61,952 nt of DNA from Oscillospiraceae bacterium (GTDB lineage Bacteria > Bacillota > Clostridia > Oscillospirales > Ruminococcaceae): contig JAIRWC010000020.1 of the NCBI GenBank assembly GCA_031253495.1, forward strand, positions 1 to 61,952, given 5' to 3'. The translations under genes were made by a program, and so were the position numbers. Below are positions 1 through 61,952 of this stretch, in pieces (positions within the stretch are counted from its first letter, which is position 1; every line of letters begins with the position of its first letter). The notes under the pieces were generated by a model. It was given only the letters and a program-made list of their open reading frames with translations. It did no database searches and was not told the origin of the DNA.

Positions 1-983
1 TGTCCGCCGTTGAAAACGCTTCCGACGCGAAAGCGCTGGAGGGCGTCAGGGTCGCTTTCCTCGGGAAGAAGGGCGAGCTCACCGCCGTGCTGAAGCAAAT
101 GGGCGGTCTTTCCGCCGGGGAACGCCCCGTTATGGGCCGGATTGCCAACGATATTCGCGGGGAGTTTGAAGCGGCGTTCGCGGGGAAATTATCCGCGTTG
201 AAGTCGGCGGAAATCGAAAAAAGGCTTCTGACCGAAAGGCTTGACATAACGCTGCCGGGCGTTCGCCGGAAAACCGGTTCGCGCCACCCCTTGAACATTG
301 TCCTCGACGAATTGAAAGAAATCTTTACGTCAATGGGCTACGACACGGTTTACGGGCCCGAAGCCGAGAAAACCGAATACGTTTTCGATATGCTGAACAC
401 GCCGGAGGGGCACCCCGCCCGCGACGAGCAGGACACCTTCTATATAGACGACGAAACCGTTTTGAGAACCCAGACAAGCTCGGTGCAAATCCGCGCCATG
501 CTCGCGCGAAAGCCGCCGATTGCGGTGATAAGCCCGGGGCGCGTTTATCGCCGCGACGAAACCGACGCGACCCATTCGCCGATTTTCCACCAGTGCGAGG
601 GGCTTGTCGTGGACAAGGGCATAACGTTCGGGGATTTGAAAGGCACGCTTGAGACGTTTTTGAAACGGCTTTACGGGGACGATATAAGGCTTAGGTTCAG
701 GCCGCACCACTTCCCCTACACCGAACCCAGCGCGGAGGCGGATTTATCCTGTTTTAAGTGCAAGGGCGCGGGATGTTCCTTCTGCAAGGGCGAGGGCTGG
801 ATAGAAATGCTCGGCTGCGGGATGGTGCATCCGCGGGTTCTCGCGAACTGCGGGATAGACCCCGGGGAATACGGCGGCTTCGCTTTCGGGGTGGGGATAG
901 AGAGGATTACGCTTATGCGGTATGAAATCGACGACATACGGTTGCTGTACGAGAACGACGCGCGGTTTTTGCGGCAATTTTAA
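1..983 (+). CDS. pheS: Phenylalanine--tRNA ligase alpha subunit, 5'-truncated by window edge
   Basis: Cytoplasmic alpha chain of the alpha2-beta2 phenylalanyl-tRNA synthetase, which charges tRNA-Phe. The open frame runs in from the left edge (first full codon at base 3), so the true start lies outside; the first visible ATG at 87 is internal. About 326 residues are visible against a usual 335-345. Class II motifs are clear: [10 protein letters not shown] (motif 2 region) and the motif 3 stretch [16 protein letters not shown] near the C terminus. The segment between them contains a [16 protein letters not shown] cysteine cluster, seen in many PheS proteins. It is followed 16 bp later by pheT, the usual pheST operon. 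Identification is from family knowledge and is very secure. Confidence 0.97.
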
Positions 984-999
984 CATATAAGGAGCGACG

Positions 1000-3342
1000 A
1001 TGAATCTGTCCGTAAACTGGCTTAACGATTACGTAAACACGCGAAGCGTCCCAATCGCCGAGTTGGCTTCGAGGCTTACCATGTCCGGCTCGAAGGTCGA
1101 GAAGTACGCAAGCCTTTCCGAACCGCTCGAAAAAATCGTAATCGGAAAGGTGCTTGAGGTAAAAAAACACGAAAATTCCGACAGGCTGTGGATTTGCAAG
1201 GTCGACGCCCGGGCTTCCGAACCCGTTCAGATTGTTACGGGGGCGCGAAACGTGTTCGCGGGGGCGTTCGTCCCGGTCGTTCTCGACGGGGGAACCGTGC
1301 TTAACAGGCAAGACGGCTCGGCCGTGAAAATAAAAAAGGGCAAGCTGAGGGGGGAAGTCAGCGACGGGATGTTATGCAGCCTCGACGAACTGGGCTTGGA
1401 TAAAAGCGAGTTCCCTTACGCGGACGCGGACGGCATCCTCGTGTTGAACGGCGACCCCGAGTTCGATAAAGCGGAAATCGGCATGGACGCGCTCGAGTTC
1501 TTCGGTTTGAACGACGCGGTCATGGAGTTCGAGATTACCAACAACCGCCCCGACTGCCTTTCCGTGACGGGGCTGGCGCGGGAGGCGGCGGCGGTTTTCA
1601 ACCTGCCGCTCGACATAAAAGAGCCCGCCTATAAAGGCTTTAAATGCGACATAGAAAAAGAAATCGACGTAATTATCGAAAACAAGCGGCTTTGTTCCCG
1701 CTATATGGCGGGGCTGGCGAAAAACGTCAAAATCGCCCCTTCCCCGAAATGGCTGGCGTCGAGGCTGAAAGCGTCGGGAATCCGCCCGATTAACAACATC
1801 GTGGACATTACCAACTACGTTATGCTGGAATACGGTTATCCCCTGCACGCTTTTGACAGGCGGTTCGTCGAGGGTGGGCAAATCATAATAAGGAGCGCGC
1901 TCCCCGGCGAGAGAATCACGCTCCTCGACGGGAACACGGCAAGCCTTGACAATTCGGTTCTCGTTATCGCCGACAGGATGAAGCCGATTGCCGTGGCGGG
2001 GGTGATGGGCGGGGAATATTCCGGCGTCGTGCCGGACACCGGCACGGTAATATTCGAGGCGGCGTGTTTCGACGGGGTGAGCGTCCGTATGGCGTCGAAA
2101 AAAATCGGCCGCCGCACCGAATCCTCGTCCCGCTTTGAAAAGGGCTTGGACCCCGCGAACGTGAAGACCGCGCTTTTGAGGGCTTTGCAGCTTACGGAGG
2201 AATTAGGCTGCGGCGAGGTTTCGGACACTTTCGTCGATTACGTCAATTTTGAGGAAACGCGGAGGAAAATCCCCCACGATTATAAAGAAATCAACGGGAT
2301 TTTAGGGACGGATATCTCCGAAAGCGAACAGACGGGGATATTCAAAAGGTTGGGGTTCGGTCGTGAAGGCGGCGCGGTCGTCCCGCCGGGGTTCCGTTCG
2401 GATGTTGAGCTGACCTGCGATTTGGCGGAAGAGGTCGCCAGGATTTACGGGTATGACAATATTGAATCCACCCTGCCGCGCCTCGGCAAAAGCGGGGTTA
2501 TAAGCGAATATGAGAAGAATGTCCGTTTCCTCGTAAACGCCTTGACGGCGTCGGGGTGTTACGAGTGCGTAACCTACGGCTTTGCCTCGCCCAAGACAAA
2601 CGAAAGATTTTCGGCGGATTGCGGCGTCGGCGTCAAAATCCGCAACCCTTTCGGCGAGGAAACGGGCGAGATGCGGACGTCGCTTATCCCGTCGATGCTT
2701 AACGTGATAGCGAACAATATCAACGCCCGCAACCCCGGCGCGCGGTTTTTTGAGATAGGGAAAACCTATTCGAAGGACGGCGAAAAGGAAGTCCTTTGCG
2801 TGGGGCTGTACGGGAAAGACGAGAGCTTTTACACGTTGAAGGGCGTTATCGAGGAAATCGCGGATTTGCGTAAAATCGAAGCCGCCGCCGAACCCCCCTT
2901 TCACCCGGGGCGCGCGGCGCGCGGCGATACGGTTCGCTTCGGGGAAATCAGCCCGCTCGTTTTGGAAGAGTTCGGCATAAGCGAACGGGTTTATATGGCC
3001 GAAGCCGACCTTGAGGGGCTTTTCGGCGGCTTTAACCCGCAAAAATACTATAAGCCGATTCCGAGATATCCCGCCGTTACGAGGGATTTGAGCCTTGTCT
3101 GCCCGGACGGGGCCGTTTCGGGGGATATAGTCGCGGTTATCGAGAAAAACGGCGATTTCCTTGAGAGCGTCGAATTTTTCGATGTGTTCAAGGGCGGGAA
3201 TTTGAAAGAGGGCGAGAAAAGCCTTTCTTACAAGCTGGTGTTCAGGAAAAGCGGCGGGACGCTTACGGACGCGGAGGTTGACGGGGCAATCTCGAAAATA
3301 CTTTCAGCCCTGGAAAAAGACGACATAAAGTTAAGGGGATAA
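1000..3342 (+). CDS. pheT: Phenylalanine--tRNA ligase beta subunit
   Basis: Beta chain of phenylalanyl-tRNA synthetase, which binds the tRNA and carries the editing site. At 780 residues it is full length. Visible domains in order: EMAP/OB-like tRNA-binding domain (about 40-150, starting around VIGKVLEVKKHENSDRL), B3/B4 editing domain (about 210-390, with ITNNRPDCLSVTGLAREAA just before), B5 domain (about 400-475), the catalytic-like core, and the C-terminal FDX-ACB anticodon-binding domain (from about 690, YKPIPRYPAVTRDLSLVCP). The ATG is preceded by AAGGAG. It lies 16 bp behind pheS in the same operon. Its stop is directly abutted by the leader cassette of the next gene. Confidence 0.97.
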   Translation: MNLSVNWLNDYVNTRSVPIAELASRLTMSGSKVEKYASLSEPLEKIVIGKVLEVKKHENSDRLWICKVDARASEPVQIVTGARNVFAGAFVPVVLDGGTVLNRQDGSAVKIKKGKLRGEVSDGMLCSLDELGLDKSEFPYADADGILVLNGDPEFDKAEIGMDALEFFGLNDAVMEFEITNNRPDCLSVTGLAREAAAVFNLPLDIKEPAYKGFKCDIEKEIDVIIENKRLCSRYMAGLAKNVKIAPSPKWLASRLKASGIRPINNIVDITNYVMLEYGYPLHAFDRRFVEGGQIIIRSALPGERITLLDGNTASLDNSVLVIADRMKPIAVAGVMGGEYSGVVPDTGTVIFEAACFDGVSVRMASKKIGRRTESSSRFEKGLDPANVKTALLRALQLTEELGCGEVSDTFVDYVNFEETRRKIPHDYKEINGILGTDISESEQTGIFKRLGFGREGGAVVPPGFRSDVELTCDLAEEVARIYGYDNIESTLPRLGKSGVISEYEKNVRFLVNALTASGCYECVTYGFASPKTNERFSADCGVGVKIRNPFGEETGEMRTSLIPSMLNVIANNINARNPGARFFEIGKTYSKDGEKEVLCVGLYGKDESFYTLKGVIEEIADLRKIEAAAEPPFHPGRAARGDTVRFGEISPLVLEEFGISERVYMAEADLEGLFGGFNPQKYYKPIPRYPAVTRDLSLVCPDGAVSGDIVAVIEKNGDFLESVEFFDVFKGGNLKEGEKSLSYKLVFRKSGGTLTDAEVDGAISKILSALEKDDIKLRG

Positions 3343-3343
3343 A

Positions 3344-3426
3344 AGTTTGAAAAATAAGAAAGGACTCCTCGCCATGCCGCAATTTTCATTGAGTTTTGCG
3401 CAGGGTGAGGCGGCATGGTCATAAAA
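3344..3426 (+). repeat. Leader cassette copy 1 (hairpin plus 16-codon ORF)
   Basis: An intergenic element of about 80 bp that reappears without indels on the minus strand at 52773-52855. It begins just after the pheT stop with an A-rich stretch and an AGAAAGGA ribosome binding site, and ends two bases before the ATG of the lipoprotein gene. The arms 3372-3380 and 3410-3418 form a 9-bp perfect stem around a 29-base loop, most of which is identical in both copies. Compared with copy 2, the pair 3374/3416 changes from A-U to G-C, and 3371/3419 from G-U to A-U. The element also contains a short ORF (3374-3424). Whether it acts as RNA, as leader peptide or as a mobile repeat cannot be decided from sequence alone. 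Confidence 0.75.
3374..3424 (+). CDS. Putative 16-residue leader peptide (copy 1)
   Basis: An ATG-started ORF of 16 codons reading [16 protein letters not shown], with AGAAAGGA at a usable distance upstream. The second cassette copy has the equivalent ORF starting GTG and reading [16 protein letters not shown]: two amino-acid changes, one silent third-position change and a start-codon swap that keeps initiation possible. The TAA ends two bases before the ATG of the downstream lipoprotein, so translational coupling is plausible. The ORF overlaps the hairpin stem, so the same substitutions also look compensatory for RNA pairing. I do not recognise the peptide; translation is an inference. Confidence 0.45.
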   Translation: MPQFSLSFAQGEAAWS

Positions 3427-4602
3427 ATGTTAAAGAAAACAATCGCGGTAATTTTATGCGCGGGATTGGCGCTTTTCGCCGCGGCTTGCGCGGACACGTC
3501 CTATTCGATGAAAATCGGCGACAGGAAGATTGCCCCCGGGGTGTTCATCCTTTGCCAGATGGACGCGATAATCGAGGCGAACGCCCTGTTTATCGAAACC
3601 TATCCCGGCGTCGACCCGACGGTAAAAGGCTTCAAATACGAGGATTATGAGCTTGAGGGCGTAAAATTTACGGACTGGGTGAACGACAGGGCGTTGGAAA
3701 TAACCGCCGAACTCCTCGCGATTGAAAAGATGTTCGGCGAACGGGGGCTGACGTTGCCGCCGGAAGAGGAAAGCGCCATAACGGGCGGTATCGAACAAAG
3801 CTGGGACGAAGACGCGGGTCAAACGGACGCGAATTACGCGGGGAAAACCTTGGGCGAGCTTTTCAAAAGCCGCGGCATAGGGAAAGAATCGCTGAAGTTT
3901 TATGAAATAACCAGAGCGAAAAGCAATATGGTCTTGCAGAGCGTTTACGGCGAGGGCGGGACGAACCCCGTTCCCGACGCCGAATGGCAGGCGGTTTGGA
4001 CGAGAGATTACGCGCGGTGCAGGATTATATACGTCGATATTTTGGACGAATTTGAAAACGCCGTTTCGGAAGAGGAGCTGGAAGAATTGGCGGCGAAGGG
4101 CGAAGAGCTTGCCGCCATGCTGGAAGCGGGCGAGAGCTTTAAATCCGTCGAGGACGCCTATTACGATTATCTCGCGGAGAAAGCCGCTTCGGAAGAAGAC
4201 GAAGACGAAGACGACGAAGACGAAGACGAAGACGATACGTACGAAGAAGACGAAGACGAAGACGAAGACGAAGAAGAAGACGAACATTACGGCGAGTATA
4301 TCTTAGACATCGGACAATTCTCCGAGGAAGACGAGCTGTGGGACGTCGTGGAGCATATTTTCTCGATGGGGATTAACAAACCGGAGCTGTATAAAACCGA
4401 GAATATGTATTATGTCATCGAAAGGCTGGATATTCTGGAACGCTCGGATTTGTACGAACGGTACAGGGAAAGCATCGTTTATACCTTGAAGAACGACGAG
4501 TTCATGGAAACGGTTAACGCCGAGGCCAAGGAGATGCTCGCCTCTTCAATCGAAGTGAATCAGGCGGCGGTTAAACGGTACAACCCGAAAAAATTGGCGT
4601 AG
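3427..4602 (+). CDS. Foldase-like (SurA/PrsA-type) lipoprotein with acidic insert
   Basis: A 391-residue predicted lipoprotein. The signal peptide starts MLKKTIAVILCAGLALF and has a lipobox ending in AAC, so it should be membrane-anchored on the outside. I chose 3427 rather than the upstream in-frame ATG at 3415 because that ATG lies in the leader hairpin and is ACG in the second cassette copy. The body resembles SurA_N/parvulin-type foldases in layout: a helical N-terminal part, a segment with helix-rich EELEELAAKGEELAAMLEAG before a weak parvulin-like region, then a C-terminal helix. No convincing parvulin active site is seen. A Glu/Asp tract (about residues 255-288) is encoded by a GAAGAC-type hexamer repeat at about 4191-4288. 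Function as a secretion foldase is inferred. Confidence 0.6.
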   Translation: MLKKTIAVILCAGLALFAAACADTSYSMKIGDRKIAPGVFILCQMDAIIEANALFIETYPGVDPTVKGFKYEDYELEGVKFTDWVNDRALEITAELLAIEKMFGERGLTLPPEEESAITGGIEQSWDEDAGQTDANYAGKTLGELFKSRGIGKESLKFYEITRAKSNMVLQSVYGEGGTNPVPDAEWQAVWTRDYARCRIIYVDILDEFENAVSEEELEELAAKGEELAAMLEAGESFKSVEDAYYDYLAEKAASEEDEDEDDEDEDEDDTYEEDEDEDEDEEEDEHYGEYILDIGQFSEEDELWDVVEHIFSMGINKPELYKTENMYYVIERLDILERSDLYERYRESIVYTLKNDEFMETVNAEAKEMLASSIEVNQAAVKRYNPKKLA

Positions 4603-4625
4603 ACTTGTTATAACGGGTGGTTTTT

Positions 4626-5354
4626 ATGTCGGGACATTCAAAATGGAGTACGATTAAAAGAAAAAAGGGCGAAAAAGACGGCGCCCGCGCGAAGGTTTTC
4701 ACTAAAATCTCACGCGAGATTTTAGTCTGCATAAGGGAAAACGGCAGCGCCGACCCGAACGGCAATTCAAAGCTCCGCGACCTTATCGCCAAGGCGAAGG
4801 CGAACAACATCCCCAACGACAACATCGACCGCCTTTTGAAAAAAGCGAAGGGCGGGCAGGAAAAAGACGATTATGAAAACTGCGTTTACGAGGGCTACGG
4901 GCCGGGCGGCGTGGCGGTAATGGTCGGCTGCCTGACCGACAACCGCAACAGAACGGCGGCGGAGATACGCCACTGCTTCGACAAGTACGGCGGGAATATG
5001 GGAACGGCGGGCTGCGTTTCGTTCATGTTTTCCCAAAAGGGGGTCGTCGTTCTCGACAACGGGGGCGGCGGCGCGGATTCCGACGCGTTCGCGGAACACG
5101 CGATTGAGGCGGGCGCGGACGATTATATCTTCGACGACGGCGTAACCGAGGTTTATACCGCCCCCGGCAAAGAGGGGGAAACCGCCCGCGCCTTAGCCGA
5201 ACGCGGGTATAAAGTGCTTTCGGCGGAAACGGAACAGACGCCTTTTTCCCGCGCCGCGCTTTCCGACGAGGAACAGATAAAAAATATGACGTCGCTCCTT
5301 GAAACGCTCGACGATAACGACGACGTTCAAAACGTGTGGCACAACTGGGAATAA
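4626..5354 (+). CDS. yebC: YebC/PmpR family regulatory protein
   Basis: A 242-residue cytoplasmic protein of the YebC/PmpR (TACO1-like) family, reported in different species as a transcriptional regulator or as a factor easing translation of proline stretches. The hallmark N terminus MSGHSKWSTIKRKKG sets the start at 4626; an in-frame GTG at 4617 is less likely because GGGTGG lies five bases before the ATG. Other family landmarks are IANNIPNDNIDRLLKKA-like and YEGYGPGGVAVMVGCLTDNR. It stands alone, 23 bp behind the lipoprotein, and converges on the phage-derived cluster. Confidence 0.95.
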   Translation: MSGHSKWSTIKRKKGEKDGARAKVFTKISREILVCIRENGSADPNGNSKLRDLIAKAKANNIPNDNIDRLLKKAKGGQEKDDYENCVYEGYGPGGVAVMVGCLTDNRNRTAAEIRHCFDKYGGNMGTAGCVSFMFSQKGVVVLDNGGGGADSDAFAEHAIEAGADDYIFDDGVTEVYTAPGKEGETARALAERGYKVLSAETEQTPFSRAALSDEEQIKNMTSLLETLDDNDDVQNVWHNWE

Positions 5355-5368
5355 GTTTATAAAAAAAA

Positions 5369-5401
5369 GCCGCCCTTTCCCCGTTTCGGGGAAAGGGCGG
5401 C
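5369..5401 (-). terminator. Strong intrinsic terminator at the end of the phage-derived cluster
   Basis: A perfect 15-bp GC-rich stem with a 3-base loop, directly followed on the minus strand by eight T residues (5361-5368 complement). It ends the minus-strand cluster behind the amidase gene. On the plus strand it could also stop yebC read-through, but the U tract favours the minus strand. It is almost the same sequence as the hairpin at 15077-15108 inside the cluster. Confidence 0.85.
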
Positions 5402-5409
5402 CGCGCCGT

Positions 5410-6099
5410 TTAATTTTTATATTCCGCGATAAAGCAGTCGATACCTTTCGTTTTCAACGCCTTCACCAGCGCTTGCGCGTTGGCTTTCTCGGAAAAGCTG
5501 CCCGCTATGACGCGGTACATCGTTCTTTCCCCGCCGCCCGCGGAAACCGCTTTTTCGGGCAGCCACGCTATCCCGAAATAATTGAGAATCCCTTTGGCGT
5601 ATGCCGTTCCGAACGCCTTTTGCTTTTGGGAATCGTCGAAATCCTTATAATCGGCGGGGTTGTCGAGGAACCCCAATTCGCAATAGGCGGTGGGGCAGGA
5701 CAGCGAACTCATCAAAAACGGACTGTCCTTCACCCCCCTGCTTATCCGCCCGAGCGCTTTGACCTCCGATTCTATATGCGCGCACAGCAGGTTGGAAACG
5801 ATTTTAAACGCGTTGGTGTTGCGGAAAACCTCGAACCCTTTCGCCGTGCCGTTAAAGGCGTTCGCGTGTACGGAAATCCCCGCGTCGGGATTAAATTCCC
5901 GCGCTTTTTTAACAAATTCCGTCGCTTTGTCGTTTACGTCGGCGGTACGGTTTATCAGAACCTTGACGCCGTGGCGTTCCAGCTGCCGTTTAAGCTCCAG
6001 CCCCGTGTTCAGGTTAATGTCCTTTTCAAGGATTTTCCCGCTGACCGCCCCGGGGTCGGTTCCGCCGTGCCCTATCTCGATTGAAACTTTTTTAGTCAT
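5410..6099 (-). CDS. N-acetylmuramoyl-L-alanine amidase (phage endolysin type) with SPOR domain
   Basis: A 229-residue zinc amidase of the Amidase_3 family that would cut the bond between muramic acid and the stem peptide. Catalytic or zinc-binding positions are visible: H11 in IEIGHGGTDPGA, E25, H78 in ISVHANAF and E141 in CELGFLDNP. Residues about 190-229 (MYRVIAGSFSEKANAQALVKAL) form a SPOR peptidoglycan-binding domain. No signal peptide, which fits release through the adjacent holin. It overlaps the holin gene by 8 bp and is the last gene of the cluster before a strong terminator, the usual position of an endolysin. Confidence 0.93.
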   Translation of the reverse strand: MTKKVSIEIGHGGTDPGAVSGKILEKDINLNTGLELKRQLERHGVKVLINRTADVNDKATEFVKKAREFNPDAGISVHANAFNGTAKGFEVFRNTNAFKIVSNLLCAHIESEVKALGRISRGVKDSPFLMSSLSCPTAYCELGFLDNPADYKDFDDSQKQKAFGTAYAKGILNYFGIAWLPEKAVSAGGGERTMYRVIAGSFSEKANAQALVKALKTKGIDCFIAEYKN

Positions 6100-6505
6100 T
6101 GTCGTTACCTTTCGTGTTTTTTAACCGTTCGAGGGCGTTCATCAGCGCCCTCGGAACCGGCAGACCCGCGCTCGAGGCGTTTTCGAGTATGCTAAGCCCC
6201 TCGTTCGCCAAAAACAGGCTTATCGTCGCCGAGCGCAAAACGCCGTTTCCCGCGGCGCCTATCACCTGAACGTCGATAATGTTCGCGAGGGCGACCACGG
6301 CGAACATAAGCGCCTTTTTGCAAATCCCGCCGAAGCCCGCGCGGCTGGACAGCTTTTTTTCCATGACGGCGCGGGCGACGCCGGTAACGTAATCCAGCGC
6401 GATAAAAGCGACGAGCGCGTAAAAAAAGCCGTCCGCCGCCCCGAAAAGGAAGCCCGCGATTCCTCCGGCGGCGGCGCATAAAGTTTCAAACCACGTTTTA
6501 TTCAT
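6092..6505 (-). CDS. Phage holin
   Basis: A 137-residue membrane protein of the toxin-secretion/phage-lysis holin family (Phage_holin_4 type). It has hydrophobic segments around residues 8-40 and 66-85, and the family-typical FIALDYVTGVARAVMEKKLSSR followed by GICKKALMF. It should form membrane pores that let the downstream amidase reach the wall. It overlaps the preceding small gene by 8 bp and the amidase by 8 bp, making a tight lysis module. Confidence 0.9.
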   Translation of the reverse strand: MNKTWFETLCAAAGGIAGFLFGAADGFFYALVAFIALDYVTGVARAVMEKKLSSRAGFGGICKKALMFAVVALANIIDVQVIGAAGNGVLRSATISLFLANEGLSILENASSAGLPVPRALMNALERLKNTKGNDND

Positions 6506-6719
6506 TTCCGTCCCCTCCCGTCGCCGGTACGACGTCGATTAAATTGCCTTCCCCGTCTTCGACAGGCTCGAAAACGCGGATGTCAAGTATTTTTGAAGCG
6601 AGTTCGCCGCCGTCGTCAACGACGTAACGCGCCTTTCCCGGCGAGCCGGGGAGCGCCGTCCAGTCGCCGAACGGTACGTCCGAACGGGTCTGCAGGCTTA
6701 AATCATCAAAAATTATCAT
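6498..6719 (-). CDS. Small hypothetical protein between fibre and holin
   Basis: A 73-residue protein I do not recognise (starts MIIFDDLSLQTRSDVPFGDW). It is hydrophilic, with no signal peptide or membrane segment. Position between the tail fibre-like gene and the holin corresponds to the place of small XkdX/XepA-like genes in PBSX-type clusters, but no homology to these is claimed. ATG at 6719; it overlaps the holin start by 8 bp, arguing that it is really translated. Confidence 0.65.
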   Translation of the reverse strand: MIIFDDLSLQTRSDVPFGDWTALPGSPGKARYVVDDGGELASKILDIRVFEPVEDGEGNLIDVVPATGGDGNE

Positions 6720-6766
6720 TTTTACGACCGTGCCGCCTTTCTAAATTTTTTTTGCTTTTCCTTTCG

Positions 6767-7195
6767 TCATTTAAACGCGATGTAACGCAGGTACGCGTTC
6801 ATATCGAGCGACGACGACGACGACGGGTAACCGAACATCCCGTTCGTCGTAAACCCGCTCGGGGTAATCGTCAGCCGCGCGACGCCCCCGCTTTTGTAGG
6901 GGAAGTTGATAAGCGCGAACGCTATCCCGTTAAAAACGCGGGAATAGTTGAAGCTGTTGGCCGTCGCGTCGCTTGAATCCGAACACATTACGAAAACCGC
7001 GCGGGGCTGCCAACCTAAATCCATCGTCCCGTTCGCGGTCATTATCCCCGTTACGAAATCAATCCTGCCCATAATTTCCGCGAATTTAACCGACATGGTA
7101 TTCTCGATAACCTCAAAGTTCCCGTTATAATCGTCAACGTTATAATAATCGCTTTCTTCCGGTAAATTCAGCCCGTAAACGCTTGTCGTCCTCAT
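6767..7195 (-). CDS. Minimal tail fibre / receptor-binding-like protein
   Basis: A 142-residue protein. Its first 40 residues (NLPEESDYYNVDDYNGNFEVIE) resemble the baseplate-attachment start common in Firmicutes phage tail fibres (LPxxxDyxdVxxxNxnfxxID). The C-terminal 80 residues (from GWQPRAVFVMC) look like a small beta-sandwich tip domain of the kind found at fibre ends. It lacks the long collagen-like or coiled-coil shaft expected of a normal fibre. It starts 4 bp inside the XkdU-like gene. Host-recognition role is inferred from position and N-terminal pattern. Confidence 0.7.
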   Translation of the reverse strand: MRTTSVYGLNLPEESDYYNVDDYNGNFEVIENTMSVKFAEIMGRIDFVTGIMTANGTMDLGWQPRAVFVMCSDSSDATANSFNYSRVFNGIAFALINFPYKSGGVARLTITPSGFTTNGMFGYPSSSSSLDMNAYLRYIAFK

Positions 7196-7737
7196 TGAAA
7201 AATCCCCCTCCTCAAAGTTTCGTGGGTATGGCTTCCCAGTTCCCCGTAACTGTATCCGCCGAAAGAGCCGAAGGCGTTATAAACCAAAACCAAGTCCGCC
7301 GCCATGTTTGCGGGGACGCGCCTTCGCAAAAGCCGCGCCGCGGCGGGGGCGGCGCCGTGAACGGCGGGGTTCAGGCGAGCCGTTACGGTATAACCCGCGC
7401 AGTCCGCGCTTAAGGAATATTCCCGTTTCCCGTTTACGGCGCAAAGCGCGAACAAAGCGCGGTCCAACGATGCGAGCGTATAAGGCGGCCGTTCCGAAAG
7501 CCTTTCCAAAACGTCCGAACGCCGCTCCTCGATTGAACGGGTTCCTTTCGGGGTTATCCCGAAAAGCCGTTCCCAACGGGTTAACCCGTCGCCGTCGGCA
7601 AACGCGGCGAACTGGTCGTCAAGGCGTTTTCCGACGGCGGCGGCGGCCAAAGCGAACTCGCCCTCCTCGGCGCGGGTAATTTTGTCAATCGCCTTGATTT
7701 CCCGCATAAATTCCGGTAAATATTCAACTAACGCCAA
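7192..7737 (-). CDS. XkdU/YmfQ-like baseplate wedge protein (DUF2313)
   Basis: A 181-residue protein matching the YmfQ/XkdU family of contractile-tail baseplates. Visible landmarks are YLPEFMREIKAIDKITRAEEGE at the start, then the family-typical GLTRWERLFGITPKGTRSIEERR and the C-terminal beta-rich part. It overlaps the baseplate J gene by 14 bp and the fibre gene by 4 bp. In PBSX-like clusters it follows XkdT exactly as here. Confidence 0.88.
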   Translation of the reverse strand: MALVEYLPEFMREIKAIDKITRAEEGEFALAAAAVGKRLDDQFAAFADGDGLTRWERLFGITPKGTRSIEERRSDVLERLSERPPYTLASLDRALFALCAVNGKREYSLSADCAGYTVTARLNPAVHGAAPAAARLLRRRVPANMAADLVLVYNAFGSFGGYSYGELGSHTHETLRRGIFQ

Positions 7738-8785
7738 TTATATCCCCCCTTACGGGAATGCCGTCGGAAGGGAGCGTTATGTTCCCCGCCGTTCCGTTGA
7801 GCCGCAAATTCATAATATCCGTAATCCCGCCCGCGTTGAGAAGCCGCGCTTCCGTTTGGCTCAGCCGGACCGTTATGCCGTCGGCGGAATCCCACGCGGC
7901 GGACAGCTCGCGGAAGTAATCGTCCGCCAACTCGTTCAGGTAAGGGAGCGCGTCTTGAAAACTCCAGCCCGCCGCCAAGGTAAAATCGGCGGAAATGTCC
8001 ACCGTAACCGCCGTTACCCCCGCGACGGTTACGGAATGTCCTATGGGGGCCGTCCCTTCGCCCATGCCAGAAAGATGAACGGGGTCGATGAGATTTTGAA
8101 CCTCGTTTATCAAAGCCTCCGACGGCGCGTTCCACTGATGGTTTTGAATAACGAGTTTAACGGTTCCCCCGCCGTTCCAAACGGGATAAACCTTTACGCC
8201 GCCCACGCCCGGCGCCGACAGGGCTTTCCTTCGGTAATCGGCGATATTCCCGCCGTAACTTTGCGTGTCAAGGCTGTCAAAATACCTTTTTCTCAAATGC
8301 TCGGTATCCTCGTCGTCCTTGCCGGGTACCAAAAGCCCCGTAACCGACGCGGCGGAAAGCCCGGCTATATAATCGAGCGGAACGAGGGCGCCCGCCGCGC
8401 GGTCCCCGTCCGAACCCGCGCTTTCGCACACCAGCTTATACTCCCCGTCCGATAATTTTTCCGTTACGCGGTAACGGAAATCGCCGGAAGAAAAACGCGA
8501 GCCTATCGGCACGTTTATGTCGAACTCGCCCCTTATCGCCGCCGGCGCGGCTTCATAAGGCGAAATCCCCCTTTCGGCGGCGCGGCGTATCAGCATTTCC
8601 CGCCCGGCGGTATCGGCGAAGGTTTCGTCCGTTACCGTATCAAGCTCGGCGTAAAGTATCGCCAGCTCCATGGCGGCGGGCGCGAGAGAATCATAGATTA
8701 TGCCGCCCTCGCGCTTGTCCGTGCCGTCGGGGATTCTATCCAGCATCCTTTGTAAAATAAAAGGGAACGTCATATTTTCATACAC
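7724..8785 (-). CDS. Baseplate J-like protein (XkdT-like)
   Basis: A 353-residue baseplate J family protein (P2 gpJ / XkdT-like), a wedge component of contractile tails. Typical segments are RIPDGTDKREGGIIYDSLAP near the N terminus, GTRFxxGDF-like IGSRFSSGDFRYRVTE, and LRKRYFDSLDTQSYGGN in the central domain. Length is normal for the family. It overlaps XkdS-like and XkdU-like genes on either side, so the wedge proteins are probably translated together. Confidence 0.93.
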   Translation of the reverse strand: MYENMTFPFILQRMLDRIPDGTDKREGGIIYDSLAPAAMELAILYAELDTVTDETFADTAGREMLIRRAAERGISPYEAAPAAIRGEFDINVPIGSRFSSGDFRYRVTEKLSDGEYKLVCESAGSDGDRAAGALVPLDYIAGLSAASVTGLLVPGKDDEDTEHLRKRYFDSLDTQSYGGNIADYRRKALSAPGVGGVKVYPVWNGGGTVKLVIQNHQWNAPSEALINEVQNLIDPVHLSGMGEGTAPIGHSVTVAGVTAVTVDISADFTLAAGWSFQDALPYLNELADDYFRELSAAWDSADGITVRLSQTEARLLNAGGITDIMNLRLNGTAGNITLPSDGIPVRGDIIGVS

Positions 8786-9188
8786 TGACGGTTACCTCCT
8801 TTTCCGCGTTTAATTCGCCGTATACCGTGCCGACGGTGAAAACGGCGCGGATTTTGTTTTTGACGACGGTAAAATCATAATCGAAGACCCCCGTAACCCT
8901 TTCGTCCGCCGAAAGCGCTTCGGCAATCCGCCTTTCCAGCTCGACGCCCGCGTAATCGCAGTCGCGCCCGTATAAATCCGAAAGTTCCACGCCGTAATCG
9001 CTTGAATAAACGGGATAGCGGTACCTTTCGGTTTTGAGAATTTTATAAACGGCTTGCGAAACCGCCTCAAGCCCGTCCGTAAACCCCTCTATATCCCCCA
9101 AATCCGCGAGCAGCCTGTACGTTTTGGAAGGTTTATCCGCGTGTTCCCCCGTCTTGTCAACGACGCCGTAAGCCTTTTCGGGCAACAC
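8778..9188 (-). CDS. XkdS-like baseplate protein (DUF2634, gp25-like)
   Basis: A 136-residue protein of the DUF2634/XkdS group, related in fold to the T4 gp25/GPW baseplate wedge. Key stretch: ILKTERYRYPVYSSDYGVELSDLYG followed by ERRIAEALSADERVTGV, which matches the gp25 core. It shares its first base region with the end of the DUF2577 gene and overlaps baseplate J by 8 bp. Confidence 0.88.
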   Translation of the reverse strand: MLPEKAYGVVDKTGEHADKPSKTYRLLADLGDIEGFTDGLEAVSQAVYKILKTERYRYPVYSSDYGVELSDLYGRDCDYAGVELERRIAEALSADERVTGVFDYDFTVVKNKIRAVFTVGTVYGELNAEKEVTVSV

Positions 9189-9433
9189 TAAACCACCCCC
9201 AAAACGATAAATCTCTGCCCGCCCTGCTCTCTCAGCAAAACCGCGGCGTCCCCGGCGGAAAACCCCGCGCCTTTCATCGCGACCAGCCGTTCGCCGGATA
9301 ATTTCAGCTTCTGTCCGACGTCAATCACAAGCGGGGCAAGCCCCGTTACGGTCCCGAACATGACGGCGGCCGGCTTTTCCGCCTCAAACGCCTCGACGGC
9401 GGCTTTTTTTATTAAAGAAGCGACGTCATACAT
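9188..9433 (-). CDS. XkdR-like protein (DUF2577)
   Basis: An 81-residue protein of the DUF2577/XkdR type. It has the small OB-like pattern MFGTVTGLAPLVIDVGQKLKL, with C-terminal QGGQRFIVLGVV. Such proteins sit between the hub (XkdQ) and gp25-like gene in PBSX-type tails and probably belong to the baseplate hub or spike. ATG at 9433; it overlaps the hub gene by 8 bp. Confidence 0.82.
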   Translation of the reverse strand: MYDVASLIKKAAVEAFEAEKPAAVMFGTVTGLAPLVIDVGQKLKLSGERLVAMKGAGFSAGDAAVLLREQGGQRFIVLGVV

Positions 9434-10370
9434 AAAACATCTCCAATTCCAAATCCATAAAGTGCCCCCTCCCCGACAGTTTGTGAACGCATTTCCTCAC
9501 GCGCGCGGTTTCGTCGAACCCGCGAACGCGAACCGTTACCGACGAGCCCCCGCGAACGCCCGCGTCGCCGAGCGCGTTTTCGATATAAAGCGTTTGCTCC
9601 GTTCTGTCGCGCAGCGCGAGAATGGAACGCGCCTTTTCGCCGCCGTTTTCACCGTCGCCGATTTTCGCGTAATATTGCAAAACGCCGAGGCTTTCCACGC
9701 TTTTTTCGTTTTCGGCGACGAATATTTCCCGTTTGCCCGTTTTTTTGTCCGCGCGGAAGAGCTTTACGCGGTTGAACCGGTTGTCCGCGGACGAAAAACA
9801 GCGGAAATCCGCCGCCGAGCAGTCGTCGACCACAACCCGCGAAAACATTTCCGCCTCGCTTTTGAGCGACAGCTTCCCGAAGTCGTCAAACAGCGCGTAA
9901 CGCTTCCCTTTATGCTCTTTTTCGAGGTCCAGCGCGTTTTCGATAATATCAAGGAGCGTCGCGTTATCCTCGACGCGCGACGGGATGACGTATTCGGTTT
10001 CGCTTATCTCGCCCGTTCGCAAAAGATAATCGCCCGCTATCATTTTTACGACGTCGCTCGCTTTCTTGCCGCCATAGACGTAGGTGTCCCTGTTTTTTAA
10101 ATATCGGAGCTGGTCGTACGCCGTCAGGGAAACGACGCCGTCGCCGTATGTTTTTTTTGAAAAGACAATCCCGAAAAACAGCCCGGTTCCGTTTGCCTTC
10201 AACCCGACGGAATCGCCCTCGCGTATTTCAAAGTCTTCGCCGGCCCCCCCGCCGACCGCGCCGAACGAAAGTTTTCCGCACCTGCCGCGATAAAAGCTCT
10301 CGCATAAAACGTCCCCCCGCGTTAAGGGCGAGAAAACGCGCCTTTTATTATCAACCGACAATTCAAACAT
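9426..10370 (-). CDS. XkdQ/gpD-like tail hub protein
   Basis: A 314-residue protein of the XkdQ family, structurally akin to phage P2 gpD / T4 gp27, which forms the hub ring between tail tube and spike. The pattern of short beta strands and the segment VVSLTAYDQLRYLKNRDTYV followed by ASDVVKMIAGDY is characteristic. It ends in the beta-rich C terminus ending ELEMFYV. It is 27 bp downstream of the LysM tail gene. Length is close to the family norm of 310-330. Confidence 0.88.
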   Translation of the reverse strand: MFELSVDNKRRVFSPLTRGDVLCESFYRGRCGKLSFGAVGGGAGEDFEIREGDSVGLKANGTGLFFGIVFSKKTYGDGVVSLTAYDQLRYLKNRDTYVYGGKKASDVVKMIAGDYLLRTGEISETEYVIPSRVEDNATLLDIIENALDLEKEHKGKRYALFDDFGKLSLKSEAEMFSRVVVDDCSAADFRCFSSADNRFNRVKLFRADKKTGKREIFVAENEKSVESLGVLQYYAKIGDGENGGEKARSILALRDRTEQTLYIENALGDAGVRGGSSVTVRVRGFDETARVRKCVHKLSGRGHFMDLELEMFYV

Positions 10371-10397
10371 AAAACTCTCCCTCCGGCGGTTCGCCGG

Positions 10398-11078
10398 TCA
10401 ATCCGGCAGGTTAAAAACCTGACCGGCGTAAATGGTGTGGACGGGGTTCCCCGTGCCTTTGTTTCCCGCGTCGATAATACTTTTGTTAAGGTTATAAATT
10501 TCTTTGTAGCGCGCCCCGTCGCCCAGAAACCTCTGCGCTATCATCCAAAGGCAATCGCCTTTAACGACGGTATGGGTTTTCGCGGCGGGGGCGGAATCCG
10601 TCGGGCGTACGGTTCGCCCGAACCGAACGTCCCGCGTTGGGGCGCTTATTTTTTTCACCGAAAAATCGCGGTATTCGGTCAAGGTTATATCCGCGAAAAT
10701 GTCGAAGCCCTCCCCCGCGTCCTCCCTCGCGCGGATTTCCGAAAAAAGCGCTTTTATGTTTGTGGAAAAAAGTTTTTTTCCGTTTGCGTTCTTTCGCAAA
10801 ACGATAAAGCGGAAAGGCTTTTCGCTTTCTTTCAGCTTTATAATTTCATCGAAAATCGCGCTCCCTTTTTTAAATCCGTCCGTATAAACCGCGAAGGGAT
10901 ACCGCGTTTGCGGCAGCAGCGCGGAAAACTTGATTTCCGACAGCGCCCGCCCGCCTAAAACGGCAATTTCTTCCCCCGAAAGCAGGTCGAATTTTTTTAA
11001 TTTATTGCCGCGGCTGATTTCAAGGCGGGCGGGCGCGACGGGCAGCAAAACCTCGCCTAAATAAAAAGCGTAACTCAT
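10398..11078 (-). CDS. XkdP-like LysM-domain tail protein
   Basis: A 226-residue protein. The N-terminal about 150 residues (YLGEVLLPVAPARLEISRGN, then LGGRALSEIKFSALLP) match the XkdP-type tail protein, and the C-terminal LysM domain (about 168-226, HTVVKGDCLWMIAQRFLGDG) should bind peptidoglycan or serve as a baseplate-joint module. Its ATG overlaps the stop of the mini tape-measure gene (ATGA), so expression is coupled. Position directly after the tape measure matches PBSX. Confidence 0.9.
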   Translation of the reverse strand: MSYAFYLGEVLLPVAPARLEISRGNKLKKFDLLSGEEIAVLGGRALSEIKFSALLPQTRYPFAVYTDGFKKGSAIFDEIIKLKESEKPFRFIVLRKNANGKKLFSTNIKALFSEIRAREDAGEGFDIFADITLTEYRDFSVKKISAPTRDVRFGRTVRPTDSAPAAKTHTVVKGDCLWMIAQRFLGDGARYKEIYNLNKSIIDAGNKGTGNPVHTIYAGQVFNLPD

Positions 11079-11512
11079 ATATGAATCCCCTCCGCCGCCG
11101 AAGCTACCGCTTCGGCCAATTTTTCGCCGAACGCCGTCATAACCGCGTCAATATCCGCGCTTGAGCTTATTTTGTTATAAGCGTTGAAATTCACGGTCAA
11201 CCCGGAAACGCCGCCGTAATTTTGCGTCGTTTCCCTTGAATTGCGCGTTTCGCTCCGCGAGTTGTCCGTTATCCGCGTGTCGTCAAAAAACCGCGAACCG
11301 TCGATTTTTGTCCGCGAATAATCAAAGACCCGCGAATTATCAACCGACGACCGCCCGTTGTCGACCGTTAAATATTCGCCGGCTTCCGTCAGCGATTTGT
11401 CGATTTCGAGGAAAATATCGCCCGTCGAGAAATTAAAGTTGTTCGCCGCGTTTTCGACGGTCGTCCGTTCGTTTTCAAGCAGGCGTTCGTATTCGTCGAG
11501 AAAATCCGTCAC
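11075..11512 (-). CDS. Severely shortened tape-measure-like protein
   Basis: A 145-residue protein in the position where contractile phages encode a tape measure of about 600-1500 residues. GTG start at 11512 overlaps the stop of the -1 frame of the chaperone gene (GTGA), with AAAGGAG upstream. Residues 1-50 are acidic helical. Residues about 50-95 hold degenerate 6-8-residue repeats of D-N/Y/G-S-R (VDNSR, DYSR, IDGSR, TDNSR). The C terminus (LTVNFNAYNKISSSADIDA then FGEKLAEAV) resembles the conserved tail end of XkdO-like tape measures. The hydrophobic, coiled-coil and transglycosylase middle is absent. Either a miniature tape measure or an internal-deletion relic that is still open. Confidence 0.65.
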   Translation of the reverse strand: MTDFLDEYERLLENERTTVENAANNFNFSTGDIFLEIDKSLTEAGEYLTVDNGRSSVDNSRVFDYSRTKIDGSRFFDDTRITDNSRSETRNSRETTQNYGGVSGLTVNFNAYNKISSSADIDAVMTAFGEKLAEAVASAAEGIHI

Positions 11513-11658
11513 GGCGTTTCTCCTTTCATTAAAATCGAAGCTATGATGAAAGCTTTTTCGTTCTTTTCCAACCGTGAAAATTCCGACGGCAGGATATTGA
11601 ACCTGTGCAGACAGTAATGGGCGGCTTTAGCCTCAAAGCCGCCCGTTATGAGTTTTTT
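11509..11658 (-). other. Programmed -1 frameshift site and extension ORF of the tail chaperone
   Basis: At 11652-11658 the minus strand reads A AAA AAC in the correct zero-frame phase, a canonical slippery heptamer. Seven bases later comes a perfect 10-bp stem with a 6-base loop (arms 11635-11644 and 11619-11628); the zero-frame TAA (11646-11648) lies in the spacer. The -1 frame then stays open to TGA at 11509-11511, adding about 46 residues (GGFEAKAAHYCLHRF and onward) to give a fusion of 185 residues. This is the G/G-T arrangement of tail assembly chaperones seen in lambda and in many contractile phages. Confidence 0.92.
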
Positions 11659-12065
11659 GCGTTTTCTATCCTTTCGCTTAACGAAACGTCCGTTTCGCCG
11701 AACTTCTGAACAAACCTCACGAACGCCTGATACTCGGCGGGTTCGTCGAGCATCTCGCGGATTAACTCCTCGGGCGTGTTCGCGCCGTAAGAGTTTTGCA
11801 GCTCCGCGTTATACAAATTGGGATAAACGACCGAAGCCGCCGCGAGCTTCGCCATATAACGGTTTACGTCCAAACGGAACCTCCCCGCTTCGTCGTCGAA
11901 CCGCGTGCAGGCGTCGCGGAATTCCTCGTCCTCACGCGTCGTAACCGCCCGTATTTCCCACAAAAGCGGCTTCCCGCCCCCGTCTTTCAGCGACTTCGCC
12001 GCCGCGAAAAAGGCGTTTTCTTTTTTCGCTTTGTTTTCTTTTAAAAACAGTGATAACTCGCCCAT
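11646..12065 (-). CDS. XkdN-like tail assembly chaperone (short form)
   Basis: A 139-residue protein equivalent to XkdN/lambda gpG. It is acidic and helical, starts MGELSLFLKENKAKKENAFF and carries the family-like segment LWEIRAVTTREDEEFRDAC. It would coat the tape measure while tail tube subunits assemble. A slippery site near its 3' end gives a second, longer product (see the frameshift feature). The ATG is preceded by AAAAGGAG. It follows the tube gene by 12 bp, the standard order. Confidence 0.88.
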   Translation of the reverse strand: MGELSLFLKENKAKKENAFFAAAKSLKDGGGKPLLWEIRAVTTREDEEFRDACTRFDDEAGRFRLDVNRYMAKLAAASVVYPNLYNAELQNSYGANTPEELIREMLDEPAEYQAFVRFVQKFGETDVSLSERIENAKNS

Positions 12066-12077
12066 AACCGCTCCTTT

Positions 12078-12551
12078 TTACATACCCGATAATTTTTTGA
12101 ATTTTTGCGGCATTTTGAAATCCTCGAAAGTGAACTCCAGCTTTTCGTCGAGGTATTCGCCGTCGGCGTCGAACTTGGCTAAAATCCCCCCGTCGATGTT
12201 GCAGTCGACGAACACGACCGTCTGCCGCCCCGCCGAAGACGCGGGGTCTTCGTTCGTAACTTGTATCTCAAAATAAATATCCTCGCCGGTGTTTTTGTAT
12301 TTCAGCATCATCTCCCTGAACACGGAAGAGTTATAATGAAACGTCGCCTTCCCCGCGCCTCTCCAGCCGGTCGATTTATTCCCCGCCCCGGTCTTTCCGA
12401 GAATGGGGATTTTCGTTTTCGTCCGCTCAAACTTCGCCTCGAAATTTATCGCCTGCATAAAATTATAGCGGTTTCCGTCAACGGTAACGAAACACTCCGC
12501 CAGCTTCGCGGAAATCGCGTCCTTACCGCGCATGACAATGTTTTTGTTCAC
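12078..12551 (-). CDS. Contractile tail tube protein (XkdM-like)
   Basis: A 157-residue tail tube protein of the XkdM/DUF2001 family. Matches include SAKLAECFVTVDGNRYNFMQ, the TGWRGAGKATFHYNSSVFREM segment and the near-C-terminal LEFTFEDFKMPQKF. I place the start at the GTG at 12551 (GTG AAC AAA AAC), which has AAAGGAG seven bases upstream; the frame is open further to 12587 but that would bury the ribosome site in the coding region. It lies directly after the sheath gene. Confidence 0.92.
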   Translation of the reverse strand: MNKNIVMRGKDAISAKLAECFVTVDGNRYNFMQAINFEAKFERTKTKIPILGKTGAGNKSTGWRGAGKATFHYNSSVFREMMLKYKNTGEDIYFEIQVTNEDPASSAGRQTVVFVDCNIDGGILAKFDADGEYLDEKLEFTFEDFKMPQKFKKLSGM

Positions 12552-12593
12552 GCCGCGCTCCTTTCCGATAAAAACGGTCCCCGTCAAGGGCCG

Positions 12594-13898
12594 CTAACAT
12601 ATCACGCAGGTCATATATACCTGCGCCATCGCGTTTACCACGTTAATCTTGTCCTTTACCGTAACCGCGCGCTTGCCGTCCCCTTGAAGCACCTCGACGT
12701 CCCCGTCGGAAAAATCCTCGATTGCGCGGATTCTCGCCAGTTCCTCGTGGAGCTTTACTATATCGGCCCACAGGCTTATACGCCCGCTTTCGTCGTTGGG
12801 AACGTTTCCCAAATACTTCGTGTTGAACAGCGCGGCCGTATCCCCCGCAATCCGGTCAATCACGCGAACGGTCTGGTTGTCCTTGAAAGCCTCGCCCTTA
12901 CCGTCGAAAACCGTAACGAGCGAATTTATATCCGCCAGCACCCTCAAAGAGTTTCCCACCTTGTGCAGGGTAAATTCCCCCGCTTTGATGGCGTTTTCAA
13001 GCTCCTTTTGGGTATAGTCGGCGAAAATTTCAAATTCCCCGTCGTAAGCCTTGTTCAAATTGGATTTGTTCACCTCGCATCCCGCGATTATTCCCGTAAC
13101 CCAATAAACCAGCGACGCCGCGCTCTCCCCGGCGTCAAGGACGGGGTTCTTCACGTTTACGACCCCCTCGTGGTCGGCGGCGCAGTTGAACGCGACGCAT
13201 TGCAGCTTAACGCCCGTTTTATCGCGCGTCGTCCCCGCGTAAGCGGCGAACAGCGCGTTCACGGCGGGGTTTTCCGAAACGGCGCCGACGGCGTTCACGG
13301 AATAATTCCCGATTTTTTCCAAAAACGCCTGATAGTCCGAAACGTCGGCCTCGCCGTTTTCCCCGCCGTGAAAAGGCGTCCCCGCCGTAAGGGCGAGAAC
13401 GGCTTCCTTATCCCAAACGATGAAATCGTTGTCCGTCAATTCGGCGGCGGAAGAAACCGTCTGCGAAAATACCTCTTTTCCGCCGAGGAACGCCTTAACG
13501 TCGAACAAGTCGGGTTCCTCCGCGTTTTCTCCGATTATAACGCGCAAATCGTTGCCCCGCGCGCCCGCGCGCCTTGCCTCGGCATAATCGCACCGGCTTT
13601 TCGCGCCCCTGCCGAGCCTGTAAGCGTGGAGCGTCCCGGCGTTGCGGAAAAGGTCGCGCAACCCTTTCAGCTTCCCGTCCGAATAATTGTAGCCGAACAA
13701 AGACAGCGACCTTTCCGTAAAATCCTCGTTCGTAACCGTGAAAACCTCGCCCTCGACGCCCCAGTCCAATTCCAGCGCGAAAGCCGCCGTCCCCCTTTCG
13801 GAAGGCGGCGCGCCCGCTTTCGCGAGCGACACGAAATTGACATAAGCGCCCGGCAGCGTCTTACTCTGCCCTAAAAAAACCCCTCCGCCTAACGCCAT
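12594..13898 (-). CDS. Contractile tail sheath protein (XkdK-like)
   Basis: A 434-residue sheath protein. It starts MALGGGVFLGQSKTLPGAYV, the standard opening of Firmicutes sheath proteins. It has the Ig-like insertion region in the middle and the conserved C-terminal domain (INSLVTVFDGKGEAFKDNQ, then VRVIDRIAGDTAALFNTKYL, and an end part with ADIVKLHEELARIRAIEDF) by which subunits link. Full length and intact, so the tail is of the contractile, R-type-pyocin-like class. It overlaps the upstream tail-completion gene by 10 bp. Confidence 0.95.
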   Translation of the reverse strand: MALGGGVFLGQSKTLPGAYVNFVSLAKAGAPPSERGTAAFALELDWGVEGEVFTVTNEDFTERSLSLFGYNYSDGKLKGLRDLFRNAGTLHAYRLGRGAKSRCDYAEARRAGARGNDLRVIIGENAEEPDLFDVKAFLGGKEVFSQTVSSAAELTDNDFIVWDKEAVLALTAGTPFHGGENGEADVSDYQAFLEKIGNYSVNAVGAVSENPAVNALFAAYAGTTRDKTGVKLQCVAFNCAADHEGVVNVKNPVLDAGESAASLVYWVTGIIAGCEVNKSNLNKAYDGEFEIFADYTQKELENAIKAGEFTLHKVGNSLRVLADINSLVTVFDGKGEAFKDNQTVRVIDRIAGDTAALFNTKYLGNVPNDESGRISLWADIVKLHEELARIRAIEDFSDGDVEVLQGDGKRAVTVKDKINVVNAMAQVYMTCVIC

Positions 13899-14344
13899 AT
13901 AAATTCCTCCTCAACCGTGATTTTTTCCATAACGTCCTTTTCCTCCCCCAGATAAACAAACGCGTCGTAATTCACGAAAAAATTCAGCATATCCTCCGCG
14001 TATTCCCCCTGCATACCCCGTCCGCGCAGCGTGCCGCCCATAAAGGGTATATACTCAAGGCACAAAAACAACCTGTCCAGCACCTCGCCGCACTCCCCGC
14101 GAACGTCGTCGGCGGCGGGGAAAAACTCGACGCACAGCCCGACCCTTTTCAAATACCTGTTGCCCAATAACTGCCTGCTTATGAAATACCGGTCTTTCAC
14201 GCTCCCGCTCTTCGGGTTTTTGCAGGCGACAAAAAAGCAGGGCTTTACCGCCCCTTGAACGGCTTTCTCGGTATAAACGGGGAAAGCGTCCCCGAACTCT
14301 TCCGACAAAGCCCCGCACACGCCGGAAATGACTTCGTTTATCAT
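13889..14344 (-). CDS. Tail terminator-like protein (DUF6838/XkdJ-like)
   Basis: A 151-residue protein that fits the phage tail terminator family found just before the sheath gene in PBSX-like clusters. It starts MINEVISGVCGALSEEFG, then VKPCFFVACKNPKSG, and ends LNFFVNYDAFVYLGEEKD. Such proteins cap the tail or join it to the head. It overlaps the upstream small gene by 4 bp and the sheath by 10 bp. Confidence 0.8.
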   Translation of the reverse strand: MINEVISGVCGALSEEFGDAFPVYTEKAVQGAVKPCFFVACKNPKSGSVKDRYFISRQLLGNRYLKRVGLCVEFFPAADDVRGECGEVLDRLFLCLEYIPFMGGTLRGRGMQGEYAEDMLNFFVNYDAFVYLGEEKDVMEKITVEEEFIWR

Positions 14345-14688
14345 AAAATTTCCTCCGATAATTCAAGGGATATCTCTTGATGCGAGGAATAAACGGCGGG
14401 AGGCGAACTGTTTTTATAGGCCGTGTTAGTATTTTTTCGCCTCACCACAATCACGCTTCCCGCCTTTACGGGGTATTCCGCCCCGAGGAACAGCTTGACC
14501 TCCTGCCGCGCCTCGGTTAAAGAACCCCTTTCCTTTCCCGCCCTCCCCCCGGAGTACGAAACGCGGCAGGGCAGGTCGCAAAAAACCCGCTCCCGCCGCA
14601 GTCCCGCGCTCCCGTCCTCTTTCCGGAACGTCTTTCTTTCATACACGTCGCAAAAATCGTTCCACAGAACCGCCAAATGTCCTTTCAC
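14341..14688 (-). CDS. Head-tail joining minor protein (XkdI/XkdH position)
   Basis: A 115-residue protein. I chose the GTG at 14688, which overlaps the stop of the previous gene (GTGA) and has GGGAGG about ten bases upstream; the frame is open further but only into the preceding coding region. An alternative GTG lies one codon upstream. Visible: LWNDFCDVYERKTF, then RVFCDLPCRVSY and FLGAEYPVKAGSVIVV, resembling minor capsid or head-closure proteins of Firmicutes phages. Assignment rests largely on gene order. Confidence 0.68.
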   Translation of the reverse strand: MKGHLAVLWNDFCDVYERKTFRKEDGSAGLRRERVFCDLPCRVSYSGGRAGKERGSLTEARQEVKLFLGAEYPVKAGSVIVVRRKNTNTAYKNSSPPAVYSSHQEISLELSEEIL

Positions 14689-15059
14689 CACGACAGCCTC
14701 CCGTAACGCCCGGGCTTGTTCATCCCTTTCAAAAACCGTATAACCTCGTCCAGCGGCGCCGCCTCGTCGCGGAACGTAACGCTCGTGTCCCCCTCCGAAA
14801 CGCTCTTGACCGCTCCCAAATCCGGAACGAACCCGTCGAGCCGGCAAAGGCTTTTCTTAATGGCTAAAAACTCGCCGGCGGCACCCGCGGCGACACCTTT
14901 TACCCTTTCCTCGGGCAAGGCTTTCATTCCGCTCGCCGCCAAAAAACCGTTTTTTGCCTCCTCGCAGCACAGCGCGAGGATTTCCGCGTCGCGCCTCGCC
15001 ATGCGATACCCCAGCGCCTTTAAAATCCCCCGCGCCCCTTTTAAAATCCTTTCAGACAT
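14685..15059 (-). CDS. Head-tail connector-like protein
   Basis: A 124-residue protein starting MSERILKGARGILKALGYRM at 15059 with a good GGGAGG. Upstream in-frame codons are rejected because they run through a hairpin. It is helical with a small beta C terminus (SVTFRDEAAPLDEVIRFLKG), compatible with the gp6-like head-tail connector group that follows the major capsid gene. It is the first gene of the tail module after the toxin-antitoxin insertion. Function is inferred from position. Confidence 0.65.
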   Translation of the reverse strand: MSERILKGARGILKALGYRMARRDAEILALCCEEAKNGFLAASGMKALPEERVKGVAAGAAGEFLAIKKSLCRLDGFVPDLGAVKSVSEGDTSVTFRDEAAPLDEVIRFLKGMNKPGRYGRLSW

Positions 15060-15076
15060 AAAAACCTCCCGATAAA

Positions 15077-15108
15077 GCCGCCCTCCCCCGTATTCGGGGA
15101 AGGGCGGC
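15077..15108 (-). terminator. Hairpin in front of the head-tail connector gene
   Basis: A near-perfect 14-bp stem (one C-A mismatch) with a 4-base loop, between the connector gene and the toxin-antitoxin promoter. Its arms are almost identical to the strong terminator at 5369-5401, but the minus-strand U tract is weak (CTTTATC). It may be an attenuator in the leader of the tail module, or the relic of a terminator brought in with the toxin-antitoxin segment. Confidence 0.5.
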
Positions 15109-15170
15109 GGTCGTTTTGCCGTCGTTACTGTTTCGTTTGCACCGCTACTGCGAAAAAATCGCAAAAAATG

Positions 15171-15199
15171 TTGACATTGTGTTGAATTTGCGGTATACT
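15171..15199 (+). promoter_or_regulatory. Promoter of the DinJ/YafQ module
   Basis: TTGACA at 15171-15176, 17-base spacer, TATACT at 15194-15199. It reads into the antitoxin gene with the ATG 12 bases beyond the -10 box. This gives the module its own transcription opposite to the surrounding phage genes. Confidence 0.8.
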
Positions 15200-15211
15200 T
15201 GCCATGAGGTG

Positions 15212-15502
15212 ATGAAAGTGGCGAACACGACATACAATATCCGCATTGACAAAAACACAAAGGAACAGGCGGACGCTTTATACCGAAGCATGGGTCTGAC
15301 TTTATCCGGCGCAATCAACCTTTTTCTCACACAATCGATTATTCAAGGCAAATTGCCCCTTGGCGAAGTTGTTTCAAGCCCCGCCTACGCCGACGCGCTT
15401 TTGCGCGACGCCGCGAAAACGGATAAGGCGATAGCCGCCGGTGGCGCGAAAACATACGCCTCACCCGAGGAACTGTTCGCGGAGTGGAGACGCGGCGGCT
15501 GA
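15212..15502 (+). CDS. RelB/DinJ family antitoxin
   Basis: A 96-residue antitoxin with the ribbon-helix-helix N terminus typical of DinJ/RelB: TTYNIRIDKNTKEQADAL followed by GLTLSGAINLFLTQSI. It should dimerise, bind the operator at its own promoter, and neutralise the downstream toxin through its C-terminal helix (SPEELFAEWRRGG). Start at ATG 15212 is supported by the promoter 12 bases upstream; a GTG at 15218 with better ribosome-site spacing is the alternative. Its TGA overlaps the toxin ATG. Confidence 0.92.
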   Translation: MKVANTTYNIRIDKNTKEQADALYRSMGLTLSGAINLFLTQSIIQGKLPLGEVVSSPAYADALLRDAAKTDKAIAAGGAKTYASPEELFAEWRRGG

Positions 15503-15786
15503 TGAGCGGTTACAAATACAAACTGATTGAAACGTCGCTGTTTAAAAAAACCAGAAAACTCGCGAAAAAGCGGGGCTTTGATTTGTCCCTTTTGGAAGAG
15601 CCGATTACGTTGTTGGCAAAAGGCGAACGGCTTCCCCCAAAGTACCGCGACCACCGATTAAAAGGGGAATTATCGGCGTTTAGGGAATGTCATATCAAAG
15701 GCGACTGGTTTTTGGTATATCGCGTGCTTGAAGACAGGCTGATTTTGTCGCTTCATGCCACCGGATCCCATTCCGATATTTTTTGA
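15502..15786 (+). CDS. YafQ family mRNA interferase toxin
   Basis: A 94-residue RelE-superfamily toxin of the YafQ type, which cuts mRNA at the ribosome. The catalytic signature is complete: the H in YRDHRLKGEL, FRECHIKGDWFLVYRV and the C-terminal ATGSHSDIF, matching the His/Asp/His/Phe set of YafQ. Its start overlaps the antitoxin stop, giving tight coupling. It converges on the major capsid gene with only 18 bp between the two stops, so it sits snugly in the phage cluster. Confidence 0.93.
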   Translation: MSGYKYKLIETSLFKKTRKLAKKRGFDLSLLEEPITLLAKGERLPPKYRDHRLKGELSAFRECHIKGDWFLVYRVLEDRLILSLHATGSHSDIF

Positions 15787-15804
15787 TTCGCGGTTTCAAA
15801 CCGC

Positions 15805-16839
15805 CTATCCCTTCGAGATTATCCTCGCGATGGGGATTTTCCTGTGGTCGATATAGTCCGCGCCGTCGATGTTGACGAGCGACCAGTTATCCCCCTCGCC
15901 AAGCTCCGCGTCGGTGGGTGAAAGCGAAGTCTGGAACAGCTTCTCATAGCTTATCCCATACGGGGCGAACACCGTCCTCTGCCTCATATAAAGGGTATCC
16001 TCGCCGCCGTTCGTCTTGGGATCCCGCGCCAGTTCATAAGGGTTCTTCGCCCCTATGTCCTCATAGGCGAAAGCGCCCTCCCCAAGCAGATAAGTGGTGT
16101 AAAGCGTAAAGCCGTCCCCGGCTTCGGCGGGCAGATTGTCGTCGACGACCACCAACTTGCCGCTCCACGCGCCCAACTGCAGCTCCCGGGCAATGCCGTC
16201 CCTGTCGGTATAGCGCAAATGCTCCAACAAGTTGAGGTTTTCGAGGGCGGTGGCGATGTTTGAGTGCATAAGGACGACGGTGAAATTCTTTTTATTGCTC
16301 CCGCAGGCCTTAAAGGCGGCGTTGTTCAGCGAAACGGCGGAAACCGTCCCGTCCCCCTCCCCGGAAATATCGCTGGTATGCCCGCTGACAAAAGCGCCGT
16401 TGTGCGAACCGCTCATCGAGAAGATGCCGCCGAGCGCGGCGCGCAGCGTCGAACAGTCCAAAAAGTCCTTATACTCCGCCACCTGCCGCGCCACGCCGTC
16501 CATAAAATCGCCGCCGCCCGAATAATAGGTAAAATCCTTTTCGACCCAGCCCTTCGCCCTGCCGACCACGACGACGCCCTGCTCGAAGACCTTGGCGGGG
16601 TCGGCGCAGATGTCGGTGCCGCCGTCATAATTGACCGCGCCGCCGTCAAGCCCGCCGCGCAGGATAATCCTCGCGTAACCCGCGCCGCTCGAGGAGGAAA
16701 AGACCTCCCTTATGTCGGGGTTCCCCGTCAAAGCCTTCGCCTTTTTCAACTCGCCGATTTTCAGCCCGCCGGTTCTTTTAACCACGCACCCGAACGCGTC
16801 GGCGTTAAATTTCTTCGCGTTAAATCTTGTGTTTTTCAT
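15805..16839 (-). CDS. Phage major capsid protein
   Basis: A 344-residue major capsid protein of the common Firmicutes HK97-fold family. It opens MKNTRFNAKKFNADAFG, then has AFSS-like VFSSSSGAGYARI, VNYDGGTDI, FEQGVVVVGRAKGWVEKDF and ends DHRKIPIARIISKG, all landmarks of this group. Length is normal. Start is supported by AAGGAGG. It follows the scaffold gene by 16 bp. What is odd is the neighbourhood: no portal, protease or terminase gene anywhere upstream in the window, so how a capsid would form on a portal is unclear. Confidence 0.9.
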   Translation of the reverse strand: MKNTRFNAKKFNADAFGCVVKRTGGLKIGELKKAKALTGNPDIREVFSSSSGAGYARIILRGGLDGGAVNYDGGTDICADPAKVFEQGVVVVGRAKGWVEKDFTYYSGGGDFMDGVARQVAEYKDFLDCSTLRAALGGIFSMSGSHNGAFVSGHTSDISGEGDGTVSAVSLNNAAFKACGSNKKNFTVVLMHSNIATALENLNLLEHLRYTDRDGIARELQLGAWSGKLVVVDDNLPAEAGDGFTLYTTYLLGEGAFAYEDIGAKNPYELARDPKTNGGEDTLYMRQRTVFAPYGISYEKLFQTSLSPTDAELGEGDNWSLVNIDGADYIDHRKIPIARIISKG

Positions 16840-16855
16840 TTTATCCTCCTTGAAG

Positions 16856-17275
16856 TCATAAATCGGTTTTCGGGTGTTTTTCCAAAAACGCGCACAACTC
16901 GGAATAATTGAGCTTCGAGAAATCCGTCCCGCCGCAAATTATTTCCCTGTCCGCCTCCCCCGTAACCGCGCCGGAAAGTGTGAAAGCCTCCCCCGCCGCG
17001 CCTGGCTTAACGAACAAAAATTCCGTGTCGCCCGCGGATTTCAGCGCGTCTAACTGTTCTTTCAACCCCGCGACCGTCCCGTCCTCGGAAAAAACGGCGC
17101 CGCTTAAATCAAGCAGCGCCTTGACGGCTTTAACGTTCCTCGCCCCCGAACGGGCGACCGCCGCCTCGACGGCCCCCTCCAGCCTGAAGCCGCCGAGCGC
17201 CTCGGCGAAAGCCTCCGCCGCTTTTTCGGCGGCGTCCTCGCTCACCCCGAGCGAAACAAAATCCTCTTTTTTCAT
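16856..17275 (-). CDS. Short phage scaffolding protein (GP20-like)
   Basis: A 139-residue protein resembling phage scaffold proteins: start MKKEDFVSLGVSEDAAEKA, middle ARSGARNVKAVKALLDLSGA followed by GLKEQLDALKSA, and end FSKLNYSELCAFLEKHP. Those landmarks are the N- and C-terminal parts of the family; the long central coiled coil of usual 180-200-residue scaffolds is shortened. The ATG has AAAGGAG. It is the 5'-most gene of the cluster and is preceded directly by a terminator of the upstream operon. Confidence 0.78.
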   Translation of the reverse strand: MKKEDFVSLGVSEDAAEKAAEAFAEALGGFRLEGAVEAAVARSGARNVKAVKALLDLSGAVFSEDGTVAGLKEQLDALKSAGDTEFLFVKPGAAGEAFTLSGAVTGEADREIICGGTDFSKLNYSELCAFLEKHPKTDL

Positions 17276-17310
17276 AAAAGCTCCTTTGCGAAATTGTGTC
17301 CGAACCGGTT

Positions 17311-17344
17311 AAAAAGCGGGGGAACCGACCGCTCCCCCGCTTTT
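17311..17344 (-). terminator. Intrinsic terminator between the DHHW operon and the phage-derived cluster
   Basis: Arms 17312-17323 and 17333-17344 form a perfect 12-bp stem; on the minus strand it ends in five T residues. It should end the MBOAT-DHHW transcript. Only 36 bp separate it from the scaffold gene, with no recognisable promoter there, so transcription of the phage cluster may start at a weak site upstream or depend on read-through. Confidence 0.8.
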
Positions 17345-17422
17345 CCATAATACAATAATATCACTTGTTTTAACGCTTCCGTGCCAGCTAACGTTGCCTC
17401 GGCAACAAAATACGCCTCGAAA

Positions 17423-18769
17423 TCACATTATATCCTCTATATAGGCTATCATGCTTCCCGTATTCGCCGCGAACACGTTATTGGCGAAAAGCACGTCGGT
17501 AACGCCCCTTTCGGTGAGATAACCGACCGCCTCATACGGGAAATACCGTATGTCTATAACGTATATCTCCTCGAACGCCCCCGTGAGGAAAGGTATCAGC
17601 GCGTTGCCGTAGCTTTCCTTGAACACGGCTAATTTCCTGCCGTTTTTAACGTCGGTGGAAATATGCGTTATTTTCGCGTCCCCCCCCATAAACACGCAAT
17701 AAGACATACCCACGCTCTGCGGAATGAAAAGCGTCGATTTTACGGCGGTCTCCGGGTCGTCGTAGTTATAATAGGTAACGTCATAGCTGTTCGGCGGCTT
17801 ATAATAGACAAAATCCTCCGGGTTGTTCTTGAGCCTTATATCCCCGGAATAACCGTACATAGTCCCCACATAACCCTCGATAACGACCTTTTCGTATTCC
17901 GAAAGCGGCGCGAACGGAACTCCCGCGGTTTTACAGAATTCCTCGGCGGCGTAATACGCGCCGAGCGGCGCCCAGTGGTGGTCGGTGCGGAGGTAAATAT
18001 CCCCGCCGGCGCGCTCCGCGAGCGCGGAATAGGCGTTTACGGGTATAACGCCGTCAAGGAACGAATAGATGTGGTTTATGTTATCCCGCTGGTCCCCGCT
18101 TAGGCCGCGGTAATTCTTGGGGCAATAAAACTCGACGGAGGTGGGGATAACCATGTTGTATATATCGACCCCCTCCAACCGCCGCTTATAAGCGTTCAGC
18201 GCGGCGGCGTAACGCTCCCCCGCGGCGTGGCTGCCGCCGAAAAGCATCAGCCCGCGCGTTTCGTACACCAAAATGCCGTTGTTCGCTATATCGGCGACCG
18301 CGTCAATTTCGTTGTCATATTCCGGTATAACGCCGTCCCAACCCGGTTCCCGGTCGGGTTCGCCTTGTTCGGGCGCGGGCGTTTTCGCGGTTTCGTCGGG
18401 CGCGGACGTTTTCGCGGTCTCGGGCGGCGCGGACGTTTCCGAAGGAACGGGGTCGGGGTTGTCCGTAATGACGACGTTATGCAGTTTAACGCCGTCTACG
18501 CGCACGCCCGCCATATCTTTCAAAAACGCGGACGTTTCGGTAATTTTATCCCGCATGGGCGCCGTATCCGAAAAATAGACGGCGATTTGCCGCGTATACC
18601 CGCCGGAAAAAAGCGCGTTCCACGAAAATTCGGGGAACCGCTCAAGCTCCCGCCTTTCCGTTTCGGAAACCGTTTCGCGCGGCGCGAAAATCAGCAAAGG
18701 GCCCGCGACCGCGATAACGGCCGCGAAAACCGCTATGTTAACGATATAAGGCGTCTTTTTGTCTTTCAT
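17423..18769 (-). CDS. DHHW/AlgJ-like O-acetylation accessory protein
   Basis: A 448-residue extracytoplasmic protein with one N-terminal membrane anchor (about residues 9-29). A Pro/Thr/Ala-rich low-complexity linker (about 107-150, with repeats of the type PDETAKTPAPE) is followed by an SGNH-like AlgX/AlgJ domain. The hallmark DHHW motif is in YLRTDHHWAPLGAYYAA near residue 265, where it forms part of the catalytic site for acetyl transfer to a polysaccharide. It follows the MBOAT gene by 8 bp, the standard AlgI/AlgJ-type pair. The acceptor polymer is unknown. Confidence 0.88.
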   Translation of the reverse strand: MKDKKTPYIVNIAVFAAVIAVAGPLLIFAPRETVSETERRELERFPEFSWNALFSGGYTRQIAVYFSDTAPMRDKITETSAFLKDMAGVRVDGVKLHNVVITDNPDPVPSETSAPPETAKTSAPDETAKTPAPEQGEPDREPGWDGVIPEYDNEIDAVADIANNGILVYETRGLMLFGGSHAAGERYAAALNAYKRRLEGVDIYNMVIPTSVEFYCPKNYRGLSGDQRDNINHIYSFLDGVIPVNAYSALAERAGGDIYLRTDHHWAPLGAYYAAEEFCKTAGVPFAPLSEYEKVVIEGYVGTMYGYSGDIRLKNNPEDFVYYKPPNSYDVTYYNYDDPETAVKSTLFIPQSVGMSYCVFMGGDAKITHISTDVKNGRKLAVFKESYGNALIPFLTGAFEEIYVIDIRYFPYEAVGYLTERGVTDVLFANNVFAANTGSMIAYIEDIM

Positions 18770-18777
18770 AACGTCTC

Positions 18778-20148
18778 CTAAAATTTATAATACAAAAACG
18801 GGTTATACGTCGAACCGACGAGCATAACGGAGCAAATCAGTATAATCGCGGCGTTCGCGAAAGGGGTAACGTACCGGACAAACCCCGCGCGGCGGAAAAG
18901 CCGCTTGAACAGCCCGTAAACGGGCGCGCAGAATATCGCGGCGGCGATTACGAGGAACAGCTTGTCATAGAGTATGTTCGGCGTTATGACGTCGAACATG
19001 CCCGCGCCGTTCAACCCCAGCAGACTTTTTATAAACTTGAGCATCTTCCCGAAATCGGTGAAATAGAATATCGCCCACCCGAACACCACAAAAACGAGGT
19101 TAACGGGAATCTTCACAAAGGCGGGGACTTTTTCCGTCAACGTCAGCAAAAACGCCTTCTCGGCGATAATCAACAGCCCGAAATACATCCCCCACAGCGC
19201 GAAATTCCAACTCGCCCCGTGCCACAAGCCCGTCAAAAACCATGTGATTAACAGGTTCCGCCAAATGTGCCGGCGCCCGCCCCCCAGCGGGATATACACA
19301 TAATCGCGGAAAAACCCGCCCAGCGTCATATGCCATCTCCGCCAAAACTCGGTTACGGATTTTGAGATATAAGGGTAATTGAAGTTTTCGGGAAACTCAA
19401 ACCCGAAAATCCGCCCCAGCCCGATAGCCATATCGGAATATCCCGAAAAATCATAATAGATTTGCAAAGCGAACAACGTTATACCGAGCCACGCCCCCGT
19501 TACGGACAGCGCGCCCGCGTCCCCGTTTAAAATCGTGTCCGCCGCCGCGCCGATTTGGTTGGCCAATATAACCTTTTTGGCGAGCCCGATTACGAAACGG
19601 TTTATCCCCGCGCTGAAATCTTCCGCGTTGACGGCGCGTTTTTCGTTTATTTGCCGTTCCACGGTGCTGTAACGCACTATGGGGCCCGCGATTAACTGCG
19701 GGTAAAGCGAAACGTACATAAGGAACTTTAACCGGCTTTTCTGCGCGGAAATCTTTCCCTTATAAACGTCGACGGCGTATGAGATTATCTGAAACGAATA
19801 GAAGCTTATCCCTATGGGCAGCGACGGCTTAAACGGCAAAGCGAGCAGCCCCGAATACTTGAATATCGCGAGCGACGCCAGCGTCAGCGCGACCCCCGTA
19901 ACGGCGGAAGCCTTGGCTCTTTTCCTGTCGCCGCGCTTTAAGTGCCTTTCGGTGTTCAGCGCGAAAATCCGGTTGACCTCCGACGCGGCGACGAGGAGAA
20001 AAACCATCACGGGTTCCCCCCACGCGTAAAACAGCAAAGAAAACGCCACAAGAACCGCGTTCCTGTAGGCGGCGTTCCTGAAAATGAAGTAAAGCGACAG
20101 ATTGACCGGCAGAAAAACGTATATGAACAAAAGGTCGGCGAATATCAT
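18778..20148 (-). CDS. MBOAT family O-acyltransferase (AlgI-like)
   Basis: A 456-residue polytopic membrane protein that passes acyl groups across the membrane for O-acetylation of an extracellular polymer. I start it at the ATG at 20148 (MIFADLLFIYVFLPVNLSLY), the normal MBOAT opening; the frame continues upstream but without family support. Landmarks: FSGYSDMAIGLGRIFGF, FWRRWHMTLGGFFRDYVYIP and GLWHGASWNFALWG with the conserved catalytic histidine. Partner DHHW protein follows immediately. Confidence 0.93.
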   Translation of the reverse strand: MIFADLLFIYVFLPVNLSLYFIFRNAAYRNAVLVAFSLLFYAWGEPVMVFLLVAASEVNRIFALNTERHLKRGDRKRAKASAVTGVALTLASLAIFKYSGLLALPFKPSLPIGISFYSFQIISYAVDVYKGKISAQKSRLKFLMYVSLYPQLIAGPIVRYSTVERQINEKRAVNAEDFSAGINRFVIGLAKKVILANQIGAAADTILNGDAGALSVTGAWLGITLFALQIYYDFSGYSDMAIGLGRIFGFEFPENFNYPYISKSVTEFWRRWHMTLGGFFRDYVYIPLGGGRRHIWRNLLITWFLTGLWHGASWNFALWGMYFGLLIIAEKAFLLTLTEKVPAFVKIPVNLVFVVFGWAIFYFTDFGKMLKFIKSLLGLNGAGMFDVITPNILYDKLFLVIAAAIFCAPVYGLFKRLFRRAGFVRYVTPFANAAIILICSVMLVGSTYNPFLYYKF

Positions 20149-20201
20149 AAAACTTACAAATACTTTCTGAAACTGAAAATTCCCGTCTTTTCCCACATAC
20201 G

Positions 20202-20231
20202 ATTTTACACCATTCGCCGCGTCGTTGTCAA
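20202..20231 (-). promoter_or_regulatory. Promoter of the MBOAT-DHHW operon
   Basis: On the minus strand TTGACA (20226-20231), 18-base spacer, TAAAAT (20202-20207), about 54 bases before the MBOAT ATG. It lies back to back with the plus-strand promoter at 20266-20294. Confidence 0.75.
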
Positions 20232-20265
20232 GCAAAACCGCGATTTTTTTTATAAGCGTTTTTGT

Positions 20266-20294
20266 TTGACAAAAAGCGCCGTTTGCTGTATAAT
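20266..20294 (+). promoter_or_regulatory. Perfect-consensus promoter
   Basis: TTGACA (20266-20271), 17-base spacer, TATAAT (20289-20294): an exact match to the housekeeping sigma consensus. It reads into a decayed aldo/keto reductase start and the ECF S-component gene. Confidence 0.88.
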
Positions 20295-20331
20295 GGGAGC
20301 GTGTCGGATTTTAAAAAAAGGTGTGTGTGCC

Positions 20332-20491
20332 ATGGAATACAGAAAACTTGAAAAACTTGGCGTATCCCCGTCCCTTTTGGGGTTCGGCTGTATGCGTTTC
20401 CCCTACGGGATTTACGAAAATCGCCGTCCGCGAAGATTTGAGAAAGGTTCAGGCGCAATTGGACGCGCTTACGCGTAATGCGATTAAATGA
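20332..20491 (+). pseudogene. Aldo/keto reductase N-terminal remnant joined to an unrelated gene end
   Basis: From ATG 20332 the first 24 residues (MEYRKLEKLGVSPSLLGFGC and MRFP) are the typical start of an aldo/keto reductase, but homology stops near 20403 and the frame ends at 20478 after 48 codons. A different frame from about 20413 reads TKIAVREDLRKVQAQLDALT and ends with a TGA (20489-20491) that overlaps the next gene's ATG. This looks like the fused ends of two genes after an internal deletion. The consensus promoter upstream has survived and now drives the ECF gene. Confidence 0.65.
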
Positions 20492-21102
20492 AAAACAGTA
20501 TTAAAGAACGCGGCAAACCGCGCGATATGAACGCCGCCGCGAAAATTACGGCGAAAAAAATAACGTTCGGCGGGGTGATTATCGCCTTGGCCGTGCTGCT
20601 CCCGCAAGCGTTCCACTTTACGGGGGTGCCGATGGCGGGCGAGGTGTTTTTGCCGATGCATATCCCCGTGTTAATCGGCGGGTTCGCTTTGGGCCCGGCG
20701 TTCGGGTTGGCCGTCGGCGCGGTTTCCCCCGTGTTGAGTCATTTTTTGACGGCGATGCCGCCGTCTTTCCGGTTGCCGTTTATGATTTTGGAGCTTGGGG
20801 CTTACGGGTTTATGAGCGGGTTGCTGTATAAATTCCTGCGGGGGAAAAAGGCGGGGATTTGCGTTACGTTAATCGCCTCGATGGTTTTCGGGCGGCTCGC
20901 TTTCGCTTTCGCTTTGCTGATAGCGGGGGATTTGCTCGGCATAACGCGGCTGGGCGGCGCGAGCTTCGCCGCCGCGGCGGTCAATACCGGAATATACGGG
21001 ATAATAATTCAGCTTGCTTACATACCTCCCGTAATATACTCGCTGGAAAGGAGCGGTTTCCTTGAGCGGCAATTTAGAAAAAGCCCGGAAATTACTCACT
21101 GA
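20488..21102 (+). CDS. ECF transporter S component (vitamin-uptake type)
   Basis: A 204-residue membrane protein with about six transmembrane helices: IALAVLLPQAFHFTGVP, IPVLIGGFALGPAFGLAVGA, the following helices, and an N-terminal TAKKITFGG-type start. It matches the ECF-type substrate-binding S component family, which captures a vitamin or similar micronutrient and passes it with a shared energising module (not in this window). Substrate cannot be read off; no riboswitch is seen upstream. ATG at 20527 is an alternative start. It overlaps the DUF1893 gene by 41 bp. Confidence 0.82.
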   Translation: MKNSIKERGKPRDMNAAAKITAKKITFGGVIIALAVLLPQAFHFTGVPMAGEVFLPMHIPVLIGGFALGPAFGLAVGAVSPVLSHFLTAMPPSFRLPFMILELGAYGFMSGLLYKFLRGKKAGICVTLIASMVFGRLAFAFALLIAGDLLGITRLGGASFAAAAVNTGIYGIIIQLAYIPPVIYSLERSGFLERQFRKSPEITH

Positions 21103-21493
21103 AAAAACGACGTTCGCCCTAATCAACGGGGAAACCGTTTGCGTTTCCGAAAAAAGCGGTATCGCCCCCGTTATGGAGCTGCTCGCGAAAACCCCCGAAA
21201 TCCTTAACGGCGCGAGCGCCGCCGATAAGGTTACGGGCAGGGCGGCGGCTTTGCTGATGGTTTACGGCGGCGTTAAAGAGCTGTACTCCGCGCTGATAAG
21301 CGAGGCGGCGGTCTCCGCGTTGGAAGAAAACGGCGTGCCGTATTTTGCCGAACGCGAGGTCGCGCGGATAAACAATCGCGGCGCCGAGGGGCTTTGCCCC
21401 ATGGAAAAGGCGGTTACGGGCATTTCGGACCCGGGAGAAGCCTATGGCGTTTTGCGCGAATTAACGAAGAAATTAAGCGAACGGCGCGGATAA
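21062..21493 (+). CDS. DUF1893 domain protein
   Basis: A 143-residue cytoplasmic protein of the DUF1893 family, of unknown biochemical role. Landmarks: TTFALINGETVCVSEKSGI, then DKVTGRAAALLMVYGGVKE and NNRGAEGLCPMEKAV. It starts with TTG at 21062, inside the last 41 bp of the S-component gene, after GGAAAGGAG at a fitting distance. The overlap suggests joint expression, and in other Firmicutes such genes are often beside transporters (recollection, not checked). Confidence 0.8.
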   Translation: MSGNLEKARKLLTEKTTFALINGETVCVSEKSGIAPVMELLAKTPEILNGASAADKVTGRAAALLMVYGGVKELYSALISEAAVSALEENGVPYFAEREVARINNRGAEGLCPMEKAVTGISDPGEAYGVLRELTKKLSERRG

Positions 21494-21529
21494 GGTGTTT
21501 TTAAACCAAAAAAAAATTTTCAAAAACTA

Positions 21530-21558
21530 TTGACAAACGTCGGAAAGTGTGGTATCAT
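21530..21558 (+). promoter_or_regulatory. Promoter of the amt-PII gene
   Basis: TTGACA (21530-21535), 17-base spacer, TATCAT (21553-21558). The transcript has a leader of about 85 bases before the ATG at 21652; I see only a small ATCC-type hairpin in it and no known riboswitch. Confidence 0.85.
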
Positions 21559-21651
21559 GGTTGCGTGGAAGTTGGCGAAGGCGCTGTGGATTTATATCCG
21601 TGGCGTCTTTCTTTGATAAATACACTCACTTAAAGAAAGGCGGAATGAATT

Positions 21652-23427
21652 ATGACGCAAATTTTGACACCGATTACAGCTGAAGAAGTTGCGGAACAGC
21701 TCCCGGCCATCCCTTTCGGTATTTGGTTTTTAATCGGGGCCGCGCTGGTGTTCTTTATGAACGCGGGGTTCGCGATGTTGGAGGCGGGCTTTACCCGGGC
21801 GAAAAACGCCGCCAACATCATTATGAAAAACCTTATCGACTTCTCTTTGGGGACGATTTTCTTCGCTCTCATCGGTTTCAGCATTATGATGGCGGAAGAT
21901 TACGTGATGGGGATTATCGGCGTCCCGAACCTTGATATCTTCGCCAATTTCGCAAACTTCGACTCTTCGAACTTTATCTTTAACCTCGTGTTCTGCGCCA
22001 CCGCCGCGACAATCGTGTCGGGGGCGATGGCGGAACGGACGAAGTTCAGCGCCTATTGCATTTACAGTATAGTTATAAGCGCGGTTGTTTATCCCATAGA
22101 GGCGGGCTGGGTCTGGAACTCGGCGGGGTGGCTCGCGGAAAGGGGATACGTCGACTTCGCGGGTTCTTCGGCAATCCACATGGTGGGCGGGATTTCCGCT
22201 TTCCTCGGCGCGGCGTTCCTCGGTCCGCGTATCGGAAAGTACACCGAAGACAAGAAAACGGGCAAGAAAAAAGCCCACGCCATCCCCGGGCACTCGCTGA
22301 CCTTGGGCGCGCTCGGCTGTTTCATCCTGTGGTTCGGCTGGTACGGGTTCAACGGCGCGGCGGCGGGCAGCGTGGACGAGTTGGGCAAGATATTCGTAAC
22401 CACGACAATCGCCCCGGCTGTCGGCGCGGTAACGACCATGCTGTTCACCTGGTTCAAAAACAAAAAGCCGGACGTTTCGATGTCGCTTAACGGCGCGCTC
22501 GCGGGTCTGGTGGGCATAACGGCGGGGTGCGGCAATTTGGACGCTTTCGGCGCGTTCGTCGTCGGCGCCGTCGCGGGGATTTTGGTGGTCTTGGCGGTTG
22601 AGTTCATCGACCTTAAACTGCACGTGGACGATCCCGTCGGCGCGGTGGCGGTACACGGCGTAAACGGCATATGGGGCACCATTGCCGTCGGGTTGCTCGC
22701 GGTTCCCTATGAAGCGGAATTGGACGGCGGCGTGGTGGAAAGGGCCGGCTTGTTCTACGGCGGCGGGGCCGGGCTGTTGAGCGTTCAGGTAATAGGCGTG
22801 ATTGCGATAGCCGCGTGGACGATAGCCGCGATGAGTTTGGCTTTCTTCCTTATAAAGAAGGCGCACGGTCTGCGCGCTTCCGCCGAAGACGAAATCATGG
22901 GCTTGGATACCTCCGAACACGGGTTGGCAAGCAGCTACGCCGACTTCCTGCCGGTGGTCAGCCCGGATTCGCAGGCGCTTGGCGGCGGTTCGGAGAAAAA
23001 GGCTTCCGCCCCCGTGCCGGTCGAGAAAGCCGTTCCCGTAACGGACGTATCGTCGGGGACAAGGCTGACTAAGGTTACGATTATCACCAAACAAAGCAAG
23101 TTCGAGCATTTGAAAGACGCGTTCGACAGGATAGGCATAACCGGCATAACCGTTACGAACGTGTTGGGCTACGGAATACAGAGGGGCGGCGCGCAAATGT
23201 ACCGCGGCGTCCCGGTGGAATCGCAGCTGATGCCGAAAATCCAGATTGACATAGTGATTAGCAAGGTGCCGCTCGAGTTGCTGATTGAAACCGTTAAAGA
23301 GGTTTTATACACGGGCAATATCGGCGACGGAAAGATATTCGTATACGATGTGGAGAACGTCATTAAAATCCGCACCGGGGAAGAAGGTTACGCCGCCCTG
23401 CAAGACCCTGTTCCGGGCGACGAGTAA
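21652..23427 (+). CDS. amt: Ammonium transporter with fused PII signalling domain
   Basis: A 591-residue fusion. Residues 1 to about 430 are a full Amt channel (11 helices; AIHMVGGISAFLGAA, FGWYGFNGAAAGS, AVHGVNGIWGTIAVG with the pore histidines). After a variable Ala/Pro/Val linker, residues about 470-580 are a GlnB/GlnK-type PII domain (TKVTIITKQSKFEHLKDAF, T-loop GYGIQRGGAQMYRGVPVE, IVISKVPLELLIETV, GDGKIFVYDVENVIKIRTGE). PII normally plugs Amt when ammonium is plentiful; here the regulator is tethered. Such fusions are known in some Clostridia. ATG preceded by AAAGGCGG. Confidence 0.95.
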   Translation: MTQILTPITAEEVAEQLPAIPFGIWFLIGAALVFFMNAGFAMLEAGFTRAKNAANIIMKNLIDFSLGTIFFALIGFSIMMAEDYVMGIIGVPNLDIFANFANFDSSNFIFNLVFCATAATIVSGAMAERTKFSAYCIYSIVISAVVYPIEAGWVWNSAGWLAERGYVDFAGSSAIHMVGGISAFLGAAFLGPRIGKYTEDKKTGKKKAHAIPGHSLTLGALGCFILWFGWYGFNGAAAGSVDELGKIFVTTTIAPAVGAVTTMLFTWFKNKKPDVSMSLNGALAGLVGITAGCGNLDAFGAFVVGAVAGILVVLAVEFIDLKLHVDDPVGAVAVHGVNGIWGTIAVGLLAVPYEAELDGGVVERAGLFYGGGAGLLSVQVIGVIAIAAWTIAAMSLAFFLIKKAHGLRASAEDEIMGLDTSEHGLASSYADFLPVVSPDSQALGGGSEKKASAPVPVEKAVPVTDVSSGTRLTKVTIITKQSKFEHLKDAFDRIGITGITVTNVLGYGIQRGGAQMYRGVPVESQLMPKIQIDIVISKVPLELLIETVKEVLYTGNIGDGKIFVYDVENVIKIRTGEEGYAALQDPVPGDE

Positions 23428-23447
23428 TCTATAAACACATGGGTATG

Positions 23448-23475
23448 GGGCGCGCGAACAGCCGTTCGCGCGCCC
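23448..23475 (+). terminator. Perfect 12-bp hairpin after amt
   Basis: Arms 23448-23459 and 23464-23475 pair perfectly with a 4-base loop, between the amt stop and the next gene. There is no U tract, so it is either a weak terminator or an mRNA-stabilising or attenuating hairpin that reduces expression of the downstream gene. Confidence 0.55.
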
Positions 23476-23503
23476 GCGCCATTTATGCGGAAAAGGGGGT
23501 TGG

Positions 23504-26074
23504 TTGCGCGTGGCGATTGACAACAGGGTAAGCACGGGAATACAAGGGCTTGACGGCGTCGTCGATATGTTAAGGCTGGGCGACAACGTGGTTTGGCAGG
23601 TGCAGTCCGTAAGCGACTATCTTCAAGTAGTCAAGCCTTATGTGAAACAGGCGAAAAAAGACGGGCGGCGGCTGGTTTATTTCCGTTTCGGGGCGCACGA
23701 GCCTTTGATGGGGGAGGACGAGCCCTCGGTAACGTATAAGGTCGACGCCTCGGAAGGCTTCGAGACCTTCGAGGGGAAAATCCACGACATTATCGAGCGC
23801 GAAGGCTTGAAGGCCTTTTACGTCTTTGACTGCCTGAGCGACCTTTTGGAATTTTGGTACTCCGATTTTATGATAGGGAACTTTTTCCGCGTTACCTGCC
23901 CGTTCCTTTTCGTCTTGGACACGGTCGCCTATTTCGCGCTGATACGCGGGGTTCACACCCACGCCACCGTCGCGAGGATAAGGGAAACCACGCAGCTTTT
24001 GCTGGATATTTATAACGTTGACGAAAAAATCTATATACACCCGCTCAAAGTCTGGGAAAGGTATACCCCCGCCATGTTCTTCCCCCATTTAATAGACGGG
24101 GACGCCGCCGTTTCCGTAACGGCGAGCGCGGACGCCGCCGCCTTGTTTTCGGGCTTGGGGAAAAGCGCCCTCGCCCGCGATTATTGGGAAATAACGTTGG
24201 AACGCGCTTACGGCGCGCTTGAAAATCCCGGCGACGAAAAAACCTTATCCGAAATGAAAAAACTGCTGATAAGCCTGATAATCGGCAAAGGCGAACGCAT
24301 AGCGAAGTTAGCCGACAGGTATTTCACCCTGCGCGACATCCTCGGCATAGCGGCGCGGGAAATAGGGACGGGTTTCATCGGCGGGAAAAGCGTCGGCATG
24401 CTCTTAGGCAGGAAAATCCTTGAGGAAAACGTCCGCGACGTTTTTCAAAACCATTGGGAACCGCACGATTCCTACTATCTCGGCTCCGATATTTTTTACA
24501 CCTACATAGTGCAGAACGGTTGGTGGGAATTACGCGCGAAACAAAAGAACCCGAACGGCTACTTCAAATTGGCGCCGGAGTTAAAGAAAAACCTTCTGCG
24601 CGGAAAGTTCCCCGACGTCGTCAGGGAACAGTTCATGCAAATGCTGGAGCATTACGGGCAGTCGCCGATAATCGTCCGTTCAAGCTCGCTGCTCGAGGAT
24701 AACTTCGGCAACGCGTTCGCGGGGAAATACGAAAGCGTTTTCTGCGCCAACCAAGGCTCCCCGGAAGAGCGTTTCGAGGCGTTTGAACAGGCGGTCCGCG
24801 CGGTTTACGCCAGCGCCATGAGCGCGGACGCCTTAACCTACCGCCAAAGCCGCGGGCTTGCCGACTTAGACGAACAGATGGCGATATTGGTTCAGCGCGT
24901 TTCGGGCGACCGCCACGGCGGAATGTTTTTCCCGCATATCGCGGGGGTGGGCTTTTCGTCTAATTTATATGTATGGAACAAGGATATGGACCCGCGCGCC
25001 GGGATGCTGCGCTTGGTTTTCGGGTTGGGCACCCGCGCCGTTGACCGCGTCTCGGGCGACTACGCGAAGCTTGTTTCGCTCGACCGCCCCGAAAAGGGCG
25101 TCCCCGTCGCTTACGGCGACGAAAGGAAATTCTCTCAGCACAAGGCCGACGCGATTGATTTAAAAGAAAACGGCTTGACGGAAATATCGCCGGACGCCCT
25201 GCAAGACGGCGATTTGAAAACCGATAAAAGCCTGTTTTTCAGCTTGGACGCGGCGACGCTCGCGCGGCTTCGGGAAACGGGGGGGCGGGATTTGCCGTCC
25301 CCGCGGATTTTGGACTTTAACAAACTGCTTTCCGAAACGAAGTTTCCCGCCGCGGCGAAAACGATGCTCTCCGCCTTGGAGGCGGCTTACGATTATCCCG
25401 TGGATATCGAATTTACCGCGAACTTCAGCCCGGGCGGCGATTTTCGTTTTAATCTCCTGCAATGCCGCCCCCTGCAAACGAAGGGGCTTGGCAAAGCCGT
25501 GGGAATCCCGAACCCCGAAGAGGGCGGCGTATTGTTTTCCTCAACCGGCAATTTTATGGGGGGGAACGTCAGGTTGCCGATAGATTACGTGATTTTTGTG
25601 AAAGCGGGGGAATATCTCGAGCTTTCCGAACGGGAAAAGTACCACGTCGCCCGTTTAATCGGCGAGCTTAACCAAAAGCTCAAGGGGCGCTCCGTCATGT
25701 TAATCGGACCGGGGAGATGGGGGACGACCACCCCGTCTTTGGGCGTGCCGGTGCGCTTCAGCGAACTTTGCAACATGTCCGTGTTGTGCGAGGTGGCCTA
25801 TAAACAGGGCGGGCTTATGCCGGAACTGTCGTTCGGGAGCCACTTTTTTCAGGATATAGTGGAAACCGGGATATTCTACGCCGCCGTCCTCGACGGGGAA
25901 GAGGGGGTGTTGTTCCGCCCCGAATACGTTCTCGCCGCCGAAAACCTGCTTGAAAAATTTCTCCCCGACGAAAAAGGCTGGGGCGACGCCGTCGCCCTTG
26001 CCGAAACGGACGGTTTGACGCTGTATTCCGATATTACGAGCCAAAGGGTTCTCTGCGGCAAAGGCGGCGGTTAA
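23504..26074 (+). CDS. PPDK-N/PEP-synthase-type ATP-grasp protein with degenerate RecA-like N domain
   Basis: An 856-residue cytoplasmic protein. Residues 1 to about 200 resemble a KaiC/RecA-type fold (STGIQGLDGVVDMLRLGD) but the Walker A is lost: the expected GxxGxGKT region reads NVVWQVQSVSDY. Residues about 290-660 are a PPDK N-terminal/PEP-synthase ATP-grasp domain (GTGFIGGKSVGMLLGRKIL, SPIIVRSSSLLEDNFGNAFA, RLVFGLGTRAVDRVSGDYA). The swivelling phosphohistidine domain and PEP-binding barrel are absent, so it cannot be a complete PEP synthase. TTG 23504 or GTG 23510 could be the start. Function unknown; phosphotransfer or nucleotide-dependent regulation is possible. Confidence 0.8.
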   Translation: MRVAIDNRVSTGIQGLDGVVDMLRLGDNVVWQVQSVSDYLQVVKPYVKQAKKDGRRLVYFRFGAHEPLMGEDEPSVTYKVDASEGFETFEGKIHDIIEREGLKAFYVFDCLSDLLEFWYSDFMIGNFFRVTCPFLFVLDTVAYFALIRGVHTHATVARIRETTQLLLDIYNVDEKIYIHPLKVWERYTPAMFFPHLIDGDAAVSVTASADAAALFSGLGKSALARDYWEITLERAYGALENPGDEKTLSEMKKLLISLIIGKGERIAKLADRYFTLRDILGIAAREIGTGFIGGKSVGMLLGRKILEENVRDVFQNHWEPHDSYYLGSDIFYTYIVQNGWWELRAKQKNPNGYFKLAPELKKNLLRGKFPDVVREQFMQMLEHYGQSPIIVRSSSLLEDNFGNAFAGKYESVFCANQGSPEERFEAFEQAVRAVYASAMSADALTYRQSRGLADLDEQMAILVQRVSGDRHGGMFFPHIAGVGFSSNLYVWNKDMDPRAGMLRLVFGLGTRAVDRVSGDYAKLVSLDRPEKGVPVAYGDERKFSQHKADAIDLKENGLTEISPDALQDGDLKTDKSLFFSLDAATLARLRETGGRDLPSPRILDFNKLLSETKFPAAAKTMLSALEAAYDYPVDIEFTANFSPGGDFRFNLLQCRPLQTKGLGKAVGIPNPEEGGVLFSSTGNFMGGNVRLPIDYVIFVKAGEYLELSEREKYHVARLIGELNQKLKGRSVMLIGPGRWGTTTPSLGVPVRFSELCNMSVLCEVAYKQGGLMPELSFGSHFFQDIVETGIFYAAVLDGEEGVLFRPEYVLAAENLLEKFLPDEKGWGDAVALAETDGLTLYSDITSQRVLCGKGGG

Positions 26075-26598
26075 ACCATTTCCAGCGTATAAATCTCAAG
26101 CCCCCGTTTTCGCGCCTCGTCGTAAATATACAAGCCGTCGCCATCCCCGCCGAAAAGCATTTTCCCGCATTTTTCCAGCATATAATCGGCGCCGCGCCGC
26201 ACCAGCTCCTCCTCGTTTTCGTCCGAAAAATCAAAGTTTTTATTTTCGTCGTCAAATTTTACATAAATCGGAAAGACCTCGGTACACAGCTCGTGTACTT
26301 TAAAAAACCGCTCGCGCCAGTTTTCGGCGTACTTATACGGTTGGTCCTCGTAAGGGAAACAGACGAAGAGCTTGACGTTGTTATAATTCATAAGACCCGT
26401 TACGATTTCACCGCCCCATAACGGGAAACCCAAACCGCAATCGGTATAAAATTCGTCCACGCCGTTTTTATGCAAAGCCGTAATCGCGTGGAGCAGCCTG
26501 GTTTTGACTTTTTGACATTCGCGGCTGTCTTCGTTGAACCCGAAAGGCAGGCGGTAAATATCCGTTCCCGAGATGACGCAGCGGTTAGATTTCGACAT
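26071..26598 (-). CDS. YpsA/DUF1273-like SLOG-family protein
   Basis: A 175-residue protein of the DUF1273/YpsA group, a Rossmann-like SLOG family thought to bind a nucleotide-derived ligand. Landmarks: CVISGTDIYRLPFGF at the start, then LHKNGVDEFYTDCGLGFPLW and VKLFVCFPYEDQPYKY, and GKMLFGGDGDGLYIYD. It is the last gene of the cmk-plsC-HD cluster, 6 bp after the HD gene, and its end overlaps the converging PPDK-N gene by 4 bp. Confidence 0.8.
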   Translation of the reverse strand: MSKSNRCVISGTDIYRLPFGFNEDSRECQKVKTRLLHAITALHKNGVDEFYTDCGLGFPLWGGEIVTGLMNYNNVKLFVCFPYEDQPYKYAENWRERFFKVHELCTEVFPIYVKFDDENKNFDFSDENEEELVRRGADYMLEKCGKMLFGGDGDGLYIYDEARKRGLEIYTLEMV

Positions 26599-26604
26599 AT
26601 TCCC

Positions 26605-27294
26605 TCACAACACCTTTGAATTATTCATTATCAACTCAAACCGGGCTTTCAACGTTTCGGCGGCTTTGCGGCAAAGCACCATGCGGTCGAGGAAAATTTC
26701 AAAATATTCCATGATGGAACTGATTTCCTCGTCTATCACAAGGTCGAGAACTATCGCTTCCTTATCTTTTGAAAAGCCCACGCTTGACCTGACGCAAGCG
26801 TAATTTACCCTGTCGTGGACGTCCTGCGCGACGTCCGGCTCCCTTTCCCCCCCCCCGAGGACGGTATGCCTCACCCGCGAACGCCGCACGTCGGTTTTGT
26901 CCGCTAAGATAATCGCCGCCGCTATGGGGTTAACGGGGGAGGCGGTTTTTTCGTCGTGGTTGCCGATGGCGGAAACGACCACCGCTATTTCGTCGGCGGG
27001 CATCCCCATGCAGTCTAACAGGCGGAAAGCCATAACCGCGCCGGTTTGCGCGTGGTCGTTGCGATTGATTACGTTCCCTATGTCGTGCATATAAGCCGCG
27101 ATTTGCGCCAATTCGCAAATCCGCTCGGAATAGTTCAGCTCGGATAAAATCATAAAGGCGGTTTCGGCGGCTTTTTCGGCGTGCGCCTTTGAATGTTCGG
27201 TGTACCCGATTGTGGAAAGCGCGGCGTCGGCGTGGTCGATATAGGTTTGGATGTCTTTGTTTTGGCGGATGTATTTATAAGTTACGTTACTCAC
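26605..27294 (-). CDS. HD-domain phosphohydrolase
   Basis: A 229-residue HD-superfamily protein. Metal-binding residues are seen in HSKAHAEKAAETAF-type context and in AAYMHDIGNVINRNDHAQTG; NHDEKTASPVNPIAAAIILADK supplies the later aspartate/histidine set. Probably a nucleotide or signal phosphohydrolase; substrate unknown. Start is GTG at 27294, overlapping the end of plsC by 8 bp. Confidence 0.85.
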   Translation of the reverse strand: MSNVTYKYIRQNKDIQTYIDHADAALSTIGYTEHSKAHAEKAAETAFMILSELNYSERICELAQIAAYMHDIGNVINRNDHAQTGAVMAFRLLDCMGMPADEIAVVVSAIGNHDEKTASPVNPIAAAIILADKTDVRRSRVRHTVLGGGEREPDVAQDVHDRVNYACVRSSVGFSKDKEAIVLDLVIDEEISSIMEYFEIFLDRMVLCRKAAETLKARFELIMNNSKVL

Positions 27295-27937
27295 TAATTA
27301 TTTCAACCCCCCTTTCCTCATATATCTGCCTTTGTAATTCCTTTATGCCGTCCATTATCCGTCCGGAAATACGTTTCAGTTCTTTTCTGTCGCCGTTTTC
27401 GCCAATCTTCAGCTCTTCGGCGGGGATAATGTCGCCCACCGCGAAATCCAGATTTTTTTTGTTCCCGCCTAACCCGTACATTATGCAAACGGGAAGGACG
27501 GGGGCGTTCGCCATTCCCGCTATCAGCGCCACGCCCGACTTCGCCTTGCCGATTTTCCCGTCTTTTGAACGCGTCCCCTCCGGGAAAATCACAAAAATCC
27601 TGCCTTTTTTCAAATCCGAAACCGAGCGGTCGATGGCGGCGTTATCCCCCCCGCCGCGAACGACGGGGAACGCGCCGCACGCCCTTATCAGCAACGTGAA
27701 AAACACGTTCTTTTGAAACAGCTCCGCCTTGGCCATGAACGAAAACCGCCCCCTCGCCACGGCGGTAATCGCGGGCGGGTCGGAATATTTTTGGTGGTTG
27801 CAGGCGATTATGTAGCCGCCGCGCAGTTTCGGCAGTTTGTGCCTGTTATAAACCTTGATTTTGTATTTCAGGAAAAAATAAAACTGCACGAAATACCTTA
27901 AAAAACGGTAGAGAAAGTTACCGATTGAATTTTTCAT
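27287..27937 (-). CDS. plsC: 1-acyl-sn-glycerol-3-phosphate acyltransferase
   Basis: A 216-residue membrane-associated acyltransferase that makes phosphatidic acid. The HX4D motif is CNHQKYSDPPA, and the substrate-binding block is IFVIFPEGTRSKDGKIG; VVRGGGDNAAIDRSV and APVLPVCIMYGLGG are further PlsC blocks. Its start lies 20 bp inside the end of cmk, a pairing frequent in Firmicutes. Confidence 0.93.
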   Translation of the reverse strand: MKNSIGNFLYRFLRYFVQFYFFLKYKIKVYNRHKLPKLRGGYIIACNHQKYSDPPAITAVARGRFSFMAKAELFQKNVFFTLLIRACGAFPVVRGGGDNAAIDRSVSDLKKGRIFVIFPEGTRSKDGKIGKAKSGVALIAGMANAPVLPVCIMYGLGGNKKNLDFAVGDIIPAEELKIGENGDRKELKRISGRIMDGIKELQRQIYEERGVEIISE

Positions 27938-28601
27938 TTATCAAACCCACAATCTCCTCGACGGATTGCTCGAACGCGTTGCCTGTCGTGTCGACGAGAA
28001 CGGCGTCGTCCGCCCGCTTCAGCGGGGCGGAGGCCCTGTGCGAATCGTCGTAGTCGCGCTTGTTCAAGTCGTTCAGCACCTCTTCATAATCCGTTTTTGC
28101 GCCTTTTTCCGTCAACTCGTCATAACGGCGTTTCGCCCGTTCCTCGGGGGTCGCGGTGAGGAATATTTTTATCTCGGCTTCCGGCAAAACGACGGTTCCT
28201 ATGTCGCGCCCGTCCATAATCACGCTGTTGTTAAGGGCGAACGAGCGTTGCAGCTCCAAAAGGAACTCGCGCACCCTCGGATTCGCGGAAACGCGGGAAG
28301 CGAGCATCGACGCTTCGGGCGTGCGGATTTTATCGGTGAAATCCGCGCCGTTCACGAAAACGCGCTGTTCCCCTTCCGTGAAGCGCAGGCTTATATCGAC
28401 CCCCGCCTTCTCTATATGCTCGAAAACCGCCGAATCGTCGTAAACGTCGCAACCGTTCTCTTTGCAGTGAACGCCGATTGCGCGGTAAAGCGAACCCGTG
28501 TCCACATGGATAAAGCCGAGGCGCTTGGCGGCGGCTTCCGCTATCGTGCTTTTCCCCGCGCCGACGGGGCCGTCTATGGCTATTCTCGTAATTTTTTCCA
28601 T
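27918..28601 (-). CDS. cmk: Cytidylate kinase
   Basis: A 227-residue (d)CMP kinase. P-loop IAIDGPVGAGKSTIAEAAAK, then IHVDTGSLYRAIGVHC, VIMDGRDIGTVVLPEA and the LID segment LTATPEERAKRRYDELTEKG. ATG at 28601 with AAAGGAG is chosen over the upstream in-frame start at 28664, which would overlap the promoter. First gene of a four-gene operon with plsC, the HD protein and the YpsA-like protein. Confidence 0.95.
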   Translation of the reverse strand: MEKITRIAIDGPVGAGKSTIAEAAAKRLGFIHVDTGSLYRAIGVHCKENGCDVYDDSAVFEHIEKAGVDISLRFTEGEQRVFVNGADFTDKIRTPEASMLASRVSANPRVREFLLELQRSFALNNSVIMDGRDIGTVVLPEAEIKIFLTATPEERAKRRYDELTEKGAKTDYEEVLNDLNKRDYDDSHRASAPLKRADDAVLVDTTGNAFEQSVEEIVGLINEKFNR

Positions 28602-28635
28602 GCGAAAAAACGCTCCTTTTGTTAATCCGTATGCA

Positions 28636-28664
28636 ATTATAGCACGTTTTTTACAAAAAATCAA
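28636..28664 (-). promoter_or_regulatory. Promoter of the cmk operon
   Basis: Minus strand TTGATT (28659-28664), 17-base spacer, TATAAT (28636-28641), about 35 bases before the cmk ATG. Confidence 0.78.
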
Positions 28665-28675
28665 CCGAAAGCTTT

Positions 28676-28704
28676 ACGGGGGGCGGAACTCGTCCGCCCC
28701 CCGT
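28676..28704 (-). terminator. GC-rich hairpin behind rny
   Basis: A perfect 12-bp stem with a 5-base loop a few bases after the rny stop. The following minus-strand sequence is not a clean U tract, so termination may be partial. It separates rny from the cmk promoter. Confidence 0.6.
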
Positions 28705-28709
28705 AATCG

Positions 28710-30308
28710 TTATTTGGCGAAATCAATCGCCCTGCTTTCCCTTATCAGGTGAATCCGTATCTGCCCGGGATATTCCATATCCTTTTCAATTCGCTCGGCG
28801 ATTTTCCTCGCCATGACGACCATGCCGTCGTCGTTGACCGCTTCCGGCTTGATAATAACGCGAACCTCGCGCCCCGCCTGTATCGCGAAAGACTTCTCCA
28901 CGCCTTGATAAGACGCGCATATTTCCTCCAACTTTTGCAGGCGTTTGATATAATTCTCATAATTCTCGCTGCGGGCGCCGGGTCTCGCCGCGCTTATCGC
29001 GTCCGCCGCCTGAACAATCGCCGCTAAGACGGTCTTTGTTTCGACATCCCCGTGGTGCGCTTCCACCGCGTGGATGATTTCGGCGATTTCCTTGTATTTC
29101 TTCAAAACCTCCATGCCGATATGGACGTGGCTCCCCTCGATTTCATGCGTCAAGGCTTTGCCTATGTCGTGCAAAAGCCCCGCCCTGCGCGCCGTAGCCG
29201 CGTTTATCCCCAGTTCCGAAGCCAAAATCCCGGAAAGGTGCGCCACCTCGATTGAATGGGTCAGCACGTTCTGGCTGTATGAAGTCCGGTAATAAAGGCG
29301 CCCCAACAGCTTGACAAGCTCGTGGTTCAAGCCGTTGACGTTGGTGTCTATAACGGCGCGTTCGCCCTCCTGCTTGATTTTAAGTTCCACGTCGCGGCGC
29401 GCCTTTTCCACCATTTCCTCTATTCTCGTCGGGTGGATGCGCCCGTCTTGAATGAGCCGCTCCAAAGAGATACGCGCGATTTCGCGCCTTACCTTGTCGT
29501 GGCTGGAAAGGGTAATCGCTTCCGGCGTATCGTCGATAATCAAATCCACCCCGGTAAGCTGTTCCAAGGTGCGTATGTTGCGCCCTTCCCTGCCTATTAT
29601 CCTGCCTTTCATCTCATCGTTGGGCAAAGGCACCACGGACACCGTCATTTCCGAAACCGTTTCGGAAGCCAAACGGGCAATCGCGAGGGAAATATAATTG
29701 CGCGCCTTTTCGTCGCACTCGTCTTTTAACCGCTGTTCATAGGCGTTTATTTTCAACGCCTTTTCGTGGTTTAACTGAACGTCGAGCATTTCGAGGAGGT
29801 GCGCCTTCGCCTGCTCGTTTGAAAACCCCGATATCCTTTGCAGGATGTCCATTTGCGTTTTCTTGGTTTGCTCCGCCTCCGCCAAACTCGCGTCGGCCTT
29901 TTTGTTTTTCGTTAAAAGGGCTTCTTCCAATTTTTCAATTTTATCGTTCTTTTTATCGAGATTTTCTTCCTTTTGCTGTAACCGCCGTTCCGCTCTCGAC
30001 ACTTCGGAACGCCTCTCCTTCAATTCCCTTTCCGTTTCGTTTTTAAGGCGGGAAATTTCCCTTTCCGCCTCTTCCTTGAGCTTAAAAATCTCGTCCTTCG
30101 CCTCAACCAACGCCGTTTTCTTCTCCGAACGGGCTTTTTCGTTCGCTTCGTTGATTAAACGGAGCGCCTCTTTCTCGGCGGACTCTATGTGCGCCTCGCC
30201 GAATTTGATGCGGTGTTTTTCGCCGGCCCTGTACATCAAGAACCCGAAAACGACCGCGCCGACCGCGAAAGCGCCCATACAAAGCGCTATCGTTAATGCT
30301 AAATCCAT
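28710..30308 (-). CDS. rny: Ribonuclease Y
   Basis: A 532-residue membrane-anchored endoribonuclease that begins mRNA decay in Firmicutes. Order: N-terminal membrane helix (about 4-24), long Glu/Lys-rich coiled coil (about 30-190), KH domain (IIGREGRNIRTLEQLTGVDL), HD domain (LTHSIEVAHLSGILASELG and AGLLHDIGKALTHEIEGSH) and the C-terminal RNase Y block ending IRIHLIRESRAIDFAK. Full length, with its own promoter. Confidence 0.97.
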   Translation of the reverse strand: MDLALTIALCMGAFAVGAVVFGFLMYRAGEKHRIKFGEAHIESAEKEALRLINEANEKARSEKKTALVEAKDEIFKLKEEAEREISRLKNETERELKERRSEVSRAERRLQQKEENLDKKNDKIEKLEEALLTKNKKADASLAEAEQTKKTQMDILQRISGFSNEQAKAHLLEMLDVQLNHEKALKINAYEQRLKDECDEKARNYISLAIARLASETVSEMTVSVVPLPNDEMKGRIIGREGRNIRTLEQLTGVDLIIDDTPEAITLSSHDKVRREIARISLERLIQDGRIHPTRIEEMVEKARRDVELKIKQEGERAVIDTNVNGLNHELVKLLGRLYYRTSYSQNVLTHSIEVAHLSGILASELGINAATARRAGLLHDIGKALTHEIEGSHVHIGMEVLKKYKEIAEIIHAVEAHHGDVETKTVLAAIVQAADAISAARPGARSENYENYIKRLQKLEEICASYQGVEKSFAIQAGREVRVIIKPEAVNDDGMVVMARKIAERIEKDMEYPGQIRIHLIRESRAIDFAK

Positions 30309-30461
30309 TCTTTATCCTCTTTTCTGAAATATGTGAACCGAACGGACCTTTCCCGTCCGGAAAAAACAAATAACCTTGTCCGGCGGAAAACCCGCCCGCA
30401 ACCCCGCTCGCGCACAGTTTACGGGGAGGTCTGTCAAAGCTGTACAAGCGCATTTAAATCC

Positions 30462-30490
30462 ATTTTATCGCAATATAAAGCAATTGTCAA
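30462..30490 (-). promoter_or_regulatory. Promoter of rny
   Basis: Minus strand TTGACA (30485-30490), 17-base spacer, TAAAAT (30462-30467). The predicted leader is about 145 bases long and contains a short imperfect hairpin near 30340-30365; RNase Y leaders are sometimes self-regulated, which is speculative here. Confidence 0.8.
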
Positions 30491-30525
30491 TAGTTTTTTC
30501 AGATTTTCGGCGTTCGGATTAAAAG

Positions 30526-30560
30526 CAAAAACCGCTTAATCTTAGCAGTCAAGCGGTTTT
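30526..30560 (-). terminator. Terminator of tRNA-Ser
   Basis: Inverted repeat with a 10-11-bp stem (arms about 30526-30537 and 30551-30560) and U-rich tail on the minus strand, starting four bases after the 3' end of the tRNA gene. Confidence 0.8.
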
Positions 30561-30563
30561 GAA

Positions 30564-30652
30564 CGGAGAGAGGGGGATTCGAACCCCCGGCGGGGTATTA
30601 GCCCGCACACGATTTCCAGTCGTGCGCCTTAGACCAACTCAGCCATCTCTCC
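30564..30652 (-). tRNA. tRNA-Ser (anticodon GGA)
   Basis: An 89-base class II tRNA on the minus strand. Acceptor arms GGAGAGA (30652-30646) and TCTCTCC (30571-30565) pair fully, with discriminator G at 30564. The D-arm region reads TGGCTGAGTTGGTCTAAGG, the anticodon loop is CTGGAAA (anticodon GGA, reading UCC/UCU), a long variable arm CGGGCTAATACCCCG follows, and the T arm has GGTTCGAATC. CCA is not encoded. Confidence 0.96.
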
Positions 30653-30712
30653 CGACCGTGCGGTCGTCTAAATTCAAACGGAATTGCGCCGCCGCGGCGG
30701 CGTCCGCCGGTT

Positions 30713-31243
30713 TCAGTTCGCCGCGCCTATCTCAATCGCCCTCATATTCGCTTCAACCAAATCCGCCTTACCTGCGGGAACGGTTTTTTCCGCCGCCCTT
30801 TTCACGGCGTCAAAACTCGCGAGCCCCGTTTCCTTAATCATTTTCCCCAGCATAATAATGTTCGCCATGCCTTTTAAGCCGTTATCGCGCGCTAATTCGG
30901 TCGCGGGGATATAATATCGGTCAATACGGGGGTCGCCGCGCTCTTTGCCGACGAACGAACTGTCTATGAAGGCTTTCCCGCCTTCCTTCACCGAACCTAT
31001 AAACTTGTCGCAGCTCGGAGCGTTCATAACGATGAGCGCGTCGGGGTTAAGCACAAGGGGGGAGCCTATCGGCTTATCGCTTACGCAAACGGAACAGTTG
31101 CAGGTGCCCCCGCGCATCGCGGGTCCGTAAGACGGCAGCCACGACACCTCTTTCCCGTCGATTAACCCGACGTAAGAAAGCAGCTTCCCCGCGAACAGTA
31201 TCCCCTGCCCGCCGAAGCCCGCGATTAAAATTTCACTTGTCAT
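30713..31243 (-). CDS. 2-oxoacid:ferredoxin oxidoreductase, gamma subunit
   Basis: A 176-residue PorG/KorC-type subunit. It starts MTSEILIAGFGGQGILFAGK, has SYGPAMRGGTCNCSVCVSD and later LVLNPDALIVMNAPSCDKF, all standard for this family. It works with the two upstream subunits in oxidative decarboxylation of a 2-oxoacid to its CoA thioester with ferredoxin as acceptor. ATG overlaps the beta-subunit stop by 4 bp. Confidence 0.93.
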   Translation of the reverse strand: MTSEILIAGFGGQGILFAGKLLSYVGLIDGKEVSWLPSYGPAMRGGTCNCSVCVSDKPIGSPLVLNPDALIVMNAPSCDKFIGSVKEGGKAFIDSSFVGKERGDPRIDRYYIPATELARDNGLKGMANIIMLGKMIKETGLASFDAVKRAAEKTVPAGKADLVEANMRAIEIGAAN

Positions 31244-31980
31244 CTTACCGCCCCCTCTTTATAGACTCCCGGCGGATAATACGGCAGCATATCGTTTTTG
31301 AGCCGTTCGACGGATTTAACCGGCGTCAAACCCCAGTTTGTCGGGCAGGTCGAAAGAACTTCGATTATCGAAAATCCCTGCTTGTTTTTCTGGAACTCGA
31401 AGCCTTTCCTAATCGCTTTCTTGGCGGCGAACACGCTTTTCGGGTCAATCACCGCGACCCTTTCCGCCAAAGCCACGCCGTCGATTTGCGCCATTATCTC
31501 GCATATTTTAAGCGGGAAACCCTCGGTCGCCGTGTTTCTCCCGTAAGGCGTGGTTTGCGTAACCTGCCCGGGTAACGTCGTCGGCGCCATCTGCCCGCCG
31601 GTCATCCCGTAGGTCGTGTTATTGACGAAAACCGTCGTGAAGTTCTCGCCCCTCGCGGCGGCGTGGATAATCTCGGCGGTTCCGATTGCCGCCAAATCGC
31701 CGTCCCCCTGGTAGGTGAACACGAACTTATCCGGGAGCGAACGCTTAACGCCCGTAGCCACGGCGGGGGAACGCCCGTGCGACGCCTCAATCATATCGCA
31801 GTTGAAATAATCATAAGCGAGCACCGAGCAACCCACGGGGCAAACGCCGATTGTATCCCCTTCAATGCCCATTTCGTCGATAACCTCCGCCAATATCCGA
31901 TGAATTATGCCGTGGGCGCAGCCGGGGCAATAATGCGTTTCAACGTCCGCTAACGAACGGGGTCTCGCGAATTTCGGCAT
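31240..31980 (-). CDS. 2-oxoacid:ferredoxin oxidoreductase, thiamine-diphosphate (beta) subunit
   Basis: A 246-residue subunit that holds thiamine diphosphate. Landmarks: HYCPGCAHGIIHRILAEV, IGVCPVGCSVLAYDYFN, the TPP/Mg motif YQGDGDLAAIGTAEIIHA with VFVNNTTYGMTGGQMAPTTL. It is adjacent without gap to the alpha-subunit gene. Substrate class (branched-chain 2-oxoacids versus 2-oxoglutarate) is suggested by the VorB-like partner but not proven. Confidence 0.93.
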   Translation of the reverse strand: MPKFARPRSLADVETHYCPGCAHGIIHRILAEVIDEMGIEGDTIGVCPVGCSVLAYDYFNCDMIEASHGRSPAVATGVKRSLPDKFVFTYQGDGDLAAIGTAEIIHAAARGENFTTVFVNNTTYGMTGGQMAPTTLPGQVTQTTPYGRNTATEGFPLKICEIMAQIDGVALAERVAVIDPKSVFAAKKAIRKGFEFQKNKQGFSIIEVLSTCPTNWGLTPVKSVERLKNDMLPYYPPGVYKEGAVR

Positions 31981-33045
31981 TTACGTTACCTCCGTAATTT
32001 TATTGAGGATTTCCCCCGGTCCGGGTATAAAGCCGCCCGTCCTCCCGAAAAATTCCACGGGCAGCTTACATTCGAGGGCCAGCTTAACGTCGTCGACCAT
32101 CTGCCCCATGGACATTTCCGCGACGAGGACTTTTTTTGCGGTTTTGCAGGCCTCGCGAAGCTCTTTTTCCGGGAACGGATAAAGCGTAAGCGGACGGAAC
32201 GTTCCCGCCTTTATTCCCTTTTCCCTTGCCGTTTCCGCCGCCGAGCGGGCTATCCTCGCCGTCGCCCCGTAAGCGGCTATGACTATATCCGCGCCGTCGC
32301 AGTTTTCCGAAACCGCGCCGGCGTGTTTGTTTTTTATCTCCTCATATCTTTTGAAACGCTCCGTTATTTTTTCCTCAAGTTTTTCGGGCTGTAAATAAAG
32401 CGAGTTGATTATGTTCTTACCGCGGGAATTTCCGTGCCCGACCGCCGCCCATTTTTTCGGAACGGCCTTCGCGCGGGGTTCGTCGGCGTTTCCGATATCC
32501 GGGAACGAAACCGGTTCCATCATCTGCCCTAAAAGCCCGTCGGCCAATATCATAACCGGCGCGCGGTATTCGTCCGCCAAGTCGAACGCCTTCCCCGTCA
32601 TATCCGCCATTTCCTGAACGGTGGACGGCGCCAATACCGGTATTCGCAAATCGCCGTGCCCGAGCGCCCTTGTCGCCTGCCAATAATCCGCCTGCGACGG
32701 CTGAATACTCCCGAGTCCCGGGCCGCCGCGCTGAACGTTTACGATAACGCAGGGCAAATCCGCCCCCGCCAAGTAGGAAATCCCTTCGGTTTTGAGCGAA
32801 ATCCCCGGCGACGAGGACGAGGTCATGCACCGCGTTCCGGCGGCGGCGCACCCGTAAACCATGTTAATCGCGCTTATTTCGGATTCCGCTTGGATAAACA
32901 CGCCGCCAATCTTCGGCAGGCGCTTTGACATATAAGCGGCGATTTCGTTTTGGGGCGTTATCGGATAGCCGAAATAATGCCTGCACCCCGCTCGGACGGC
33001 GGCTTCCGCGAGGGCTTCGTTGCCCTTCATAAGGTTGCGTTCCAT
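31981..33045 (-). CDS. vorB: 2-oxoacid:ferredoxin oxidoreductase, alpha subunit (VorB-like)
   Basis: A 354-residue alpha subunit resembling VorB (3-methyl-2-oxobutanoate:ferredoxin oxidoreductase). Landmarks: NEALAEAAVRAGCRHYFGYP with ITPQNEIAAYM, AESEISAINMVYGCAAAG, TSSSSPGISLKTEGISYLAG, VNVQRGGPGLGSIQPSQADY and the C-terminal transketolase-like part (VAEMSMGQMVDDVKLAL). The small 4Fe-4S ferredoxin-like delta subunit that often precedes it is not found here. ATG has GAAGGA. A 14-bp inverted repeat lies just upstream. Confidence 0.92.
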   Translation of the reverse strand: MERNLMKGNEALAEAAVRAGCRHYFGYPITPQNEIAAYMSKRLPKIGGVFIQAESEISAINMVYGCAAAGTRCMTSSSSPGISLKTEGISYLAGADLPCVIVNVQRGGPGLGSIQPSQADYWQATRALGHGDLRIPVLAPSTVQEMADMTGKAFDLADEYRAPVMILADGLLGQMMEPVSFPDIGNADEPRAKAVPKKWAAVGHGNSRGKNIINSLYLQPEKLEEKITERFKRYEEIKNKHAGAVSENCDGADIVIAAYGATARIARSAAETAREKGIKAGTFRPLTLYPFPEKELREACKTAKKVLVAEMSMGQMVDDVKLALECKLPVEFFGRTGGFIPGPGEILNKITEVT

Positions 33046-33057
33046 TGTCCTTCACAT

Positions 33058-33091
33058 AACAGAGTTACCTTAAATTCAAGGTAACTCTGTT
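33058..33091 (-). terminator. 14-bp inverted repeat between secG and the oxidoreductase operon
   Basis: Perfect 14-bp arms (33058-33071 and 33078-33091) with a 6-base loop, AU-rich at the foot. It may end the secG transcript or form a leader hairpin 13 bases before the VorB-like start codon. The U tract (TTTT) is on the plus strand. Confidence 0.6.
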
Positions 33092-33125
33092 TTCCTTTCA
33101 TAATTTTCGCCCCCGGCGGCTTCGG

Positions 33126-33509
33126 TCATTCCGAAACGCCGCCGTCTTCTTCGCCGCCGTTTTCTTCGTTATAGACATCTTCGATATCGTCGTCTTCGCC
33201 GTCCGTTAAACCCGACCAGTCGAAGTCGACGTCGCTTCCGGAGTTCGCCGTCCCCCCGCCGGAAAAATGTACGCCCACGATGCTCACCGCCATCGCCACC
33301 ACGAAAAACACCACGGCCGCCGCGGTGGTAAGCCGCTTTAACTTTATTTCCTTCGTGCGCCCCATGTTTTTCTGATAATAATTGTCGGAACTCGAACCCG
33401 TGATTGATTGCGACATACCCCTCTTCGATTCCTGCATGAGCACGATGATTATTATAAATACGCAGGATAAGATAAGCATTACGGCGCTTGCGATTTCATA
33501 AATTCCCAT
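33126..33509 (-). CDS. secG: Protein translocase subunit SecG with acidic tail
   Basis: A 127-residue SecG, the small accessory subunit of the SecYEG channel. Two membrane segments (about residues 2-22 and 54-76) flank the conserved cytoplasmic loop IVLMQESKRGMSQSITGSSS. ATG 33509 with AAAGGAG is chosen over upstream codons. Usual SecG is 70-90 residues; here an extra C-terminal tail of about 45 mostly Asp/Glu residues (with DGEDDDIEDVYNEENGGEED) follows. Confidence 0.93.
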   Translation of the reverse strand: MGIYEIASAVMLILSCVFIIIIVLMQESKRGMSQSITGSSSDNYYQKNMGRTKEIKLKRLTTAAAVVFFVVAMAVSIVGVHFSGGGTANSGSDVDFDWSGLTDGEDDDIEDVYNEENGGEEDGGVSE

Positions 33510-33550
33510 TGCTGCTTCTCCTTTACGTTTATATGTTAAGCGCGCTAACA

Positions 33551-33579
33551 ATTATAGCACGAATCAACGGGGTTGTCAA
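33551..33579 (-). promoter_or_regulatory. Perfect-consensus promoter of secG
   Basis: Minus strand TTGACA (33574-33579), 17-base spacer, TATAAT (33551-33556), about 40 bases before the secG ATG. Confidence 0.85.
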
Positions 33580-33742
33580 GGTTTTGCCGCAAAGGGGGGC
33601 GGGTTTTTTCGGTTTTATTTTCCGCAAGTTTAAAGCGGCTTAAAACTTTTTGCCGCCTTTTGCTGAAAAAATTCGGCGGCGGCGGAAGAAAATCCCCGCC
33701 GTACCGCTGAAAATTCGTTTTCAAATATTTTCAAAAAACGTA

Positions 33743-33773
33743 TTGACATTAAAGTTGCCTTAACAATTATACT
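33743..33773 (+). promoter_or_regulatory. Probable promoter of the surface-protein operon
   Basis: TTGACA (33743-33748) and TATACT (33768-33773) with a long 19-base spacer; an alternative -10 AATTAT gives 16. It precedes the exported foldase-like gene at 33800, followed 22 bp later by the giant surface protein. The stretch 33580-33742 upstream shows no gene. Confidence 0.6.
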
Positions 33774-33799
33774 GAAAGGCGGAAAGGGGTGGTCAAACG

Positions 33800-34699
33800 A
33801 TGAAAAAGACGCGCAAACTCGTTATCCCGGCAATAATACTGCTGCTGGCGGCGGGGATAACCGCCGGCGCAACGGCGGCGCGCGGGCGGGTTGTCATAAA
33901 CGGCGGTTACGCGATTGAGCGGGACGTCTATGAACTGTTGAGGAACAGGGTTTCGACGGACGAGGCGGTTATGAGGGCGCACGCGCGGTACAGCGCGCTG
34001 TTCGCGCTGGGTTATGAAGAGGGGCTGACCGATTTCGGCGATATGCCCGGATTTTTAAAATCCCTGAAAAAAGAAAACGCCCGCAGGAGCGACGCGCTGC
34101 GAAACGACCGAACCGTTTTCGGGCTTACGCGGTTTTCAGAATCCGATTATCTGGACTATATCGTGAGCAACCTCCTCTTGCGCCTGCCGGAACGGCTGGT
34201 CGAAAACGGGACGTTGAGCGTGTCGGAAAACGATTTTGAAAACTTTTACAACGAGCATAAAGAAGAAAAATACCGTTACGTCGCGAGGGCGACGGTTGAA
34301 ATACTGGAGCTGGATTCCGGGCGCGAGGATTTAGACGCCGTCATTGCCTCGATTGAGCGGGATATACTGGACGGCGCGGACTTCACGGATATTATGGCGA
34401 AGTATGACCCGGAACGCGGACCCTTTGAGCTGACCATAAAGGAGAACACCAAAACACATTCCGGATTCGCGGAGCTGTACGAGCTTGCCGTCGCTTCGGA
34501 ACCGAACTCCGTCGGCGGCCCGCGCGACATCGACGGCAGGGTTTTCTTTTACCGTCTTTTAAACTATGAGGAAGGGGGGGTTACTTCGTTTGAAAACGCG
34601 TTATTCTATGTAAAAAAGGATGTGATTAACCAAAAGTTTGAACGGTTCCTGCAAGGCGAAATCCAAAAGCTAATCGGACACGGCGCGTCCGAGCAATAA
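33800..34699 (+). CDS. Exported foldase-like (SurA/PpiC-type) protein
   Basis: A 299-residue protein with an N-terminal membrane signal (LVIPAIILLLAAGITAGATA). There is no lipobox cysteine, so it is either secreted or held by an uncleaved anchor. The layout matches SurA/PrsA foldases: N-terminal helical arm, VSENDFENFYNEHKEEKYRY (typical before a parvulin domain), then VEILELDSG and RDILDGADFTDIMAKYDPE, which look like a degenerate parvulin repeat. It ends just before the 2556-residue surface protein, so a dedicated export or folding helper is a reasonable inference. GGAAAGGGGTGG precedes the ATG. Confidence 0.6.
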   Translation: MKKTRKLVIPAIILLLAAGITAGATAARGRVVINGGYAIERDVYELLRNRVSTDEAVMRAHARYSALFALGYEEGLTDFGDMPGFLKSLKKENARRSDALRNDRTVFGLTRFSESDYLDYIVSNLLLRLPERLVENGTLSVSENDFENFYNEHKEEKYRYVARATVEILELDSGREDLDAVIASIERDILDGADFTDIMAKYDPERGPFELTIKENTKTHSGFAELYELAVASEPNSVGGPRDIDGRVFFYRLLNYEEGGVTSFENALFYVKKDVINQKFERFLQGEIQKLIGHGASEQ

Positions 34700-34721
34700 T
34701 TTTTTCAGGAGGACAATACCC

Positions 34722-37700
34722 ATGAGACAAAGTTTTTCAAAAAGGGCTTTGGCGCTGACGCTGACAGCCGCTATGACGCTATCGTTCATAGGGCCGCCCG
34801 GCGTTTCAAAAACGCTCGCCTCAGCCGAAACCGTTACCGCTTCCGGAACGGTCTATTACGTCAGTTTTAACAACGGCGACGACAATAAACTCGGCACGTC
34901 GCAAGCCAACGCCTGGAAGACCTTCGCCAACGTGAACGAAACGGTGTTCAGGCCGGGCGACAAAATTTTGCTGGAACGCGGTTCCGTCTGGGACGACGCG
35001 CAACTGTCCCCGAAAGGTTCCGGAAGCGGCAACGCGCCCATCGTCATAGACGCTTACGGCACGGGGAATATGCCGCGTATCAACGCGCGCAACATGGAAT
35101 GGTATCCCGGCTTCAACTACAACGACGACGTAAGCAACGAAGTCGGCGAAGACCGCGTGTGGAACGCGCCCGTCGTGTTCTATAACCAGCAGTATTGGGA
35201 AATCAACAATCTTGAGGTTACGAACTTCAGCCCGACCGTGATTACTTATCACGACGCGGCGAGCGTAAAAACCAAAATCCCGAACCGTTACGGGATTTTG
35301 ATTGTCGGCAAAGACGCGGGCGTTTTGCGCCATATGTATATAAGGGACTGCTACATACACGGCGTTAACGCCGCGTATACGAGCGCGGCCGGCATAGGGC
35401 GCGGGGGAATAGTTTACCTCATACGCGGAAAGGATGTGCGCACCCGCTGGGACGACATCATAGTGGAAGGAAACCGCCTCGGTAACGTCAACGACTATGA
35501 GCTGGGGCTGAAGGTGTCGCCCGAACACCCCAGCATCGGGCATTACGGCGTCTCGTTCGAGGGCACCTGGCGGTTGAACGCCAGCGGAACCTTCGCCTCC
35601 GAAAACGGAATCCCCTCTTCGGAAATGAACAACTCCAACGAGTTAAGCACAAACATCATAGTCAGAAACAACTATTTCCAAGACGTGGGTAACGCCGCCG
35701 TCCATTTCGGCGCGGTCGGCAACGCCGTCGTCGAGTATAACGTCTTAGACCACTGCAACAGCGGCCTTAACGGAAACGTGCCCATTTGGTGGCATGCCAG
35801 CGATTATATACTCTGCCAGTTCAACGAGGCGTTCGACACGGGCGCGTCCACCGGCAAAGAGGACAGCCAAGTTTTCGACCCCGACGGATACGCCCCTTTA
35901 AGCGTCATTCAGTATAACTATACCCATGACAACCCGTCGGGCGCGTATTTCCAGTGCGACCTCGGCACCGCCTTCGTTTCCCATTGGCGGTATAACATCA
36001 GCGTGAACGACGGCACGGGGCAAAACAGCCACGACAACGGCGCGGTCATTACCTATCAGAGCGCCTCCAACACCAATTCGCGCTTTTATTTTTACAACAA
36101 CGACGTTTTCATCGGGGACAACGTAAGCGCGCTTGTCGGAACCCACTGGAACGCCGCCAGAGCGTACAGACCCGGTTATATTATGAACAACGTCTTTTAT
36201 GACAGCGGAAAAGGCGCGGGCCGCAGCAAATCCGGTCAATATTCCGCCCATAACGAAGCGTGGTCTTTGAACTTTATAGACAGCTCGCGCTTCGACAGCA
36301 ACTATTACGGCGGAACGCGCGAAGATAAATTAAGGGCGGTAACGGGGGATGAAGCCTATCAGGACGGCAATCCCGCGGGCGGAATTTTGGGAATTGACAA
36401 TCTGGAAGCAAAAATCGCGCGGCCGGAAGGGTATACGACCGTGGCGGGCCTTCCCGGTTACGGGGAGTCGATGAACGCCGTCAGGGAAGCCGCCGGTTGG
36501 GAAAAAATCAACAACTTCGCGCGTGACGGGGCGGGCGGCTTTACGGAATCCGTCTTATACCGCGCGGGAAAAACGCTTAATTCAATCGGCGAGGCGAACA
36601 ACACGGGCGGAACGTTCGCGAACGGCGGGCGCGACATTTTCGGGAACTACGTGTCGCCCTTCAACCCGCCGAGCATAGGCGCGGTTGAAATCGGCGCGGA
36701 CGTTTCAATCCCCGAAGGCAAGAGGCTGACGCGCTTCGGCGACGACGCGAACGTCAAGGCCAATATGTCGGGGGTAACGGACGAGAACGGTATCAAATAC
36801 TCCGGTTCGGGCTGGCGCGCAAAGGATAACGGAACGGTTCTCAACGGTTTGAACGAGGCGGGCAGACCGAAGGACAGCGCGAGGTACGGCACGGAGTTAT
36901 ATTGGAACACGAACTCCGCCCATGTCAGCCAAGCCGAAATCATAATTCCGGAAGGGTACTGTTTCGACGGCTTTATGGCGCGCACCGGCAACGCGGCAAT
37001 CGTTACCATGAGTTACGGGAACAAATCCAAGACGTTTTGCCTGTCTTCCGCCAAGAACAGCTTCCTCACCGATTTTATCGGTTCGGGCGAAGGCGGAACG
37101 CCGTTAAAGATTGACATTTATTGCCCGTGGGGAGCGAGCAACGTATATTTTGACGAATTTATACTGAGCGAAACGGGCGTCGGCACGCTTCCGAAAGTCA
37201 ACGTCGCCCTCGGCAAAACCGCCAAGCAAAACCGTTCGGGAACGGCGGGGAACGCCGTCGACGGAAGCCCGTCGACCGTGGCGGTTAACGCCTCCCCCTC
37301 TATCGGCGTCCCTTATGTCTGGGCGGTTGATTTGGGGCAAAACCACGACGTCGACGAGGTTCATATCGACTGGACGGGGAAAGCCGCGAACGACGTTACG
37401 AATTGGCTGTATAAAATACAGTATTCCGCCGACGCTTCGGTATGGGCCGGCGCGACGTCGTTCACGGCCGCGACGTCAGACCCGGACGAGATTGACGCCG
37501 CCGTCAACGCGGCGGGCTGGACGGACTGGGTCGACCACAGCAGGGGGCAGGGCGCGCCCGGCGACGTTATACAGGTTTACGAAAAAAGCGAAGCGGTATC
37601 GGCGCGTTATTTCAGGGTGGTGTTTTACGGGGTTCCCCCCGGAACCGAATACTGGTTGTCGCTGCGCCAATTCCGCGCCTACGGCGTCCCCGAAGGCGGC

Positions 37701-40700
37701 TGGGACGCGGGCGGTTTGGCGGCGGGCAACTTGGCTTACGGCAAGCCTGTCCTGCCGATAGGCGGGAATACCTTAAACCCGCGCGAACCGGAAGCCGTTA
37801 CCGACGGCAAAGCCGAAACCTTCTGGACGGCGAACGGCGACGCCCTGCGAATCGACTTGGGGCTGCGGTACGACATTGAAAGCGTAACCGTCGTTTTCCG
37901 CGGGGACGAACCCGGTTCGGGCGGCGTAACCGTAAAGGTTTCCGAGGATGTTTGCGAAAACACGGGCGACGCGTGCTGGGAAACCCTCGGAACGCAACCC
38001 GTCGGCGCGGGCGCGGTCGAGGTTTACGGCGGCGCGGCGAAAAAAGGCCGCTACCTGCTGATTGACGCGGAGCCGGGAGCGAATATCGTCGGCGTCGAGG
38101 CGAACGGCGACGAGACGGCCTCGCCGCCCCGCAAAATCATGATTTTCGGCGCGCACCCCGACGATGAAACGCTTTTCGGCGGCGGCACAATCAAACGCGC
38201 CGTCGACAACGGAGACGACGTATATATCCTTATGGCGACCAACGGCGACTATAACGGCCGCGGCGACGCGTCGAGCGGCGGTCAGGCGCGTATGAGGGAA
38301 ACCCTTTCCGCCATGTCGTACCTCGGGGTTAAGCGGGAAAACGTATATTTCCTCAGCTTCCCCGACACGGGCGGGCTTGACGAATTCGGGATGACGGGCG
38401 AAAGCAACTATTATTTAGGGAGCGCGCTGTACAGGCTGTACATGAACGAGGGCGACCCTTACGCAATCGTGCCCGGGCGGCGCGCGGGCGAAACGCAAAC
38501 CTACAACGGTTCCGCGGCGGGCGTGAAATCCTATTACGACCGTTTCTTCGGAACGCAGGTCGACTATACCCGCGCCAACTTCCTGATGGGCGTGCAAGAC
38601 GCGTTCGACCGCGTAAGACCCGACGACATTTACACCACCTCGCGCTACGATTTGCACGCCGACCATGCCGCGTTGGGGCTGTTCGCCACCGAAGCGCTGG
38701 TGAACCTGCGCCGAATAGATTCAAGTTACAGCCCCAAACTGCATGAAACGTTCGTCCATTCCTGCGCTTCCGACGAGAAGAACAACGGCAACGGCTGGCC
38801 GAAAAAGACCGCCGGCGTCGAACCCTTTGAATACCCGCAGGGATTGGACGAGAGAACCATCTTTGACTGGAACCGCAGGGAAAGCGTTACCGTTCCCGAA
38901 CCCATGAGGGTAACGCCCTACGATTTCAACATGAAATATCAGGCCATACTCAAGTATCCCTCGCAGGGCAAGGGCTGGATTACCTATTTCGCCAAGTTTG
39001 ACGAATTTTTCTGGCCGCGCGATTTTGAAAACCTGTCCTTCTTCGCCGACGCTTTCGCGTCCAGCGAGTTATCGGGCGCGCGCGGGGCGGGAAAAGCGAT
39101 TGACGGCGTTCGCGACGGTGAATCCACCTCGATGAAAGACGATTATCCGAACAGCACGTCCACTTATATAAGGGGCGACCACCCCGACCGCTTCCCTACG
39201 GCGGAATGGGTGAGCGACGGCGAAACGACGGGGGCGTGGCTGCGGCTCGATTGGGCCGAAAACGTTATGGTTGACCGAATAGAGTTATACGGGAGACCCA
39301 AAAAAGGCGAGAATATCAAGGGCGGCGAACTGACCTTCTATGACGGCGACGGCGTTCAAACGGGCGAAACCGTTACGGTGGGCGCGCTCCCCGAAGACGG
39401 CAGACCCTTGACCGTAACGCTCCCCGCCAGGCTGACCGTTAAATCGCTGAAGTTTGAGGTTTCGGACTATGAGGGCGAAAACGCCGGTCTCGCGGAAATC
39501 GAGGTATACGGCGCGACCGTTCCCATGAGCAAGGCGATTTCCCTGAACAAGACCGGTTTGCAAACGTTCCCCAAAAAGCCTTACGGCGAAGACCCGAACG
39601 TTTCGCTGACGGTTCAGGTGAGTAATATCGCTGACGAGGAAACGGGCGAACTGACCGTGTCTTTAAGCGGCGGCAACGCGGACAGCTTTATCCTCAGCGC
39701 GGAAACCATCGGCAGTATCGCCGTCGGCGGCAAAAGCGGCTTTACCGTCGCGCCCAAACCGGGGCTGCCGATAGGCGTTCACAGCGCCACCGTTACCGTG
39801 GCGGGGGCGGGGCTTTCACCCAAGAAGTTTAACGTCAGCTTCACCGTCGCGCCCAAAGTCATTAATTTGGATATAAGCGGCACATATACGTTCCCCGCCG
39901 CCGAAACGGGTTACGACAAAATCCCCTTGAAATCGTTCGCGGTAAGCAACGGCTCGAACGTCGTCGGGGTTACGGGCGTTACCGCCGCGCTTGACGGCGC
40001 AAACGCCGAAAGTTTTACGGTAACGCCGGCGTTTGTTGAAACAATCGGACCGGGGCGCGCGGCGCTGTTTACCGTAAAACCGAAAGCGGGATTGGGCGAC
40101 GGCGTTTACGACGCGACGGTTACGGTAAGCGGCGACGAAACGGAAGTCAAATCGTTCGGCGTGCGGTTTATCGTGGCGGAACCGACGGAAGCGACCAATT
40201 TGTTCCGCTATACTTTCGACGACCCCGCCGAATTGGAACGCGCCGGGGCGTGGGGCGTCGACGAGATAAAAGGCGCGGTTTGGAACAAGGACGGCGGCCT
40301 TAACGGCGGCGGCGGCTTGACGTTCCCGAACAACAACAACTATCTGGCGATTACCGGCGGAAACTTCAACACGTCGACAAACAGCTTCACCTTCTCGATG
40401 TGGATTAAATCCGACGACGTATCCAGACAGCAGTACCTTATGGGGCGGAGCCCCGGCGACGACAATATTATACTGAGGGCGGGGGGATACCTCGGTTCGT
40501 ATAATATGGGCGGGGGCAGCGTTACGATGACGTCCGCCAACCACGCCCCCATCAAATCGGGCGAATGGGCGCATATAGCGGTAACCCACTCTCGGACGGG
40601 AAATTCCGGCACCGTTACCTATTTCCTCAACGGGAGGCAGGTTCACCAGCACGGCGGGCAGCCCTCGGGCAACGTCCAGAACTTCTTCGTAATAGGCGGG

Positions 40701-42392
40701 CGGTACCACAGGGGGGCCACGACAGGCGCGTTCACGGGGCAAATGGACGAAATCAGCCTGTTCCAGGGCGCGATGAACGCCACCGCCATTCAGCGGTTAT
40801 ACGAAAGCTCGGCGGAAGCCACGAAGAAAATCAGCTTAAACGCGGACAAAACGCTTGTCTTCGACAGCGTTAAACACGGTTATCCCGAACAGGCGGCAAA
40901 AACCGTTATCGTGGAAAACACGGGCAATATGCCCACGGGCGAGCTTACAATCACGGTTTCGGGGAGCGGCCGCGACGGCTTCATCCTTTCGGAACGGACA
41001 ATAAGCAGTATAGAACCCGAATGTAAAGCCTTTTTCACAATCGCGCCGAAAAACGGCCTCGCCGCGGGGAACCATAAGGCCGCCGTTACCGTAAGCGGCG
41101 AAGGCGTGAAAGGAAGTTCGTTCGACGTAAGTTTCAGGGTAATCGGCGACGACGCCGCGCCGCCCGCCGGCACGATTACCATAAAAAACAACGCTTTCAA
41201 AACGTTCCTGAACACGATTACCTTCGGCTTGTTCTTTAAGGATACGGCGGACGTTACCGTTACGGCGAGCGACGGGGAATCCGGCGTAAAAACGGTGGAG
41301 TACTATAAGTCTGAAACCTATCTTCCGAGTACGACGAACTGGGATAAACTGGACTGGACGGTTATCAACAACGGCGGCAAGTTCGGCGTAACGGCAAACT
41401 GGAAAGGCGTAATTTACGCGCGGATTACCGACAACGAGGACAACGAAACCGTCATATGCTCCGACGGCGTTACGGTTTACACGGACAGCAAGGCGGAAAC
41501 CGCGTCCGTCAGCTTCGTCAAAGGCTCCGATAAGGACACGACGGCAAACGTAACGCTTAACGGCAACACGATAGCGAAAATCAGCGACGAAACCGGCGAT
41601 TTGACCCGCGGTTCGGACTATACGGCGTCGGGCGGAACGATTACGTTCAAGGCGGATTACCTTGACGGCTTCGCGGCGGGGGAATACACGCTAACCGTTT
41701 CTTATAACCCGATGGGCGCGGAATACCCGCAAGACCCGTATGCCGGCAGCGAAGCGCCGGCGACGACAAAAATCACGCTGAAAATAATTAAAGAAGAGGT
41801 CGTTGACACGGCGGAACCGCCCGACACGGCGGAACCGCCCGAAACGACGAAGCCGCCCGAAACGACGGAACCGCCCGCGACGGCGAAACCGTCCGAAACG
41901 GCGAAGCCGCCCGAAACGGCGAAGCCGCCCGAAACGACGGACGCGGTTACCTCTTCGGACAAAGACGTTGTTTACGGCGTGCTTGAAAGTTTCGGTTCAT
42001 GGGGAGGCGAGGGCGCGATTACCGCGCGGATAGACGCCGATTACGCCAAATTCCTGCGTATACTCCTCGACGGAACCGAGGTTGACCCGTCCTTTTACAC
42101 CGTAACGGAAGGCAGCACGGTTATCACCCTCAAAGAGGAATATATCAAAACGCTGGGAGCCGGAACGCACGTGTTCGTCGCGGAATTTTCAGACGGCTTC
42201 TCCGCCGGTATTCCGCTGACGATAGAAGATGGGGCAATCTCCTTCAACCTTGGCGGCGACGACCTTCCGAAAACCGGGGACGACGGGCGGTTGGCGTTCC
42301 GAACTCTGATACTGGCGGCGTCCGCCGTAACGCTCGGCGCGACGGCCGTAATCAGGCGGCGCGGAAAACGCTTAACGGCAAAGAAGCGATAA
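34722..42392 (+). CDS. Giant LPXTG-anchored multidomain surface protein
   Basis: 2556 residues. Order (approximate): signal peptide 1-35; right-handed parallel beta-helix of pectate-lyase-like type 45-655 (opens VYYVSFNNGDDNKLGTS); three discoidin/F5-8C domains near 827-990, 1000-1127 and 1440-1594; a PIG-L/LmbE deacetylase at 1139-1440 with the zinc motif GAHPDDETLFGGG; immunoglobulin-like repeats at 1607-1714, 1715-1817 and 2037-2140; a LamG/concanavalin-like domain 1826-2027; X2-like modules near 2257-2334 and 2415-2503 around a Pro/Glu/Thr linker (2364-2408); sorting signal LPKTGDDG at 2516, membrane helix and KKR tail. It should be covalently bound to the wall and act on host or dietary glycans, perhaps as an N-deacetylase. 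No sortase gene is in the window. GGAGG precedes the ATG. Confidence 0.9.
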   Translation: MRQSFSKRALALTLTAAMTLSFIGPPGVSKTLASAETVTASGTVYYVSFNNGDDNKLGTSQANAWKTFANVNETVFRPGDKILLERGSVWDDAQLSPKGSGSGNAPIVIDAYGTGNMPRINARNMEWYPGFNYNDDVSNEVGEDRVWNAPVVFYNQQYWEINNLEVTNFSPTVITYHDAASVKTKIPNRYGILIVGKDAGVLRHMYIRDCYIHGVNAAYTSAAGIGRGGIVYLIRGKDVRTRWDDIIVEGNRLGNVNDYELGLKVSPEHPSIGHYGVSFEGTWRLNASGTFASENGIPSSEMNNSNELSTNIIVRNNYFQDVGNAAVHFGAVGNAVVEYNVLDHCNSGLNGNVPIWWHASDYILCQFNEAFDTGASTGKEDSQVFDPDGYAPLSVIQYNYTHDNPSGAYFQCDLGTAFVSHWRYNISVNDGTGQNSHDNGAVITYQSASNTNSRFYFYNNDVFIGDNVSALVGTHWNAARAYRPGYIMNNVFYDSGKGAGRSKSGQYSAHNEAWSLNFIDSSRFDSNYYGGTREDKLRAVTGDEAYQDGNPAGGILGIDNLEAKIARPEGYTTVAGLPGYGESMNAVREAAGWEKINNFARDGAGGFTESVLYRAGKTLNSIGEANNTGGTFANGGRDIFGNYVSPFNPPSIGAVEIGADVSIPEGKRLTRFGDDANVKANMSGVTDENGIKYSGSGWRAKDNGTVLNGLNEAGRPKDSARYGTELYWNTNSAHVSQAEIIIPEGYCFDGFMARTGNAAIVTMSYGNKSKTFCLSSAKNSFLTDFIGSGEGGTPLKIDIYCPWGASNVYFDEFILSETGVGTLPKVNVALGKTAKQNRSGTAGNAVDGSPSTVAVNASPSIGVPYVWAVDLGQNHDVDEVHIDWTGKAANDVTNWLYKIQYSADASVWAGATSFTAATSDPDEIDAAVNAAGWTDWVDHSRGQGAPGDVIQVYEKSEAVSARYFRVVFYGVPPGTEYWLSLRQFRAYGVPEGGWDAGGLAAGNLAYGKPVLPIGGNTLNPREPEAVTDGKAETFWTANGDALRIDLGLRYDIESVTVVFRGDEPGSGGVTVKVSEDVCENTGDACWETLGTQPVGAGAVEVYGGAAKKGRYLLIDAEPGANIVGVEANGDETASPPRKIMIFGAHPDDETLFGGGTIKRAVDNGDDVYILMATNGDYNGRGDASSGGQARMRETLSAMSYLGVKRENVYFLSFPDTGGLDEFGMTGESNYYLGSALYRLYMNEGDPYAIVPGRRAGETQTYNGSAAGVKSYYDRFFGTQVDYTRANFLMGVQDAFDRVRPDDIYTTSRYDLHADHAALGLFATEALVNLRRIDSSYSPKLHETFVHSCASDEKNNGNGWPKKTAGVEPFEYPQGLDERTIFDWNRRESVTVPEPMRVTPYDFNMKYQAILKYPSQGKGWITYFAKFDEFFWPRDFENLSFFADAFASSELSGARGAGKAIDGVRDGESTSMKDDYPNSTSTYIRGDHPDRFPTAEWVSDGETTGAWLRLDWAENVMVDRIELYGRPKKGENIKGGELTFYDGDGVQTGETVTVGALPEDGRPLTVTLPARLTVKSLKFEVSDYEGENAGLAEIEVYGATVPMSKAISLNKTGLQTFPKKPYGEDPNVSLTVQVSNIADEETGELTVSLSGGNADSFILSAETIGSIAVGGKSGFTVAPKPGLPIGVHSATVTVAGAGLSPKKFNVSFTVAPKVINLDISGTYTFPAAETGYDKIPLKSFAVSNGSNVVGVTGVTAALDGANAESFTVTPAFVETIGPGRAALFTVKPKAGLGDGVYDATVTVSGDETEVKSFGVRFIVAEPTEATNLFRYTFDDPAELERAGAWGVDEIKGAVWNKDGGLNGGGGLTFPNNNNYLAITGGNFNTSTNSFTFSMWIKSDDVSRQQYLMGRSPGDDNIILRAGGYLGSYNMGGGSVTMTSANHAPIKSGEWAHIAVTHSRTGNSGTVTYFLNGRQVHQHGGQPSGNVQNFFVIGGRYHRGATTGAFTGQMDEISLFQGAMNATAIQRLYESSAEATKKISLNADKTLVFDSVKHGYPEQAAKTVIVENTGNMPTGELTITVSGSGRDGFILSERTISSIEPECKAFFTIAPKNGLAAGNHKAAVTVSGEGVKGSSFDVSFRVIGDDAAPPAGTITIKNNAFKTFLNTITFGLFFKDTADVTVTASDGESGVKTVEYYKSETYLPSTTNWDKLDWTVINNGGKFGVTANWKGVIYARITDNEDNETVICSDGVTVYTDSKAETASVSFVKGSDKDTTANVTLNGNTIAKISDETGDLTRGSDYTASGGTITFKADYLDGFAAGEYTLTVSYNPMGAEYPQDPYAGSEAPATTKITLKIIKEEVVDTAEPPDTAEPPETTKPPETTEPPATAKPSETAKPPETAKPPETTDAVTSSDKDVVYGVLESFGSWGGEGAITARIDADYAKFLRILLDGTEVDPSFYTVTEGSTVITLKEEYIKTLGAGTHVFVAEFSDGFSAGIPLTIEDGAISFNLGGDDLPKTGDDGRLAFRTLILAASAVTLGATAVIRRRGKRLTAKKR

Positions 42393-42407
42393 TGAACCGT
42401 TTAAAAT

Positions 42408-42440
42408 GCGGCGGAAAGCGGCAAAGCCGCTTTCCGCCGC
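42408..42440. terminator. Bidirectional hairpin between convergent genes
   Basis: A perfect 15-bp stem (42408-42422 with 42426-42440) with a 3-base loop, between the giant surface gene and the converging aldolase gene. No long U tract in either direction, yet position and stability point to termination of both. Confidence 0.7.
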
Positions 42441-42467
42441 GAGCGATTGGGGGGGCGAAGGTTTTTG

Positions 42468-43151
42468 CTACGTCGTTATTTTCCCGCACCTCTTCGCTTC
42501 CTCCGGGGAAAGCGGCTTCGCCCCGCCGAGCAGCCTCGCCGTCAGCGAAACCTTCGCGTAGTGCTCCAGCGTTTCCATATTATACAAGGCGCGGTTCAAG
42601 TCCGCCCCGACGGTTAAAGCGCCGTGGTTAGCCAGCAAAACCGCGTCGTGCGCCTTTATGAGCGCCGCCGCGTTCCGCGCCGCCTCGCTTGTTCCGGGGA
42701 CGGCGAAAGGCGCGACGGGAACGCTCCCGAGGAACATCACCGCCTCGGTCAGCGAACGGTCGTCCAACGCCAACCCCGCCGCGGCGAACCCCGTGGCGAC
42801 GGGCGGATGGGCGTGAACGACGGCGTTTATGTCGCCGCGCTCCCCGTAACAGCGCAAATGCGCCTTAACCTCGGTCGACGGGCGGCGGCCCGGCGTTTTG
42901 CCCTCGATATCCCCGTCGGCGTTTATCTTAACAATCATTTCCGGCCGCAACAGGCGCTTCGACACGCCGGACGGCGTTATTAAAAACAGCCCTTCCGCCA
43001 GCTTTACGGAAACGTTCCCGTCGGAAGCGGCGGCGAACCCCAATTGCCAGAGGACGCGCCCCGCCTCGCAGATTTCCCGCCTGAGCTTTAATTCGTCGCC
43101 TTGCCTTTTCAAATCAAAATACCTCATAACGACAGCCGCCGTTATTTTCAC
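42468..43151 (-). CDS. Class II aldolase (L-fuculose/rhamnulose/ribulose-5-phosphate type)
   Basis: A protein of up to 227 residues in the class II aldolase/adducin family, which cleaves or epimerises sugar phosphates with a zinc ion. Landmarks: GFAAASDGNVSVKL, LITPSGVSKRLLRPEMIV, the zinc ligands in VVHAHPPVATGFA, and LLANHGALTVGADL with the third histidine. GTG 43151 overlaps the alaS stop; ATG 43127 is an alternative start. Sugar specificity cannot be read; it fits a glycan-using cell. Confidence 0.88.
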   Translation of the reverse strand: MKITAAVVMRYFDLKRQGDELKLRREICEAGRVLWQLGFAAASDGNVSVKLAEGLFLITPSGVSKRLLRPEMIVKINADGDIEGKTPGRRPSTEVKAHLRCYGERGDINAVVHAHPPVATGFAAAGLALDDRSLTEAVMFLGSVPVAPFAVPGTSEAARNAAALIKAHDAVLLANHGALTVGADLNRALYNMETLEHYAKVSLTARLLGGAKPLSPEEAKRCGKITT

Positions 43152-45685
43152 AACTCGGCGAAACGCCTTAACGCCTCGTCGACCTTAGAAACGTCGCCTA
43201 TTCCCGCCATTGCGCCGTCGGGTCTGCCGCCGCCCTTCCCCCCGGAAACGGCGGCGATTTCACGGACAATGTTCCCCGCGTGAAACCCCTTGGCCACGGC
43301 TTCCTTATCGCAGACGCACAGGAAATTGCTCCCGCCCGCGATTACGGCGGCGAACCCGCTTCGTTCCGATTTCAGTCTGTCGCCCGCCTGCCGAAGCGCG
43401 TCCGCGTCGGCGTCGGGCAGTTTCAGGGTAAGCAGCCTTATGCCGTCCTTTTCGCCGACTTCGGAAATCTCGGCGGATTTTGCCCGCATATTGGCGATTA
43501 TCGCGTTTAACCGCGATATTTCCTTTTGCCGGTCGGAACTTTGCGCCTTCAGCTTTTCGATTGCGTCTTTGAACTCGCTTTGCCTTTCCTCAAGGAGCGA
43601 AAGCACGCCAAATCCCGTAACGGCTTCTATTCGGCGGATTCCCGCCGCCGCGCTCGCCTCGGAAATTATCTTGAACAAGCCGATTTCGCCGGTGTTGCCG
43701 ACGTGGGTTCCCCCGCACAATTCGGTTGAAAAACCGCCCACGCTCACCACCCGCACAACGTCGCCGTACTTCTCCCCGAAAAGCGCGGTCGCGCCGATTT
43801 CCCGCGCTTGGTCAATCGGCATTTTCTTTGTGACGACGCCTTCCCCGCCGAGAATAACGGCGTTGACCCGCGCTTCGGTTCGGGCAATTTCCTCGTCGGT
43901 CAAAGCCCGCCCGTGGGTAAAGTCGAAGCGGCATCTCGCGTTATCGACAAGCGAGCCCGCCTGATGAACCTGCTCGCCCAAAACCTCCCGCAAAGCCGCC
44001 TGCAACAAATGGGCGGCGGTGTGGTTTCGCGCGACGGCGCGGCGGCGTTCGGCGTTGACGACCGCCTTGACCGTGTCGCCCGTTGAAAAATCGCCCTTTT
44101 CCATAACGCAGTAACACACCGACTGACCCGTCGGCGATTTTTTCGTATCGAGAACCGACAGCCTTTTATTTTCGAGCACAATTTCGCCGACGTCGCCGAC
44201 CTGCCCGCCGCTTTCGGCGTAGAACGGCGTTTTTTCAAGCATGACCGAAGCGTTTACGCCGTCGTTGGCGATGGCTAAGATTTTGGTTTCGACAGACAAT
44301 TGACCGTACCCCGCGAACTCGGGTTTCAGGTCTTTGCCGAAGTCTGAAGCGAGCGGGTTTTCCGCCGACCAACCGCCCTTGAACGCGCGGTTTGCCCTTG
44401 CGGCGTCTTTTTGCCTTTGCATCAAGGCGTTGAACTCTTCCTCATCGAAAGACAGGTTGTTTTCGGCTAAAATCTCCCGCGTTAAATCCGCGGGGAACCC
44501 GAAGGTGTCGTGCAGTTTAAAGACGACGTCGCCGCTTACGGTTTCTTTTTTGTTTAAATAACCGCTTAAAAGCTCCAAGCCTTTTTCGACGGTTTTGGCA
44601 AAGCTCTCTTCCTCGGTTTGAATGGTCCGCTTAATATGGGCGCGTTTTTCCTTTAACTCGGGGTAAGCGTCGCCGCCGGATTTTATAACCTCGTCGCAAA
44701 GCTCGTACAGGAAAGGCTTTTCAACGCCGAGCAATCGCCCGTGCCTTGCCGCCCGCCTTAACAATCTCCTGAGAACATAGCCGCGCCCCTCGTTCGACGG
44801 CAGAACCCCGTCGGCAATCATGAACGACGAACTTCTTATATGGTCGGTAATAACCCGAACGGACCAATCCGCTTTTTCGGCTTTGCCGTACCGCACCCCC
44901 GAAAGCTTTTCGATTTCGGCAATAACGCTCTTGATGGTATCGACCTCGAACAGGTTGTCCGCGCCCTGCATTACGCAGGCAAGGCGTTCAAGCCCCATTC
45001 CCGTGTCGATGTTTTTGGTGGCAAGCGGGGAGTAATTGCCTTTGCCGTCGCTGTCGAACTGGGTGAAAACCAAATTCCACACTTCGATATAACGGTCGCA
45101 ATCGCAGCCCACTTTGCAGGAGCCGCCGTTTTGCGCCCCACAACCCTTGTCCGCGCCTCGGTCGAAGTATATTTCCGAACACGGGCCGCAGGGACCGCTC
45201 CCGTGTTCCCAAAAGTTATCGGCTTTCCCGAATTTGACAATGCGTTCGGGGGGGATTCCCACCTTATCGACCCAAACGCGCTCGGCTTCGCCGTCTTCTT
45301 CGTAAACGCTGACCCACAGCAATTCGGCGGGAATTTCCAACACTTCGGTGAAGTATTCCCACGCCCATTCGCAGGCGTCCTCTTTGAAATAGTCGCCGAA
45401 AGAGAAATTGCCGAGCATTTCAAAGAATGTGCCGTGCCGCGCGGTTTTCCCGACGTTGTCTATATCGGGGGTGCGGATACATTTTTGGCAAGAGGCGCAA
45501 CGGCGGCGCGGCGGCTCTTCCAAGCCTTGAAAGTATTTTTTAAGGGGGGTCATTCCCGCGTTAATCAGCAGAATTGAGTCGTCGCCCTGCGGCACAAGCG
45601 GCGCGGAGTTAAGCCGCAAATGCCCTTTCCCCTCGAAGAATTTCAGAAAGCTCTCGCGAAGTTCGTTAAGTCCGGTAAATTTCAT
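43148..45685 (-). CDS. alaS: Alanine--tRNA ligase
   Basis: An 845-residue class II synthetase that charges tRNA-Ala. Landmarks: LRESFLKFFEGKGHLRLNSA at the start, FEMLGNFSFGDYFKEDA, NEGRGYVLRRLLRRAARHG, the editing-site motifs RNHTAAHLLQAAL and ELCGGTHVGNTGEIG, and the C-terminal DHHA1 glycine-rich SGGKGGGRPDGAMAGIG. Full length. It has its own promoter and is followed with overlap by the aldolase gene. Confidence 0.97.
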   Translation of the reverse strand: MKFTGLNELRESFLKFFEGKGHLRLNSAPLVPQGDDSILLINAGMTPLKKYFQGLEEPPRRRCASCQKCIRTPDIDNVGKTARHGTFFEMLGNFSFGDYFKEDACEWAWEYFTEVLEIPAELLWVSVYEEDGEAERVWVDKVGIPPERIVKFGKADNFWEHGSGPCGPCSEIYFDRGADKGCGAQNGGSCKVGCDCDRYIEVWNLVFTQFDSDGKGNYSPLATKNIDTGMGLERLACVMQGADNLFEVDTIKSVIAEIEKLSGVRYGKAEKADWSVRVITDHIRSSSFMIADGVLPSNEGRGYVLRRLLRRAARHGRLLGVEKPFLYELCDEVIKSGGDAYPELKEKRAHIKRTIQTEEESFAKTVEKGLELLSGYLNKKETVSGDVVFKLHDTFGFPADLTREILAENNLSFDEEEFNALMQRQKDAARANRAFKGGWSAENPLASDFGKDLKPEFAGYGQLSVETKILAIANDGVNASVMLEKTPFYAESGGQVGDVGEIVLENKRLSVLDTKKSPTGQSVCYCVMEKGDFSTGDTVKAVVNAERRRAVARNHTAAHLLQAALREVLGEQVHQAGSLVDNARCRFDFTHGRALTDEEIARTEARVNAVILGGEGVVTKKMPIDQAREIGATALFGEKYGDVVRVVSVGGFSTELCGGTHVGNTGEIGLFKIISEASAAAGIRRIEAVTGFGVLSLLEERQSEFKDAIEKLKAQSSDRQKEISRLNAIIANMRAKSAEISEVGEKDGIRLLTLKLPDADADALRQAGDRLKSERSGFAAVIAGGSNFLCVCDKEAVAKGFHAGNIVREIAAVSGGKGGGRPDGAMAGIGDVSKVDEALRRFAEL

Positions 45686-45724
45686 GTTTCGATTTCCTTT
45701 TCGGATTAAAGATTACAGACTTTT

Positions 45725-45753
45725 ATGATAACAAATTATAAAGCGGATGTCAA
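45725..45753 (-). promoter_or_regulatory. Promoter of alaS
   Basis: Minus strand TTGACA (45748-45753), 17-base spacer, TATCAT (45725-45730), about 40 bases before the ATG. Its -35 box is two bases away from the -35 box of the plus-strand promoter, making the palindrome TGTCAAGGTTGACA. Confidence 0.8.
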
Positions 45754-45755
45754 GG

Positions 45756-45784
45756 TTGACATCTGAAAATCGCCATGATATAAT
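45756..45784 (+). promoter_or_regulatory. Promoter towards the NERD gene
   Basis: TTGACA (45756-45761), 17-base spacer, TATAAT (45779-45784), a perfect consensus. Its -10 box is the first part of a 26-bp palindrome, so a repressor bound there would block it. The untranslated leader to the NERD gene is about 190 bases. Confidence 0.85.
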
Positions 45785-45804
45785 GAACGCGGGCGTTCAT
45801 TATA
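45779..45804. promoter_or_regulatory. Palindromic operator-like site 1
   Basis: A perfect 26-bp palindrome (12-bp arms, GG centre) whose left edge is the -10 box. The core AATGAACGC-GG-GCGTTCATT is repeated at 45885-45904. The size and symmetry fit a dimeric repressor such as a TetR or MarR family protein (inference). Confidence 0.65.
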
Positions 45805-45881
45805 CACTTATGCGCAACGCCTCGCCCCGTTGGGGCAACCGGCTTTTTGATGCGCAATTATACCATATCCTGCGGATATGC

Positions 45882-45904
45882 TATAATGAACGCGGGCGTT
45901 CATT
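45882..45904. promoter_or_regulatory. Palindromic operator-like site 2
   Basis: The 23 bases 45882-45904 are identical to 45779-45801, 103 bp apart. The 20-bp palindromic core is preserved and again includes TATAAT, but no -35 box is seen 17 bases upstream. It lies in the leader of the NERD gene, about 75 bases before its start; the rest of the 45686-45979 intergenic region holds only a small GC hairpin at about 45820-45835. Confidence 0.6.
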
Positions 45905-45979
45905 GCTTATGCGCGGCGAACGCGAAACAGAGGGGGAAAGCGGCGGGGCGGTCTCGCGAAAGCAACGGCTCCGCCGCGC

Positions 45980-46747
45980 GTGAAACGGAATATGATACAG
46001 CTTTATAAAAACAAAAACGCCAACGTTAAAAAACTTTCTTTTTTGTTTGTCGCCCAAGTGTTTTCGGGGATGCTGCCGGCGGTGCTTTTCGTGATTTACG
46101 TCCTCCAACTGGAGGAAAGGAACGTTTGGTTGGGCATAACCTTTATATCGGCGATGCTCTTCTCTTTCGCCGGCTATTTAATCGCGGGGCGGCGGTATAA
46201 TATCCTTGTTTCGGGGTACAGGGGCGAAAAGCGCCTTATCAAAATCGCGAAAAAGCTGGACGGGGATTATTCGGTTTTCACCAACCTGCCCGTCCGTTAC
46301 AAAAAAAACCGCTCGGAAATAGATATGCTGCTCATAGGGGAATCCGGGGTTTTAATCGTCGAGGTGAAAAACCATTCCGGCGTATTAACGGGCAGCAGCG
46401 GCGCGGAAACGTGGGTTCAGCGAAAATATTACCGCAAGGGCAAAACGACCGAAATCAAAATGGACAACCCTTTCCGCCAGATAAAGCGCCAGCGGGAAAT
46501 TTTAAAAAGCATCCTCAGGGCGAACGGGATTGACGTATGGGTGGACAATATCCTGTTCTTTTCGGGGTTTGTCAGTCTGCGCTTAGACTTAAGCGCCAAT
46601 TATCACGTCGCCTCCTCGGAAAACGAGTTGGTCGCGTTTATCGGCGGTTATCAATCGAGAAAGCCCCTCGCGCCCGGCGAGCGCGACAAAATTATAGAAA
46701 TTTTGAAAAATTTAAATCGGCGAACCGTCGGCGGCAAGTCTGTTTAA
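45980..46747 (+). CDS. NERD-domain membrane protein
   Basis: A 255-residue protein with two N-terminal membrane segments (about 20-42 and 48-68), then a nuclease-related domain (NERD). Landmarks: RGEKRLIKIAKKLDGDYSVF, the active-site-like RSEIDMLLIGESGVLIVEVK with D and E-x-K of a PD-(D/E)xK core, and NPFRQIKRQREILKSIL. Possibly a membrane-tethered DNA nuclease; role unknown. GTG at 45980 or ATG at 45992 could be the start; neither has a strong ribosome site. Operators upstream suggest inducible expression. Confidence 0.82.
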   Translation: MKRNMIQLYKNKNANVKKLSFLFVAQVFSGMLPAVLFVIYVLQLEERNVWLGITFISAMLFSFAGYLIAGRRYNILVSGYRGEKRLIKIAKKLDGDYSVFTNLPVRYKKNRSEIDMLLIGESGVLIVEVKNHSGVLTGSSGAETWVQRKYYRKGKTTEIKMDNPFRQIKRQREILKSILRANGIDVWVDNILFFSGFVSLRLDLSANYHVASSENELVAFIGGYQSRKPLAPGERDKIIEILKNLNRRTVGGKSV

Positions 46748-46763
46748 ATCATTTCCGCGGCCC

Positions 46764-49571
46764 TTAGTCCGCGAACAGTCTGACGTCAAGCAGATTAACG
46801 CCGAACGGCAGCTTTAAAACGAGGTTTCCCGCGCCGCCGAGCGGCTTTTCAAACCGCGCTTTTCTCTTTTTGAACCCCGTCGGTGAAGCCGTGGCGGGTA
46901 TTTTTATTTCCCCCGCCCGTTCCCCGCCGACGAAAACGCCTATTTCCCCTTCGCCGGCGTCCGTCGCCGCGCGAACCTCTATCCCCGTTACGCCGTCGAG
47001 CGACACGCCGAAAAACTCAAGCTCCCCCCCGAACTCGGAGCCGTTGATATAATGGCGTTTTCTTTCGCGGTCGTAGCGCATACGGACGTTGAACTTCCCG
47101 TCGTAGTCGACGGCCCGCGCGGTTTCGGTTAAATCGCGCGGCGGAATTTTCTCGCCGATTATGTCGACGTCGAAAGAACGGCGTATGTCCGCGCTTGACG
47201 AGGCGGCGTAAAACCTGTGCCTGCCCGTTTCAACGGCGAATTTCCCCCTTGTTACGTCCCAAAAACGCAGACGGTTTTTATTGAAAACGAACGCGATTTC
47301 CGCCGTTTCGCCCGGTTTTATCCCCTTTCGTATGAAACCGCAGAGCTGTTTTTTCGGGCGTTTTACCCTCGGTTCCAACGCCGTGAAATAGAGCTGGACG
47401 ACCTCCTCCCCGTAAACGCCGGAAACGTTTTTTACCTTTAACCGCGCCTCGACCGTTTTCCCCCCGTCCTCGACGGAAAAATCGGAATACTCGAAACTTG
47501 AATAGCTCAACCCGTGCCCGAAGGGGTACAGCGCCTCCCCTTCGAAATAGAGATAGGTCGAACCGCCGTCGATAATATCGTAATCCGTTATGTCCGGCAG
47601 CTCGCGTTCGCTTTTGTACCACGTTTGGGGGAGCCGCCCGGCCGGATTGTATTTCCCGGTAAGGACGTCGGCGAGCGCCGAACCCGATTCGGGTCCGCCG
47701 TGCGCGGTGTGGACAATCGCGGGGAGCTCCCGCTGTTCTTTGTTTATCGCGTAGGGGTAACTCGACGTTATAACCAAAACGCTCTTCGGGTTGGCCGCGC
47801 TTACGGAGCAGGCGAGCCTTTGCTGCGCGGGCGGCAGCGCGAGGGTCTTCCTGTCGTAACATTCCCGCGCCGTAACCATGGGGTTGTTCCCCGCGCAAAT
47901 AATGGCGTAATCGGCTTTTTCAGCGATTTTCGCCGCCTCTTTGACGCCGTCGGAAAGTATTTCCTCACCGAACAGCTTTTCTTTCGTAACCGCGTTCCCG
48001 AACGTCTCGTAAAGGCGGCCGTTCGCGTCGACGGCTATATCCCGCCCCCGCCACGTCTTAATAACAACAAAACCGAAATATTCGCCCGGGCGGAAAATCG
48101 TTTTCCCGAACCATTCATAAGTGTCGTTGCCATCGGCGTTTATAAAACCGCCGTCAAGCTTAAGCAGCTTGCCGTTGAACAACGAAACGTAGACCGCCTC
48201 TTCCCCCCACTCGATTTTTTTGAAGCGGCAGGCGGCGGTAACCTTATCCGCGCCGGCGGTAACGAACCCGTCTTCCCCCGTTTGGATATATTTGCCGTTC
48301 GACAGCGATTTGAGCGCCACCGTATCGCACCCGTCGTGATAACTCACGCGGTCTTTTCCGAAAGCGTCCCTCAACCCCTGCAAAACCGTTATGTGATAAT
48401 CGGATTTCCCCGTGTACCAGTCGGGATAATTCGCGTCGGCGAGCGGACCGACGACGGCGATTTTCAACCGTTCGCCGCCGTTTGCCTTAATCGGGAGCAG
48501 ACCGTCGTTCTTTAAAAGCGTTACGCACTCGCGGGCGGCGAGCGAACCGACGGCTTTGAACTCCGCGCAGTTCAGCTTTTCGTCGGGGATATCGGCGTAG
48601 GGGTTTTTTTCGGGCGGGTCAAACTCCCCCAACATAAACCTCCCCGTTAAAGTGGCGGTTACCGCCCTGTCCACGTCCTTTTCGCCCATCAAGCCCCGTT
48701 TAACCGCTTCAAGCGCGGCGGCGGCGGTCGTTTCCGCGCTGTCGCACATCGCGTAATTGCCCGCCTTTAAGGCGAGGGAAATCGTTTCGGCGTGCGACGA
48801 GCCGTATTTGTGGAACAGCACGTTCTGGGTGAAATCGCCGCCGTCCGTTACGGCGAACAGCATACCCCACTTGTCTATGCAGATTTTTTTGATTTCCGGG
48901 TTAATCATACACGGAACGCCCGAAAGTTCGTTATACGCCGTCATAAGCGATAACGCGCCCCCGCTTTTGATTGCCGGCTCAAAAGCCGCGTAATAATACT
49001 CGTACAGCGTTCTCGGTTCGACGTTGGCGTTATCCGTCCCGCGAAGCTCTTCGCGGTTGTTGCAGCAAAAATGCTTCAATATCGGGAAAACGCGCATATA
49101 CCGCTTATCGCCGCCCCTCATCCCCTTGGCGTAGGCGGCGGACATTTCCCCCGCAAGGAAAGGGTCTTCCCCGTAACCTTCCTCGTTTCTGCCCCAGCGC
49201 GGGTCTCGCAGCAAATCCACCGTGGGCCCGAACATCATCAGCTTGGAACAGGGTTCTTTTTTGTGATAAACGCGCGCCTCGGTACCCGCGATTTCGCCCA
49301 GCTCCCGCATTAACGCGGGGTCGAAGGTCGCGGCGAGCCCGACGGGCTGAGGGAACACGGTGGAATATTCCCCCGGTTGGCGCCCCACATAACCGCGCGC
49401 CACTTCCGTCCCGATGTTCCATTCGCCTATTCCGAGGCGCGGGACGGCTTTTTGGCGAACCGAAAGCATATTTACCTTTTCATCGAGGGTAAGGCGCGAA
49501 ACAAGGTCGGCGACGCGCTTTTTCAGCGGCAGCCCGGTATCGAGGAAACGGTATTTGCGTTTGTTTTTCAT
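46764..49571 (-). CDS. Glycoside hydrolase family 3 beta-glycosidase with inserted and C-terminal accessory domains
   Basis: A 935-residue GH3 enzyme without signal peptide, so probably cytoplasmic. The N-terminal barrel (about 1-300) has DLLRDPRWGRNEEGYGEDP, LKHFCCNNREELRGTDNAN and the nucleophile region GMLFAVTDGGDF. The second domain (ARECVTLLKNDGLLPIKA, CAGNNPMVTARECYDRKTL) is interrupted at about 400-530 by a segment (ALKSLSNGKYIQTGEDGF) that resembles a fascin-like beta-trefoil. A fibronectin-type III-like domain (LYPFGHGLSYSSFEYSD onward) follows and a C-terminal CBM6-like module (about 840-935) ends the protein. Likely acts on beta-glucosides or xylosides; specificity unknown. Confidence 0.88.
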   Translation of the reverse strand: MKNKRKYRFLDTGLPLKKRVADLVSRLTLDEKVNMLSVRQKAVPRLGIGEWNIGTEVARGYVGRQPGEYSTVFPQPVGLAATFDPALMRELGEIAGTEARVYHKKEPCSKLMMFGPTVDLLRDPRWGRNEEGYGEDPFLAGEMSAAYAKGMRGGDKRYMRVFPILKHFCCNNREELRGTDNANVEPRTLYEYYYAAFEPAIKSGGALSLMTAYNELSGVPCMINPEIKKICIDKWGMLFAVTDGGDFTQNVLFHKYGSSHAETISLALKAGNYAMCDSAETTAAAALEAVKRGLMGEKDVDRAVTATLTGRFMLGEFDPPEKNPYADIPDEKLNCAEFKAVGSLAARECVTLLKNDGLLPIKANGGERLKIAVVGPLADANYPDWYTGKSDYHITVLQGLRDAFGKDRVSYHDGCDTVALKSLSNGKYIQTGEDGFVTAGADKVTAACRFKKIEWGEEAVYVSLFNGKLLKLDGGFINADGNDTYEWFGKTIFRPGEYFGFVVIKTWRGRDIAVDANGRLYETFGNAVTKEKLFGEEILSDGVKEAAKIAEKADYAIICAGNNPMVTARECYDRKTLALPPAQQRLACSVSAANPKSVLVITSSYPYAINKEQRELPAIVHTAHGGPESGSALADVLTGKYNPAGRLPQTWYKSERELPDITDYDIIDGGSTYLYFEGEALYPFGHGLSYSSFEYSDFSVEDGGKTVEARLKVKNVSGVYGEEVVQLYFTALEPRVKRPKKQLCGFIRKGIKPGETAEIAFVFNKNRLRFWDVTRGKFAVETGRHRFYAASSSADIRRSFDVDIIGEKIPPRDLTETARAVDYDGKFNVRMRYDRERKRHYINGSEFGGELEFFGVSLDGVTGIEVRAATDAGEGEIGVFVGGERAGEIKIPATASPTGFKKRKARFEKPLGGAGNLVLKLPFGVNLLDVRLFAD

Positions 49572-49634
49572 GCCGCGGCTCCGTTCTTGATTCGCCGTTT
49601 AACGCGATTAAACGGGAAACGGTATTGTTACGGT

Positions 49635-49665
49635 TCGGGGCGCAACCGCTTCCGGCGCGCCCCGA
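49635..49665 (-). terminator. Hairpin behind the GGDEF gene
   Basis: Arms 49635-49643 and 49657-49665 form a 9-bp GC-rich stem with a 13-base loop, in the gap between the GGDEF stop and the GH3 start. Probably terminates the GGDEF transcript. Confidence 0.55.
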
Positions 49666-49687
49666 TTGAATCTTAATCAAATAAAGG

Positions 49688-51589
49688 CTAATTTTCGATA
49701 AACCCGTAATTGCGTTTGCCGCCTTTTTTAATCTTATACATGGCGTCGTCCGCCGCCCCGATAATCTCTTCAATCCGTTTGGAGGCGTCGCTGACCACGG
49801 TTACGCCGATGCTCGCGTCCATGGTGATACGTTCGCCCGTGTCGGAAGCGTACCCCTCTTTAAGCCGCTCCAAAATCTCTTCCGCTATCCTCGCGGGGTC
49901 GTTGGCCTCGCAATTCTTCACGCAGACCACGAACTCGTCGCCGCCGTAACGCCCCACTATCCCGAACCCCTGAACGATGTTCTGAAGGGTTCCGGCGGTG
50001 AACTTCAGCACCTGGTCGCCCGTGGCGTGGCTGTAATTGTCGTTGTAATCCTTAAAGTCGTCGATATCCACGAAAAGCACCGCGAATTGGTCATGGCGCG
50101 CCGCGATAAGGTCGATTTCGTTCTCTATCAGGCTTTCGACGGAATCGCGGTTATAAACGCCGGTGAGCGCGTCGTAACTCGCCCTCGTCGTTAAGATTTC
50201 CTCGCTCTTTTTCGCCCTGTCGATATCCACCATAACGCCCACGATTTTCTGTATCTCGCCGTTGGCGTCCTTAATGGAGGCGGTGCGGATTAAAACCCAC
50301 GTGTAATCGCCGTATATGTTTTTAATCCTGTATTCGTTGCGTTTAAAGTCCCCGCCCTTGCCTAATTTCTCCAAGTCCGAGCGGTAACGCGGGGCGTCGT
50401 CCGGATGAACCTTGCACTTTAACAAAAAGCTGTCGCCGAAGTGTTCGGAAGGGGCGCGGTAACTGAACCTTTTGTTAAAGTTGTTTGAAAACGCCACTTC
50501 GTTATTTTTCAGGTTCCACTCGAATATGATGTTGTCGGACATTTCGATAATCGTCCGGTAACGCGATTCGCTGACTACTATATCGTCAATCAGGTCGTTG
50601 AACAGCCGGGCGATTTCCCCGTACTCGTTCTTGGACATGACGTTGATTCTCGCGTCGTGGTCGCCGCGCCGTATTTGCATAATGGTTCTTGAAATGACGT
50701 TCAGCGGCTTTGTGAACGCCGAAACCGTGATAACCGTCAGCACGACGCCCGCCACGCATATAATCACGGTAAGCACGGTTATTATCCCCGTCGCTTTGGA
50801 AGCCGCCCTCCTCGCTTCGCTTACGTCGCCCACCGTAACGACCTCCCACCCGGCGTCGTCGCCGTCGACGGTTATTTTGGAATATCCCGCCGCCCTTTTA
50901 TGCCCGCCCACGGAAAATTCCCTTGACGCGGACGAATCGACCGCCTTTACTATTTCGCCGTATTCCGCCGCTTTGTCAATCGCGGTTCGCGACAGCGACG
51001 AAAGCTCGCCCATCATCATGCCCTCGTCGACGACGTTTTTGTTCGGGTCAACCAGCACAATCCTGCCGTTATGGGGGAGAGACGCGGCGTTCGCGAAGCT
51101 TTTGACGCCGTCGCCCGAATATATGACAATCAGTATATTTTCGCCGATTTCTTCCTTGACCGTAACCACAAAGTCGGCGGTCGGAAATTTTTCGGCCGAA
51201 GTATGGACGTAAGCCTTTCCGCTTTCGTTTTCGAGCGCGGCTTGAACGTCAAATTCCCCGCCCGCGGACAGCTTGACATTCCCGCCGCCGTCCGTGATAA
51301 CGACGCCGACGACGTCCGAACGCGACGCGACGGTTTTAATAAAGGGTTCCAAATCCCCGCCGTCCCCGATATTCTCGATATTCGCCGTTATCGCCGAAAA
51401 CCCGCTTTCCGCGGCTTTGATATACAGCGAAACGTTCGCCGCCTGCTTTTGCGCCGCGTCGTTAATCAAACTCACATATTCCCTCTCGGTTTCGTTTCCG
51501 AGGGTGGAAGACGTGAAAACGGAAAAGACGATTACCGCCGCCATGGCGAAAAACCCGAAAATAAAAGTGAGAAAGGTTTTGATTTTCAT
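49688..51589 (-). CDS. Membrane diguanylate cyclase (dCache-HAMP-PAS-GGDEF)
   Basis: A 633-residue sensor that makes cyclic di-GMP. Order: membrane helix (about 7-29), extracellular Cache-like sensor (about 35-265), second helix (about 268-292), HAMP (FTKPLNVISRTIMQIRRGDH), PAS domain (YRTIIEMSDNIIFEWNLKNN onward) with PAC (NIYGDYTWVLIRTASIKDAN), and GGDEF (YDALTGVYNRDSVESLIE; active site RYGGDEFVVCV). The inhibitory RxxD site is absent (VQGFGIVGRYGGDEF), so product inhibition is not expected. The ligand of the sensor is unknown. A promoter lies upstream. Confidence 0.93.
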   Translation of the reverse strand: MKIKTFLTFIFGFFAMAAVIVFSVFTSSTLGNETEREYVSLINDAAQKQAANVSLYIKAAESGFSAITANIENIGDGGDLEPFIKTVASRSDVVGVVITDGGGNVKLSAGGEFDVQAALENESGKAYVHTSAEKFPTADFVVTVKEEIGENILIVIYSGDGVKSFANAASLPHNGRIVLVDPNKNVVDEGMMMGELSSLSRTAIDKAAEYGEIVKAVDSSASREFSVGGHKRAAGYSKITVDGDDAGWEVVTVGDVSEARRAASKATGIITVLTVIICVAGVVLTVITVSAFTKPLNVISRTIMQIRRGDHDARINVMSKNEYGEIARLFNDLIDDIVVSESRYRTIIEMSDNIIFEWNLKNNEVAFSNNFNKRFSYRAPSEHFGDSFLLKCKVHPDDAPRYRSDLEKLGKGGDFKRNEYRIKNIYGDYTWVLIRTASIKDANGEIQKIVGVMVDIDRAKKSEEILTTRASYDALTGVYNRDSVESLIENEIDLIAARHDQFAVLFVDIDDFKDYNDNYSHATGDQVLKFTAGTLQNIVQGFGIVGRYGGDEFVVCVKNCEANDPARIAEEILERLKEGYASDTGERITMDASIGVTVVSDASKRIEEIIGAADDAMYKIKKGGKRNYGFIEN

Positions 51590-51661
51590 GGAAACACCCC
51601 TTTAAACTGTGAACAAAACTAAATCTAACTAATATTACCACAAAAATTTTAAAAAGTAAAC

Positions 51662-51691
51662 ATTATAACCGCTTTTTGTAAAACTTCACAA
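51662..51691 (-). promoter_or_regulatory. Probable promoter of the GGDEF gene
   Basis: Minus strand TTGTGA (51686-51691), 18-base spacer, TATAAT (51662-51667), about 70 bases before the ATG in a very AT-rich region (51600-51730). Confidence 0.55.
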
Positions 51692-51749
51692 ACATTTTTT
51701 AAAAAAATTGTGCAATTTAATGATAAAACCGTTTTCGGGCAAACCGAAC

Positions 51750-51780
51750 GGCGGCGGTCATAACGACCGCCGCCTTTTTT
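51750..51780. terminator. Hairpin at the end of the GH130 gene
   Basis: A perfect 10-bp stem (51750-51759 with 51765-51774) and 5-base loop. It is followed on the plus strand by six T residues that run into the GH130 stop codon. On the minus strand, where GH130 is transcribed, there is no U tract, so its direction is puzzling; it probably ends GH130 without a U run or blocks antisense transcription. Confidence 0.6.
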
Positions 51781-52772
51781 CACGAATGTTCCTTCACGTA
51801 TTCGACCAGCTCGTCCGCGTTCGCGAACGCCAGCCCCACATGGGTGTCGGCGCACCCGTAATAAATCGCCAGCCTGCCCGTGTCGGGGTCGCAAAGCGCG
51901 GCGCAGGGGAACGCGACGTTCGGGACGTCGCCCGTACATTCGTAAATAGTCTGCGGGCTTAACAGGTATTCTTGGCAACGGTACTTGACCTTCCACGGCT
52001 CGTCAATGTCGAGGACGGCCGCCCCGAAGCTGTAGACAAACCCGTTGCAGGATTCCAAAACGCCGTGATAGATACAAAGCCAGCCCTCGCTCGTTTCAAT
52101 CGGTATGGGCCCCGCGCCGATTTTCTTCGACTCCCAGCCGTTCTTCGGCGCCATGACGTGGCGGTGTTCCCCCCAATATTTCATGTCTGGCGATTGCGAA
52201 ATGTAAATGTCCCCAAACGGCGTGTGCCCCGAGTCCGACGGGCGGCTGAACATCACGTATTTCCCGTTGATTTTCCGAGGGAACAGCACCCCGTTTCGGT
52301 TGAACGGCAAAAAGGCGTTCTCGCACTGGCGGAATTCCTTGAAATCGAAGGTGTAGCCCACGCCTATCGTCGGTTTCCACCCGTAAGCGTTGCACCACGT
52401 TACCCACCAGCGGTCCTCAATGAACACCACCCGCGGGTCATAGCCGTACTGCCACGGGTTCGCCTCGGCGGTTTTCGCGTCGTCGTTGAGCCAGTCTATG
52501 CGCTCCTCCGATAGCTCCCAGTTAATCGCGTCGTCTGAAAACCCGACGTGCAACTGCATATTCCTCCGCTTGTCGTCAACGCGAAACACCCCCGCGAATT
52601 TTTCCCCGAAAGGCACCACCGCGCTGTTGAAAATCGAGTTGCCGCACTTCAGTTGGTCGCGCTTTATAATGGGGTTCCCCGAATACCGCCGCACGACCTC
52701 GTTACAGCCCGCGGGCTTTTCCTCCCACGGAATGTTCGGCAGGGAGTTTAAGCCGATTATCTTCACGCTCAT
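51780..52772 (-). CDS. GH130 family beta-mannoside phosphorylase-like enzyme
   Basis: A 330-residue glycoside phosphorylase of family GH130, which splits beta-mannosides with phosphate to give mannose 1-phosphate. Landmarks: [38 protein letters not shown], the catalytic aspartate region [20 protein letters not shown] and [20 protein letters not shown]. Cytoplasmic, no signal peptide. The start is two bases after the end of the leader cassette copy 2. It lies downstream of a small membrane gene and two lipoprotein genes, and near a phosphohexomutase that could process its product. Confidence 0.9.
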
Positions 52773-52855
52773 GTTTATGACCGTGCCGCTTCACCCTGCG
52801 CAAAACTCAATGAAAATCGCGGCACGGTGATTCGTCCTTTCTTATTTTTCAAACT
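52773..52855 (-). repeat. Leader cassette copy 2 (hairpin plus 16-codon ORF)
   Basis: Second copy of the 3344-3426 element, same length, on the opposite strand. It begins inside the last codons of the small membrane gene (the TGA stop is part of the shared sequence) and ends two bases before the GH130 ATG. Stem arms differ from copy 1 at paired positions, so pairing is kept; most of the loop is identical. Confidence 0.75.
52775..52825 (-). CDS. Putative 16-residue leader peptide (copy 2)
   Basis: GTG-started ORF reading [16 protein letters not shown], equivalent to the ATG-started ORF at 3374-3424. AGAAAGGA lies upstream at the same distance. The TAA is two bases before the GH130 start. Translation is inferred from conservation only. 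Confidence 0.45.
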
Positions 52856-53016
52856 TTGCCCCCGTTATCCTTTTCGTTTTTCGGCTTTTTGGGGGACGAG
52901 CCGTTTTTCTTGCTTTTTCTCCCTAAGATGCCGAGGATAATCAAGGCGATTAAAGCCGCCCCCGCCGGAACGAGACCAATCAGCAAATTCGGCACGTAGG
53001 TCATCGGATTTATCAT
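52849..53016 (-). CDS. Small single-pass membrane protein
   Basis: A 55-residue protein: MINPMTYVPNLLIGLVPAGA and the rest of one membrane helix (about 8-33), then a Lys/Ser/Pro-rich tail (GRKSKKNGSSPKKPKNEKDN) predicted to be cytoplasmic. ATG 53016 has a perfect AAAGGAGG seven bases upstream, which decides the start against a longer upstream frame. Resembles the anchor or helper proteins of solute-uptake or lipoprotein clusters; no family recognised. Confidence 0.75.
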   Translation of the reverse strand: MINPMTYVPNLLIGLVPAGAALIALIILGILGRKSKKNGSSPKKPKNEKDNGGKV

Positions 53017-53097
53017 AATTCGCCTCCTTTTAAACGGGGTTCCGAAACGCCTTAGGGCGGGACCAAGCCCGCCCGAGCGTTTGAACGACAAACGTTT

Positions 53098-53985
53098 TTA
53101 TCCCACTTGCGTAACCTTCGCGTTGTCGGACATGACGACGCCGTTGATTTCGGTAACCCGGTCAACGTAATCCATGAACTTCGCCTCGTCGTAGACGAAT
53201 ACCTCGACGCTCGTCCAGTTAACTTTGAGGGTGTACGCGTCAAGCCCGTCGTTACGCATCTTCGTGCCGAACTTCAGCAAGCCGCCGCCGTCGTCGTCGG
53301 CGGCTATGTCAAGCGTGCCGTGTTCTTTCCAGAAATCGTTGATGGGCCAGGTTATCGTCGCCACATAGTCGGAACCGAACCCGAACCCCCCGGTTTCGTC
53401 AAACTGTTCGATAATGTTCATCCCGATGAAATCGAAATAGTGGTCGACCCCCCCGCCGAGCTGAATATACGGTTCCCACCAGGCGAAGTCGACGGGGTCG
53501 CCGCCGCCGCCCACGTCGTCAAGGTATAAGGTGGCGGTGATATGGCTGACGTTGCTCCAAAAATCGCCGTTTTGGCAAATGAGGAAGCGGTGGTCGACAT
53601 ACTCGCTTTCGGGGTCGGCTTCGTCTTCCTGCTGGAACGCCTGTTTTATCGCGTCTTTCGCCCCGTTCCTCTTAGAATTCATGTTGTCGCCTATGAAAAC
53701 CTCGGCGCCGCTGTCGCCGACGTCAAATTCGCGGCAGTTGAAGCTCAACGCGACGAATTCAAAATCCTGCGCTTCGGTCGGCAGGCTGCTTACCGGCGGG
53801 GGCGCCGTGTCGCCGCCCTCGGTCGGGGCGGCCGTATCGCCGCCTTCGGTCGGGGCGGCCGTGTCGCCGCCCTCGGTCGGGGCCGCCGTGCCGCCGCCTT
53901 CGGAAGTTCCGCCGCCGCCGCCGTTACACGCCGTTAAAGCGAAAACAAGCGCGAAGAAAAGTAACGCGGTTACAAACTTTTTCAT
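53098..53985 (-). CDS. Lipoprotein with glycine-rich start and tandem repeats, paralogue 1
   Basis: A 295-residue lipoprotein. Signal peptide MKKFVTALLFFALVFALTAC ends in the lipobox cysteine and is followed by a glycine run. A flexible Thr/Pro/Gly stretch contains a nine-residue unit of the type APTEGGDTA in about three copies, mirrored by a 27-bp DNA repeat near 53809-53899. The folded part (about 75-295) is related to the neighbouring paralogue: both have NGDFW-N and W-PYIQ-GGG motifs, Trp-rich beta strands and a V-V-EVFV-like end. This looks like a ligand-binding beta-sandwich on the cell surface, maybe carbohydrate-binding (inference). No family recognised. Confidence 0.7.
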   Translation of the reverse strand: MKKFVTALLFFALVFALTACNGGGGGTSEGGGTAAPTEGGDTAAPTEGGDTAAPTEGGDTAPPPVSSLPTEAQDFEFVALSFNCREFDVGDSGAEVFIGDNMNSKRNGAKDAIKQAFQQEDEADPESEYVDHRFLICQNGDFWSNVSHITATLYLDDVGGGGDPVDFAWWEPYIQLGGGVDHYFDFIGMNIIEQFDETGGFGFGSDYVATITWPINDFWKEHGTLDIAADDDGGGLLKFGTKMRNDGLDAYTLKVNWTSVEVFVYDEAKFMDYVDRVTEINGVVMSDNAKVTQVG

Positions 53986-54031
53986 GGTTATCCCTTTCCA
54001 ACCTTAAAGTCGGTTGCGCCGCACGTTTCAA

Positions 54032-54970
54032 TTACGCCAATGAAACCTTCACGTCCGAGTCGGCAGTGAATCCCAGTTCGGCGCACTTTTCAACGTATTC
54101 GTTGTATTTGTCCATGTCCTTGACGAAGATTTCCACGTCAACCCAGCCCACGTACAAGTCCAGCTCAACGTCCTTCTCGTCGAAGAAATCGTCGGAACGC
54201 CCGAACTGGATACCGAATTTCTGCAGCCCGTTGCCCGCCGTCCACTCCTCGCCGGAGGTGTCCCCGGGGATACCCCGCGTTTCGCCCCAATACCTATACG
54301 CGTCGGACACGTTCCACGTTATGGAAATCACGTTGTCTTTCCCGAAGTCGGGGAGTATGTCGCTGTCAATGTCGCCGCCGATATGCGCGAGGTTCACCTG
54401 GGTGGTATCCCCGTCTTGCCCCGGGGACCACCATTCCCACTTCGTGCCCACTTCCGGACCGCCGCCGATTTGGATATACGGTTGAATGTACCCGTAATGT
54501 TCGGGCTTGCTTTGAATTTCGCTGCCCTTGTCCTCGATGTAGAACTTAGCTTCTATACGGTCGATGTTGTACCAAAAGTCGCCGTTCTCGCTGATGATAA
54601 AGCCGTCGGGATTCCTGCTCGCGTTGTCGCCGTCCATGTTGGCGGTCTGCTGAAGCGGCGCCTGTATGCCGAATCTCGCGTCGCTCGGGCTTTTCTCGTC
54701 GCCTACGTTCTCGCCGATGCAAAAGTTGCGGAACGGGTCCACGGTAAATTCCATGCTCGTGAACTTAAGCACGCCGAAATCAAACGTCCTCGCTTCGACG
54801 CCGCCGGGAGCCTCGGTGGGAGGAGCCTCGGTGGGAGCCGCGGTGTCGGCGGGAGCCGAAGTGTCGCCGCCGCCCCCGGAGGTCGTTCCGCCGCCGCCGC
54901 CGCCGCCGTTACACGCCGTCAAAGCGAAGACAAGCGCGAAGAAAAGCAATACCGTTAAAATCTTTTTCAT
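54032..54970 (-). CDS. Lipoprotein with glycine-rich start, paralogue 2
   Basis: A 312-residue lipoprotein. Signal MKKILTVLLFFALVFALTAC matches paralogue 1 at all but three of the first 20 positions, followed by GNGGG-type glycine run and an APTEAPPTEAP linker. The folded part shares with paralogue 1 the pattern FIISENGDFWYNIDRIEAKFY, IQPYIQIGGG and a C-terminal YVGWVDVEIFVKDMDKYNEY, pointing to duplication. First gene of the cluster and closest to the palindromic operator. Probably carbohydrate-binding at the surface (inference). Confidence 0.7.
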   Translation of the reverse strand: MKKILTVLLFFALVFALTACNGGGGGGGTTSGGGGDTSAPADTAAPTEAPPTEAPGGVEARTFDFGVLKFTSMEFTVDPFRNFCIGENVGDEKSPSDARFGIQAPLQQTANMDGDNASRNPDGFIISENGDFWYNIDRIEAKFYIEDKGSEIQSKPEHYGYIQPYIQIGGGPEVGTKWEWWSPGQDGDTTQVNLAHIGGDIDSDILPDFGKDNVISITWNVSDAYRYWGETRGIPGDTSGEEWTAGNGLQKFGIQFGRSDDFFDEKDVELDLYVGWVDVEIFVKDMDKYNEYVEKCAELGFTADSDVKVSLA

Positions 54971-55002
54971 GTTTTTTCCCTTTCGTTCTTAAAATTTTAG
55001 GC

Positions 55003-55061
55003 TGTAAACCGTTTACATACCCTCGCGTTATAGTTTAACACGTAAACGGTAAATCCGTCAA
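55003..55061 (-). promoter_or_regulatory. Candidate LacI/CcpA-type operator and promoter
   Basis: A perfect 15-bp palindrome TGTAAACCGTTTACA at 55003-55017, of the type bound by LacI-family regulators, lies about 35 bases before the lipoprotein ATG. A second related site with GTAAACGGTAAAT is at 55042-55054, touching a -35-like TTGACG (55056-55061; -10 candidate TTAAAC at 55033-55038). Two sites around one promoter suggest carbon-source control (inference). Confidence 0.6.
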
Positions 55062-55106
55062 TATGCAATATCACTAAATATTGCGCGTTTTTTTTGAGTA
55101 TTTGTC

Positions 55107-56840
55107 TCAATTTTTTCCAACTAACCGCGAAAATTCGGCCGCCATTTTCTTTTGCCTTTCGTTCGCCTCGCCGAAACTCGCGCCGGCGCAGGTGTAATAA
55201 ATCTTCAGCTTCGGCTCCGTTCCCGACGGGCGCGCGATTACGCCGGAACCGTCCGCCAGCGTCAGCTTCACGACGTTCGATTTGGGCAAGCCCGTGCTTT
55301 TCGGCGGGTTTTCGGGGTTTGACAGGTCGGTTACCGTCCCCGCCAGATAATCGGTGAACGCCGCCGCCTCGACCCCCGCCATCGAACGGGGATAATTCAA
55401 GCGTATGTTCTCCATAATCCCTTTCATCTTGCCCATGCCCGCCGCGCCCTCGAAAGCGATGTTTTCCACCGGGTGGATATAATACCCGTATTCTTTATAC
55501 ATGGCTTCCCTCGCGCCAATCAGCGACGTCCCTCGGGAACGGTAGAAAGCCGCCATTTCGCATATCAGCATGGAGGCGACGACCGCGTCTTTATCCCGGA
55601 CGTAACTGCCCGCGAGATAACCGTAGCTTTCCTCGAAGCCGTAAACGAACCTTTCCCGTTCGCCGCGCTTTTCCAGTTCGCCCGCCTTCTCCCCGATAAA
55701 TTTGAACCCCGTCAGCACGTCGACCGACTGAACGCCGTATTTTTCGGCTATCTTATCGGCAATCGCGGTGGAAACGATTGACTTGACCGCGACCGGGTCT
55801 TTCGGCATCGTGCCCAAAGCCCTGCGTTCGCGGCAGATGTACTCGAGGAGCATCGCCCCCGTCTCGTTCCCCGTGAAGAGGGAATATTCCCCCCCGTCGC
55901 GGACCGCTATCCCGACGCGGTCGCAGTCGGGGTCGGTGGCGATGAGCAGGTCGGGTTTTTCTTCCCCGCAAAGCTTCAGGGCGACTTCCAGCGCTTCGCG
56001 AAATTCGGGGTTGGGATAGGGGCAGGTCGGAAAATCGCCGTCGGGGTTCTCCTGTTCGGGAACGACGATTACGTCTTCGACGCCGATTTCTTTCAAGACC
56101 CTGCGCACCGGTTTGTTGCCCGCGCCGTTAAGCGGGGTGTAAACCACTTTAAGCCCCGAACCCGCGCATATTCCGGCGTGGACGGACTGCGCCAGAACGT
56201 TTTTGAAATATTCTTCGACGACGCCGCCGCCGACATACGCGACGAGCCCTTTTTTGAGCGCCTCGTCAAAATCCGCCGTCTTTATCCCGTCAAACTCGTC
56301 GATGGCCTTTATCCTGCGCAAAATCGCTTCGGAAGCCTCGAGCCCCAGTTGACACCCGTCGTTCCCGTAAGCCTTGTAACCGTTGTACTTGGCGGGGTTA
56401 TGGCTGGCGGTGACGACTATCCCCGCCTCGCAGGACAGTTCCCTCACGGCGAAGCTCAGCATGGGCGTGGGCGCCAGTTCTTTGTAAATATGGCATTTGA
56501 TACCGTTTCCGGCTAAAACCTCCGCCGCCGTCCTCGCGAAATATTCGGACTTGTTCCGGCTGTCGTAGGCGACCGCCACCGAAGCGCCCGGCTTGTTCAG
56601 GGAAAGGACGTATTCCGCCAGCCCCTGCGTCGCGCGCGCGACGGTGTAATAGTTCATGCGGTTGCTCCCCGCGCCGATAACGCCGCGCAACCCCCCCGTC
56701 CCGAATTCAAGGTCTTGGTAGAAGCGTTCCTCGATTTTCGCGTCGTCCCCTTCTATTTCCCGCAGTTCCGCCGCGAGGTCGGGGTCCTTGACCGCCCTTT
56801 TCAACCATAAGCCGTAACGTTCCCGTATGTGATTTTCCAT
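55107..56840 (-). CDS. Phosphoglucomutase/phosphomannomutase
   Basis: A 577-residue alpha-D-phosphohexomutase. Landmarks: EFGTGGLRGVIGAGSNRMN, the phosphoserine loop VTASHNPAKYNGYKAYGNDG, the magnesium loop IATDPDCDRVGIAVRDG, and the phosphate-binding RPSGTEPKLKIY. The length fits the PGM2-like bacterial group. ATG 56840 with AAGGAG is chosen; an in-frame start at 56927 would take in the promoter. It can link GH130 or GH3 products to glycolysis. Confidence 0.93.
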   Translation of the reverse strand: MENHIRERYGLWLKRAVKDPDLAAELREIEGDDAKIEERFYQDLEFGTGGLRGVIGAGSNRMNYYTVARATQGLAEYVLSLNKPGASVAVAYDSRNKSEYFARTAAEVLAGNGIKCHIYKELAPTPMLSFAVRELSCEAGIVVTASHNPAKYNGYKAYGNDGCQLGLEASEAILRRIKAIDEFDGIKTADFDEALKKGLVAYVGGGVVEEYFKNVLAQSVHAGICAGSGLKVVYTPLNGAGNKPVRRVLKEIGVEDVIVVPEQENPDGDFPTCPYPNPEFREALEVALKLCGEEKPDLLIATDPDCDRVGIAVRDGGEYSLFTGNETGAMLLEYICRERRALGTMPKDPVAVKSIVSTAIADKIAEKYGVQSVDVLTGFKFIGEKAGELEKRGERERFVYGFEESYGYLAGSYVRDKDAVVASMLICEMAAFYRSRGTSLIGAREAMYKEYGYYIHPVENIAFEGAAGMGKMKGIMENIRLNYPRSMAGVEAAAFTDYLAGTVTDLSNPENPPKSTGLPKSNVVKLTLADGSGVIARPSGTEPKLKIYYTCAGASFGEANERQKKMAAEFSRLVGKN

Positions 56841-56874
56841 CGCGCCGCTCCTTGTCATTATGACCGTTTCGCCC

Positions 56875-56903
56875 ATTATAACAGTTTTATGTAATTTTGT
56901 CAA
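56875..56903 (-). promoter_or_regulatory. Perfect-consensus promoter of the phosphohexomutase gene
   Basis: Minus strand TTGACA (56898-56903), 17-base spacer, TATAAT (56875-56880), 35 bases before the ATG. Confidence 0.85.
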
Positions 56904-56936
56904 CACGGCCGGTATTGAAAAATTCACTTTCTTGTC

Positions 56937-56966
56937 TTGACTTATCCGTTCAAATTGTGATATACT
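56937..56966 (+). promoter_or_regulatory. Promoter of the yfmF-yfmH-lgt-folD operon
   Basis: TTGACT (56937-56942), 18-base spacer, TATACT (56961-56966), 36 bases before the ATG at 57003; divergent from the phosphohexomutase promoter. Confidence 0.75.
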
Positions 56967-57002
56967 ACAGTTGACGCTGTTTTCTAAGGAGAGTTTACGG
57001 TA

Positions 57003-58277
57003 ATGGACATATTAAACCGCGCGGAAATCGCCCCCGGCGTTTTTTTAAGCCGGATAACCGACGCGCGCTTCAAGCAAAACCGCGTTTCGTTTTGTTTTTT
57101 GACCCGCCTCGGCGAAGAAACGGCTTCCGTCAACGCGGTCGTCCCTAAAATCTTGACTAATTCCTGCCGCGATTACCCCGACTTAAGGGCGTTGAACGCG
57201 CGGCTTTCCGCCTTATACGCGGCGCGCCTGACGGCGAGCGTCGCCAACATGGGCGACGACCAATGCGTAATGGTTGAAATCTCCGTGATTGACGACCGTT
57301 ACGCGCTCGAGGGCGAGGCGGTTTTGAACGAGGGGATAAATATACTCCTCGGTTGCGTATTCGACCCGCTGACCGATGAAAACGGCTTTTTCAAAGAAAG
57401 CGTAACCGAAATCGAGAAACAGGCGTGTATCGACCAGATAGAGGCGGAACTCAACGAAAAACGCGTCTACGCCTTGAACCGCGCCGCGGAGATACTGTGC
57501 GCCGGCGAGCCGGGCGCGGTCCGCGCTTCGGGAACCGTCGGCGGGGTAAGGGCGGTTACGCCGCAAACGGCGTTTTCGGCGTACAAAAGATTGCTTGAAA
57601 CCGCGCGGACAGAAATTTTTTGCGGCGGCGGCAACGCCTTTTCGGGGGTCGGCGAAACGCTTGCCGCGGCGTTCAAAGGCGTCAGGCGCGGCGAAATCGG
57701 AGAGTGCGGCTCAAAATACAGCCCGCTCAAACCCGAACCGGTCGTCCGCACCGAAAAAATGGACGTTAATCAAAGCAAAATGGTCGTCGGGTTCAAAACC
57801 GCCTCGACCGACCTTGACGCGCTGACCGTTATGACGAAAATATACGGCGGTTCCGCCGCGTCCAAACTGTTCGAGAACGTTCGGGAGAAGATGTCGCTTT
57901 GCTATTATTGCATGGCGAAGCTGCAGCCGCTCAAAGGCACGGTAACGGCCGAGTGCGGCGTGGAAACCGAAAATATGGAAAAAGCCCGCGCCGAAATCAT
58001 AAATCAGCTCGACTTAATCAAAAACGGCGATTTTACCGACGGCGAACTCGCGCACGCGCGGCTGTCCCTGCAAAACGACCTCAAAACGGTTAACGACAAA
58101 CTTTCCGGGATAAGCTTGTGGTATTTCGTTCGGATTTATCAGCGCGACGCGGTTACCCCCGAACAAATGGCGGAGCGGTACCTTGCCGTTACGAGGGAAC
58201 GGATAATCGAGGCCGCGAACAGTTTAAGCCTTGACGCCGTTTATATACTGACCGAAAAGGACGGCGGAAATGAATAA
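57003..58277 (+). CDS. YfmF-like M16 protein (no zinc motif)
   Basis: A 424-residue insulinase-family (M16) protein of the YfmF type. It starts LNRAEIAPGVFLSRITDARF and has VVPKILTNSCRDYPDLRAL in place of the zinc motif HxxEH, so it is the non-catalytic partner. In Bacillus the yfmF/yfmH pair has been linked to maturation of elongation factor P (literature recollection). Overlaps yfmH by 8 bp. AAGGAG precedes the ATG. Confidence 0.88.
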   Translation: MDILNRAEIAPGVFLSRITDARFKQNRVSFCFLTRLGEETASVNAVVPKILTNSCRDYPDLRALNARLSALYAARLTASVANMGDDQCVMVEISVIDDRYALEGEAVLNEGINILLGCVFDPLTDENGFFKESVTEIEKQACIDQIEAELNEKRVYALNRAAEILCAGEPGAVRASGTVGGVRAVTPQTAFSAYKRLLETARTEIFCGGGNAFSGVGETLAAAFKGVRRGEIGECGSKYSPLKPEPVVRTEKMDVNQSKMVVGFKTASTDLDALTVMTKIYGGSAASKLFENVREKMSLCYYCMAKLQPLKGTVTAECGVETENMEKARAEIINQLDLIKNGDFTDGELAHARLSLQNDLKTVNDKLSGISLWYFVRIYQRDAVTPEQMAERYLAVTRERIIEAANSLSLDAVYILTEKDGGNE

Positions 58278-59544
58278 GGAAATTATCAGGAACGACCGCG
58301 TAAACGAGCAATATACGCGCGTCAGGCATGAAAGCGGCTGCACGGTTTGCCTGTGCCCGATGAAAGGGTTCTCGTCCGCTTACGCCTTATTCGGGGCGAA
58401 GTACGGTTCGGTTGACGGCGTGTTCAAAACCAAGTCGGACGCGGTTTTTACCGCCGTCCCCGCGGGGATTGCGCATTATCTCGAGCATAAGCTGTTCGAG
58501 AACGAGGATTGCGACGCGTTCAAGCTTTACGCCGAAACCGGCGCGCAGGCGAACGCCTATACCTCGTTCGACAAAACCGCGTATTTGTTTTCCTGTTCGC
58601 AGAAATTCGACCGAAACCTTGAAATTCTGCTTAAATTCGTGCAAGAGCCGTATTTCACCGACGCGACGGTTCAAAAGGAACGGGGCATCATCGCGCAGGA
58701 AATCAAAATGTACGACGACGAGCCGGGTTGGCGGGTGTTCTTCAACGGGCTTGAAGCGGTTTACCACGAAAACCCGGTAAGGGTAAACATCGCCGGAACG
58801 GTCGAAAGCATCTCAAAAATAGACAAGGACCTGCTTTACCGTTGCTATAACACGTTTTATAACCTCAACAACATGGTTTTGTCCGTGGCGGGGAATTTCG
58901 ACCCCGACGAGGCTTTGGAGATATGCGGCAGGCTGTTAAAGCCCTCGCCCGATTTGGGGCTGGAAACGGTTATTCCGGAGGAACCGCCCGGCGTGAGGGA
59001 AAAAACGGTTCGGGAAAAGTTGCCCTGCGGGGTTCCCCTGTTTCAAGTCGCTTTCAAAATGCCGAACGGCTACTCGTTCGTCGGCGAAAATTACACGCAC
59101 TATAACATCCTTTTGGAAACCGCGTTCGGAAAAAGTTCAAAATTCTATCTTGACGCCTATGAAAGCGGGTTGATTAACGAAACCTTTAACGTTTCCGTCT
59201 TCAACGGGCGCGGGTTTTTCCTCTGCGTGGCGGACGGCGAGGCGAGGGAGCCGGAAAAGGTCTTCGACGCGCTGAAAAACGAGATTAAGCGGTTGAAGAA
59301 AGAGGGTTTGCCCGAAGAGGATTTCAACTCGGTAAAAAAGAAAACCTACGGCGAGCTTGTCGGTTCTCTCGCAAGCGTGGAAGCGGTGGCAAGCGGCATG
59401 ATGAACGCCGAGTTTTCCGGTATCGAGAACGCCGATATGTTTTCCGACATCGAAGCCGCCGCCAACGTCGCTTTCAGCGATATAACGTCGAAGCTCGCGG
59501 GGTTTGACGAGGAAAATTCCTGCGTTTCCATAGTCGAAAATTAA
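58270..59544 (+). CDS. YfmH-like M16 zinc metalloprotease
   Basis: A 424-residue catalytic M16 protease. The inverted zinc motif is GIAHYLEHKLFE; the downstream glutamate lies in GIIAQEIKMYDDEPGW. The C-terminal M16 domain (CGVPLFQVAFKMPNGYSF onward) is complete. Heterodimer partner of the preceding protein, as gene order and overlap suggest. Cytoplasmic, no signal peptide. Confidence 0.9.
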   Translation: MNKEIIRNDRVNEQYTRVRHESGCTVCLCPMKGFSSAYALFGAKYGSVDGVFKTKSDAVFTAVPAGIAHYLEHKLFENEDCDAFKLYAETGAQANAYTSFDKTAYLFSCSQKFDRNLEILLKFVQEPYFTDATVQKERGIIAQEIKMYDDEPGWRVFFNGLEAVYHENPVRVNIAGTVESISKIDKDLLYRCYNTFYNLNNMVLSVAGNFDPDEALEICGRLLKPSPDLGLETVIPEEPPGVREKTVREKLPCGVPLFQVAFKMPNGYSFVGENYTHYNILLETAFGKSSKFYLDAYESGLINETFNVSVFNGRGFFLCVADGEAREPEKVFDALKNEIKRLKKEGLPEEDFNSVKKKTYGELVGSLASVEAVASGMMNAEFSGIENADMFSDIEAAANVAFSDITSKLAGFDEENSCVSIVEN

Positions 59545-59556
59545 GGACGGGCGGAT

Positions 59557-60669
59557 ATGAGCTTGTTTAACGAATTAAACGCGGCGGCGTCCGCCTCTTC
59601 CGGCGAGATAACGTACGTTGAGTTCCCCAATCTGTTTTCGGGCGATATACCGATTAACAAAGTGGCGTTCAGGATTTTCGGCATCAACGTTTACTGGTAC
59701 GGCGTCATAATCACGGCGGCGGTGGCGCTCGGCGTTCTTTATTCGCTGAAACGCGCGAAGAAAGCGGGGGTTTTGCCCGACAACGTCTTCGACGTCGCTT
59801 TTTGGGGGACAATCGGCGGGATTATCGGCGCGCGGGCGTATTATGTAATCTTTTGGAACCTAAATCCCGAAAACGAGTATAAATATACCCTTTCAACCGC
59901 GATTACCGGAATACGGGGGGGCGGTCTCGCCATTTACGGCGGGTTAATCGGCGCGGCGTTCGCGGGGCTCGCGGCGGCGAAGCTCTTGAAAATCAAATTC
60001 CCGCCGATAGCGGATTTGGTCGGGATGGGCTTTTTAATCGGGCATTGCGTCGGGCGTTGGGGGAACTTGGTTAATCAAGAGGCGTTCGGCGCGCCCACCG
60101 CGGGAAATCTTCCTTGGGGGATGACGGGCAGGCCGTATATCGCCGAATTTATCCGGGAACAGCAAACGGCGGGAATCGTCGCCGACGGCGAAAACGTTTT
60201 GGTGCATCCCTGCTTTTTGTACGAAAGCCTTTGGTGCCTGCTCGGTTTTGCGATACTGCATTTTTACGCGGAAAAATTCAGGAGCTTCGACGGGGAGATT
60301 TTTCTGCTGTACGTCTTTTGGTACGGCGCGGGGCGCGCGTTTATCGAGCAGCTTCGGACGGACTCGCTCATGGCGGGGGGGTTAAAGGCGTCGCAGGTAC
60401 TCGCGGTCGCGAGCGCGGTCTTCGCCTTAATCCTGTTCGTTTATTTCAAGAAGACGCTTAACAAGGCTTCCGGCTATACCATGTACAAAGACACCGAACA
60501 AAGCCGGCTGATTATCGGGGAATTTGAATACCGCGCGAAGCTGGAAAAGGAAAAGGGCAGGGCGAAACGGGCGCTGAAACGCGTCAGGCGGGATTTGGAG
60601 GAGCCTTCCGCGCCGAGCGTGCTGGGCGGGGGAGAAACGGGGGGAAGCGACAGTGGCGAAAATAATTGA
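59557..60669 (+). CDS. lgt: Prolipoprotein diacylglyceryl transferase
   Basis: A 370-residue membrane enzyme that attaches diacylglycerol to the lipobox cysteine of lipoproteins. Landmarks: FGINVYWYGVIITAAV, GGLAIYGGLIGAAFAG, MGFLIGHCVGRWGNLVNQEA with the catalytic-region histidine/arginine, and HPCFLYESLWCLLGFAIL. Seven helices. Compared with the usual 260-290 residues, it has an additional charged cytoplasmic tail of about 70 residues. It should process the three or more lipoproteins of this window. It overlaps folD by 17 bp. Confidence 0.95.
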   Translation: MSLFNELNAAASASSGEITYVEFPNLFSGDIPINKVAFRIFGINVYWYGVIITAAVALGVLYSLKRAKKAGVLPDNVFDVAFWGTIGGIIGARAYYVIFWNLNPENEYKYTLSTAITGIRGGGLAIYGGLIGAAFAGLAAAKLLKIKFPPIADLVGMGFLIGHCVGRWGNLVNQEAFGAPTAGNLPWGMTGRPYIAEFIREQQTAGIVADGENVLVHPCFLYESLWCLLGFAILHFYAEKFRSFDGEIFLLYVFWYGAGRAFIEQLRTDSLMAGGLKASQVLAVASAVFALILFVYFKKTLNKASGYTMYKDTEQSRLIIGEFEYRAKLEKEKGRAKRALKRVRRDLEEPSAPSVLGGGETGGSDSGENN

Positions 60670-61489
60670 CGGGAAAGCCTTCGCGGCGGAAATAAAAGAG
60701 GAAATCCGCGCGGAAATCGAACGGGATAATTTGAGCGTCGGCTTGGCGGTCATAATCGTCGGCGACGACCCCGCCGGAAAAATCTATGTGAAAAACAAGA
60801 AAAACGATTGCGTCGAGTGCGGCGTCCAATCCTTTGAATACGCCCTCCCCGGGTACATAAGCCAAGAAGAGCTGCTCGAATTAATCGAGGAGTTGAACGA
60901 GGACGCCCGCGTAAACGGAATCCTCGTGCAGCAGCCGCTCCCTGAGCATATAAACGTTACCACGGTAAACGAAACGATTTCGGCGTTCAAAGACGTGGAC
61001 GCTTTCCGCGCGGATGCCGCGGGGAGGGTTATGTTCGGCGATTACGACTTTATGCCTTGCACGCCGGAAGGGATTATGGAAATGCTCCGCAAGGAAGGTA
61101 TAAGCGTCGAAGGGAAAGAATGTGTCGTCGTCGGGCGTTCCGACATCGTCGGGAAACCGTTGGCGATGATGCTGCTCAACGCGAACGCCACGATAACGGT
61201 TTGCCACAGCAAAACGCTTAATTTAAGCGGGGTTACGCGCCGCGCGGATTTGCTTTTCAGCGCGGTGGGGAAAGCGGGGTTCATCACCGCCGATATGGTA
61301 AAAGACGGCGCCGTCGTCGTGGACGTGGGCATAAACCGCGATTGCGAAGGCAAACTTTGCGGCGACGTAAAGTTCGGCGAGGTCGCCGAAAAGGCTTCGT
61401 ACATCACGCCCGTTCCGGGGGGCGTGGGTCCCATGACGCGGGCGATACTTATGAAAAACACGCTCACGGCGAAAAAACTGCAGTCATAG
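60653..61489 (+). CDS. folD: Bifunctional methylene-THF dehydrogenase/methenyl-THF cyclohydrolase
   Basis: A 278-residue FolD for one-carbon metabolism. It starts with GTG at 60653 (MAKIIDGKAFAAEIKEEI), within the end of lgt. Landmarks: catalytic lysine in KIYVKNKKNDCVECG, GILVQQPLPEHIN, NADP-binding VVVGRSDIVGKPLAMMLLN, and C-terminal TPVPGGVGPMTRAILMKNT. Full length. Confidence 0.97.
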   Translation: MAKIIDGKAFAAEIKEEIRAEIERDNLSVGLAVIIVGDDPAGKIYVKNKKNDCVECGVQSFEYALPGYISQEELLELIEELNEDARVNGILVQQPLPEHINVTTVNETISAFKDVDAFRADAAGRVMFGDYDFMPCTPEGIMEMLRKEGISVEGKECVVVGRSDIVGKPLAMMLLNANATITVCHSKTLNLSGVTRRADLLFSAVGKAGFITADMVKDGAVVVDVGINRDCEGKLCGDVKFGEVAEKASYITPVPGGVGPMTRAILMKNTLTAKKLQS

Positions 61490-61494
61490 CGTTT

Positions 61495-61701
61495 ATGAAG
61501 AAAAGGAAGAACGGAAAAAGAACGAAGAACGCCAAAAGGGATATGCTTGTCAATGTCGCCGTTCCGGTTGCGGCCGCCGCGTTTTTGGCGGTTTATTTCA
61601 CGGCAAAATCGATGTGGGGCGTTCCGCAGGCGGCTATACTGCTCCTTTTGTTGGCGGTGGCGGGTTTTTATTTTTGGCTTTGGCGGTATTATCACGATTA
61701 A
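61495..61701 (+). CDS. Small two-helix membrane protein
   Basis: A 68-residue protein starting MKKRKNGKRTKNAKRDM, a strongly basic N terminus, then two hydrophobic segments (VNVAVPVAAAAFLAVYF and AAILLLLLAVAGFYFWLW). ATG 61495 is 6 bases after the folD stop; the ribosome site is weak. A longer in-frame start at 61342 is rejected because it overlaps folD in another frame. Not recognised. Confidence 0.65.
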   Translation: MKKRKNGKRTKNAKRDMLVNVAVPVAAAAFLAVYFTAKSMWGVPQAAILLLLLAVAGFYFWLWRYYHD

Positions 61702-61731
61702 ACGATATAAAGAATGTTAAGGGCGGTTTTT

Positions 61732-61952
61732 ATGAAAGCGAGAATTATTGAAATCAAGCCGGAATGTGTCCTTTCCGTCGGCATGATAGTCAAAAACGAG
61801 GAAAAATACCTCGAAAAATGCCTTTCGGCGTTAAAGCCGCTTTTAGACGCGGTTTCAAGCGAGCTTATAATCGTCGATACCGGCTCGACGGACAAAACCG
61901 TCGAAATCGCCGGACGCTTCACCGATAAGGTGTACCGTTTCAATTGGGTCAA
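61732..61952 (+). CDS. Glycosyltransferase family 2 protein, 3'-truncated by window edge
   Basis: The first 73 residues of a family 2 glycosyltransferase. Landmarks: VLSVGMIVKNEEKYLEKCL and LIIVDTGSTDKTVEIAGRF, with the DxGS nucleotide-binding signature. This resembles cytoplasmic glycosyltransferases with downstream TPR repeats, but the rest lies outside. AAGGGCGG precedes the ATG. Confidence 0.9.
   Translation, partial: MKARIIEIKPECVLSVGMIVKNEEKYLEKCLSALKPLLDAVSSELIIVDTGSTDKTVEIAGRFTDKVYRFNWV

Follow-up and report, generated by a model that had tools for sequence, protein, structure and literature searches.

Dispersed cassettes between the Shine-Dalgarno sequence and the start codon of unrelated genes in Oscillospiraceae genomes

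Results

Two copies of a short cassette lie in front of unrelated genes

The DNA studied here (the window) is a stretch of 61,952 nucleotides from an Oscillospiraceae bacterium (contig JAIRWC010000020.1). It contains two segments of about 83 bases, at 3344-3426 of the plus strand and at 52773-52855 of the minus strand, that align without gaps, as an inspection of the letters alone (the sequence-only reading) had claimed. They are 90% identical. The core of the loop described below was found twice in the window and not at all in 100 shuffled versions of it. Each segment, here called a type A cassette, consists of the left end AGTTTGAAAAATAAG, the Shine-Dalgarno-like sequence AAGAAAGGA, a 9-bp stem with a 29-base loop and the right end GGTCATAAAN, which is followed by the ATG of a gene. 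The features of the two loci are:

3333..3339, plus strand: host Shine-Dalgarno-like AAGGGGA upstream of copy 1, overlapping the end of a PheT-like gene (sequence)
3344..3426, plus strand: cassette copy 1, type A, between the host Shine-Dalgarno sequence and the ATG at 3427 (sequence, BLASTN, covariance model)
3347..3424, plus strand: leader frame of copy 1, opened by TTG, with 25 codons and then a TAA two bases upstream of the gene's ATG (sequence, frame statistics)
3356..3364, plus strand: copy 1's own Shine-Dalgarno-like AAGAAAGGA (sequence; conserved in alignment A1)
3372..3418, plus strand: hairpin of copy 1, arms 3372-3380 and 3410-3418, 29-base loop (covariation; single-sequence fold)
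3374-3424, plus strand: 16-codon ORF of copy 1, ATG start, inside the longer leader frame (sequence)
3427..4602, plus strand: downstream gene 1, a secreted protein or lipoprotein by eye (ORF list)
51780..52772, minus strand: downstream gene 2, a GH130 phosphorylase (PF04041, E 4.9e-68)
52773..52855, minus strand: cassette copy 2, type A, before the ATG at 52772 (sequence, BLASTN, covariance model)
52775..52852, minus strand: leader frame of copy 2, opened by TTG and closed by a TAA two bases upstream of the gene's ATG (sequence)
52825-52775, minus strand: 16-codon ORF of copy 2, GTG start (sequence)
52781..52827, minus strand: hairpin of copy 2, arms 52827-52819 and 52789-52781, with an A-U to G-C change relative to copy 1 (sequence; covariation)
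52835..52843, minus strand: copy 2's own Shine-Dalgarno-like AAGAAAGGA (sequence)

The sequence-only reading had placed the end of the cassette two bases before the ATG of the downstream gene. This was wrong: the segment reaches the base adjoining the ATG (3427 and 52772), and it is the stop codon of the 16-codon ORF that ends two bases before it. Copy 2 itself provides the stop codon of a short upstream reading frame (GTT TGA), and gene 1 has a further in-frame ATG at 3415, within the stem. The proposed GH130 identity of gene 2 was upheld by the Pfam search; gene 1, labeled a foldase-like lipoprotein, had no Pfam match at E ≤ 0.001. Elsewhere in the window, a run of minus-strand genes (7192-16839) resembles by eye phage-tail or contractile-injection genes and includes a LysM-like protein (10398-11078).

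Copies are numerous and end at start codons

The window's own genome (G000; 1.67 Mb, 45 contigs) contains 24 near-full copies with 84-100% identity, and a few short partial matches, as judged by BLASTN. The query was the cassette segment without the ATG, so that the count of start codons is not built into the search. An ATG follows at one of two fixed offsets in 23 of these 24 copies (the exception is L021); 20 start contexts resemble CATAAAN-ATG and three read CAT-ATG (L003, L009, L015). A covariance model built from 32 copies, whose last three positions are the ATG, found matches (E ≤ 0.01) in ten of 71 genomes of the same genus: 28 copies in G000, 31 in G006, 13 in G064, eight in G016, three in G065, one each in G062, G063, G066 and G081, and at least 63 in G019, where all 63 scored candidates matched. 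When 400 kb were sampled regardless of copies, 16 matches in G019 and 12 in G006 were obtained at the same threshold, which extrapolates to about 100 and 54 copies per genome, respectively. Among the model-found copies, an ORF start lies beside the right end in 27 of 28 cases in G000 and in 126 of 135 cases in the ten genomes, figures that are partly circular since the model ends in ATG. The nine copies without an ORF start by the criterion used include tandem copies, one copy in front of a terminator-like hairpin (L047), and two (L170 and L176) in which the ATG lies one base beyond the scanned interval.

Type A copies immediately precede the ATG of genes that are unrelated to one another, and their distance from it hardly varies. 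The genome-wide search proposed in the sequence-only reading revealed neither a pair of copies standing alone nor copies scattered without relation to start codons. One of the two explanations offered there, a spreading hairpin repeat that provides translation starts, comes close to the data: copies are many, nearly all of them end at start codons, and the stem covaries. The location between Shine-Dalgarno sequence and ATG, the leader frame beginning at TTG and the existence of related types had all been missed, because only two copies were visible in the window.

Insertion between host Shine-Dalgarno sequence and start codon

The rpsI gene of G000, which starts with GGGAGGTTCACA-cassette-TATG, had a match in 63 other genomes, and the loci of 29 of these were fetched and read by eye. 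The cassette was absent from all 29, nearly all of which displayed a plain arrangement of Shine-Dalgarno sequence, spacer and ATG (for instance GGAGGGATAACAATG). We also used a joined query of 15 gene starts, which yielded 13 usable orthologs in G081 (one further weak match was dropped); 12 of them lack the cassette, and the upstream flanks of several (L011, L023, L015) align closely between the two genomes up to the insertion point. The thirteenth, xseB, has a diverged cassette in G000 and G081 alike, at matching positions, and the element was therefore inherited there; its left end also supplies the last codons and the stop codon of the upstream gene. Since the relatives, where orthologs were read, mostly have an ordinary Shine-Dalgarno sequence, spacer and ATG with nothing in between, the cassette is an insert at this point.

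In line with this position, a host Shine-Dalgarno sequence was found at an aligned spacing of 2-12 bases before the left end in 17 of 24 G000 copies, compared with 73 of 480 control positions; the same test, a simple match to a consensus complement of the 16S tail, recognized 22 of 33 native starts in the window, which were picked by hand. By this simple match, seven of the 24 copies have no host Shine-Dalgarno sequence.

The stem covaries across many copies

In an alignment fitted to the model (A3), 32 two-sided pair changes were counted, compared with 8.8 in shuffles and 6-15 in slid controls. A plain MAFFT alignment that had not been fitted (A1) contained five two-sided cells, compared with 1.0 in shuffles and none in slid controls. 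The claim that paired stem bases change together, originally made for the two window copies, therefore extends to many copies, and we regard the covariation as real but as moderate evidence, for most stem positions hardly vary at all. Single copies folded only moderately better than their shuffled counterparts (z -2.54 and -1.41), and for copy 2 the fold of minimum energy is not the proposed one. Single-copy folding is unremarkable, and the support for the stem comes from the comparison of many copies.

Reading frames within the cassette

The 16-codon ORF singled out by the sequence-only reading does not behave as a conserved peptide. It is intact in 16 of 24 G000 copies; three of the others have an in-frame TAG, two lack a start codon and three lack the terminal stop, and the differences are not concentrated, by eye, at third codon positions. 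In most G000 copies, a longer leader frame starts at the left-end TTG and closes with a TAA that lies two bases upstream of the gene; three G000 copies have an early in-frame TAG.

We assessed this leader frame in 84 copies that have an exact left end and belong to several types, a set of non-independent copies that includes a few probably false pairings (e.g., L257, L308). It was open in 61 copies, compared with 43.8 when the interiors were shuffled, whereas the +1 frame was open in one (1.0 expected) and the +2 frame in 17 (19.5 expected). This contrast between frames is partly built in, because the left end itself has stop codons in the other frames; when the first 15 bases were ignored, the three frames were open in 66, 47 and 37 copies. 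The excess of open leader frames is found in G006 (21 of 26 vs. 13.2), G016 (7 of 8 vs. 3.1) and G064 (7 of 9 vs. 3.6), and is small in G000 (12 of 15 vs. 10.9) and G019 (9 of 16 vs. 7.6). In the model-found set, the three frames were open in 70, 14 and 37 of 122 copies.

The genes behind the cassettes are unrelated and unlikely to form a regulon

The genes that bear a cassette in G000 are unrelated and include dnaN, ruvA, rpsI, rplF, accD and hpt. NCBIfam models, applied to ten downstream proteins, assigned DnaN, RuvA, S9, AccD, hypoxanthine phosphoribosyltransferase and L6 above their cut-offs; the other four (HisC-like, SigE-like, HinT-like and deaminase-like) scored below. Among 122 downstream proteins from the ten genomes, ten pairs were similar at E ≤ 1e-10, and five of these reached at least 50% identity.

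These data bear on the other explanation offered by the sequence-only reading, a cis-acting leader, and on the wider idea that a structured RNA or a leader peptide controls the downstream genes as a regulon. A fixed position, a conserved stem, a short ORF and a Shine-Dalgarno sequence of its own are what such a cis-acting leader might exhibit; yet the genes that follow are unrelated and mostly unshared between genomes, copies sit inside ordinary operons (e.g., before rplF), most of the orthologs that were read lack the cassette, and Rfam produced no match at the gathering score in the eight loci scanned. Regulation of a defined set of genes is therefore improbable.

Cassettes of other types share the ends

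At start sites in G006, G064, G016 and G014 we found other bodies, with the left end GTTTGAA and the right end GG-N-ATGGTCATAA-NN-ATG; the ends common to the various bodies are GTTTGAA on the left and ATGGTCATAANN-ATG on the right. These bodies include a 29-codon frame in G016 and a 32-codon frame with a TTCG hairpin in G064; in G006 a loop insertion of about 55 bases keeps the frame in most copies, and in a body from other genomes the frame runs into the gene (L313, L330). Several cassettes stand in tandem arrays of 72-77 bases or are nested, with a new copy attached where an older one has its right end (L004, L041, L302, L284). Such arrays, with periods of about 72-77 bases and several of them directly before a start codon, were seen in L125 (G019:C30:1-298) and in L272, L274, L276 and L284 (G006).

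The signature GAAAGG-N-ATGGTCATAA-NN-ATG was present with at most one mismatch in 26 of 71 genomes of the genus, and exactly in 23 genomes (22 genera) of the 295 sampled across the order; 11 IMG/VR contigs also contained it. A reversed-pattern control gave no match in the 71 or the 295 genomes. G000 and G019 lack the signature, because the right end of their type A cassettes has no GAAAGG. GTTTGAA was recognized as the left end in two of the 11 viral contigs and, among 19 order-level loci that were read, in one (L376), with a diverged version in another (L386). Since most of the loci read outside the genus have no recognizable left end, the 22-base right-end signature may be a start-site motif of its own there, and the extension of the family beyond the genus is tentative. 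For type A itself, carriage by viruses was dismissed (five IMG/VR matches, without flanks), as was a fixed set in other taxa (22 stretches, 13 from two termite-gut Oscillospiraceae MAGs and nine without flanks).

Several further arrangements were noted at these ends. A second small repeat, with the ends AACCTGTATTCAG and CAGGTTCTAA, is apparently inserted at the same TAA of the cassette left end in two species (L028, G000 contig C45 near position 161; L051, G006). A lone left end, AGGTTGAAAAATAAGAAAG, is followed by a different long perfect hairpin (L026, G000 C2:17489), and in L034 (G020 C6:147986) the left end AGTTTGAAAAATAAGAAAGGACGAA continues directly into GCATAAAATG with no hairpin, either as a deletion derivative or as a simpler leader. 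In four contigs of G048 (C6, C10, C11 and C12, positions 95-119), about 95 bases separate the contig start from the 22-base right-end signature, as if a longer identical repeat broke the assembly there. A recurring stretch resembling TGTAGTGTGCCTG, together with TTTGTGCCTT, occurs upstream of the GAAAGG right end in bacterial and viral contigs (L309, L324, L358, L359, L366, L371, L383) and is possibly the end of a larger element.

Probable mobility and proposed maintenance of translation

Copies are dispersed, and they were inserted at start sites. We consider it likely that the segment belongs to a family of small mobile elements that are compatible with translation and whose copies occupy translation start sites. 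The cassette would restore translation, and such inserts would be tolerated for that reason. Directed by the host Shine-Dalgarno sequence, translation of a short leader frame would begin at the left end (TTG AAA ...) and stop about two bases before the gene's ATG, and the cassette would contribute a Shine-Dalgarno sequence of its own, which is AAGAAAGGA in front of the hairpin in type A and, in other types, GAAAGG at the right end. This sequence and the hairpin could then bring a ribosome to the ATG, either by reinitiation or through a split ribosome-binding site.

The second of these routes competes with the preferred reading at this one step only: the 9-bp hairpin would fold out the insert and bring AAGAAAGGA to within about 13 bases of the ATG, the leader ORF being incidental. 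It agrees with the distances (AAGAAAGGA about six bases before the stem, the ATG seven to eight after it), with a stem that in G019 is kept, and covaries, while the loop varies in length, with the finding that open leader frames are not in excess in either G000 or G019, and with a precedent in phage T4 genes 25 and 38 (PMC3014915). Against it, several other bodies place GAAAGG beside the ATG at their right end and need no hairpin for the spacing, the loop of type A, at 29 bases, is large, and copy 2 prefers a different fold. We give this route somewhat less than an even chance.

As to the mode of spread, MITE or REP-like repeats are present in many bacterial genomes, and the cassette shares with them its small size (about 83 bp), copy number (24 near-full copies in G000), palindromic character, nesting and lack of a transposase gene. 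If it were an ordinary repeat of this kind that inserts anywhere, and were seen at starts only because other insertions had been lost, other intergenic sites should be tolerated as well, yet 23 of 24 BLASTN copies in G000 keep the same distance to a start codon. Nor were the usual marks of such repeats encountered. No terminal inverted repeats were found, the inverted repeat of the stem starting about 28 bases inside the left end, and a shared 6-mer or longer between the flanks in six of 24 copies is not beyond chance (shuffled mean 3.65); a candidate target duplication of 8 bases at the rplF copy was likewise discarded as within the range of shuffles. A Y1 transposase (PF01797) had no match in G000, while control genomes were positive. 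An ordinary repeat of this kind is therefore very improbable.

Reverse transcriptase (PF00078) was absent from G000, G006 and G019 and present once each in G064 and G016. We accordingly rejected both enzymes as general mobilizer, and the reverse transcriptase that a group II intron derivative would draw on was not available throughout. In the scanned parts of four genomes, no long element with both cassette ends was recognized.

A much broader view is conceivable, though we rather doubt it: the cassettes could represent a start-site-specific mobile class with diverse bodies, shared ends (GTTTGAA and ATGGTCATAANN-ATG), a leader and a ribosome-binding signal that keep the gene on, and tandem stacking. 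Its spread, across one bacterial order and the phages of that order, would rely on a mechanism by which the ribosome-binding site itself is read, perhaps in the mRNA.

Discussion

If the preferred reading is true, some bacterial repeats can live in compact genomes because they insert at sites where the gene stays translated, thanks to an open leader frame or a hairpin, a translational counterpart of self-splicing. The specificity for start sites raises the question of what recognizes a start codon. Annotation is affected as well: these genomes could contain hundreds of misplaced gene starts, because an in-frame ATG 12 bases upstream lies within the element. Reinitiation and split ribosome-binding sites could also be studied in the cassettes as in replicate experiments provided by nature.

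A search of the open-licence PMC literature found no description of these elements, and four known systems resemble them in part. Rickettsia palindromic elements are short mobile palindromes that carry an ORF and have inserted into unrelated genes in a translation-compatible manner (PMC10969869), all of which recalls the cassettes; they lie in frame inside coding sequences, whereas the cassettes lie between Shine-Dalgarno sequence and start codon (upstream of the start codon in 23 of 24 G000 copies) and usually end their own frame before the gene. The TAACTGA heptamer repeats of Beggiatoaceae are likewise multi-copy and located directly upstream of the starts of unrelated, even ribosomal-protein, genes, the largest class ending 1 nt upstream of the start, and that paper sees no evident mechanism (PMC4679880). 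Unlike the cassettes, they are seven-base tandem repeats without a hairpin, a Shine-Dalgarno sequence of their own or a leader frame.

In phage T4 genes 25 and 38, a hairpin between the Shine-Dalgarno sequence and the AUG shortens the effective spacing (PMC3014915), and a hairpin, here a covarying one, lies between the same two elements in the cassettes. The T4 sites are single gene leaders with a shorter spacing and are not described there as dispersed elements. Finally, the enterobacterial RU/ERIC-type sequences are MITE-like repeats of about 100-170 bp found to carry ORFs (PMC2759123) and in this respect resemble the cassettes; by the description available in that source they are intergenic and intragenic, and it mentions no position at start codons.
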